Shown in pieces: positions 1-49,002 of a DNA stretch of 49,002 bases (the stretch's first letter is position 1; each line of letters opens with the position of its first letter). The stretch spans positions 232,501-281,502 of the forward strand of contig NHZP01000038.1 of the NCBI GenBank assembly GCA_003313425.1, given 5' to 3'. A program made the translations under genes and the position numbers. The stretch is from Pseudopyrenochaeta lycopersici (lineage: Eukaryota > Ascomycota > Dothideomycetes > Pleosporales > Pseudopyrenochaetaceae). Under the pieces are notes generated by a model, which saw nothing but the letters and a program-made list of their open reading frames with translations, did not search any database and was not told the origin of the DNA.

Positions 1-1105
1 GGGCACCGGCGCAATCGCCGTCTCAGTCCCCAGGCCAGAGGCCTAAACGCCCTACCACACCCCCAAAAATTAGAGCTACAGGCCGTAGCCGGCGCTTAAA
101 ACTTGGGGGAGGGGGGCAGCAGAGTTTATGAGACTCTCAGCTGCCCTCCTTATGTATTGTACGAAGGTGTTTGGGTTTGATTTTCGCGTCGCGGGGTAGA
201 AGTGTCGGAAAACACCTCGGAGCTCGGCGATTTTGTATGAGAAACCGTTTAGACATGCGCAGCCCCATACAAACCATAAACCCGTATTCGCCGAGATAGC
301 GATACTTAGAGAAATAATCCTACAGCTACGAGGCGCATGTCTACACGCTGCAGAAAAGGAAAAGTAGGCGGGGGCACCGGCGTAGTCGCCGTCTGAAGCC
401 CAAGACCGTAGTCCCTAAACGCCCTACCACAGCCCCCCAAAATAAAGCAACCGGCGGTAACCGGTGCCCAAGCTGGCTGGAGTAGAAGCAGTAGAGTGGA
501 TGGGAACCCCTGCTGCCCTCGTGTTGAAATGCCTCGGATGTCCGCAGAGAAAGGAAAAGTAGGCGGGGGCGCCAGCGTAGTCGCCGTGTCAGTCCCCAGG
601 CCAGAGGCCTAAACGCCCTTCCACACCCCCCAAGTTTCATGCAACAGGCCATAGCCGGCGCAAAAACTGGAGGGAGGGGAGGCAGCAAAGGGTATGAGAA
701 TTTCTGCTGCCCTCTTTCGTGAATTGCCTCGGATGCCCGCAGAGAAGGGAAAAGTAGGCGGGGGCGCCAGCGTGATTGCTGTCTCAGTCCCCAGGCCAGA
801 GGCCTAAACGCCCTTCCACACCCCCCAAGTTTAGAGCAACAGGCCGTAGCCGGCGCAAAAAATGGAGGGAGGGGAGGCAGCAGAGTTTATGAGAATTTCT
901 GCTGCCCTCCTTCGTGAATTGCCTCGAATGCCCGCACAGAAAAGAAAAATTAGGCGGGGGCACCAGCGTGATTGCTGTCTCAGTCCCCAGGCCAGAGGCC
1001 TAATCGCCCTACCACACCCCCCAAGTTTAGAGCAACAGGCCGTAGCCGGCGCAATAACTGGCGAGAGGGGGGCAGCAGAGTTTATGAGAATTTCTACTGC
1101 CCTCC
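1..1105. repeat. 195-bp GC-rich tandem repeat, about five units
   Basis: Units start near positions 1 (truncated), 370, 565, 760 and 956, giving a period of 195-196 bp. Each opens with a G-run followed by a CACC or CGCC motif, passes an AGGCCAGAGGCCT-like palindrome, and ends with a purine-rich block and an inverted repeat, GGCAGCAGA against TCTGCTGCC, that could form a hairpin. The first unit is separated from the other four by a copy of repeat R at 151-316. Short open frames exist here, but they follow the repeat and look like no protein family. There is no RIP-like decay although the units are repeated; each is below the roughly 400-bp length usually needed for RIP. Confidence 0.8.
151..316 (+). 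repeat. Dispersed repeat R, copy 1
   Basis: About 165 bp starting TATGTATTGTACGAAGG and containing an internal inverted repeat, AGGTGTTT against AAACACCT. Similar copies lie at 1107-1272, 1766-1879 (cut by an LTR) and 11680-11840. The last copy is in the 3' untranslated part of the chromovirus, so this copy may come from a related element or may be an independent subtelomeric repeat. Nothing in it reads as a gene. Confidence 0.75.
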
Positions 1106-1106
1106 T

Positions 1107-1272
1107 TATGTATTGTACGAAGGTGTTTGGGTTCGATTTTCGCGTCGCGGGGTAGAAGTGTCGGAAAACACCTCGGAGCTCGGCGATTTTGTATGGGAAA
1201 CCGTTTAGACATGCGCAGCCCCATACAAACCATAAACCCGTATTCGCCGAGATAGCGATACTTAGAGAAATA
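1107..1272 (+). repeat. Dispersed repeat R, copy 2
   Basis: Nearly the same as copy 1 through the CGCGTCGCGGGG core and the CATGCGCAGCCCCATACAAA segment. It directly follows the fifth 195-bp unit, repeating the unit-then-R order seen at the left edge, so unit-plus-R may be a higher-order repeat. Confidence 0.75.
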
Positions 1273-1437
1273 TCCCTGCATGTAACCTTTCAAAGTTACT
1301 GGACGCACGCATTTAATCTTGTAACCTGTCAAAGTTACTAGACGCATGTATTTAATCTTAGAATCTCTCGAAGTTACTGGACGCACGCATTTAATGAGCG
1401 CCGTACTGCAGCCAGCGAGGTTACTGGACGCAGCGAT
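1273..1437 (+). repeat. Short tandem repeats sharing the LTR core motif
   Basis: Four copies of a core close to AGTTACTRGACGCA lie at 1294-1307, 1333-1346, 1372-1385 and 1419-1432, spaced 39, 39 and 47 bp. The same core is repeated two or three times at about 37-bp spacing inside every chromovirus LTR of the window. These copies are outside any LTR, and the sequence between cores differs from the LTR (GCATTTAATCTT in place of the GGTGAAAGG block). Confidence 0.7.
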
Positions 1438-1448
1438 TTGACTGCGCA

Positions 1449-1721
1449 GCCATTGCGCCTAGGTAGGCTGCTTCTGCGCCCCGGTACGCCGCTACCACGC
1501 CCAAGTGGGCTGCCGTTGGGCCTGGGTGGGCCGCTGTTGCACCCAGGTAGCCTGCTTCGGCGCCCAAGTGGACTGGCGTTGCGCCTAGGTACGCCGCTGC
1601 TGCGCCCAGGTACGCCGCTACCACGCCCAAGTGGGCTGCCGTTGCGCCTGGGTAGGCAGCTGTCGCGCCTGGGTGGGCCGCTGTTGCGCCCAGGTAGCCA
1701 GCTTCGGCGCCCAGATAGGCT
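1449..1721. repeat. 21-bp GC-rich minisatellite, 13 units
   Basis: Thirteen units of exactly 21 bp, such as GCTGTTGCGCCCAGGTAGCC plus one base. Units 3 and 9 are identical. As 21 is a multiple of three, several frames stay open through the array; one minus-strand frame gives a heptapeptide repeat of roughly Tyr/His-Leu/Pro-Gly-Ala-x-Ala-Ala. I treat that as a by-product, because the frame has no flanking coding signal and both strands are equally open. The array ends in a run of A near 1725. Confidence 0.85.
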
Positions 1722-1765
1722 GCTAAAAAAAAATTCAAGCTTCTCTGCATTTATTTGTCTCTTCT

Positions 1766-1881
1766 TATGTATTATACGAAGGTGTTTGGGTTTGGTTTTC
1801 GCGTCGCGGGGTAGAAGTGTCGGAAAACACCTCGGAGCTCGGCGATTTTGTATGGCAAACCGTTTAGACATGCGCAGCCTC
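1766..1881 (+). repeat. Dispersed repeat R, copy 3, truncated by LTR1
   Basis: Matches copies 1 and 2 from TATGTATTATACGAAGG to CATGCGCAGCC and then stops where LTR1 begins at 1882. The missing right half is not found on the far side of LTR1, where the TLH3 fragment starts. So this is not a simple LTR insertion; a rearrangement has occurred at the LTR. Confidence 0.7.
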
Positions 1882-2183
1882 TGTCAGGGTTCAATCCTTT
1901 CAGGTTACTAGACGCAGGTGAAAGGGTTCAATCCTTCCAAGTTACTAGACGCAGGTGAAAGGTAACGATCCTGCCAAGTTACTAGACGCAGGTGAAAGGT
2001 AACTGTTACCTCTTACCTTTCACCAAGCTAGGTAACTGGATCGGGACTAGCCTGCTCTAGCTCATGTATATAGGCAGCACCTCTCCCCCGAAGGTGAGAG
2101 GTATCTGCTATTTTGTCCATTTCCTTTTAAATTGAGTTTCTTCAACTAAGACCGTCCCAACTGTGCGTGTTGACTGCCTTACA
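1882..2183 (+). mobile_element. Chromovirus LTR1 (solo, 302-bp form)
   Basis: Begins TGTCAGGG and ends GCCTTACA, a 5'-TG...CA-3' LTR. This is the long form, with three copies of a roughly 37-bp motif built on GTTACTAGACGCAGGTGAAAGG. It differs from LTRs 4-6 by one base (CTCATG in place of CTTATG). Left flank GCCTC and right flank CCTAA do not match, so there is no target-site duplication. Internal landmarks are a 12-bp inverted repeat (GGTGAAAGGTAA against TTACCTTTCACC) and a TATATAGG box. Confidence 0.9.
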
Positions 2184-4264
2184 CCTAAGGCCTTCTTCCT
2201 ACTTACTACGATACTTAGCGTCTAGCTGCCTAGCGAGTTACCTAAACTCTACCTTAAGGTCTACTATTATAAGTAATAACTAGCGCTAGAGCGCCTGCTT
2301 CTCTTACTACGCTATTATCTCTGCGCAGATACTAGGGTGCATGCGACTGTCCTCTTAGGCGGAGGCAAACTCTAGTATATAATACTAGTCTATGCTTACG
2401 CGCTAGAACTCTTCCTACTTAACTATAGTCTAAAAGGGAGACTCTATTATAGAGCGGCTGTAGTTACCTTCCTTAGTTTAAAGGCTGTAACCTAACTATA
2501 ACGCTCGCGCATAGCTTGTTGTAGGCGCTTTATTCTAGTAGAGCACTTCTAGCTAGTTGCGTGCCTGTCTATCTTTTACTAGCTCTTAGTAGATAGCTAG
2601 GTAGGTATACTACTAGGCGCGGGTGCTGAGAGCAGCGCTCATATACTAGAAGGTCTGCTCGCGCAGGACGCAGCGTATGCGATTAGTACCCTAGTACCTG
2701 TCTAGGTTAGCTAATTATGCCTTCTTATAGTTAGCATCGCCGTACTTATCTCTATTATTACTCTCTTCGCTATTACTCTTATCCTCCTACTACTCCTCTA
2801 GTTCTAGCTCCTAGATAAAAGTAGTAGGGCAGGTAACGCTGTTATACAGTATCTAGAGATTGTCTATAAATAGTTAGCTAAGCCTAAGGAAGTATATTAC
2901 TAGCTTACTTACCTCCTAAGGAACGTAGTAGTAGATAGTCTTAACACGCTTACTAAAGCTGTACCCCTTATAGTACGTAGTAGTAAAGGATACTAGACTA
3001 CCTTCTATAAACACCCCTTAGCACCTAGCCCTATCTGCGCTGTTCTCGCACTATATTAATGTAATCTCTGTCCCGTGCGCAGGTGCACTAGCAGAGAGGT
3101 GCACAAGGGTAAAGAGGCTCTCTTTAAATTAACGCACACCCTTTATGTACCTAGCTACAGCGTCGTCGCGCTATAGCGTCCGCTCTAGCTGCTGCATACT
3201 ATCTATCCTATAGATAAATCTCTCCCTTAGCGGGGCCTCCTCTAATACCTAGTCTAGAAGCTAGTCTTACTAACTATCTAGTTAGTTACTAGGGTGCTTT
3301 AGAAAGCTCTAGCTCGTAGCTGCTTAGCTAGCTAGTTAACGAGTTTACCTACAAACACCTCTAGAAGCGTAGTGCTCCTAGGCCGCACATAGTCCGTATT
3401 ATCTAGATCTAAGAGTAGGACGTCCCTAAGTAACTATATTCGCGCTGTCTTACACAGCCCCTTAACTATAGACTAGAGGTTAGCTAGTAAAAAGCTCTGC
3501 TTATTAATAAGAAGACAGTCTCTATCCTACAACACGATACTAGGAATGTTACATCGCCCTGCCTGTATTCTAGCTAGCGTACGCAAGCGCAGCATTTAAT
3601 TTATAGGACTAGGCGTGCCTTTAAAGTTAGACAGCGTTAAAAACTATTTAGCTATGTCCCTAACTAGCTTATAGGCAGTAGGTACTATATTAGAGTCTTT
3701 CTAAAGCGCTTTATCTCGCTAGCAGCAGGCATAATGTACTATAAGCGCTTTTAAGGTAGTAATTAGAGTAGATAGTGTTAGTAAGAACTCGTGCGCTAGA
3801 ACCTACCTACCGCCGTAGTAATTAGGCTTAAGGCTGAGGATAGCTACCCCGCTCAGCAAGGCGCTCTTATGCTTATTATCTAGCAGCGTATAGTTAAGTA
3901 GGGCGATCTAAAGACGCAGATATTACTCTTCTAGCCGCCCCTTCTTTACAGTATTAGCAGAGTGCGCAATTTACTAGAGTAACTATAGAAGCGCGTCTTA
4001 CGTGCTAGTAAGCTTATATAGCAGCTAGTTAGCTTAACTGTTTATGCGCTATAGGTAGTAGAGGATACTTACTAGCTTCTAGCTGTACTTCTTAATCGTG
4101 CGGACTTAATACCTTGCGTAGAAGGGCCGCTTGTTTAACTCTGCGCCCGCCTCGCGTTACTTTATAATCTCTAGCGTAAATCTGCTTATAACCTCTACCT
4201 AGCTACTATTAAAGGCTTTCTGTATTAGCTACTTTATAGCTTTATAAACATCGCGTAAGCCTGT
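2184..4264 (-). pseudogene. TLH3: RIP-decayed fragment of the telomere-linked recombinase-helicase gene
   Basis: The reverse complement lines up base for base with 40140-42221 of the intact gene TLH1: 2,081 bp against 2,082 bp, so at most one net indel. It corresponds to TLH1 codons 246-939, which includes the whole tyrosine-recombinase-like domain and stops about 14 codons before the helicase Walker A. Differences I checked are C-to-T or G-to-A, mostly making TpA, the RIP pattern, and they fill every frame with stops. Both ends coincide exactly with LTR ends (1882-2183 and 4265-4529), so the fragment occupies the place of an element's internal region although it is antisense to the LTRs. The likely cause is recombination between LTRs that had inserted in a helicase copy; capture by a retroelement is the alternative. 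It is not expected to make protein. Confidence 0.93.
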
Positions 4265-4529
4265 TGTCAGGGTTCAATCCTTTCAGGTTACTAGACGCAG
4301 GTGAAAGGGTTCAATCCTGCCAAGTTACTAGACGCAGGTGAAAGGTAACTGTTACCTCTTACCTTTCACCAAGCTAGGTAACTGGATCGGGACTAGCCTG
4401 CTCTAGCTTATGTATATAGGCAGCACCTCTCCCCCGAAGGTGAGAGGTATCTGCTATTTTGTCCATTTCCTTTTAAATTGAGTTTCTTCAACTAAGACCG
4501 TCCCAACTGTGCGTGTTGACTGCCTTACA
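4265..4529 (+). mobile_element. Chromovirus 5' LTR (LTR2, 265-bp form)
   Basis: TGTCAGGG...GCCTTACA, identical over its full length to the 3' LTR. This short form has two copies of the 37-bp motif. It carries a TATA box at 4413-4418. The segment 4449-4458 (ATCTGCTATT), 36 bp downstream of the TATA start, is complementary to the primer site after the LTR, which suggests transcription starts about there. Confidence 0.93.
4413..4418 (+). promoter_or_regulatory. TATA box in the 5' LTR
   Basis: TATATA inside TGTATATAGG, conserved in all six LTR copies. It is the only good TATA box in the LTR and would drive the genomic transcript of the chromovirus. Confidence 0.55.
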
Positions 4530-5214
4530 TAATAGCAGATCATACAGCGCTTTGGCTCCTCTCCGTGGTTGACACACAGTTGCTTGAGCTGTTACCCCTT
4601 AGGTGAGTTTAACAGTAAGGTGGTACTAACGTACTAGGACCAGATCCTATCCCCCCTCGGTTGAGCTTTGGGATAGCCCTCGCACGATAGTCGATTTACG
4701 GTGCTATCCTCTGCTGCCAGTTTGGCCAAAATTTTGCAAGCTATTCCCCCTCGGTTGAGCTTTGGAATAGCCCAGAATTTGCCAGGTTTCCTTGCCGGTA
4801 ACCTGTTTCGCACCTCAGTGCCTGCGCTTTGCGCCACCTGAACGCTAGGATTGTTGTCAACAAGACACGTCCTATTGTTCCCTTCCTTGAATAGGAACAC
4901 TCTGGGGATTACTCCCACTTTCACACACCACAGTCTGTGCGTGTGTTTTGATTGCGCGCACGTGCCGCCTCAAGCACGCATTCACCCTCCAAAACTTCCC
5001 GATCGGGTAATTCTCCGAACTTGGCCTGTGCACGACACTCCTAAGTATTTGTCCCGGTCCCAGCAACCTCACCCAACCAACAACACCACTCAACTGACAG
5101 TTAAATCTCAAGTCTGCTTACTAAAGCTCAAGGATTCCCTCCAGTTTCACTTCAACTTTTACTTTCACCGCTACAGCTACTCTTACTTCCATCTGACCTT
5201 CTTTGTTCAGCCCG
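4530..5214 (+). other. Chromovirus 5' leader (untranslated)
   Basis: About 685 bp between the 5' LTR and the gag ATG. It contains the primer site, two imperfect direct copies of a CCCCTCGGTTGAGCTTTGG segment about 95 bp apart (4652 and 4747 regions) and pyrimidine-rich sequence before gag. Small open frames on both strands show no recognisable product. Confidence 0.7.
4531..4540 (+). promoter_or_regulatory. Probable self-priming primer-binding site
   Basis: AATAGCAGAT begins one base after the 5' LTR and is perfectly complementary to ATCTGCTATT at 4449-4458 in the LTR. In the Tf1/sushi group the 5' end of the retroelement mRNA folds back onto the PBS and primes minus-strand synthesis in place of a tRNA. 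Length (10 nt), position beside the LTR and the place of the complement 36 bp after the TATA box all fit. I found no convincing tRNA 3'-end complement here. Confidence 0.7.
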
Positions 5215-7200
5215 ATGGCAGACAGCTCTCACAACGAAGGGTCCTCTAGCCAGCGGCCCAAATTTCAAGCCCATCAGAAAGACGACGCGTCAGCCAAAAC
5301 ACAGGCGGCTCGTGATCGACTTGGGGAAAAGGCTCGTCAACGCCAGGAGAAGAACAAGAATAAGGCCATGGAGGATTCAGAACCAGTCATCTCAGAAAAC
5401 CCTGTTGTTGAAGACGTAGAGTACCCTGAATTTGCGCTGACAAGCTCCCGTGCCAACTTGTTGACTGAGGAAGTTGATCCACATTCCTTCTCTCGCGATA
5501 CGACACAGCGTGCTAAGGGAGCTCATCAGATGCAGCTACGTAAGGAAGCTGCTGATCTGGGTCTCCCTGAGGACTTCAATGACTATCTTCCTCCAGGTAG
5601 CCTTCCAGGTTTGCTACTATCCGCGAGCTCAAGTCTACCTGCTTCTATTCGGCGATTGGCACCCTTAGGCATCCGGCTCGTAAAGAACCACCCCAGTGAG
5701 TTCTTAAGCCTTGAGCCTACGCAACTTGCACGCCTGACAACACTATTCGGGTGTGCCCTGCATGCTCTCAACGAGGATAAGAAGTCATTAGAGACACACT
5801 ACCTCGACGCTTCCACTCTGAAGCAGGAACTGACCGAACAACAACGCAGCTTCACTCAACAAAAGGATGAGCTAGTCAAAGAATACAACAAGCTCGGCGA
5901 GCAGTGGAACAAGCTCGTCGCTGACTACAAGACCTTAGAAGGTTCGTTGCAAGAAATCAAGAACGAGCGTGACTCCGCGTTGCGCGACCGTCTGTTGTCT
6001 AGCTCTCCCAAGGTTTCAGGCCTCACTGGACTCACTCCATTGCAGCCAGCCCCAGGAGCTACGAATGAGCCTCTGCTAGGAGGAATGAGTACGCCTACAC
6101 GAATCCTCCCACGAGGTAACGCAGCGGGCGGTATTCTCAATGAGTTTGGTTCCCCTCAGCGTGTTCCGCTCTCGACTGACCTTCCTCTTACTCGCGAATA
6201 CCGAACATCCCTGGGCGACACAGTAACGCTAAGCCCTTATCTAACTAAGCTCTACTATGAGATTGAGGGGTTACATCGGTTCTCGTCCATGAAGAACAAG
6301 CAAATTCGGGTGCCTCCAGTGTACTCTGGGGGTCCTGATCTTCATGGGTGGATTACGAAGATGCTCAACTATTTCAAAAACAACGGGTTAGACTGGCAAC
6401 ATAACGACATGCGAGCACAATTTATCTTTCAAGCCACTAGCAGTTCTGCTCAAACCTTGCTGCGAGAGCCTGATGGGTTTTCATGTCAATATGAGGACGA
6501 CTTTGAGTGTTTTTATGTCCTCGACTCCATCTTTGGCGACCGCAACCACTACGTTACAGCGGAACAGCGATATGATGCTTTGGTCTTCCCAGAACGTGGC
6601 TCGCCAGAATACCCTACCACAGTTAAAGCATGGGCTCTGTTCCAGACAGAGTTCAACGCTATCGCCACTCAGCTCGGATGGATTGCCGTGACTCGAGCGT
6701 ACAAGCTTCGGGCCAAGCTTCCAGGCTATCTCCAACAGAGCCTTAGCAGCGCGCCCGCTGTCCATACCGCTGCTGACTTCCAATCTCTTTGCAATACAAT
6801 CGACAATGCATGTCAGAGCTACGACCTCTGGCAATTGCCTCAGTATCTCGCCAATCGAACAAAGGGGCGTAACGCGCCAGCCAGACCAAGCCTGGCACCG
6901 CCTCGTAAATTTGTTCCAAGGACGGCGGCGGATGAGCCCATTAAGAAAGCCAGTGAGCCTGCTCCAGGCCCACGTCCGTCGTTTAAAGACAATAGAATAG
7001 GTGACCACAAGCCAGCTGACGGTCCCAAGCCTTACAACGCGGACTCCAGCCGTAACCAGTATCGAGGAAATCCGCGCGGTAACTCAGCCACTAATCGTTA
7101 CGTGCACGCAAGCCCAGAGACTGGTGACTCCGACTACGAAGAAGCCTCTGACAGCGACAGTGACGAAGCTGAGGTCGTTGTTCATTCGGGGGAAGAGTAA
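5215..7200 (+). CDS. Gag polyprotein of the chromovirus
   Basis: Structural capsid precursor of the retrotransposon, 661 residues, assembling the cytoplasmic particle. I start it at ATG 5215 (MADSSHNEG); the frame is open a little further upstream but has no earlier ATG nearby. Residues 1-60 are hydrophilic and charged. About 189-260 is a strong heptad, Lys/Glu/Gln-rich coiled coil. About 365-535 matches a retrotransposon Gag/capsid core (VPPVYSGGPDLHGW, then a helical region with GDRNHYVTAEQRY). The tail is basic and Pro-rich, then very acidic (SDSDSDEAE). No CCHC zinc knuckle is visible, unlike most Ty3/gypsy Gags but as in Tf1-like elements. The gene overlaps pol by 28 nt in the -1 frame and ends just before a hairpin. 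No stops or RIP damage. Confidence 0.93.
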   Translation: MADSSHNEGSSSQRPKFQAHQKDDASAKTQAARDRLGEKARQRQEKNKNKAMEDSEPVISENPVVEDVEYPEFALTSSRANLLTEEVDPHSFSRDTTQRAKGAHQMQLRKEAADLGLPEDFNDYLPPGSLPGLLLSASSSLPASIRRLAPLGIRLVKNHPSEFLSLEPTQLARLTTLFGCALHALNEDKKSLETHYLDASTLKQELTEQQRSFTQQKDELVKEYNKLGEQWNKLVADYKTLEGSLQEIKNERDSALRDRLLSSSPKVSGLTGLTPLQPAPGATNEPLLGGMSTPTRILPRGNAAGGILNEFGSPQRVPLSTDLPLTREYRTSLGDTVTLSPYLTKLYYEIEGLHRFSSMKNKQIRVPPVYSGGPDLHGWITKMLNYFKNNGLDWQHNDMRAQFIFQATSSSAQTLLREPDGFSCQYEDDFECFYVLDSIFGDRNHYVTAEQRYDALVFPERGSPEYPTTVKAWALFQTEFNAIATQLGWIAVTRAYKLRAKLPGYLQQSLSSAPAVHTAADFQSLCNTIDNACQSYDLWQLPQYLANRTKGRNAPARPSLAPPRKFVPRTAADEPIKKASEPAPGPRPSFKDNRIGDHKPADGPKPYNADSSRNQYRGNPRGNSATNRYVHASPETGDSDYEEASDSDSDEAEVVVHSGEE

Positions 7201-10200
7201 CCCCAGACAAAAGTCCTTCGTCTGGGGTCAACAATCGGTCTTGGGAAACCGCGCTGGCTGCTACTTACCAGGGCGGCATACACAAGCCCGTGGCGCAGGC
7301 ACTCCTGCGACGCACGCAGGCTGTCTGGAAAGACAAGCTGTGTCTAGACAGCCCGGACCAGTTCGCTTTCACGAGCATGATCGGACAACGAGAAAACGCC
7401 CCCCACGTCGCCCGGACATTGGCAGACGACGGGGCAGATGCGAACTTTATCTCACAGCGGTTCCTCCAGCTCACCCGGGGGTTCCAACTAATTCCTCTCA
7501 TTACGCCCATTGTGTGCGAAGGATACGAAGGCGTTGCTTCGGAATCCATTACTCACAGGGTTGAATTCTACATGAAAATCGATTCCCACTTTGAGCACAC
7601 TTCCGCCTATGTTCTCAACCAGTGTGGGGCCTTTGACCTGGTGTTGGGATTCCGCTGGAGGAAACTGCACGCACCACGCTTTGACTACCGTCAGGGTACG
7701 ATCGAATTCCCTGACGCATACTGCCAAACAGAATGCTGGCAACACTCGCATACACCACGAGTCGTCTGCGAGCGAGCCACGCCTGACGCCTCCACACAGC
7801 CCAGTTCCTCTACAGATAGCAGGAATGAAGGCAAGACTAGCCGACGACAGGCAAAGTTGGATACCGCAGCCCCAGCAAAGCCAGACGACGAACACCAAGT
7901 ACCACACCAGCAAACTAAACCTGCGGTGGGCATTAAGGTCGTCTCGCTAAGAGCTATTCGGGCGTTTGCCAAACGAAAAAACCACCCTCTGTTCATGATG
8001 GTTCGTCGCTCACCACCAGGAGCGTCACGGAAAATCCGTCGCGCAGCGGCACAAAAGGACTATGATAAGTTCTTCGACCCTCCTAAGGAAGTCTCGTTGA
8101 AAGACATCCTGCCTCCGCACCTGCTCAAGGAATATGCCTCGATTATTCCTGTGTTCGACAAAGCAGCCGCGGCTAAGCTCCCAGATCACTCAGAACATGA
8201 CCATGAGATCAAGCTTAAGCCGGGAGCTAAGGTGCCTAATCATCGAGCAAGACCATTTTCTGGTGAACAGTTTGAAGCTATTGAGCAATATGTTCGGGAG
8301 ATGGAGGCCCGGGATTTCATCTTCCAGGGACCCTCTGCTGCACGAAATAACTTGCTCATCGTTGCCAAACCTGGCGGTGGCATCCGAGTCTGCGTGGATT
8401 ATCGAGACCTTAACGAAGCCTCCGTTAAGGATCGATACCCAATTCCTTTCTTCCGCGAGACTTTGGCTAAGCTCAACAAAGCTGTTATCTTTTCTAAATT
8501 CGATGTCGTGCACGCTTTTCATCGAATTCGCATGAAGCCTGGTTCAGAGTGGCTCACTGCTTTCTCTACGCGTCAGGGCACTTATCAATACCGCGTAATG
8601 CCTATGGGCCTCTGTAATGCTCCAGCCACGTTTCAAAGGGCAATTAACAGCGCTCTTTTTGAGTACCTCGACAAGTTTTGTACTGCCTATCTGGACGATA
8701 TCTTGGTTTTCTCGGAATCAGTAGAAGCCCACATAGAGCATGTAAAAAAGGTGCTTACGCGCCTTAAGGAAAAAGGGTTCTATGTGGACCCGCGCAAATC
8801 GGAATTTCACACAGACCGCATCAAGTTCCTGGGTATGATGATCACGAACAAGGGCATTGAAATTGACCCGGAGAAGATCGAGGCCGTACAGCAATGGGAA
8901 ACACCAAAGACTGCCCGAGATGTGCTCGCTTTCCTCGGGTACACTGGCTTCTCCCGGCGCTTTATCGAAGGCTACTCAAAGATAGCGTTACCGCTCACAC
9001 GCCTCGTTAAGGCTACTGTCGTGGAAAAGAAAAGTAGCAATCCTGACAAACCCGCCTACAAGAAGGTTCGTTATGAGCCGATTGTATGGGGGGAGGAGGA
9101 AGCAAAAGCTTTCGAGGCTCTTAAAACAGCATTTCGTGTAGGCGTGGTGTTAAAGCATTTCGATCCTGCTAAGCAAATCCACATCTTTACTGATGCGTCA
9201 GGATGGGCATCAGGCGGGGTCATGAAGCAATACAACGATAAGGACGTCCTACAACCCGTTGCTTTCTTTTCAAAGAAACACTCCCCAGCAGAGTGTAACT
9301 ACGACATCTACGATCTTGAACTCATGGCAATTATACGGGCATTTGAGGAATGGGAGCCTGAACTTATGGGCTCTTCTCAACCAATACAGGTGATAACGGA
9401 CCATAAGAACCTGGAATGGTTTATGACAACTAAAAAACTCAGCCGACGGCAAGCACGGTGGTCCTTGTTTCTCAGCCAGTTCGACTTCAAGATTGTCTAT
9501 GCCCCTGGGGAAACTAACGGTGAAGCGGACGCTTTGAGCCGTCGACCTCAGGATACCCCGACAGACGCAGAAGACCCTCGTCACGGTACACGGGCTGCTA
9601 TTCTCGGACCCCGAGTGCTCTCCCCGGGCATGCAACCAGCAGTTGCAACGGCCTTGCGCGCCTTAGCCCTTGGTCAACCTGAGTCCCCGGACCAAATGTC
9701 CCAGGAACAAGCCAAGGTAGTGCAATTTTGCTTTACCCGCGCTCGTGAAACAGACTTTCCTGTGGAATTCGATAACGACGATAACGATCCTACGCCCATC
9801 GACGGTACAATAGATCCTTCGCTGCCCCGTTACGAGGACGACCATCGGTCAACAGAAGAAATCCTGGACGCCGCGTACGCCGACGACGCTATGGCCAAAA
9901 AGGCCTTCGAAGCCATCGACACAGAAACCGCCAAATTGCCATCATGGTTTCACAAGAATGGCTACTATTTCTCCGCTGCAGACCTGTCAAGCACAGGTGA
10001 AGGAGCTTCCCGACGCCTGTGGATAGACAAGACTAGGCTTTACGTGCCTCCTGACCCACGGTTACGCCGACGCATTATGGAGTTGTGTCACGACCATCAA
10101 ATTGCCGGTCATAAGGGCCCTCGCAACACGTTCTTCCTTATGTACTCGCGGTATTACTGGCCAAAGATGCACCTGTCGATCAAACGGTATTGCGACGCGT

Positions 10201-11504
10201 GCGCTACTTGTCGCCGAACAAAAAGCCCTCGGGACGGCAAGCATGGTTACTTGCGGCCACTGCCAGTGCCTCATGGACGCTGGACGGAAATTTCGGTCGA
10301 TTTTATTCAAGATTTACCTGCCTCTCAGCTGGATGGCCGTACTTTTAAGAATATCCTCGTCATTATGGACCGCCTCACGAAAAGACGGCACTTTTTCCCC
10401 ACGTATGGCCGTACCGCAGCTGAAGCCGCTAGGTGCTTCATGGAGGTCTTCAAATTGCATGGCATTCCCCTCAGTATTGTCTCTGACCGCGGTTCAAATT
10501 TCGTTGGTCGGTTTTGGAGGCGGGTCTGTGAGCGACTGCGTATCCAACAGCGCTTGTCAACGGCCCATCACCCTGAATCAGACGGGCAGACTGAGCGGGC
10601 AAATCAAGCCTTGGAAATTTATCTTCGTCAGTACATCAACTACGCGCAAACTGACTGGGCTGCCTGGCTTTACGTCGCTGAGTTTCAGGCCAACGATACA
10701 GTTAACGCCTCCACAGGCATGACGCCATTCTTTGCGGATCTCGGATATCACCCTCGCAGTGGCATACACCCAGGGGAAAACCGCGACGAAAAGCTCAGTA
10801 GCGCCGCAGCTAGTGATAAAATCCGGGCAGACGAGCTCATGAACACCCACGCGGACCTAGTCGCTCATTTGCAAGAACAAATGCTATGGGCTCAACAAGA
10901 ACAAGCTCACCACGCCAACACCTCTCGCCAATCAGTGCCAAAGTACGCTGTTGGAGACCGAGTTATGGTTAACACGATTAATTGGTCCACCAAACGGGAA
11001 TCAAAGAAGCTGGACCTTAAGTGGGCAGGGCCTTACAGCGTCACGAGAGTCGTGCATGACGGCCGGGCGTATCAATTGGACCTTCCACCAGACATGTTGG
11101 GCAGCGGAGTTTTTCCTGTGTTTCACCCTAAGCTTCTTCGGCCTGCGCCCTCGAAAGGGCTTCCAGATCAAGCGCCAGCTCAGCCAGTAGCCGTTGAGGT
11201 GATTAATCCTGACGGCGAGGTTCAAGACGAGTGGCTTGTTGACGATTTTCTTGATTGCCAGCAAACTAGCGTTAAAGGCCGCCGAAAGCGCGAGTGGCAG
11301 TACCTGATCAAATGGACTGGATACCCGAAACCCACCTGGCACCCGGCGACTGAGTACCCCGACAACTACGACGCTTATCTGTTTCATTGGCGACAGCCTG
11401 ATAAGCCTAAGCCACCTACTTGTCGAATGCCTCCAAATTGGTCACCACTCAACGAGGATAGGCTAGCTGCAGAAGAGTATCTCAGCGGCGACGAAGGTAT
11501 CTAA
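7173..11504 (+). CDS. Pol polyprotein (protease-RT-RNase H-integrase-chromodomain)
   Basis: Open from 7173 in the -1 frame relative to gag, with no ATG until 7377, so it is presumably made as a Gag-Pol fusion. Domains in order: retropepsin around 7425-7433, where the active-site triad reads Asp-Asp-Gly, not Asp-Ser/Thr-Gly; reverse transcriptase about 8200-8950, with YLDD at 8688-8699; RNase H about 9120-9540, with TDASG (Asp codon at 9192) and ITDHKNLEWF; integrase with an HHCC zinc motif about 10089-10215 and catalytic Asp 10299, Asp 10485 and Glu 10593 (D-x35-E); a GPY/F module about 11020-11130; and a chromodomain about 11230-11400 (YLIKWTGYP), which in chromoviruses directs integration to modified histones. 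No stops or frameshifts. All catalytic residues except the protease second residue are standard, so the element may be active. Confidence 0.95.
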   Translation, partial: GRCSFGGRVTPDKSPSSGVNNRSWETALAATYQGGIHKPVAQALLRRTQAVWKDKLCLDSPDQFAFTSMIGQRENAPHVARTLADDGADANFISQRFLQLTRGFQLIPLITPIVCEGYEGVASESITHRVEFYMKIDSHFEHTSAYVLNQCGAFDLVLGFRWRKLHAPRFDYRQGTIEFPDAYCQTECWQHSHTPRVVCERATPDASTQPSSSTDSRNEGKTSRRQAKLDTAAPAKPDDEHQVPHQQTKPAVGIKVVSLRAIRAFAKRKNHPLFMMVRRSPPGASRKIRRAAAQKDYDKFFDPPKEVSLKDILPPHLLKEYASIIPVFDKAAAAKLPDHSEHDHEIKLKPGAKVPNHRARPFSGEQFEAIEQYVREMEARDFIFQGPSAARNNLLIVAKPGGGIRVCVDYRDLNEASVKDRYPIPFFRETLAKLNKAVIFSKFDVVHAFHRIRMKPGSEWLTAFSTRQGTYQYRVMPMGLCNAPATFQRAINSALFEYLDKFCTAYLDDILVFSESVEAHIEHVKKVLTRLKEKGFYVDPRKSEFHTDRIKFLGMMITNKGIEIDPEKIEAVQQWETPKTARDVLAFLGYTGFSRRFIEGYSKIALPLTRLVKATVVEKKSSNPDKPAYKKVRYEPIVWGEEEAKAFEALKTAFRVGVVLKHFDPAKQIHIFTDASGWASGGVMKQYNDKDVLQPVAFFSKKHSPAECNYDIYDLELMAIIRAFEEWEPELMGSSQPIQVITDHKNLEWFMTTKKLSRRQARWSLFLSQFDFKIVYAPGETNGEADALSRRPQDTPTDAEDPRHGTRAAILGPRVLSPGMQPAVATALRALALGQPESPDQMSQEQAKVVQFCFTRARETDFPVEFDNDDNDPTPIDGTIDPSLPRYEDDHRSTEEILDAAYADDAMAKKAFEAIDTETAKLPSWFHKNGYYFSAADLSSTGEGASRRLWIDKTRLYVPPDPRLRRRIMELCHDHQIAGHKGPRNTFFLMYSRYYWPKMHLSIKRYCDACATCRRTKSPRDGKHGYLRPLPVPHGRWTEISVDFIQDLPASQLDGRTFKNILVIMDRLTKRRHFFPTYGRTAAEAARCFMEVFKLHGIPLSIVSDRGSNFVGRFWRRVCERLRIQQRLSTAHHPESDGQTERANQALEIYLRQYINYAQTDWAAWLYVAEFQANDTVNASTGMTPFFADLGYHPRSGIHPGENRDEKLSSAAASDKIRADELMNTHADLVAHLQEQMLWAQQEQAHHANTSRQSVPKYAVGDRVMVNTINWSTKRESKKLDLKWAGPYSVTRVVHDGRAYQLDLPPDMLGSGVFPVFHPKLLRPAPSKGLPDQAPAQPVAVEVINPDGEVQDEWLVDDFLDCQQTSVKGRRKREWQYLIKWTGYPKPTWHPATEYPDNYDAYLFHWRQPDKPKPPTCRMPPNWSPLNEDRLAAEEYLSGDEGI
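7188..7227 (+). promoter_or_regulatory. Candidate -1 frameshift signal at the gag-pol junction
   Basis: Within the 28-nt gag/pol overlap is a G5 run (7188-7192) on which the P-site GGG codon can slip back one base. After an 8-nt spacer containing the gag stop (7198-7200) comes a perfect 8-bp stem, CCCCAGAC (7201-7208) with GTCTGGGG (7220-7227), around an 11-nt loop. Slip site, spacer and stem follow the usual order for programmed -1 frameshifting, although the G run is not a standard X-XXY-YYZ heptamer. Stop-reinitiation is less likely because pol has no ATG near its start. Confidence 0.6.
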
Positions 11505-11679
11505 AAAGTTTTGCTCAAGTTGGCGCGCCTCAATTTGATTTGCGCGCCTTCAGCCTCAATTCGCGCATCTATAGCCTCAAGATTGCCCGCCTTCGCCCTC
11601 ACTCTGCGCAGTGCGCCTCGCTTTGCGCGCCACGTCTAGGGACCTTGCAACTGAACGAAAATTGCAAAGGTTGCTCCCA

Positions 11680-11840
11680 TATGTATCGTACGAAGGTCTT
11701 TGGGTTCTGTTTTCGCGTCGCGGGGTAGAAGTGTCGGAAAACACCTCGGAGCTCGGCGATTTTGTATGGGAAACCGTTTAGACATGCGCAGCGCCATACA
11801 AAGCCTATTGCCGGATTCACCGAGTTAGAGGGACTTAGTG
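11680..11840 (+). repeat. Dispersed repeat R, copy 4 (in the chromovirus 3' UTR)
   Basis: Starts TATGTATCGTACGAAGG and keeps the CGCGTCGCGGGG core, the AACACCTCGGAGCTCGG segment and the CATGCGCAGCGCCATACAAA segment of the copies at 151, 1107 and 1766, with scattered differences further right. Confidence 0.75.
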
Positions 11841-11905
11841 GTGAACGGTTTTCTTATGTTTTATCTCAAATTTTTGTCTCTCAGTTCAGAGGCCCTCACT
11901 ATTTT

Positions 11906-11916
11906 GAAGGGGGGGG
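11906..11916 (+). promoter_or_regulatory. Polypurine tract of the chromovirus
   Basis: An uninterrupted purine run, GAAGGGGGGGG, three bases before the 3' LTR: the expected primer for plus-strand DNA synthesis. Confidence 0.85.
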
Positions 11917-11919
11917 TCG

Positions 11920-12184
11920 TGTCAGGGTTCAATCCTTTCAGGTTACTAGACGCAGGTGAAAGGGTTCAATCCTGCCAAGTTACTAGACGCAGGTGAAAGG
12001 TAACTGTTACCTCTTACCTTTCACCAAGCTAGGTAACTGGATCGGGACTAGCCTGCTCTAGCTTATGTATATAGGCAGCACCTCTCCCCCGAAGGTGAGA
12101 GGTATCTGCTATTTTGTCCATTTCCTTTTAAATTGAGTTTCTTCAACTAAGACCGTCCCAACTGTGCGTGTTGACTGCCTTACA
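11920..12184 (+). mobile_element. Chromovirus 3' LTR (LTR3, 265-bp form)
   Basis: Identical to the 5' LTR at 4265-4529. Its right edge joins GATACATTGC of the copia-B fragment, the same junction found after LTR4 and LTR5, so it is also the left boundary of the tandem array. Confidence 0.93.
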
Positions 12185-12544
12185 GATACATTGCAGCCTT
12201 AAAGCTAATAAGATAACTAACACATTAGGATAGCTGGCTGACTAAGTATGATTACGCAGTAACTATCGCAGAGACTAAAGAAATTAGAGAAGTCTAAAAA
12301 TTAAATTATGTAATATAAGATTTCCTAAACGCAGTTAGTAAGGTTAGCCCTAACTAGGTGCTATTATTCTAAGACTAAGGAAGACGCGAGCTAGGAATAA
12401 ATTAAAAAGAAATAATAAAACGCTTCTAAGATTACATGAGCTTATACTACCTAAAAGGGAGATAGTAGAAGGGCGCTTTTATTGTAAGTAAAGCTTTATA
12501 TCTCGCTGGTAGTGGTGTATCTACCTAGGATATAGATAGGGACG
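12185..12544 (+). pseudogene. Copia-B, left fragment (gag region), RIP-decayed
   Basis: Resembles, with divergence, the copia-A gag region around 13310-13680, including the AATAATAAAACGCTTCTAAG and AGGGCGCTTTTATTGTA-like blocks. It ends in GGACG directly before the copia-A LTR; GGACG recurs after the copia-A 3' LTR at 26727-26731, so copia-A sits inside copia-B with a 5-bp target duplication. Exact duplicates lie at 16451-16810 and 20717-21076. Stops occur in every frame. Confidence 0.8.
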
Positions 12545-15500
12545 TGTCAGATACAAGATGGGTGCCCGGAAAGAGTATGCTGTTAGAACTATAGCACAGC
12601 AGCGAGCGTACGCGATACTGCATTGTAGCACATAGCTCGGGTGTAACTACTTAGCACACACACTACATAAAAAGGATAAAAAAAAAATAGAAAAGAACTT
12701 AGACAGTATTAATACAATAAAATAAAACCTATTAATATACCTTATCGCATTTAAGTATTCTATCTAATAATTAAGAGTCTTACTGTCTTAATTACACTCT
12801 GAAACAATGTCGCTGTTAATAATACGAGAACTAACCGTAATCCTAATAGACTACACGACGTACACGCTATAGCTGCAACAGCTAGAAACGCGATGCGTCT
12901 CCCTTAACGTGTAGGAACAGATAGATCCTACTTAGAATATTCTTCTAAAAACGAAACTAAGAATCCTAACTAAGCTAGACATTACAAAGTACGAGAGAAA
13001 GATAACGCTTAGTAACAACGACAACAGGGCACCTCTGCGACTAGAGGCCCTGTCCAAGCTCTCAATAAACAGCCTTAAGGTGTAGAAGGAGGACACCGAC
13101 TTCTATAAACTCCGCCTTAAGTTATACAAGATAGTAGACAGAGACTATCGCAAAGAACAGGCGAATATAGATAAAGTAGTAGTATATATCTAATAATCTA
13201 TATCACCCCACCTTATAAAGAACTGCTGTAAGCTAGGTAAACTAATTTAAACGTAGCTTATTAGCCTAAAATAAACAGTTAGAATAGACGCTAAAGAAGA
13301 ATAGTTGCGAGCACGTTACTAATACCTAGCCGCACTTAAACTAATAAGACAGCCTAGGAGTTAGGACACCTAGCTCTTAGAATACGACTACGCTGCAACG
13401 AACGCGGAGACTAAAGGGGTTACTAAAATACAGAATATACAAGATATTATATAAGACTTTCTTAACTTAGTTATAAAGATAGCGCTAACTTAGGTAATAA
13501 CATTCTAGGACTATAGTTAGTAAGAATAAAATATAACTCGCAAAGAAATAATAAAACGCTTCTAAGAACACATAAGTAAGTACCACCCTTTAAAGGGGAA
13601 GTAGTAGAGGGGCGCTTCTACTGTAGAGAACACCTTATTTCTCGCTGCTAGTAGTAAATCCACCCTAGGCACTAACAGGGACGCCTCTTACGTTACTAAT
13701 AGCGTACTATCTACTCTAACTATACAGGGGAGTTAGAGAAGACCTCGTTAAAAACGAACTTTTAGTTAAAATACTATATCTAAGTAGTCCCTAATAGGAG
13801 ATACAGCAGCAGCTAAAGGAGTAAAATACCCTACTTATAAACAACACTATAGACTAGAGAATTATTACTATATCTATATAAATAAAGTACTAGAGTAGTT
13901 TACACCTTGCTTAGGAATCGCAGTAATAGTAAGGCACTAACTAAAACATAACGCTAACCTGCAAGAACAGCTTAGGAGCGGGAAAAGAGCTCGCATAAAA
14001 ACACTAACTATTAAAATGTTAACGTCTTAGACACCTAAAATGTCTACAGAGTAACTAGAGGGACAGAAGATTTTAATAATTAATGCTGCCTTAACTACTA
14101 TATTATTTTAAGCAGAAGCTTTAGACTATCTACTAAGGCACTTATTTATTTTAGACTTAGGATCTATAATACATATTATAAATAATTGTAACTAAGTCTA
14201 AGACCTCTGTCCGCCTACAGCTGCAGACTGTATTTAGGCTAGAAATACACAGATCTAGATACAAGGATATAGATTAGTCCTGCTTAACCTTATTAGACTA
14301 AACAGGCTAACTAAACTTAAACTGCGTAACGTAGTCTAGTATCTAGACATCCTATGTAATTTAGTCTCTTTTAGACTACTTAGATAGTAAGGGATGTGGT
14401 AGGATAACTAGAGTAACCCCACTACTCTAAAGAGACAGGATAACACTATAATTATACACCTAAAGGAGGCACATAGCTAATAGATACTTAAGTATTAGGA
14501 TAAGGGCGAAGCTGCCTTCTTCACGAAAGTAATTAACTCCCGCACTAAGTAATTAGCATAAAAGGCTAACGCTATATAGTAGCATAGGCAAATAGGACAC
14601 CTAGGACTAGCAGCAATTAAGCACTTAGTCTAACAATCTAAGGGGGTGCGCATTAAAGGAATTACTACTATATAATATAACGCATGTAGAAGAGCTAAGA
14701 CTAGACGCTAGATAAGACGCACACCCTAAGTAAATAACTAAGGCCCTAAGGAAAGACTCGCTATTAACTTCTATACGTATAAGGAAGGAAGTTTAATAAA
14801 AGAGAAGAGTTAGATGCTAGTTACTAATTAGTACTCTAGTTTTATGTAGGATTTCTACTTTAAGGATAATTAACTTAGAAAGTCTATTATTAGGTTTCTA
14901 GATATTATTATCTGCTTCCTAAAGAAGCAGTATAATATTACAGTTAAGGTTATTAAATGCGACGGAGAGATCGCGACTACTAAACCTAAAGTTTTAAGAT
15001 AGTATACTGCGCGCTTAATTTAATTAGAGCCCTCCGCCCTATACACTTAATCCTAGAACAGTAGAGCTAAACGCTTAGAGGGTGTAGTAAAAGACAAATC
15101 GCGCATAATATAATTAGACGCAAACCTACTATAGGAACTATAGCTAGAGATTGTACGAGCAGTAGTGTACCTATATAATTAAACGCTAAACTACTTAAAC
15201 GCCTAGAAGTTACCCTACGAAGTTTTCTTTACTACAGCAGCCTTATACGATAGTATAATTACCTCTCTATAGAAACTAAATTAAGCCTATCTTAAGGCAT
15301 ACGGTTATAAGACATTCGCCCTTACTAATAATATACTTTAAGGTAAATTACGACTCTAACGTCTTAACCCTAGAGTATAGATAGGATACCTTGTTAGATA
15401 CTAATCCTCTAATATCTACAGAATCTAGATTCTATCTATAGCTAAAGTAATTAGTACTTAAGATATAGTATTTAATAAAGAATTACTATTTAACAGGAAG

Positions 15501-16148
15501 ACAGAAGACCTTATAGACAACCTTATATACAGCACGTTAAACAAGATAGCTGTATAGATAAGGACAGTTAAACTGCTAGAACTAACCTATAAGGAACCAG
15601 AGACCTAAACGTTCTATAAAGATAATACTATTTAAGACTCTAAAATAACCTAGTAAGATAACTAACTAGGTTACTATTAAGGGAGGAAGATTAACTATAC
15701 CTACCCCTCTCTACTAACTACTCTGCCGCTAGTAGCTCTGCTTACGTAACTGTTATCTAGCGAGTATTAAGGAGATAGCTAAACAATATCTAGCTTATTA
15801 AAAATAATTCCTTAGGAAGCAGCCTTTATAGCGGGCACCTAAGCAGGGCACGTTAGAACCTATAATAGGAAGATAATTAATAAGGCCTAGATAAAGCAAA
15901 TGTTAGCCTAAGAATTAAAGCTATATTAAAGTAAGTTACTACTGCTGCTAACTTCTTACATAAGAATTAAGAAACATCCTCTTTATAAATAGTTTAAGGA
16001 AGCTAAGAAAGAGCACCTTAAAAGCTATTATAAGGTAAAATTATAGTCTAAAGTACTAATAAAGAAGATTAAACTAATAGGATAACAGATCCTTAATTAT
16101 ATATAGGTGTATACCTACAAACTAGATAAGAACTATTACTTACTAAAG
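12545..16148 (+). mobile_element. Copia-A, 5' part, array copy 1 (RIP-decayed Ty1/copia)
   Basis: 5' LTR at 12545-12769 (TGTCAGATAC start; the end corresponds to TATCTGACA, here mutated), then gag, protease and integrase remnants. Legible through the stops: a protease-like Phe-Ile-Leu-Asp-Leu-Gly-Ser near 14150; a GAG-pre-integrase HRQIGHLGL-type block near 14580; a CxxC pair near 14685; integrase core and KAYGYKTFALTNN-like zinc segment near 15300. The gene order protease-integrase-RT is that of Ty1/copia. TpA is very frequent, with TAG and TAA stops where Trp or Gln is expected. It is cut by LTR4 at TAAAG; the RT and RNase H parts follow only the last unit. Confidence 0.88.
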
Positions 16149-16450
16149 TGTCAGGGTTCAATCCTTTCAGGTTACTAGACGCAGGTGAAAGGGTTCAATC
16201 CTTCCAAGTTACTAGACGCAGGTGAAAGGTAACGATCCTGCCAAGTTACTAGACGCAGGTGAAAGGTAACTGTTACCTCTTACCTTTCACCAAGCTAGGT
16301 AACTGGATCGGGACTAGCCTGCTCTAGCTTATGTATATAGGCAGCACCTCTCCCCCGAAGGTGAGAGGTATCTGCTATTTTGTCCATTTCCTTTTAAATT
16401 GAGTTTCTTCAACTAAGACCGTCCCAACTGTGCGTGTTGACTGCCTTACA
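16149..16450 (+). mobile_element. Chromovirus LTR4 (302-bp form)
   Basis: Same as LTR5 and LTR6. Left flank TAAAG, right flank GATAC: an array junction, not an original insertion. No RIP decay, although embedded in heavily decayed sequence. Confidence 0.92.
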
Positions 16451-19400
16451 GATACATTGCAGCCTTAAAGCTAATAAGATAACTAACACATTAGGATAGC
16501 TGGCTGACTAAGTATGATTACGCAGTAACTATCGCAGAGACTAAAGAAATTAGAGAAGTCTAAAAATTAAATTATGTAATATAAGATTTCCTAAACGCAG
16601 TTAGTAAGGTTAGCCCTAACTAGGTGCTATTATTCTAAGACTAAGGAAGACGCGAGCTAGGAATAAATTAAAAAGAAATAATAAAACGCTTCTAAGATTA
16701 CATGAGCTTATACTACCTAAAAGGGAGATAGTAGAAGGGCGCTTTTATTGTAAGTAAAGCTTTATATCTCGCTGGTAGTGGTGTATCTACCTAGGATATA
16801 GATAGGGACGTGTCAGATACAAGATGGGTGCCCGGAAAGAGTATGCTGTTAGAACTATAGCACAGCAGCGAGCGTACGCGATACTGCATTGTAGCACATA
16901 GCTCGGGTGTAACTACTTAGCACACACACTACATAAAAAGGATAAAAAAAAAATAGAAAAGAACTTAGACAGTATTAATACAATAAAATAAAACCTATTA
17001 ATATACCTTATCGCATTTAAGTATTCTATCTAATAATTAAGAGTCTTACTGTCTTAATTACACTCTGAAACAATGTCGCTGTTAATAATACGAGAACTAA
17101 CCGTAATCCTAATAGACTACACGACGTACACGCTATAGCTGCAACAGCTAGAAACGCGATGCGTCTCCCTTAACGTGTAGGAACAGATAGATCCTACTTA
17201 GAATATTCTTCTAAAAACGAAACTAAGAATCCTAACTAAGCTAGACATTACAAAGTACGAGAGAAAGATAACGCTTAGTAACAACGACAACAGGGCACCT
17301 CTGCGACTAGAGGCCCTGTCCAAGCTCTCAATAAACAGCCTTAAGGTGTAGAAGGAGGACACCGACTTCTATAAACTCCGCCTTAAGTTATACAAGATAG
17401 TAGACAGAGACTATCGCAAAGAACAGGCGAATATAGATAAAGTAGTAGTATATATCTAATAATCTATATCACCCCACCTTATAAAGAACTGCTGTAAGCT
17501 AGGTAAACTAATTTAAACGTAGCTTATTAGCCTAAAATAAACAGTTAGAATAGACGCTAAAGAAGAATAGTTGCGAGCACGTTACTAATACCTAGCCGCA
17601 CTTAAACTAATAAGACAGCCTAGGAGTTAGGACACCTAGCTCTTAGAATACGACTACGCTGCAACGAACGCGGAGACTAAAGGGGTTACTAAAATACAGA
17701 ATATACAAGATATTATATAAGACTTTCTTAACTTAGTTATAAAGATAGCGCTAACTTAGGTAATAACATTCTAGGACTATAGTTAGTAAGAATAAAATAT
17801 AACTCGCAAAGAAATAATAAAACGCTTCTAAGAACACATAAGTAAGTACCACCCTTTAAAGGGGAAGTAGTAGAGGGGCGCTTCTACTGTAGAGAACACC
17901 TTATTTCTCGCTGCTAGTAGTAAATCCACCCTAGGCACTAACAGGGACGCCTCTTACGTTACTAATAGCGTACTATCTACTCTAACTATACAGGGGAGTT
18001 AGAGAAGACCTCGTTAAAAACGAACTTTTAGTTAAAATACTATATCTAAGTAGTCCCTAATAGGAGATACAGCAGCAGCTAAAGGAGTAAAATACCCTAC
18101 TTATAAACAACACTATAGACTAGAGAATTATTACTATATCTATATAAATAAAGTACTAGAGTAGTTTACACCTTGCTTAGGAATCGCAGTAATAGTAAGG
18201 CACTAACTAAAACATAACGCTAACCTGCAAGAACAGCTTAGGAGCGGGAAAAGAGCTCGCATAAAAACACTAACTATTAAAATGTTAACGTCTTAGACAC
18301 CTAAAATGTCTACAGAGTAACTAGAGGGACAGAAGATTTTAATAATTAATGCTGCCTTAACTACTATATTATTTTAAGCAGAAGCTTTAGACTATCTACT
18401 AAGGCACTTATTTATTTTAGACTTAGGATCTATAATACATATTATAAATAATTGTAACTAAGTCTAAGACCTCTGTCCGCCTACAGCTGCAGACTGTATT
18501 TAGGCTAGAAATACACAGATCTAGATACAAGGATATAGATTAGTCCTGCTTAACCTTATTAGACTAAACAGGCTAACTAAACTTAAACTGCGTAACGTAG
18601 TCTAGTATCTAGACATCCTATGTAATTTAGTCTCTTTTAGACTACTTAGATAGTAAGGGATGTGGTAGGATAACTAGAGTAACCCCACTACTCTAAAGAG
18701 ACAGGATAACACTATAATTATACACCTAAAGGAGGCACATAGCTAATAGATACTTAAGTATTAGGATAAGGGCGAAGCTGCCTTCTTCACGAAAGTAATT
18801 AACTCCCGCACTAAGTAATTAGCATAAAAGGCTAACGCTATATAGTAGCATAGGCAAATAGGACACCTAGGACTAGCAGCAATTAAGCACTTAGTCTAAC
18901 AATCTAAGGGGGTGCGCATTAAAGGAATTACTACTATATAATATAACGCATGTAGAAGAGCTAAGACTAGACGCTAGATAAGACGCACACCCTAAGTAAA
19001 TAACTAAGGCCCTAAGGAAAGACTCGCTATTAACTTCTATACGTATAAGGAAGGAAGTTTAATAAAAGAGAAGAGTTAGATGCTAGTTACTAATTAGTAC
19101 TCTAGTTTTATGTAGGATTTCTACTTTAAGGATAATTAACTTAGAAAGTCTATTATTAGGTTTCTAGATATTATTATCTGCTTCCTAAAGAAGCAGTATA
19201 ATATTACAGTTAAGGTTATTAAATGCGACGGAGAGATCGCGACTACTAAACCTAAAGTTTTAAGATAGTATACTGCGCGCTTAATTTAATTAGAGCCCTC
19301 CGCCCTATACACTTAATCCTAGAACAGTAGAGCTAAACGCTTAGAGGGTGTAGTAAAAGACAAATCGCGCATAATATAATTAGACGCAAACCTACTATAG

Positions 19401-20414
19401 GAACTATAGCTAGAGATTGTACGAGCAGTAGTGTACCTATATAATTAAACGCTAAACTACTTAAACGCCTAGAAGTTACCCTACGAAGTTTTCTTTACTA
19501 CAGCAGCCTTATACGATAGTATAATTACCTCTCTATAGAAACTAAATTAAGCCTATCTTAAGGCATACGGTTATAAGACATTCGCCCTTACTAATAATAT
19601 ACTTTAAGGTAAATTACGACTCTAACGTCTTAACCCTAGAGTATAGATAGGATACCTTGTTAGATACTAATCCTCTAATATCTACAGAATCTAGATTCTA
19701 TCTATAGCTAAAGTAATTAGTACTTAAGATATAGTATTTAATAAAGAATTACTATTTAACAGGAAGACAGAAGACCTTATAGACAACCTTATATACAGCA
19801 CGTTAAACAAGATAGCTGTATAGATAAGGACAGTTAAACTGCTAGAACTAACCTATAAGGAACCAGAGACCTAAACGTTCTATAAAGATAATACTATTTA
19901 AGACTCTAAAATAACCTAGTAAGATAACTAACTAGGTTACTATTAAGGGAGGAAGATTAACTATACCTACCCCTCTCTACTAACTACTCTGCCGCTAGTA
20001 GCTCTGCTTACGTAACTGTTATCTAGCGAGTATTAAGGAGATAGCTAAACAATATCTAGCTTATTAAAAATAATTCCTTAGGAAGCAGCCTTTATAGCGG
20101 GCACCTAAGCAGGGCACGTTAGAACCTATAATAGGAAGATAATTAATAAGGCCTAGATAAAGCAAATGTTAGCCTAAGAATTAAAGCTATATTAAAGTAA
20201 GTTACTACTGCTGCTAACTTCTTACATAAGAATTAAGAAACATCCTCTTTATAAATAGTTTAAGGAAGCTAAGAAAGAGCACCTTAAAAGCTATTATAAG
20301 GTAAAATTATAGTCTAAAGTACTAATAAAGAAGATTAAACTAATAGGATAACAGATCCTTAATTATATATAGGTGTATACCTACAAACTAGATAAGAACT
20401 ATTACTTACTAAAG
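16451..20414 (+). mobile_element. Array unit 2: copia-B fragment plus copia-A 5' part
   Basis: Copy of 12185-16148 with no difference noted. The copia-A LTR is at 16811-17035. No intact gene; the decay is the same as in units 1 and 3. Confidence 0.92.
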
Positions 20415-20716
20415 TGTCAGGGTTCAATCCTTTCAGGTTACTAGACGCAGGTGAAAGGGTTCAATCCTTCCAAGTTACTAGACGCAGGTGAAAGGTAACG
20501 ATCCTGCCAAGTTACTAGACGCAGGTGAAAGGTAACTGTTACCTCTTACCTTTCACCAAGCTAGGTAACTGGATCGGGACTAGCCTGCTCTAGCTTATGT
20601 ATATAGGCAGCACCTCTCCCCCGAAGGTGAGAGGTATCTGCTATTTTGTCCATTTCCTTTTAAATTGAGTTTCTTCAACTAAGACCGTCCCAACTGTGCG
20701 TGTTGACTGCCTTACA
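20415..20716 (+). mobile_element. Chromovirus LTR5 (302-bp form)
   Basis: Same as LTR4 and LTR6, with the same TAAAG / GATAC flanks. Confidence 0.92.
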
Positions 20717-23700
20717 GATACATTGCAGCCTTAAAGCTAATAAGATAACTAACACATTAGGATAGCTGGCTGACTAAGTATGATTACGCAGTAACTATCG
20801 CAGAGACTAAAGAAATTAGAGAAGTCTAAAAATTAAATTATGTAATATAAGATTTCCTAAACGCAGTTAGTAAGGTTAGCCCTAACTAGGTGCTATTATT
20901 CTAAGACTAAGGAAGACGCGAGCTAGGAATAAATTAAAAAGAAATAATAAAACGCTTCTAAGATTACATGAGCTTATACTACCTAAAAGGGAGATAGTAG
21001 AAGGGCGCTTTTATTGTAAGTAAAGCTTTATATCTCGCTGGTAGTGGTGTATCTACCTAGGATATAGATAGGGACGTGTCAGATACAAGATGGGTGCCCG
21101 GAAAGAGTATGCTGTTAGAACTATAGCACAGCAGCGAGCGTACGCGATACTGCATTGTAGCACATAGCTCGGGTGTAACTACTTAGCACACACACTACAT
21201 AAAAAGGATAAAAAAAAATAGAAAAGAACTTAGACAGTATTAATACAATAAAATAAAACCTATTAATATACCTTATCGCATTTAAGTATTCTATCTAATA
21301 ATTAAGAGTCTTACTGTCTTAATTACACTCTGAAACAATGTCGCTGTTAATAATACGAGAACTAACCGTAATCCTAATAGACTACACGACGTACACGCTA
21401 TAGCTGCAACAGCTAGAAACGCGATGCGTCTCCCTTAACGTGTAGGAACAGATAGATCCTACTTAGAATATTCTTCTAAAAACGAAACTAAGAATCCTAA
21501 CTAAGCTAGACATTACAAAGTACGAGAGAAAGATAACGCTTAGTAACAACGACAACAGGGCACCTCTGCGACTAGAGGCCCTGTCCAAGCTCTCAATAAA
21601 CAGCCTTAAGGTGTAGAAGGAGGACACCGACTTCTATAAACTCCGCCTTAAGTTATACAAGATAGTAGACAGAGACTATCGCAAAGAACAGGCGAATATA
21701 GATAAAGTAGTAGTATATATCTAATAATCTATATCACCCCACCTTATAAAGAACTGCTGTAAGCTAGGTAAACTAATTTAAACGTAGCTTATTAGCCTAA
21801 AATAAACAGTTAGAATAGACGCTAAAGAAGAATAGTTGCGAGCACGTTACTAATACCTAGCCGCACTTAAACTAATAAGACAGCCTAGGAGTTAGGACAC
21901 CTAGCTCTTAGAATACGACTACGCTGCAACGAACGCGGAGACTAAAGGGGTTACTAAAATACAGAATATACAAGATATTATATAAGACTTTCTTAACTTA
22001 GTTATAAAGATAGCGCTAACTTAGGTAATAACATTCTAGGACTATAGTTAGTAAGAATAAAATATAACTCGCAAAGAAATAATAAAACGCTTCTAAGAAC
22101 ACATAAGTAAGTACCACCCTTTAAAGGGGAAGTAGTAGAGGGGCGCTTCTACTGTAGAGAACACCTTATTTCTCGCTGCTAGTAGTAAATCCACCCTAGG
22201 CACTAACAGGGACGCCTCTTACGTTACTAATAGCGTACTATCTACTCTAACTATACAGGGGAGTTAGAGAAGACCTCGTTAAAAACGAACTTTTAGTTAA
22301 AATACTATATCTAAGTAGTCCCTAATAGGAGATACAGCAGCAGCTAAAGGAGTAAAATACCCTACTTATAAACAACACTATAGACTAGAGAATTATTACT
22401 ATATCTATATAAATAAAGTACTAGAGTAGTTTACACCTTGCTTAGGAATCGCAGTAATAGTAAGGCACTAACTAAAACATAACGCTAACCTGCAAGAACA
22501 GCTTAGGAGCGGGAAAAGAGCTCGCATAAAAACACTAACTATTAAAATGTTAACGTCTTAGACACCTAAAATGTCTACAGAGTAACTAGAGGGACAGAAG
22601 ATTTTAATAATTAATGCTGCCTTAACTACTATATTATTTTAAGCAGAAGCTTTAGACTATCTACTAAGGCACTTATTTATTTTAGACTTAGGATCTATAA
22701 TACATATTATAAATAATTGTAACTAAGTCTAAGACCTCTGTCCGCCTACAGCTGCAGACTGTATTTAGGCTAGAAATACACAGATCTAGATACAAGGATA
22801 TAGATTAGTCCTGCTTAACCTTATTAGACTAAACAGGCTAACTAAACTTAAACTGCGTAACGTAGTCTAGTATCTAGACATCCTATGTAATTTAGTCTCT
22901 TTTAGACTACTTAGATAGTAAGGGATGTGGTAGGATAACTAGAGTAACCCCACTACTCTAAAGAGACAGGATAACACTATAATTATACACCTAAAGGAGG
23001 CACATAGCTAATAGATACTTAAGTATTAGGATAAGGGCGAAGCTGCCTTCTTCACGAAAGTAATTAACTCCCGCACTAAGTAATTAGCATAAAAGGCTAA
23101 CGCTATATAGTAGCATAGGCAAATAGGACACCTAGGACTAGCAGCAATTAAGCACTTAGTCTAACAATCTAAGGGGGTGCGCATTAAAGGAATTACTACT
23201 ATATAATATAACGCATGTAGAAGAGCTAAGACTAGACGCTAGATAAGACGCACACCCTAAGTAAATAACTAAGGCCCTAAGGAAAGACTCGCTATTAACT
23301 TCTATACGTATAAGGAAGGAAGTTTAATAAAAGAGAAGAGTTAGATGCTAGTTACTAATTAGTACTCTAGTTTTATGTAGGATTTCTACTTTAAGGATAA
23401 TTAACTTAGAAAGTCTATTATTAGGTTTCTAGATATTATTATCTGCTTCCTAAAGAAGCAGTATAATATTACAGTTAAGGTTATTAAATGCGACGGAGAG
23501 ATCGCGACTACTAAACCTAAAGTTTTAAGATAGTATACTGCGCGCTTAATTTAATTAGAGCCCTCCGCCCTATACACTTAATCCTAGAACAGTAGAGCTA
23601 AACGCTTAGAGGGTGTAGTAAAAGACAAATCGCGCATAATATAATTAGACGCAAACCTACTATAGGAACTATAGCTAGAGATTGTACGAGCAGTAGTGTA

Positions 23701-24679
23701 CCTATATAATTAAACGCTAAACTACTTAAACGCCTAGAAGTTACCCTACGAAGTTTTCTTTACTACAGCAGCCTTATACGATAGTATAATTACCTCTCTA
23801 TAGAAACTAAATTAAGCCTATCTTAAGGCATACGGTTATAAGACATTCGCCCTTACTAATAATATACTTTAAGGTAAATTACGACTCTAACGTCTTAACC
23901 CTAGAGTATAGATAGGATACCTTGTTAGATACTAATCCTCTAATATCTACAGAATCTAGATTCTATCTATAGCTAAAGTAATTAGTACTTAAGATATAGT
24001 ATTTAATAAAGAATTACTATTTAACAGGAAGACAGAAGACCTTATAGACAACCTTATATACAGCACGTTAAACAAGATAGCTGTATAGATAAGGACAGTT
24101 AAACTGCTAGAACTAACCTATAAGGAACCAGAGACCTAAACGTTCTATAAAGATAATACTATTTAAGACTCTAAAATAACCTAGTAAGATAACTAACTAG
24201 GTTACTATTAAGGGAGGAAGATTAACTATACCTACCCCTCTCTACTAACTACTCTGCCGCTAGTAGCTCTGCTTACGTAACTGTTATCTAGCGAGTATTA
24301 AGGAGATAGCTAAACAATATCTAGCTTATTAAAAATAATTCCTTAGGAAGCAGCCTTTATAGCGGGCACCTAAGCAGGGCACGTTAGAACCTATAATAGG
24401 AAGATAATTAATAAGGCCTAGATAAAGCAAATGTTAGCCTAAGAATTAAAGCTATATTAAAGTAAGTTACTACTGCTGCTAACTTCTTACATAAGAATTA
24501 AGAAACATCCTCTTTATAAATAGTTTAAGGAAGCTAAGAAAGAGCACCTTAAAAGCTATTATAAGGTAAAATTATAGTCTAAAGTACTAATAAAGAAGAT
24601 TAAACTAATAGGATAACAGATCCTTAATTATATATAGGTGTATACCTACAAACTAGATAAGAACTATTACTTACTAAAG
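20717..24679 (+). mobile_element. Array unit 3: copia-B fragment plus copia-A 5' part
   Basis: Same as units 1 and 2 except one A fewer in the run near 21210. The copia-A LTR is at 21077-21300. This copy is continuous, apart from LTR6, with the copia-A 3' part at 24982-26726; together they make one complete decayed copia-A element. Confidence 0.92.
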
Positions 24680-24981
24680 TGTCAGGGTTCAATCCTTTCA
24701 GGTTACTAGACGCAGGTGAAAGGGTTCAATCCTTCCAAGTTACTAGACGCAGGTGAAAGGTAACGATCCTGCCAAGTTACTAGACGCAGGTGAAAGGTAA
24801 CTGTTACCTCTTACCTTTCACCAAGCTAGGTAACTGGATCGGGACTAGCCTGCTCTAGCTTATGTATATAGGCAGCACCTCTCCCCCGAAGGTGAGAGGT
24901 ATCTGCTATTTTGTCCATTTCCTTTTAAATTGAGTTTCTTCAACTAAGACCGTCCCAACTGTGCGTGTTGACTGCCTTACA
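24680..24981 (+). mobile_element. Chromovirus LTR6, solo, with intact target duplication
   Basis: 302-bp form flanked on both sides by TAAAG (24675-24679 and 24982-24986), a perfect 5-bp target-site duplication inside copia-A. The second copia copy shows no insertion at the equivalent place near 29190. This is the original chromovirus insertion, later reduced to a solo LTR; the LTR junctions of the array derive from it. Confidence 0.92.
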
Positions 24982-26726
24982 TAAAGTATAAGGCGCGACT
25001 TATTATCTAAGGTAACTAATAAAGGAATATTACCTTATAAGACACTTACGCAGCTACTCTTACTAGCTGTTTATTCTAAATACTAATAGCAGTAGCAGCT
25101 TACTATAATCTAGAGCTTAAGTAATACGATATTACAAACGCCTTTATCTACGTAACTATAGATTAAGAAGTATACATAAGAATGCCCTACGGCTACTAAA
25201 AGCCTAGAATAATACTCTAGGTAAATAAGGCTTTATACAGTCTCTAGATCTCCCCTCTCCTCTAGCAAAAGGAATTTATATTAACCCTTAAGAGACTTAG
25301 CTTTTAGAACGTCCCTTATAAGCTATACTACCTAATTAAGGACAGAATTATTATATTCTTCTATATTAATAATATTATTCTTGTATATAGTAAGCAGAAG
25401 GAGACTAAAGCCTAATAAGCGATTTAATATCTTAGAGATAAGTACTCTATTATAGGTAGAGATAATCTTTAATAGTTTCTTAGAGTTAAAGTTATTAGGA
25501 ACTAAGAGCAGCGCAAGATCTAGCTATTATAAGCGGTATACGCAGATAAGATTAGCCGCTTAGTTAACAGAAAAGACATCTAACATAACACTCTAATAGC
25601 AGCTATTAAACTAAAGCCCTAAGACGGCTTAGCAACTCTATTAGCAATTAATAAGTACTAACGCAAGATTAGATCTCTGCTATATACAGCTGTTATAACC
25701 TAACTAGACATCGCTTTTACAACATTAAGACTAGCCTGATTCCTTATAAACCCTAGCACTAAGTACTATACAGTAGCTAACTAAGTTCTCCTTTACCTCT
25801 AAAGCACTAAATTAAGATCCCTTAAGCTTAGTAGAGATAACTGTCTTAAAGTAGCAAGCAATACCTCGTTTACAGACAACATAATTAATAGAAAAAGCTC
25901 GCAGGGATACATAATTAAGTTATTTAGCGGTTTAATTACTTAGAAAGCAAGTAAGTAAGATATAGTTATAATATTAACTACAGAAGCTAAGCTTCTTACG
26001 CTATTATAAGTAGTAAAAGAAGCTATATTTATATTACGACTACTTAAGGAACTACAAATTAATCTGCTTAAGGACATAATCACGATATAATATAATAATA
26101 CTTAAACTATCTAGCTAATTAATAATAAAGTCTTACGGCTGCAAACTAAGCTCTAGCATGTAAATATTTATAATTATTAACTAAGACAGGAGGTGTTAAG
26201 AAGAAGTATTTAGGTTATCTATGTCTAATTAGCTAACATGCTAGCTAATAGCTTTATAAAGGCGTTGCTAGCTAATAAATAGACACAGTTTCTAAGCTAA
26301 ATAGGCCTTATAGAGCTTGCAGGAAGTAGAGAAATAATAGCAGTACGCCTTAAAGAGATCTAAAGCTAAATTAAGAAGCTAGAGATTAAATAGGCGTAGC
26401 TAGACAGCGATTAATACTCCTTATACACGACCTCTAGATTTACTAGAAGACAACAGAAGTAGTTCTTATCTAGCTTAAAATGGTTTCTAAGCTGAGAGGG
26501 TGTGTTAGATACAAGATAGGTGCCTGGAAAGAGTATGCTGTTAGAACTATAGCACAGCAGCGAGCGTACGCGATACTGTATTGTAGCGCATAGCTTAGGT
26601 ATAACTACTTGGCACATACACTATATAAAAAGGACAAAAAAAAATAGAAAAGAACTCGGACAGCATCAATACAATGAAATAAAACCTATCAACATACCTC
26701 ATCGCATTTGAGCATTCTATCTGACA
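24982..26726 (+). mobile_element. Copia-A, 3' part: RT, RNase H and 3' LTR, RIP-decayed
   Basis: Continues the copia-A reading after LTR6. RT remnants include a QDTYAATL-like block, Tyr-Asp-Ile-Thr-Asn-Ala-Phe near 25130, and the catalytic Tyr-x-Asp-Asp at 25362-25373 now reading Tyr-Ile-Asn-Asn, as two GAT-to-AAT changes would give. RNase H follows with SLLYTAVITQLDIAF- and QKASKQDI-like segments. A short purine tract (26494-26500) precedes the 3' LTR at 26503-26726, which starts TGTTAGATAC and ends TATCTGACA. Catalytically dead. Confidence 0.88.
26503..26726 (+). mobile_element. Copia-A 3' LTR
   Basis: 224 bp with near-perfect terminal inverted repeats (TGTTAGATA against TATCTGACA) and a TATATAAAAAGG box near 26625. 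Less decayed than the 5' LTR copies. Followed by the GGACG target duplication (26727-26731). Confidence 0.88.
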
Positions 26727-29445
26727 GGACGCCTCTCTTATGCCTGATAGCGTATTATCTGACTAACCTAAATAGGGGTTAAGAAGGAAGTCCTTATTAA
26801 AAAAACGCCTAGCTAGTTATTTAACTATATCTAAGCAGTCTTAGAATTAGGATAAAGCGGCAGCTAGAGGCACAAAATACCCTGCTTATAGACTACGCTA
26901 TCTTCTTACTAACTGCCTCTATATTAATAATAATAATGCCCTAGACTAGTTTAAGCTAAGGGAATTAATATTAGAGCTAGTAAAGCTACGCCTATAATAT
27001 AATCCTAATATATAGGAATAAGTAAGGGCATTAAAAAAATAACGAATATAAACACTAAGCTTTAAGAACTCTTACACTCCTACGCCTAAGATATCTGCTA
27101 ACTAACTTAAAGGTTAGAAGATTATAACTATTAGTGCTGCGTTTAACGCTGCATCTTTCTAAGCTGAGTATTTAGACTACCTACTAAGATACTCTTTTAT
27201 CCTAGACTTAGGCTTAACAATCTATATTACGAACAACTAATCTTAACTTTAAAGCCTGCGTCCTCCTGTTACAGCAGATTACATACTAGCTAGGAATACA
27301 CGGATTTTAATATAAGGATATAGAATAGTATAGCTTAACCTAAGAGGGCTATATAGACTAATAAGGCTTATGCTAAATAATATAGTATAGTGTCTAGAGA
27401 TCCTATATAATCTAGTCTTATTTAGATTACTTAGATAATAGGGCGTGTAGTAGGATAATAAGAATAAGCCTACAACTCTTAAGAGGCGAGACAACTTAAT
27501 AATTGCATACCTAAAAGAAGCACATAGATAATAGATACTTAAGTAAGAAGACGAGATGCAGGCAGCATTTTATATAAGAATAATTAATTCTTAATTAAAG
27601 CGAGCACTATAGAAGGCTGATGCGATACGCTAGTATAAACGTATAGGATATCTAGGGCCGGCAGCTATCAAGCACCTAGTCTAGTAATCTAAGGGGGTGC
27701 GCATTAAGGGAGTTACAACAGTTAAGTGCGACGCGTGCGGAAGAGCTAAAACTAAGCAGTAAATATAACGTACACCTTAATTAAACTACGAAGGCCTAGG
27801 AGAAAGACTAGCTATTAACTTCTATTCTTATAAGGAGGGAAGCTTAATAAAGGAGAAGAGTTAAATACTTATTACTAATTAATACTCTAGTTTCCTATAG
27901 GACTTTTACTTTAAAGATAATTAACTTAGGAAGTTAATTATTAGGTTACTAGATATTATTATCTAGTTCCTAAAGAAGCAGTATAATATTACTGTTAAAG
28001 TAATTAAATATAATAGTAAGATTATAACTACAAAGCTAGAGGTAGCACGATAGTGTACTACGTAAGTAATACAACTTAAGCCTTTAGCTCTAGATACCTA
28101 AGCATAAAATAGTAGTACTAAACGCTTAGGGGGTGTAGTTAAAGATAAATCTCGCGTAATAAGGCTAGACGTAAACTTGCTGTAGGAGCTGTAGCTAGAG
28201 ATTATATGAGTAGCGGTGTATCTATATAATCGAACGCCGAACTACTTAAATTATTAGAAGTTACTATATAAAGTCTTCTTTATATTTACAGCTTTCTAAA
28301 ACAGTATTATTATAATACCTTAAAAACTAAACCTAGCACACCTAAAAGTATATAGCTGTAAGGCCTTTGCCTTAACTAATAATACTCTTTAAGGTAAATT
28401 ATAACTCTAACGTCTTAATCTGCGAGCTTAGATTAGATACCTAGTTAAATATTAATTATCTAGTATCTATAAGATCTAGATTCTAATAATAGGTAAGGTA
28501 ATTAGTACTTAAGACGTAGTATTTAATAAAGACACAATATTTAACAGGAAGATAGAAGATATTATAGATAATCTTATGCACAGTACCTTAAATAAGATAG
28601 CTATATAGGTAAGATCTACTAAGCTTCTAGAACCTACCTATAATTAACTAGAGACTAAAACGTTCTTTAAAGATAATATAATATAGGATACTAAGCTAAC
28701 CTAAGAATATAATAGCCTAGGATACTGCTAAGAGAGGAAGACGGGGTACAGCTATCTTACGCTATTAGCGACTCTACTGCTAGTAGCTCTGCTTGCGCAT
28801 CTACTAGCAGGCGCTTATTAGGAAGATACTTAGGACTTAGATACCTTATTAAAGACTGTCCTATAGAAGGCCGTATTTATAGCTAAGATACAGGCTAGGA
28901 ATATTAGAACGTACGAAGGTAAGCTAGTAGATAAAGCCTAAATAAACTAAATGCTAGTATAAGGTTTAAGGCCTTATCTTAACTAACTTCTACTACTACT
29001 ATTAACCTAGAGGTAGATAGAAGAACATCTACTTAGAGACTACTAGAAAGAAGCTTAGAGAGAGCATCTTAAGAGTTATAAGTAGATAAAATTATAGTCT
29101 AAAGTGCCTGTAAAGGAAGTAAAAGTAAAGGGTTAATAGATCTTAGACTATATATAGGTGTATACCTATAAGCTTAATAAGGACTATTACTTTAAGAGCT
29201 GTAAGGCGCGATTAGTTATCTAAAGAGACTAACAGAGAAATATTACTTCTTAAGAAACCTATACAGCTACTCTTGCGAGCTAGTTATTTTAAATACTAAT
29301 AGTAATTACTGCTTATTTTAATCTTAAGCTTAAATAGTACGACGTTATAAATACTTTTGTTTATGTAGTAATAGACTAAGAGATCTACATAAGAATGCTA
29401 CATAGCTATTAGAAGCCTAGGATAGTACTATAAGTTAATAAGGCC
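26727..29445 (+). pseudogene. Copia-B, right fragment, RIP-decayed and truncated in RT
   Basis: Resumes copia-B after the nested copia-A and parallels it through gag, protease (near 27210), GAG-pre-integrase (near 27660), integrase, linker and the first third of RT (Tyr-Asp-Val-Ile-Asn-Thr-Phe near 29345). It breaks off at 29445, before Tyr-x-Asp-Asp, and there is no 3' LTR. Stops in all frames; TpA-rich. The break coincides with the palindrome at 29438-29454. The two short minus-strand open frames near 26411 and 27279 are chance frames. Confidence 0.85.
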
Positions 29446-29733
29446 AGGCCTTATGAACACCCAGAACTATGCGGTCTCCCCCTTTTTTCTCTTGCCCTGT
29501 GCGTTCGCTAATCTTACGAAACAGAAGGAGAACACCTAGAAGAATGCGTCCGCCCCTTTATTCTGCGACTAAACCTTTCTTAGCTAGTGCTCTAACCTAG
29601 ATTAGCTAGTACCTACGCGTAACGCGTTAGAGCATAAATCGCGTTCCTAGACGCGTAACTACGCGTTCTATATAATAGAATAAATAAGAGTAAAAGCGAG
29701 AGGGAACAAAAGAGAGAAAAAGAAAGAGTATCT
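29446..29733 (+). promoter_or_regulatory. Upstream region of TLH2 with four ACGCGT boxes and a TATA box
   Basis: Less decayed than the copia sequence. Perfect ACGCGT hexamers at 29615-29620, 29622-29627, 29651-29656 and 29661-29666, then TATATAA at 29669-29675, about 65 bp before the ATG. ACGCGT is the MluI cell-cycle box bound by the MBF factor that drives G1/S transcription in fungi; whether it works here is inference. A purine-rich stretch immediately precedes the ATG. No gene is seen on the other strand; a divergent partner such as TLH1 has would have lain where copia-B is now. Confidence 0.55.
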
Positions 29734-30225
29734 ATGATGTTTACCTTTCTCCCATCCTACAGCGTCCTTGTCTGCCGCCAGCATACCTGCGCTGTCTACA
29801 GCCTAGATCAGCACCTGGAGCGCCAGCATAGTATACCTGCAACGCAGCGGAGAGAGCTGCTCGCAGCCTACCAAGGCCTTAACTTAAACCCGCCAGCGGA
29901 GGTCCCTCTCCCTCAACCAAACAGCCCGCCTATCGCGGAGCTAGGTTCCCCACAGGACGCATTTCTCTGCTGTAATCACGTCGCTAGCAGTAGCAGTAGC
30001 AGTAGTAGTAGTAGCACTACTACTAGCAAGCGCTGCGGCTTTCTAAGCACAAGCCGTAAGTGTATACAGAAACATATAAACAAGCAGCACGGTATAAAGC
30101 TTACACGATGGTCCTCTGCCTCTGCGACCTCGTACCAGGAGCACGCTACGCAGCTATGGAGGCCAGTTAAGGTGCAGACTTTTTTCCGCGAACGGCGCTA
30201 CGTCCGGTACTTTGTAGTACAGGCA

Positions 30226-30360
30226 GAGGTACAGGAGCAGGCACAGGAGCAGGCACAGGAGCAGGCACAGGAGCAGGCACAGGAGCAGGCACAGGAGCAG
30301 GCACAGGAGCAGGCACAGGAGCAGGCACAGGAGCAGGCACAGGAGCAGACGCAGGATCAG
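30226..30360 (+). repeat. 12-bp coding minisatellite (Gln-Glu-Gln-Ala) in TLH2
   Basis: About ten copies of CAGGAGCAGGCA, in frame, giving Gln-Glu-Gln-Ala repeats. TLH1 has nothing at this place. Confidence 0.9.
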
Positions 30361-32550
30361 CATTCGGGGCAGCAACAACAGCAGAGAAAGCGGCTAGACC
30401 CTAAGGAGAGGCTCACTAGCTTGTTAGCTGAGTGGGAAACTATTGAGCGTCAGGATAACAAGGCAATCAGCCAAATCGCTGAAGAGGCCTTAGCCTACGA
30501 CCGCACTGGCTGGTTAAAACGGACGCAATGGGAGCAGCACCTTAAAGCCTACCCAGACTGGAAGCAGCTCGCCTACGCTGTGCGACCGCCAGGCGACGAC
30601 GAGCCAGTATTACAATGTACGGTACGCCGCGTTGAAGAGGTAGTTGAGCAGGCTGTCGAGGGGCTCAGCTCGCTATCGATTGAGACGTTGCGCTGGCTAC
30701 GTAGTGCAACACCACAGCAGTCTGATTGTCGCCCTCTAGGTCGTATGCAGAAGATAGAAAGCCAACGTCGCGCAGCACGGCTCTGGGCACGACTTATTTG
30801 CTACTGCCTGCGGTTAATTGCTGCCGGAGAGAAAGAGAAGGAGGAGGAAGACGCAGAGGACGGATTCCAGCATATCGTCCGCCTATTCCCCTGGCACGGA
30901 GGGCAGAAGCAGGAAGCAGTAAAGCTCTGGAGACTACTGACTGCTGCCGACGGAAGCAGTCACGTAGCTGAACAGCAGAAGGCTATCCTAAGCCTATCTA
31001 AGGCACTGTTCTGCCAGGAGGTATACTGTCAGCCGTTTCATAGCGGTATAATCCACTTCCTCGCCGCGCTAGCTATTAACCCAGATACGAACCGACTACG
31101 CGACGCCTCGCAGTTCTCAACGCTTCTTAGCTCAATCGTCTACTGCGTCCGCGTCCTAGCAGCTGAAGCTTTCCTCCCATCTACCCAGCGCGCAGAGCAG
31201 GGTGCTGCTAAGACAGCTGCTCTACTACATCAGCGAGCGCGCTATCTCGTCGATGGCTCGCATAGCCCGATGAGCATTATGATTAGTCTACTTGCCTACG
31301 CTAAGCATATCTCTCTACGTACCCCAGGCCGTATTGCAGGCAGTATGTGGTGGTCTCCTAACCGCCAGACGTTCTTCCTTAAAGGCCGGCCTATTAAGCT
31401 AGAGCGCTTTCGCGCTATAGCACAAGGACTAGTAGCGAAGGCAGAGCAGATCCTTTAGGGGGAACTGCTCTAGGTAGAGGAGCAGGCACAGCGACGCTCT
31501 ACTAACCTAGCAGCTATCCAAGACAATGTAACAACAGCACAGCGAGCAGGCTGCTTCTTAACACTAGCTCAGCTTAAAGAGGGCAGGGACTAGGTTCTCG
31601 CGCGGCTCGCGAGCGTGCCAGCTGCGCAGCAACTATATACATTAAGAGGGGAGCAGGAAGGCGAGGAGGGCAATTAAGGCAGCCAAGTCTACCAAGCTAA
31701 GGCGTCTATACTGTAGCATAAGCAACAGGTGCAGCGATATCTCCAGCGCGTGGGACGCTTCCTTGAGCTACTCTGTCTCGCGGTCCATATCACAGGCGGG
31801 CAGCCAGCGCGCGGGCCTGAGTTACTGTTAGTTCGGTGGCGTAATGGGGTGCTCCAGGATCGTAACCTCTACGTAATTGATGGGCAGGTTACGCTAGTCA
31901 CCCGCTACCACAAGACGCAGGCGCAGTGGGATCGACCTAAGGTAGTTCCGCGCTTCCTGCCAGAGGCAGTAGGGCAGTTAATCGCAGCGTACCTGCTCTA
32001 CGTACGGCCTCTGCGGGCGATGCTGCTAGCTAGCCAAGGTAAAGTAGCTTTAGCATTAATGAACGACTACCTCTGGGCAGACAAGGATAAGCTCTGGGAT
32101 ATAGATAGGCTTACGCGTGCGTTAGCGGTCGAGTCAGTAGAGCTTCTAGGCACGCGGCTGACGATCCAGGAGTACTAGCACGTAGCTGTAGGTATTGGGC
32201 GCGAGGTAGTAGGACAGCGGTTTGCAGCAGGCTATTGTCAGGAGAAAAAGAGTCGCGGTAGTCACTGGGCGTTTGCGCCTGAGGTAGACGGTGGCAGTGA
32301 CGGCGACGAGGACGGAGAGGATCTGCTTAAGCTACAGAGCGGGCGTTTTACGACGACAGGACTAGTAGCTTATACTGTACAGGCTGATATAGTACAGGGG
32401 CTAAGTGTTCGTTCAATTGACGTCTTCCGCACGTTAAGCTATAGCTGGCACGCCTTCCTTAGCTTCCTTCTACATACAGAGGCGAGTAGAAAGAGGAAGC
32501 AGGAGCAGAGCAGCCTAAGCGATAGAGACGAGCCGCAGAAGAGGCAGCAG

Positions 32551-32760
32551 ACGCAGCAGTTCCAGCAGACGCAGCAGTTCCAGCAGACGCAGCAGTTCTA
32601 GCAGACGCAGCAGTTCCAGCAGACGCAGCAGTTCCAGCAGACGCAGCAGTTCCAGACGCAGCAGTTCTAGCAGACGCAGCAGATGCAGCAGTTCCAGCAA
32701 TTCCAGCAATTCCAGCAGTTTGAGCAGTTTCAGCAGTTTCAGCAGTTCCAGCAGTGGCAA
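32551..32760 (+). repeat. 18-bp CAG-rich repeats replacing the Walker A region of TLH2
   Basis: Repeats of CAGTTCCAGCAGACGCAG decaying rightwards to shorter CAGTTC/CAGTTT units. They lie where TLH1 encodes helicase motifs I and Ia, and the frame changes within them. One or more CAG codons read TAG. Confidence 0.85.
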
Positions 32761-33436
32761 CAGTGGCAACTGAGGCAGAATTAAAGGCAGTAGTTAATAA
32801 GTCGCATGTTGTTATTACAGCAGACTCGTGGCGGACAAAGCTGCACAGGCTAAAGGATCTTCGGCTGCTACCGTGCCAGCAGGTACTACTTACAGCTACG
32901 TTGCCGCCGTCGCAGGAGAGGCAGCTACAGGAGGTAATGTTAATGCGCGGAGCAACAATTATCCGCGCAGAGACAACGCAGCGACGTAGGACGCAGTATA
33001 CAGTAGTACGCTGCAGGCGTAAGGTAGAGCTGCAGGAGACGGCTGTAGAGCTCGCGCGCAGGCTGATGGACAAGGCAAGGTTGCTTAGTAGCGCGCAGGT
33101 AGCAGAGGTAGCAGGAGGACGAGAGGTAGCAAGAGCGAAAGGGGTTGTGTACTGTCGCAGCAAGGCGCTGTGTGAGCAGCTAGCAGGGCGGCTAGGCTGC
33201 GTAGCGTACCACGCAGGCATGCCCGAGCGTGCAGAGGTACTAGAGAGGTAGAGACAGTCAGGAGGGCTAATCACGTGCACGTCAGCGCTTGGAGTAGGAG
33301 TAGATATCGCGCAGGTGCTCTTCACGCTGCATGTAGAGAGGCCGTAGGGGATGGTTGATTTTGTGCAGGAGAGCGGGCGAGCGCGAGGGGCAGGCAAGGC
33401 AGTGATTCTAGTGGTGCAAGGACAGCAGTGGCAGAA

Positions 33437-33560
33437 AGCTGAGGCAGAGGCAGAGGCAGAGGCAGAGGCAGAGGCAGAGGCAGAGGCAGAGGCAGAGGCA
33501 GAGTCAGAGGCAGAGGCAGAGGCAGAGGCAGAGGCAGAGGCAGAGGCAGAGGCAGAGGAG
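33437..33560 (+). repeat. GAGGCA hexamer array (Glu-Ala) in TLH2
   Basis: About 20 copies of GAGGCA, one with GAGTCA, coding Glu-Ala in the helicase frame just after motif VI. Its place corresponds to the start of the TLH1 C-terminal region. Confidence 0.9.
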
Positions 33561-33974
33561 CAGCAACCGATAAACGATAGCGAGGTAATGGACGCGTTTA
33601 TCAGCACAGTAGGTTGTCGAAGAGCAGTAATAAGTTAGTATATGGACGGCAGGCGATTATCTTGCAGACAGCTACAGGCAAGAGCAAATACAGGAGTAGA
33701 CGGCGCAGCAGACAGGGCAGCAGAAGGCGCAGAGATAGCGTTCTGCGATAACTGTGAGGAGCAGGAGTATGGAGGGCAGAAACAGTGGCAGGACGAGGAG
33801 CAGGTACAGGCGAGGCAGGAGCAGGTAGTACAGGCGAAGCTCGATGAGCTATCGCAGACGACGTGTCCATACTGCTGGGGTATGTTGCATAAAGTATTCA
33901 GGAGGGAGGAGGGCAAGGTGGCAGTACAGCAGGAGGAAGAGGAGGAGGAGTATGAGGCAGGGCAGTAAGAGGAG

Positions 33975-34165
33975 GAAGAGGCGGAGCAACAGACTGAGCA
34001 GCAAGCTGAGCAGCAAGCTGAGCGGCAGGCCGAGCAGCAGACTGAGCTGCAGACTGAGCAGCAGACTGAGCAGCAGACTGAGCAGCAGGCTAAGCAGCAG
34101 GCTAAGCAGCAGGCCAAGCAGCAGGCCGAGCAGCAGGCCAAGCAGCAGGCCGAGCAGGAGCTCGA
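33975..34165 (+). repeat. 12-bp Gln-Glu/Gln-Lys repeats in the TLH2 C-terminal region
   Basis: About 15 copies of a CAGCAGRCYGAG-like unit (Gln-Gln-Ala/Thr-Glu/Lys). Like the other TLH2 arrays its period is a multiple of three, so it expanded without breaking the frame. Confidence 0.85.
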
Positions 34166-34646
34166 GCAGAGAGAGCGCGAGGCGGCAGTACATAGTCTGT
34201 GGCAGTGTCCGCGGCTTGGGCAGGAGGGGTTGCAGGATATAGAGGAGCTGCGGAGCAGGGTAAGGTATAAAAAGGAGGTTCAAACGTGCTGGAAGTGTGG
34301 GATAATGGAGTATCTCTGCGGCAGAACGCAGGGTAGTAAGCAGAGCAGCAAGCAGAGCAGTAAGCAGAGTAGTAGGCAGGCAGATTGCGCATGGCCGAAC
34401 GTAGCGATAGCAGTACTATATGGGCTACAAGTAGCAGCAGAAGCAAAAGCAAAGCTAGAGGTAGGTAGAGGAATTCAAGATAGTAGGCTTTGGGAGGTAG
34501 GATATCGAGGGCAGGTAGATAGTAAGGAGGAGCTAGGTAGATAGATAGGAGAGGTATATCAAGATAGGCGGATTTTTAAGCATATTACTAGTAAAGGAGT
34601 AGCTAGTATTATATATAGTATCTTAGAAGAGGAAAGAAGGAAATAG

Positions 34647-37080
34647 ATATAGTTTATATAGTATTTATAAAAGAATAGTTAACTAGTTTAAATAAGAAAA
34701 AAGAAGAAGAGAGTAAATAATAGCTAGCTATATTAAATAAGAAAAAGAAGAAAGAGAGTAAATAATAGCTAGCTGTATTAAATAAGAAAAAGCAGAAAGA
34801 GAGTAAAGTAATTTAATATAAGATATTAGAAAGAAAGTTAAGAATAGCTAGCTACTTTAAATAATATATAGAATAGCTATAATTAGGTTAATTTTTAGAA
34901 AAGTTAAGTTTATATATAAGTTTTAGTAGAAAATACTATATAAATAATAATAGTAAGAAGCTATGATATATAAAACTATTCTAGAAATATAGTAGTATAA
35001 CTTTTATAGTAGTATAACTTTTATAGTAGTATAATAAAAAGTTATAAAAATATAATAGTTAAAAGATAAAAAGAAAAGAAGAAGAAAAGTATTAGACTTA
35101 ATAATTAATAATATTATAGTAAAGAATAGTTTTTAAAGTAAAGTAAATAAAATAGTAGTAAAGAAGAATATAGTAAGTAAAGTTATAGTAAGTAAAGCAG
35201 AAGTAAGTAAAGTAGAAGATAAAATAGTAGTATATAAGATAGTAGGAAGTAAGATAGTAGAAAATAAGATAGTAAGTTAAATTATAGCTAAAGTAGTAGT
35301 AAGTAAAACAGTAGATAATATAGTAGTAGGTAATATAGTAGATAAAGTAGTAGATAGGAAAGTAGTAGGTAAAGTAGTTAATAAGTAAGTAGGTAAAATA
35401 AAAGTAGATAAAGTAGTAGTAAAAGAAGTAAAAGTAAATAATAGGTTAGTAGTATTAATAGGAAAAAAGAAGAGGAAAGTAAAATAATTAAAATATAGTA
35501 TAAAGACAAGTAAATAATAAGTAATTATAATTAAAAGAAAGAGGTTAAAAAGAGTAAAGTACTAAAAGATAAGGTAAAAAGCGTAAAGTAATAAAATAGA
35601 GGTTAATAAAGAATAGATAGTAAGTAAGTAGTATTGATTAAAAAAAAACAGTATAATAATATAAAAGAGTATAGTAAATAGAGTTATTATAAGTAATAGA
35701 GTAGATAGTATAGTAGAAGTAATATTATAAAAGTTTAGAATTTAATAAGAATAAAATTATAGGAATAGTTTCGAATTTAATAAGAATAAAATTATAGGAA
35801 TAGTTTTAAAGTTAATAAGAATAATTAAAGTAAGTAGTAAGTAGTAAGTAGTTAAAGACTAAGCTGTAAATAGTATTATAAAAAAAATAAAAGTAAAGTA
35901 ATATAATATAGTAGAGAAGAATAGTAAGTTATAAGTAATAGAGTAGGTAGTATAGTAGAAGTAGTAAAATTAAGATTTAGAATTTTAAGAAAATAGGACA
36001 GTAGAAATAGTTTTAAATTTATTAAGAAATATTATTTAAAGTTAGTATAAGTAGATAGTAGTACGTAGAAAGTAGTTTTATGTTATTAAGGTTAAAAAAA
36101 GTAAATTAATAGAATATAGTATAAGAGTAGAAAGATAGTAGGTATATAGTTTATAGTTTTAGTTAGTTAAAAAAGAGATTAGTAATTTAATATAGTATAG
36201 AAGGAGATAGATAGTAGAGTTTTAGTTTGTAGTTTTATAGAGTTAAGAGTTAAGAAAACAAAGTAATAGTATAGAAGTAATAGTATAGAAGTAATAGTAT
36301 AGAAGTAGATAAATAGTAAGGTTCTCGTAAGTAGTATTATAGAGAAAAGAAAAAGAAGAGTAAAGTAATTATATAAAGTATTAAGAGAGATAAATAGTAG
36401 GGTTTCGCTAACTAGTTTTATAGGGGTAAGAGTTAGGAGAGTAAAGTAATATAATATAGTATAGAGAGAGAAAGATAGTAGGGATTTAGTAACTGCTTTT
36501 GTAAGGGTAAGAAAGAGGAAAGTAAAGCGATAGGATATAGTTTTAAGAGAGAAAGATAGTAGGGATTTACTAACTAGTTTTATAAGGGTAAGAAAGAGAA
36601 GAGTAAAGTAATAGGATATAGTATTAAGATAGTTAGGGTTCGCTAACTAGTTTTATAGGGGTAAGAGTTAGGAGAGCAAAGTAATTGTATATAGTATTAA
36701 GAGGGAAAGATAGTAGAGATTTGCTAACTAGTTTTATTTAGTTAAGAGTTAGGAGAGTAAAGTAGTATAATAGAGTATTAAGAGAGAAAGATAGTTAGGA
36801 TTCGCTAACTAGTTTTATAGAGGCAAGAAAGAGAAGAGTAAAGCGATAGGATATAGTATAGAGGGCGAAAGATAGTAGGGATTTGCTAACCGCTTTTATA
36901 AGAATATAAAGAGGAGAGCAAAGTAATACAATATAGTATAGGGAGTAGAAGGAAGTAGGGATTCGCTAACCGCTTTTATAGGGTTATAAATAAGGAGAGT
37001 AAAGTAATATAATATAGTATAGAGGGAGAAAGATAGTAGGGATTCGCTAACCGCTTTGAATAGGAAAAAGAAAGAGGAGA
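34647..37080. repeat. Tail 1: AT-rich, C-poor repeats downstream of TLH2
   Basis: About 2.4 kb with no plausible gene. The + strand has only about 0-3 C per 60 bases in the lines I counted, while G remains common, so it is strongly strand-asymmetric. 34690-34810 holds about three copies of a roughly 50-bp AATAAGAAAAAG...TAGCTAGCT unit; 35740-35810 holds two copies of a 33-bp unit; 36400-37080 holds about nine units of an 80-bp minisatellite with a TTCGCTAACCGCTTTTATA-like core. The right-hand units keep more C than the left-hand ones (TTCGCTAACCGC against TTTACTAACTAG). Confidence 0.75.
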
Positions 37081-37417
37081 GCGAAGCGATACTGCCATTA
37101 TTCTACGAACAAAGACAGTGTATTTGTTCGCTTTGCCTATGTAAAATTTAGCGTGGGCACGGACACTGGAGTGTATTTGTTCGCTTTTTTAGAGTTAATT
37201 TGTTCGCTATTCCTGGGGTTAATAATTGATGCAACGCTTACAGAACGTGCACGAAGTATATCTAAATTGTATGTTAGATTTCTAGAGTAAACAGAGATAG
37301 ATTGGGTGAGTAGAATATAGATGAAGTTTGGGTACCGAAGTTCGCGATGTTGGGAGACACTATCGATAAGATCTGTAGCACGACGAAGGAAGTTAAGCGT
37401 AGGTCTAAGTCTAACAT
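37081..37417. other. Spacer between tail 1 and the gene pair, with TTTGTTCG repeats
   Basis: Normal base composition returns here. CGAACAAA (37106-37113) and TTTGTTCG (37123-37130) form perfect 8-bp inverted arms around 9 bp, and TTTGTTCG recurs directly at 37176-37183 and 37199-37206, each followed by GCT. The rest is unremarkable and serves as the 3' flank of the minus-strand gene. Confidence 0.6.
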
Positions 37418-39130
37418 TTACTCTAGAGGATGGAATAATTCGAGCAAAGTTAGCTGGCGCAACCGAGGAGCTGGAGTAGGACTCTTCAGCGAAGCATGAG
37501 CTTGCGATTCCTCGACGCCGCCGTCAACGCTGTCGTCGTCTTCGCTGTCTTGAATTTCTTCCACCTCGTAGATTGTTGCTGGCGCCTCTGCCTCAATGCT
37601 CAGCGTCTTCTTCTCACTAATGGGCCCGCCAGCAATTCCCTCTGGCCCCAACCAGCTCTCAAGCGCCTTGCTAGCAGCGCAGATGTCTGGGTGCACCTTT
37701 TTTACCAACTTAATCCAGACATGCAACTGGCCTACACGAAGGGTCCGTTCAATCCACCGATTAGCAATCTCGTCGTGTGGTATCAGGGTCAGAATGCCCC
37801 AGCCTAACTCCTGAATAATTGAGTACCAGCGCATTGCTTGCCCTAAACGTCGTCTAAACACCAGCTTAGCCTTCTCAGTAGCATTAGGGTTGACCAGTTC
37901 CAACAGCGCTGCAATTGCCTCGGTGCGGACAGGACCTTTTCCGTACCGATTTCGCGTCCTGTCATTGCTGGAGATGAAGTCGTTGTGCCGGATCTGCGCC
38001 ATTTTGTTGGTATATGCTTGGCCTAGGAGAGCAGATGCCCATCGAGACTCGATATGGACGGCTGCCAGCTCTTCCTCGTACCGTGTGCACATGTTCCAGG
38101 CGAAGCAGAAGTCTCTATCGGCATCGTCGCGCACATCTAGCAGTTGCAAGCGCTTTGCACCCACATGACTCTTGCTCTGGCTGCCAGCGAGCTCGCCGCC
38201 GCTCCTAAAGGGTGAGCCGCGCTCTCGCCAAGCTTGCAGGAACTGACCAGCGTGGTACCGAGAGGCGTGGTTTCCAAGCACGCGCGCTTTCTCTAGAAGG
38301 CTACAAGCTGTGAGGTAGGGTGTTTGGGTAGAGCTGTAGAAGTCCGTGCCGTCGGAGACAGACTGCTTAATAATCCAGGCGACGACCGCCTCGTCCTGTT
38401 GCGCAATAGAGGTGTAGGCAGCCTGCTCTTGAACAGAAGCCTTGTCGTTAGGTGCTACTAGGCTAAGAGCAAGCCGCTTCTTCGTCTTTGAAATCACGAG
38501 TTTCTTGCTGCGTTCCCGCTCAGCACGGCGGTTGTTGTTTGTGACGGTAGTGGTGCGCAGAGGGGGGTCTTCTAGCTGTTCGTCTGATTTGCTGGGCTCT
38601 GAGCGATGAGGGCTGGGTGGATGCGTCTCTTCGGTGTCTGTTCGAGCGCGCTTTGGCGAATAGGCTGGCACAGATGGGGGTGGCCGCTTTCTGTGTTGCG
38701 AGGGTGGAGCAGAGGGCTGTTGCAAAGGGGAAGCAGAGGGCTGCTGCGCAGATGGCGGCTCTTCCATCCCGTCTTGCGCAAGCGACTCGGCCGCGCAGAC
38801 AAGGCGATTCCAGGCATCGTCGGATAGAGTGTTATCGGCGAGCGTCTCTCGCAGCAACCAGATAGCTGACAGCACAGAGTGGGCGATGAAGACAGGCTTG
38901 CAGACGCTGGTATCGTTGGGGATCAGCCACCCAGCGCTGTGCGGGCAGAACAACGTGCTGTGCTGCGAGCCCGAAACCGTAGCCTGGCGAAAAAACAGCT
39001 TCTGGTAGTCTTCATTCGGTGGCTCGTACCCGTAGTTGTGGGCAAAATCAGCCTCAATGGCTAGAGGAAAGCTCCGACGGCCGCCGTCAAACTGCTCTGC
39101 AGCTTTGTTTAATAGAGCTGCCCAGTGCAT
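37418..39130 (-). CDS. Unrecognised 570-residue protein with C-terminal PIP-like motif, divergent partner of TLH1
   Basis: I do not recognise the family. I start it at the ATG reading from 39130 (MHWAALLNK); the frame extends seven codons further, but only with a TTG. Residues 1-115 look globular (aromatics, HW, FCPHSAGW). About 120-195 is a Pro/Ser/Gln-rich linker with KRAR. About 200-222 is strongly basic (RRAERERSKK, KTKKR), a likely nuclear signal. About 225-500 is a second, mostly helical globular region rich in Trp/Tyr. About 520-545 is acidic (DSEDDD). The last residues contain Q559-x-x-L562-x-x-L565-F566, close to the PCNA-binding QxxhxxFF consensus but with Leu at the first aromatic position. 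No enzyme motif, membrane segment or signal peptide is seen. No RIP damage. It faces TLH1 across a 274-bp shared promoter, so the two are probably co-regulated; role in replication or telomere biology is inference. Confidence 0.8.
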   Translation of the reverse strand: MHWAALLNKAAEQFDGGRRSFPLAIEADFAHNYGYEPPNEDYQKLFFRQATVSGSQHSTLFCPHSAGWLIPNDTSVCKPVFIAHSVLSAIWLLRETLADNTLSDDAWNRLVCAAESLAQDGMEEPPSAQQPSASPLQQPSAPPSQHRKRPPPSVPAYSPKRARTDTEETHPPSPHRSEPSKSDEQLEDPPLRTTTVTNNNRRAERERSKKLVISKTKKRLALSLVAPNDKASVQEQAAYTSIAQQDEAVVAWIIKQSVSDGTDFYSSTQTPYLTACSLLEKARVLGNHASRYHAGQFLQAWRERGSPFRSGGELAGSQSKSHVGAKRLQLLDVRDDADRDFCFAWNMCTRYEEELAAVHIESRWASALLGQAYTNKMAQIRHNDFISSNDRTRNRYGKGPVRTEAIAALLELVNPNATEKAKLVFRRRLGQAMRWYSIIQELGWGILTLIPHDEIANRWIERTLRVGQLHVWIKLVKKVHPDICAASKALESWLGPEGIAGGPISEKKTLSIEAEAPATIYEVEEIQDSEDDDSVDGGVEESQAHASLKSPTPAPRLRQLTLLELFHPLE

Positions 39131-39404
39131 TTCTGGTTTTTGTACTGGCAATGAGGTTAAGAGCTGGGTTCTTGACGCAGGCTATGGGGAAGGGGGTGTG
39201 GTGTTGCTGGGCTCCTGACGCGTTCGCGCCACGGCACCGAAAGTCAGGCCGTGCACAGATGTAACACGACACCCTCACCAACCAGCGTTAGCGGAGCTAG
39301 AAACGCAATTAAAAGAATGCGTCGATCAATATAGAGAGGAAAAGCAAACAGACCGACGGACGTGTTACATACAGCCCGCCCGTGTACCTCCTGCTCCTCA
39401 CACT
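39131..39404. promoter_or_regulatory. Shared divergent promoter with a 10-bp inverted repeat and an ACGCGT box
   Basis: ATGTAACACG at 39260-39269 is the exact reverse complement of CGTGTTACAT at 39361-39370, with 91 bp between. One ACGCGT box lies at 39218-39223. The TLH1 start has A at -3 and G at +4, favourable for translation. No strong TATA box is seen for either gene; AATATAG near 39329 is weak. Confidence 0.6.
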
Positions 39405-42400
39405 ATGGAGACATTCGCGCAGCTGTTTGAACACCTGCCTGAGCTTCGAGTGGTCGTCTGCAAGCCATGTGCCAGCGCTATACCACCAGCGCAGGTTGTT
39501 ACGCACCTTAAAGAGCGCCACCCCAAGGTAGCAGTCGCCACGCGGAAGCACCTGGCAGCAATCGTGCATGCGCTGCCTGAGCTTGCGCGGGTTCCAGGAG
39601 ACGTTCGTGTGCCAAAGCCGGCCAAGGAGCCCATCGCTGGCCTCAAAATCCGAGAGGACGGGCTGGTATGCTTGTCGGAGAGATGTTGGTATACCTGCAT
39701 CTCGGTGCAAGGCATGCAGAAACACTGCAAGGATGAGCATGGCTGGGTGAACAAACAAAAGCGAGGGGGGGATATGAGGCAGAAGAGCAAGCATTCGAGC
39801 AACCGAATATGGCGAGACAGCCAATCCTGCCAGCGCCTGTTCAGAGCTGTCAGCTGGCCGGCGTATGTTGCGGTTGAGACAAGCGTTGGGGGTACGAACC
39901 GAGAAGACATCTCCCAGAGAGTCAAGGCAGATCGCCAGCACCAGCGGGAGAAGCAAGCGGCAGCAGCAGCGCAAGAAAAGATCCAAGAGAGCGTCCGTTC
40001 GCAAGCCGATCCGTGGCTAGCGTTGACCGAATGGGTTCCTCACTTGAAGCGCAGCCCCAGGGCAGCGCTTCTGCGCGCTAAACGGCCAGCGGGTGGGGAG
40101 GTGGATGCGCATGGCAAAGAAGAAGACGCATCAGACGACACAGGCTTACGCGATGTTTGCAAAGCTATGGAGCGGCTGATACGGAAAGCCTTCGACAGCA
40201 GCCGGGCAGAGGTTGTAGGCAGACTTACGCTGGAGATTATCGAGCGACGCGAGGCGGGCGCAGAGTCGAACGAGCGGCCCTTCTACGCAAGGCATCGAGT
40301 CCGCACGATCAAGAAGTACAGCCAGAAGTTGGTGAGCATCCTCTGCTACCTGTGGCGCACAAACGGTCAAGCCGACCGGCCGCCATACAAGCTTACCGGC
40401 ACGCAAGACGCGCTTCTGTGGTCACTCCAGCAACTTGCGCGCTCCGCCGACGCTGCAAAGAAGGGGCGGCTGGAAGAGCGATGTCTGCGTCTTTGGATCG
40501 CCCTGCTCGACCACACGCTGCTGGACGATGAGCACGAGAGCGCACTGCTGAGCGGGGTGGCTGTCCTCGGCCTCAAGCCTGATCACCACGGCGGTGGGTG
40601 GGTTCCGGCGCACGAGTTCTCGCCAACACTGTCCGCTCTGATCACCACCTCAAAAGCGCTCGTGGTGCATCATGCCCGCTGCCAGCGAGATGAAGCGCTT
40701 CAGAAAGACCCTGACACAGCGCCCACTGCCTATGAGCTGGTTAGGGACATGGCTGAACGGTTTATGACGCTGTCTGACTTCAAAGGCACGCCCAGTCCCA
40801 TGAATCGAATGCTGCGCTTGCGTACGCTAGCTAGAACACAGGCAGGGCGACGCAACGCTCCCGGCATCGTGTCGTGGGATAGAGACCGTCTTCTCATTGA
40901 CAAGCAGAGCTTTTCGCTAGCCGACCTCCGGTCTATGGTTAAGGGGCTGTGCGAGACGGCGCGAATACAGTTACTCAGGGACGTCCTACTCTTGGATCTA
41001 GACGACACGGACTGCGTGCGGCCTGGGAGCACCACGCTTCCAGAGGTGTCCGTGGACAAACTCGTCGACCAGCCAGCCGAGCTGGCTACGGGCTGGAGCT
41101 TTCTGAAGCACCCCAGCAACCAACTAGACAGGTGGCAAGACTGGCTTCTAGACCGGGTATTGGAGGAGGCCCCGCTAAGGGAGAGATTCATCCGTGGGAT
41201 GGACAGCATGCAGCAGCCAGAGCGGACGCTATGGCGCGACGACGCTGTAGCCAGATACATGAAGGGTGTGCGTCGATTTAAAGAGAGCCTCTTCACCCTC
41301 GTGCACCTCTCTGCCGGTGCACCCGCGCGCGGGACAGAGATCACCTCGATACAGTGCGAGAACAGCGCAGATGGGGCCGGGTGCCGAGGGGTGTTTGTGG
41401 AAGGTGGTCTGGTATCCTTCACCACTACGTACCACAAGGGGTACAGCTTTAGCAAGCGTGTCAAGACCATCCACCGCTACGTTCCCTGGGAGGTGAGTGA
41501 GCTGGTGGTATACTTCCTTGGGCTCGGCCGACCGTTCATAGACGATCTCCAGATGCTGCACAACGGCGTTGCCCGCCCTACCGCTTTCCTCTGGGAGCCA
41601 GAACCAGAGGAGCAGTGGGAGGACGAGAGCGACAGCGAAGAGAGCGACGACGGAGACGAGTACGGCGATGCTGACCGTGAGAAGGCACAATCAGCCAACC
41701 CAGACGGGTACTGGGGTACCGATCGCATACGCCGCGTCCTGCGCGAGCAGACCTTCCAGTACATGAGCGCCGCCCTCGGCACCCGCGCCTGGCGGCATGC
41801 CTACCCGGCCATCCACCGAGAGCTGGCCAAAGATGGACAGGCACGCGACTGGCTGGAAGTGCTCTACTGGAACAAAGCGCCTACGACGAGCCATGCGCGA
41901 GCGTTGCAGTCGGGTCACAGCCTTCAAACTGAGGAAGGCAACTACGGCCGCTCCATGATGGAGTCTCCCTTTCAGACCATGGTCGAGCGGGAAGAGTTCC
42001 GGCGCGTGAGCATGGACTGGCATCGCGTGCTGGAGTTTGCCTCCGCCTGGGAGGACGGCCGCATGCACCCTGGTGTCCGCGCGGAGATGATAGCGCAGCA
42101 AGAGAAGCAGGCGCTCCAGCGCTGGTCGTCGCTCGCGATGGTGGACCTCAAGGTAGAGTTCAGGCGACTCGCCGGGCGGCCGGACGCCGAGTATCGTGGC
42201 AAGCAGGAAGAAGGCCTCAGGGCTGTGATGCAGCGACGGCTGCGCGTGCTGGTCGTGATGGCTACCGGCACAGGCAAGAGCATGCTGTTCATGCTGCCCG
42301 CGTCCATCTCGCCGGGCGGCGTCACCGTTGTCGTTGCTCCGTTGAACGCCTTGCGAGACGATCTGCAGGACCGCTGCGACCTGCTCGGCATTCCCTGCGC

Positions 42401-43586
42401 CAAGTGGGACGGAAGGAGACCGCCTTACTGGGCTCGAATTGTGCTGGTCACTCCGGAGAGCGCGGTTACGAAGGGATTCGGCAGGTTCATCGACGAGAAG
42501 CGCATGCTACATCAGCTGGATCGTATCGTGATAGACGAGTGCCACGTGCTGCTAGAGTCGACGGAGGACTGGCGGCCAGACATCCTCAAGATGACGGAGA
42601 TGGCGGAGAAGGGGACGCAGGTTGTCTACCTGACTGCGACCTTGCCGCCAACGCTGCAGCCCGCCTTCTTCCAGACCGCAGGGCTCGATGCCCAGACTGT
42701 GACCATATGCCGCGACGAACGCACCACGCGGGCGAACATTGCGTACCAGGTGCTGGAGTATACACGGGGCACGCTGGATAAGGCACTTGTTAAGCTTGTG
42801 GCTGCGAAGAGGAGGAAGTACGGACTAGAGGCGCAGATCATCGTCTATTGTCCAACGGTGGACAAGACTAAGCGGCTTGCGAAGCTTCTGCAGTGCTCTG
42901 CCTACTACCGCCAGATGGATACAGACGAGGAGAAGGCACGCATGGTGCGAAGCTTTACCTCAGGCGTAGAGAAGCTCTGCACAGCCACCAACATGCTAGG
43001 CCTTGGGCTCGACGCTGCAGGCGTCCGGGTAGTAATCCACGTTGCTATGTGTCTCCTGTTGCTCCAATATATGCAAGAGAGCGGCCGGGCCAGGCGAACG
43101 GGGCTGGACAGCGAGTCGATCGTTCTAAGAGCGTGCTATCTGACAAAAGAGGGGAGGGTAAAGAAGGCGCTCGGCCACAAGTTAGAGCGCCCTGCGAAGG
43201 AGTTCCTGACTGCCGAATCGTGCCGGAGAATTGCGATAGACAGGCACATGGACGGCAGACTGAACAGGCAGCAATGCGAGATGGGAGAGTCGAAGTGTGA
43301 TCTATGCGAGCAACACCCCCGCGGTACCAAGCGGCAAGGCGTCGAAGAAGAGCGGGAAGAGCCAGAGGCGACGCATGCTGATACCGCAGCGGCTGCAGCA
43401 GAGGAGCAGCGCAGAGAGCTTAAGCAAGCTATGGCCGTGGAAGAGCGGAGAATCAAGATCCAGCAGCGGCGAAGGACGGAGCAAGTGATATACGAGCTGG
43501 AGCGGCTAGAGCAGCACTTTCAGCGCTGGAGCAACGCGTGCGCCATCTGCATGGTCACTCAAGCGGACCCAGCGCGCCACAATTAG
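39405..43586 (+). CDS. TLH1: zinc-finger / tyrosine-recombinase-like / RecQ-like helicase fusion
   Basis: 1,393 residues, intact. Residues 19-39: C-x2-C...H-x4-H finger (C19, C22, H34, H39). 89-112: a second finger (C89, C94, H107, H112); such N-terminal finger pairs occur in OrsD-type (DUF3505) fungal proteins. About 600-850 has the tyrosine-recombinase order: R642 in PARGTEI, K678 in TTYHKG, R794-x-x-R797-H798 in TRAWRHAY, then G837-H838-S and Y847 ten residues after the Gly, the spacing of the GHS...Y box in XerD. Box II has Arg where His is usual. From about 925: helicase with Walker A 953-959 (ATGTGKS), motif Ia APLNALRDD, D1044-E-C-H, TATLPP from 1077, LGLGLDAAGV, and Q1224-ESGRAR (motif VI). 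DECH followed by DWRPD, and QESGRAR, place it near RecQ. Further cysteines (C1298, C1301) follow. Likely nuclear DNA-acting protein of the telomere-linked helicase type. The frame probably once ran on to 44015. Confidence 0.93.
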   Translation: METFAQLFEHLPELRVVVCKPCASAIPPAQVVTHLKERHPKVAVATRKHLAAIVHALPELARVPGDVRVPKPAKEPIAGLKIREDGLVCLSERCWYTCISVQGMQKHCKDEHGWVNKQKRGGDMRQKSKHSSNRIWRDSQSCQRLFRAVSWPAYVAVETSVGGTNREDISQRVKADRQHQREKQAAAAAQEKIQESVRSQADPWLALTEWVPHLKRSPRAALLRAKRPAGGEVDAHGKEEDASDDTGLRDVCKAMERLIRKAFDSSRAEVVGRLTLEIIERREAGAESNERPFYARHRVRTIKKYSQKLVSILCYLWRTNGQADRPPYKLTGTQDALLWSLQQLARSADAAKKGRLEERCLRLWIALLDHTLLDDEHESALLSGVAVLGLKPDHHGGGWVPAHEFSPTLSALITTSKALVVHHARCQRDEALQKDPDTAPTAYELVRDMAERFMTLSDFKGTPSPMNRMLRLRTLARTQAGRRNAPGIVSWDRDRLLIDKQSFSLADLRSMVKGLCETARIQLLRDVLLLDLDDTDCVRPGSTTLPEVSVDKLVDQPAELATGWSFLKHPSNQLDRWQDWLLDRVLEEAPLRERFIRGMDSMQQPERTLWRDDAVARYMKGVRRFKESLFTLVHLSAGAPARGTEITSIQCENSADGAGCRGVFVEGGLVSFTTTYHKGYSFSKRVKTIHRYVPWEVSELVVYFLGLGRPFIDDLQMLHNGVARPTAFLWEPEPEEQWEDESDSEESDDGDEYGDADREKAQSANPDGYWGTDRIRRVLREQTFQYMSAALGTRAWRHAYPAIHRELAKDGQARDWLEVLYWNKAPTTSHARALQSGHSLQTEEGNYGRSMMESPFQTMVEREEFRRVSMDWHRVLEFASAWEDGRMHPGVRAEMIAQQEKQALQRWSSLAMVDLKVEFRRLAGRPDAEYRGKQEEGLRAVMQRRLRVLVVMATGTGKSMLFMLPASISPGGVTVVVAPLNALRDDLQDRCDLLGIPCAKWDGRRPPYWARIVLVTPESAVTKGFGRFIDEKRMLHQLDRIVIDECHVLLESTEDWRPDILKMTEMAEKGTQVVYLTATLPPTLQPAFFQTAGLDAQTVTICRDERTTRANIAYQVLEYTRGTLDKALVKLVAAKRRKYGLEAQIIVYCPTVDKTKRLAKLLQCSAYYRQMDTDEEKARMVRSFTSGVEKLCTATNMLGLGLDAAGVRVVIHVAMCLLLLQYMQESGRARRTGLDSESIVLRACYLTKEGRVKKALGHKLERPAKEFLTAESCRRIAIDRHMDGRLNRQQCEMGESKCDLCEQHPRGTKRQGVEEEREEPEATHADTAAAAAEEQRRELKQAMAVEERRIKIQQRRRTEQVIYELERLEQHFQRWSNACAICMVTQADPARHN

Positions 43587-44015
43587 AAGGATTGTTCAAA
43601 GGCTAACGAAGCGCAGATTAAGTTGATAGAAGCTAAGGTCAAATCTATACACCATGTAAAGTGGGAGAAGTATGCACGGTGTTACTATTGCTGGGCGCCG
43701 CAAGCCATCTGCGACAAGTAGGAGGAGACAAGTGCACAGGGTGCATTCAAGACACGAGGGATGGGTTTTCCTTGCCAGTATGGCGGGGTGCTTCAGCAAG
43801 CAGTAGCTGCGCTGCTTGCCTTTCAGCAACCGACGTGCACGCCATGGCTAGAGCAGCAGATGCAAGACGCCGCGATTGTGCACGGCAGCGATGAGGCCCA
43901 GCTTTACAAGTAGCTTGGACTGAAGATCAAGATGGGCCAGAGGGACGCAAGCCAGATGTGCCGTTTTTTATATGCTTAGGAGGAGGGGCATGTGCACTCA
44001 TATAAAGCAGACTAA
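43587..44015 (+). pseudogene. Decayed C-terminal extension of TLH1
   Basis: In frame with TLH1, translation stays coherent after the TAG at 43584: a CYYCWAPQAIC block, CQYGGVLQQAVAALL, a Lys-Ile-Lys-Met-Gly stretch, HVHSYKAD, and TAA at 44013-44015. Only three further stops intervene or precede it (43584, 43719, 43911 and 43977 are all TAG, the first being the annotated end). The CxxC...C pattern resembles the TLH2 C-terminal CWKC...LCGRT...DCAW region, so the extension is ancestral. TAG can arise from CAG or TGG by a single C-to-T or G-to-A change. TLH1 as it stands would lack this probable zinc-binding end. Confidence 0.75.
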
Positions 44016-44032
44016 GAAGGCTCTACTCCATA

Positions 44033-44066
44033 TAACCCTAACCCTAAACCTTAGGTTAGGATTAGG
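44033..44066. repeat. Interstitial telomere-like block with inverted orientation
   Basis: TAACCCTAACCCTAAACC (44033-44050) is followed directly by TTAGGTTAGGATTAGG (44051-44066): CCCTAA repeats running into TTAGG repeats. It lies just downstream of the helicase gene. Confidence 0.85.
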
Positions 44067-44353
44067 AAAAGGGCATTATAGACTGACTTGCGGCCGGGTT
44101 AGAAGTTAGAATAGTAGAAACTGACTTGCGTCCCTATCGGATCAGAAGTTAGAAACGAGTTAGTTGGGTGGCATACAGAGCAACAACATGTGTTAGGTGT
44201 TTGTAGCATTCATAGTATATGTTGAAGGAACTAGCAGCTTAGTAGAGGAGGGAGGGTAGACTAGATCGCCCGCCGGAGAACAGGAGAGTACGACTAGAGA
44301 CTAACTTTTACTTAATAGTTAAGTAAAAGTCAGAATATACAAACAGACACAGG
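44067..44353. other. Spacer with short repeats and a 27-nt perfect hairpin
   Basis: No gene. ACTGACTTGCG occurs at 44082 and 44120, AGAAGTTAGAA at 44101 and 44144. ACTTTTACTTAA (44304-44315), TAG and TTAAGTAAAAGT (44319-44330) form a perfect 12-bp stem with a 3-nt loop. Confidence 0.65.
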
Positions 44354-44608
44354 AGGTTCCCCTAACTCGTAGAAGTCCCCCAACCCGTAGAAGGCCCCCC
44401 AACCCGTAGAAGACCGCCCAACCCGTAAAAGTCCTCTAACCTGTAAAATACCCCCTAACCTGTAGAAGGCCCCCCTAACCTATAGAAGACCCCCCTAACC
44501 CATAGAAGACCCCCCTAACCCGTAGAAGACCCCCCTAACCCGTAGAAGACCCCCCCAACCCGTAGAAGACCCCCCTAACCCGTAGAAGACCCCTCTAACC
44601 CGTGCAGG
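44354..44608. repeat. 20-bp telomere-like minisatellite
   Basis: About 13 tandem units close to ACCCCCCTAACCCGTAGAAG, with scattered changes at the left end. Each unit contains a CCCTAACCC core, i.e. one telomere repeat and a half in C-strand orientation. No spacers of the CRISPR kind. Confidence 0.88.
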
Positions 44609-45060
44609 AGAGGCACATTAGAAAGAAGAGGAGAAAAATAGTGTGGTACAAGAATGCAGCAGAACCCGTACAAAAGTGCAAAGAGAGATGTCAAAGGAAA
44701 TAGAGTAGGTAGTTAGCCCGTTAGTGTAGAACGCGGAGCGTAATAGAGAGGTTAGTAGTAGGCCGTCTAGTACAGGAAAAGAAGCTAAGCGCAGCGAGAT
44801 AAAAGAACAAGGGTAAGGAAGAAAGGGTAGGTGTTATAACGAGAAGAGAGGGCGGCCGTAAAGCGTAGAAGAAGGAGAAGGCAGTATAAAGTTCCGTTCA
44901 GGTCAGAACCGAAATTAGAAAGATAACACCAACCCAGTCTATAGAAGAAGAAGAGAGATACGCGTAAGGTGTCACACGAAGAGGTATTGTAAGAAAGAGA
45001 GAAGTATATAGAGAACCGCTTAGGTTAGGAGATAAATAGGATAAAGGCAACCGCTTAGCT
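44609..45060. other. Transition zone before the C-less tract
   Basis: No gene seen. Purine-rich, but C is still present at roughly 13 percent by my count. The next 60 bases (45061-45120) contain no C at all, so the change is abrupt. Confidence 0.6.
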
Positions 45061-48000
45061 TAAAAGAAGAATAGTAGGAAGATAAAATTATAGAAAAAGA
45101 AAATATATAAGAAAAGAGAAAGAGAAAGAAGCAGATAAATATAACAGTAGAGTTAGTAGTAGTACAGTAGATTAGTAAAGTAAAAGTAAATAGAAATAAA
45201 AATAATAAATAATAAAATAGTACAAGGGTTAGAGATAAGGTAAAAATAGTTAGATTTAAATAGAGAGAAAGGGATAAAGAGTATAGTAGTAATAGAGTAG
45301 GTAGAGATAAGGGTAAGTTGGAGGAAAATAAGAATAAAAAAATATAAAAATAAGGTAGAATTTAGAGAATAAAGGTAGATAGAAAGGGTTATAATATGGG
45401 ATAAGGAGTTATTAAAGGAAAAGAAGAGTACGTAGAAAGAAATTATATAAGAATTAGAGTTTAATAGATTAAAAGTTAGTAAAGAGTAATTTTTAAGGTA
45501 GAGGTGTAGTAGAAAAAAAAATAAGATTTAAGAAGGTAAGAAGGAATAAAGGAAGTAAAAGGTAGGAGGAGAAATAAGAAAAGATTAGAGGTTAGGAGTT
45601 TAAAGTAAGGAAGTAAGAAGGATAAAAAAAAGTGGGAGATTAGAGGTTTAAAGGAAAGAAAAGAAGAAAAGAAAGAAAAAGAGTAAAGAAGAAAGATAAA
45701 AGTAAGTAGAGGTTTATAAGTAAGTATTAGGGTTTAGAAGAAGTAAAAAGTTTTAAATTTTAGAGTAGAAGAAGGATAAGGAGAGTATAATAAGTTTTAA
45801 AGGAGTTATAAGAAAAGTTAAAGAAGTTTAGGAAGAAAAATATATAAAAAAGGAAGGTAGAGTAAGGTAAAGTTAGAAGAGAAAGTAAGAAGATAAAAGT
45901 AAAAGAGAGAGTAGGTATAAGTGTAAAGAAGTTAGTAGTTAAAAAGAGAGTAAAAGAAAGGGAACAGGTAGAAAAGGGGGAGAGGGTTAGGAGGAGGGAA
46001 GGAGAGTAAGAAGAGTAGAGAAGAGTAGAAGAGGTTTGTTAAAGAAGGAAAAGAGAGTAAAGTACATTAAGAAAGGAGTAAAAAGAAGAAGTAGAGGATA
46101 GTGTAAATGAAAAGAGTTAAAAAGAAGGAAAGGTAGAGGTTTAAGAAGAGTAAGAAAGAGAAAGAGGTAGAGAGTAAAGAGTAGAAGAAGAGAAAGAGAG
46201 GGGAGAAAGGGGAAGTAGGTAGTGTAGAAGAGTAGGGGAGAGGGTTATAGTTAAAAGAAAGAGGTAAAGGAGAAGGTTAAAGAGAAGAAGAGAAGAAGAA
46301 AAGGTTAAAGAAGTTAAAAAAAGTTAGTTAAGAGTAGGTGTAAGTAAAGAAGGGAAAAGAAAGAAAGGTATAAGTTTAAAGAGAAGGAAGGTTGTAAGAA
46401 GAGTAAAAAAAAAAGTAAAAAGAGAGTTTTAAAAAGAGAAAAAAGAGTAAGGAGGTAAAAGAGTAAGTTAGGTAAAAAGAAAGAAAGGTAGCAAAGGGTT
46501 AAAGTTATAGAGAGGGTAAGGATTGTAGATATTAAAAAGGGTAGAGTAGGAGGAGAGAAAGGATAAGTATTAGAAGAGGAGAAAATAGGTTAAGAGAGTT
46601 AGAGTTATAGGAAAGGTTAAAGGGTTAGTTAGTTTAAAAGTAAGAGAAGAAAAGTAGAAGGTAAAAAAAGTAGAGGAGTAGAGTTGTAAAAGTAGTGAAA
46701 AAAGAGAAAAGAAGAGTAAGAGAAGAGTAAAAGGGGAGAAGGAAAAAAGAAAGGAGTAAAAGAGTTAGTAGAAGAAAAGAGGGTTATGGTGTTAGAAGAG
46801 AGTAAAGGAGAGAGAGAGAGAGTAAAAAAGAAGAGAGGTTTAGGGTTTTAGAAGAGAGAGAGTTAGTTAGAAGTTAAAGAGGGGTAGAGGAGGGGGAGTT
46901 AAAGAGAGAAATAGAGAGTAAGTAGAGAAAAAAAAAGTAGAAGATTAGTAGGAAAAGATAAGTAGAGAAGGGAGTTTAAAGAGAGAAAAGAGAAGAGAGA
47001 AGAGGTAGAAAGGAAGTAAAAGAAGAAAGTAAAGGGTTAGGGTTTTAAGAGAAAGAGAAGGTTAGAGTTGTAAGAAGAGAGAAGAAGAGGAGGGAGAGGG
47101 AAGAAGAAGAAAAGGGTAAGTAAGTTAGGGTTAAGAGGGTAAGTAAGGTAAGGTAAGGTGTTAGAAGTAAGGGTAGAGAAAAAAGGGGGAGGTAGAAGGT
47201 AAGAAAGGAGAGAGTTAAAGGTTAAAAAGAAAAATGTAGAAAGGGAGAGTAAAAGGGTTAGAAAGGGTTAGAGTGAGGGTAGGTAAGCGGTAGAGAAAGA
47301 GAGGGTTAGGGTTTTTAAAAGAGTAAGAGTTAGGATTTTAAGAAAAAGTTAGAGAGTAGTAAAGTAAGAGAAAAGAAGAGGAGAAGGGTTAAGAGTTAAA
47401 GGTGTTAAAGAAGGGAAAGAGATAAAAGAGAGGGGAGGGGTTTAAAAGAGAAGTTAAGTAGTAGAAAGAAGAGTAAAATAGGGGGAAGAGGAAAGAGAGG
47501 TGTTTAGGGGAAGGAAGAGTAGAGAAGGAGAAGAAAAGGAAATTTAAAGGTTTTTAAGAAAGGAGGAAGAGAGTAGAAGGATAAAGAGTAAAGGTTATAG
47601 AAGTAAAAGGTAGAAGTAAGAAGAAGAAGTAGGAGGGAGTATAAGGGAAAAGAGTTAAAAAAGAGGAATGTTAGGGTTTAAGAAGAGTAGAAAAAGGAGA
47701 AGAAAAGTAGGAGTTAGGAGTAAAGAGTAGAGAAGAAGAAATAGGGGGAGAAAAGTAGAAGTAAAGGGTTGTAGGGGTTTAGAAGGGTAGGAGAAGTAAG
47801 AGGGGTAAAGAAAGAGTAAAAGAGTAAGAAAGTGTAAGAGAGAGGGTTAGAGTTATAAGAAAAGAGGTTAGTTAAAGAGAGAGAAAGAAAGAAGAAGTTA
47901 TAGAAGAAGGAAAAGAAGGTTTAAAGTAGTAGGAAAGGAAAGGTAAGAGTAAAAAGGAGAAGTAGAGGGAAAGTAAAGAAGTTTAGAAAGAGAAGTAAGT

Positions 48001-49002
48001 AGTAAAAAGAAAAGAGTAGAGAGTAGGTGTAAGTAGGAAAAAGGAAGTAAAGAAAAGTAGAGAGGTAAAGTTATAAAAGTAGTAGAAAGAAGAGTAAAGA
48101 AGTAAAAAGGTTAAGAGTAAGTAGAAGAAAAGAGAGTTAAAAAGAAAAAGAGAGAGAGAGGGTTAGTAAGAAGGTTAGAGAAGAGTAGAAAAGAGGTGTT
48201 AAAGGAAGAAAGGAAGGGTAGAGGAAGTAGAGAAAGAAAAAGTAGAGAAGAAAAAGTAGAGGGTTAGTAGAGAAAGGTAAGTAGGAAGGAGTTTAAAAAG
48301 AGGAGAGAAGGTAAGGTAGAAGGTTAGAAAGAAAGAGAGAGGTAGAAGGAAGGAAAAAGAAGAAAAGGAGAGAGTAAGTAAGTAAGGTAAGGTGTAAAGA
48401 GTTAGAAGTAGGGGTAAAGAAAAAGAGGGGAGGTAAAAGGGAGGGGGGAGTTAGGTAGTAGAGGAGAGGGAGTAAAAGAGAGAAAAGAGTAAAAAAGAAG
48501 GGGTTATAGTAGAGTTAAAAGGGAGTTAAAGGTGTAAGAGAGGTAAGTGTAAAGTTAGAAGAGTAGTAAAGGGTTAAGAAAGAAGGTAGTAAGGGTAAGA
48601 GAAAAGAAAAGAGTAAGAGGGTTAGGGTTTTAGAGGAAGAAAGGGTTAGGGTTTTAGAGGAGGAGAAGGTTAGGGTTTTAAGAGAAAGAGAGTAGGGAAA
48701 AGGAGAGAGTTAAAGAGAGAAAGTAGAAAGAAAGGGTAGGTTTTTTATAGAAAGAAGAGTAGAGTAAAGTAAAGAGGAGAGGAAAAGGTAAGAGTAAGGA
48801 AAAAAAGTAGAGGAAGTAGTAGAAGTGTAGTTTAGAAGAAAAAGAGTAAAAGTGTTAGGAGTAGAAGAAGTAAAGAAAAAGAGAAGAGAGTTTTGTTAGA
48901 AAGGTAGAAGTAAGAGTAAAGAGTAGGAAAGGAGGAAGAAAGAAAGAGGGAGAGGGTTAGGAGGAGAGTAAGGGTAAGGGTAAGAGGTAGAGGGTAAGAG
49001 AA
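45061..49002. repeat. Tail 2: purine-rich tract almost free of cytosine on the + strand
   Basis: About 3.9 kb to the window end. I count about nine C in 45061-49002 and none after about 47288, while G stays near a third and T is present throughout. Short runs of GGGTTAGGGTTTTA recur (near 47034, 47300, 48620, 48645), as do AGGGTAAGGGTAAG forms at the very end, all related to TTAGGG. No open frame of note, no clean long-period repeat visible by eye. By its G-strand orientation and position, this is telomere-proximal sequence running toward the chromosome end. Confidence 0.85.

Follow-up and report, generated by a model that had tools for sequence, protein, structure and literature searches.

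A predicted tyrosine-recombinase domain fused to a RecQ-type helicase in putative fungal telomere-linked helicases

Our analysis of a 49,002 nt stretch of a Pseudopyrenochaeta lycopersici contig (which we refer to as the window), likely a fungal chromosome-end region, revealed three copies or fragments of putative telomere-linked helicase (TLH) genes. One of these, TLH1, is a 1393 aa open reading frame on the plus strand (39405..43586), comprising an OrsD region, a predicted tyrosine-recombinase domain and a RecQ-type helicase. A Pfam scan recovered the OrsD domain (PF12013, aa 6–113, 39420..39743, plus strand, E 3e-21), where a CxxC...HxxxxH pattern can be read from the sequence, and the DEAD and Helicase_C domains at aa 934–1233 (PF00270, 2.8e-16; PF00271, 2e-11), with no family matched between the two and no transposase family in TLH1. 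The helicase core (aa 930–1240, 42192..43124, plus strand) is of RecQ type, as the initial annotation had proposed for the sequence downstream of, and in frame with, the middle of the protein; aa 930–1314 matched the RecQ-family helicases RECQ5, RecQ and WRN at the top of the best 60 of 106 PDB sequence matches, the lower rows of these 60 being RNA helicases, and TLH1 possesses the DEAD plus helicase C core of that family. Between OrsD and helicase lie a mostly helical region (aa 226–480, 40080..40844, plus strand), which may represent a core-binding (DNA clamp) domain, and the predicted tyrosine-recombinase catalytic domain (aa 478–890, 40836..42074, plus strand). Named relatives at 81–88% identity are present in Pyrenophora teres and Ascochyta rabiei. 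The closest relative (P0003) is 1536 aa long, TLH1 stopping ~140 codons earlier, and the homology continues in frame beyond the TLH1 stop codons (87% identity over 202 aa spanning the end of the open reading frame), in a decayed 3' continuation broken by stops (43587..44015, plus strand).

Divergent to TLH1 lies a 570 aa partner open reading frame (37418..39130, minus strand), assigned to the PF28402 family by precomputed annotation, for which 139 relatives were found; several members of this family occur per Pyrenophora teres assembly. Searches of the partner protein against PDB and Pfam returned nothing convincing, and no fold was recognised by sequence. Of 39 TLH relatives, ten equalled a partner relative in exact longest-contig size (120 partner relatives listed), whilst shifting the sizes by 1 to 30 bases as a control gave 0 to 3 matches, which implies that, for some of the family, TLH and partner probably lie on the same contig. 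The pairing was absent from L001 and L002, two TLH-carrying records filed under Planctomycetaceae and Erythrobacter genomes which look like fungal contamination, as does a further TLH carrier under a plant name (Tanacetum, P0181).

The recombinase-like domain and the helicase occurred in one protein and in the same order in 147 of 158 proteins, a fraction biased upward by the preference of protein searches for hits of similar length, and the helicase was absent from 11. This recurrence bears out the in-frame arrangement first noted in TLH1, and on this ground we rejected the idea that the fusion stems from an error of gene modelling or assembly. The linker between the domains has a median length of 43 residues (lower and upper quartiles 42 and 45), Walker A and DE[CA]H motifs were found in 143 and 142 of the 147 fused proteins, respectively, and pairwise distances in the two domains correlated at 0.96 across 139 proteins, a value reached by none of 500 permutations. 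These sequence comparisons support a fusion with a helicase of RecQ type that is stable across the family.

As the catalytic residues proposed in the initial annotation came from one sequence, relatives provide an honest test of them. R642 (within PARGTEI), K678, R794, R797, H798, G837, H838 and Y847 were all located in TLH1 where they had been claimed. Across 160 rows (TLH1 itself plus 157 proteins from databases and two additional loci), the predicted catalytic Arg I was retained in every row (R642, 41328..41330), the predicted beta-hairpin Lys in 159 (K678, 41436..41438), the predicted catalytic Arg II in 159 (R797, 41793..41795), the predicted catalytic His in 156 (H838, 41916..41918) and the predicted nucleophile in 159 (Y847, 41943..41945; all plus strand). 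All five occurred together in 154 of 160 rows; the remaining six comprised three His to Tyr changes, one R797 to Gln change and two rows with a gap. R642 and Y847 were invariant in a 38-row alignment (A1), and in an 86-row alignment with many rows at ~33% identity (A3), R642, K678 and R797 were present in 86/86, Y847 in 85/86 and H838 in 84/86, with exactly nine residues from His to Tyr in all 84 rows possessing both. Free variation at R642, R797 or Y847 was therefore not encountered, and the order Arg-Lys-Arg-His-Tyr, with Tyr ~9 residues past His, is that of the tyrosine recombinase/topoisomerase IB superfamily. The Glu three residues past R642 was kept in 159 of 160, forming the RxxE box which Xer-type enzymes carry at the first Arg. 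On the aligned sequences, this residue conservation is above chance. The ordered recombinase signature claimed for TLH1 stands for these five residues, but not for R794 and H798 of its 'RxxRH' element: both positions were variable in A3, and in the 160 rows R794 was retained in 21 and H798 in 38 (position 794: A 70, Q 41, R 21, S 10, P 7, K 7). A His or Lys three residues before the second Arg is common, though not universal, in this superfamily, and the TLH family lacks it.

The other copies in the window are decayed or mutated. TLH2 (about 29722–33650, plus strand) is a decayed copy of a diverged TLH, previously put forward as showing that the Arg, Lys and Gly-to-Tyr spacing are conserved between copies. 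The Arg and Lys are indeed retained, and a Tyr lies ten residues past a Gly (counted by eye), but a stop codon occupies the R797 position, another residue stands in place of the His (by eye) and the copy is broken by additional stops; owing to this decay we rejected TLH2 as strong independent support and treat it as a weak second witness. The third copy is a fragment on the minus strand (2184..4264) sharing 81% nucleotide identity with 40140–42233. Differences from TLH1 were C-to-T or G-to-A changes in 391 of 423 cases, with 69–71% of CpA, 43–46% of CpG and 1–4% of CpC and CpT sites mutated, a pattern resembling the signature of repeat-induced point mutation. The fragment lies reversed and is flanked by a pair of LTR-like repeats bearing TG...CA ends (1882–4529), apparently a piece of a subtelomeric gene captured in a retroelement. 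As it sits between two LTRs, a retroelement may have carried this third copy, and we rejected it as proof of TLH transposition.

Two structure models of the middle domain both ranked recombinases first by VIA-align, a comparison which does not exclude families absent from its listing. In the second model K678 falls between strands 192–199 and 210–216, next to a low-confidence stretch. The TLH1 middle domain is thus predicted to fold as a tyrosine recombinase, sharing in the models the catalytic fold of the tyrosine recombinase/topoisomerase IB superfamily rather than an unrelated one. Sequence searches, by contrast, gave no match to curated models or named superfamily members: the 413 aa domain hit no family in Pfam, NCBIfam or PHROGs at E up to 10, hhalign against five named recombinases scored no better than ten control proteins (forward and reversed), and Foldseek of the models against viral models and PDB returned nothing at E 0.001. 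A profile from a further alignment (A2) matched helicases among the best 60 of 269 PDB sequence rows because its own rows were full length. A viral contig scan with A1 yielded 42 stretches, none a relative, and nothing was found in Rfam.

Proteins of the TLH1 type likely combine DNA unwinding with recombination, judging from the conserved sequence and the modelled fold. We favour, as rather probable, a reading in which TLH1 is a helicase-recombinase that cuts and rejoins DNA via Tyr847 and moves TLH units among chromosome ends. The finger-like OrsD region would, going by its family, anchor the protein on subtelomeric DNA; Arg642, Lys678, Arg797 and His838 would activate a phosphate, which Tyr847 would attack, staying covalently bound to the 3' end, and strand exchange with a second site would follow. 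The helicase would drive unwinding or branch migration, opening or remodelling the DNA being recombined, and the TLH unit, either alone or along with the divergent partner gene, would be copied or moved among chromosome ends, making TLH genes recombinases of subtelomeric mobile units, beyond repair helicases. That the enzyme belongs to a mobile unit, as suggested by the copies, their decay and the gene pair, is the weakest link; no repeats clearly bounding a TLH1 unit were detected in 37000–45100. The nearest precedent is KolobokH, a fungal DNA transposon in which a RecQ helicase is combined with a DDD/E transposase (PMC9587614); this makes a mobile helicase-recombinase plausible. If active, TLH1 would be a one-chain helicase-recombinase, the tyrosine-recombinase counterpart of fungal transposons with a DDE transposase and RecQ, and would explain the spread of TLH families and the remodelling of fungal chromosome ends. 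More tentatively, and with somewhat less than even confidence, fungal TLHs may constitute a new enzyme class of helicase-recombinases, and be the agents by which an unrecognised superfamily of tyrosine-recombinase elements moves itself and colonises chromosome ends, fungal subtelomeres being partly built by them. To our knowledge RecQ-like genes adjacent to telomeres have no settled job; the conserved predicted cutting-and-joining site gives a concrete, testable answer, as a Tyr847 point mutation would separate recombinase from helicase function.

The same fold and residue evidence would also suit a breaking-rejoining domain that works for the host, as a chromosome-end recombination or maintenance factor, and TLH-like genes are reported as upregulated in telomerase-negative Ustilago maydis (PMC10532341); yet the copies diverge and decay like a selfish family, with three copies or fragments in one window, and we consider this role unlikely. 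A module resembling type IB topoisomerases and coupled to RecQ, relaxing or decatenating DNA as a one-chain counterpart of RecQ-topoisomerase partnerships, is a still more doubtful proposition: type IB topoisomerases belong to the same fold family and possess the R-K-R-H-Y pentad, but score below Xer (best row 10.2) and Cre (best row 8.8) in VIA-align, though some Cre rows reach only 7.6, and the region in front of the TLH1 domain is mostly helical, as is the region ahead of the catalytic domain in recombinases. Ndc10, SroF and YopR keep the recombinase fold for DNA binding only, yet a similar loss of catalysis in TLH1 is improbable, all five predicted catalytic residues being kept together in a manner unexpected of a non-catalytic domain. 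That an unrelated helical domain carries the motif by chance, as the lack of sequence-profile support and the non-significant Foldseek E-values might suggest, is very hard to credit when exactly the predicted residues are conserved (154/160) and recombinases rank first in both models.

Compared to known systems, the TLH1 domain resembles Xer, XerH, XerA and Cre in its predicted fold, R-K-R-H-Y set and nine-residue His-Tyr spacing, but differs in having no detectable sequence similarity to them, a long insert between the Lys and the second Arg, no conserved HxxR His, and a fused helicase. Crypton and Starship captains are likewise fungal tyrosine recombinases of mobile DNA; we know of none with a RecQ helicase, and their Pfam models had no match in the TLH1 domain at E up to 10. 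The protelomerase TelA also belongs to this fold family and works at chromosome ends. RecQ-like genes beside fungal telomeres have been known since the 1990s (Ustilago, 1998, as listed in the references of PMC4522978 and PMC10532341), and the portions available report RecQ repeats at M. graminicola telomeres (PMC4522978) and an OrsD domain in UTASb of the Ustilago TLHs (PMC10532341). Ustilago UTASa/UTASb, Magnaporthe TLH and S. pombe Tlh1/2 share with TLH1 a RecQ-type helicase and, probably, membership of a repeated subtelomeric family, and differ by description only, in that the available text describes no recombinase domain for them. Academ DNA transposons are, in the part available, also mobile elements with a RecQ helicase (PMC3627910); by description, Academ and KolobokH share with TLH1 a RecQ helicase, whilst the transposase of Kolobok is of the DDD/E class and no tyrosine recombinase. 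No mention of a recombinase domain within any telomere-linked helicase was found in the titles, abstracts and passages searched, mostly outside subscription papers and bioRxiv, including the accessible passages on these helicases in PMC10532341, PMC4522978, PMC12857005, PMC8381367, PMC11457142, PMC10799480, PMC9587614 and PMC3627910.

The window contains no telomere array. Just past TLH1 lie interstitial telomere-like repeats in opposing orientations (44034–44066 and 44359–44603), followed by an array of ~20 bp units (CCCCTAACCCGTAGAAGACC). Downstream of each of two TLH genes the plus strand is purine rich and nearly free of C, with GGTTAGGG-like bits (4 C in 45501–49002; 72 C in 34501–37000), and in L002, which derives from a different source, the succession is TLH, TLH and then a C-free tract (4 C in 9001–9784). 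A Ty3/Gypsy-type pol open reading frame (reverse transcriptase, RNase H, integrase and a weak chromo match) lies within 4530–11919, where the preceding open reading frame may be gag. Finally, 11920–24981 is a tandem array of an LTR-like repeat and a ~3.96 kb low-GC interior (period ~4265 bp), whose copies are 99.8–99.9% identical although AT-rich, and which was perhaps amplified after mutation.
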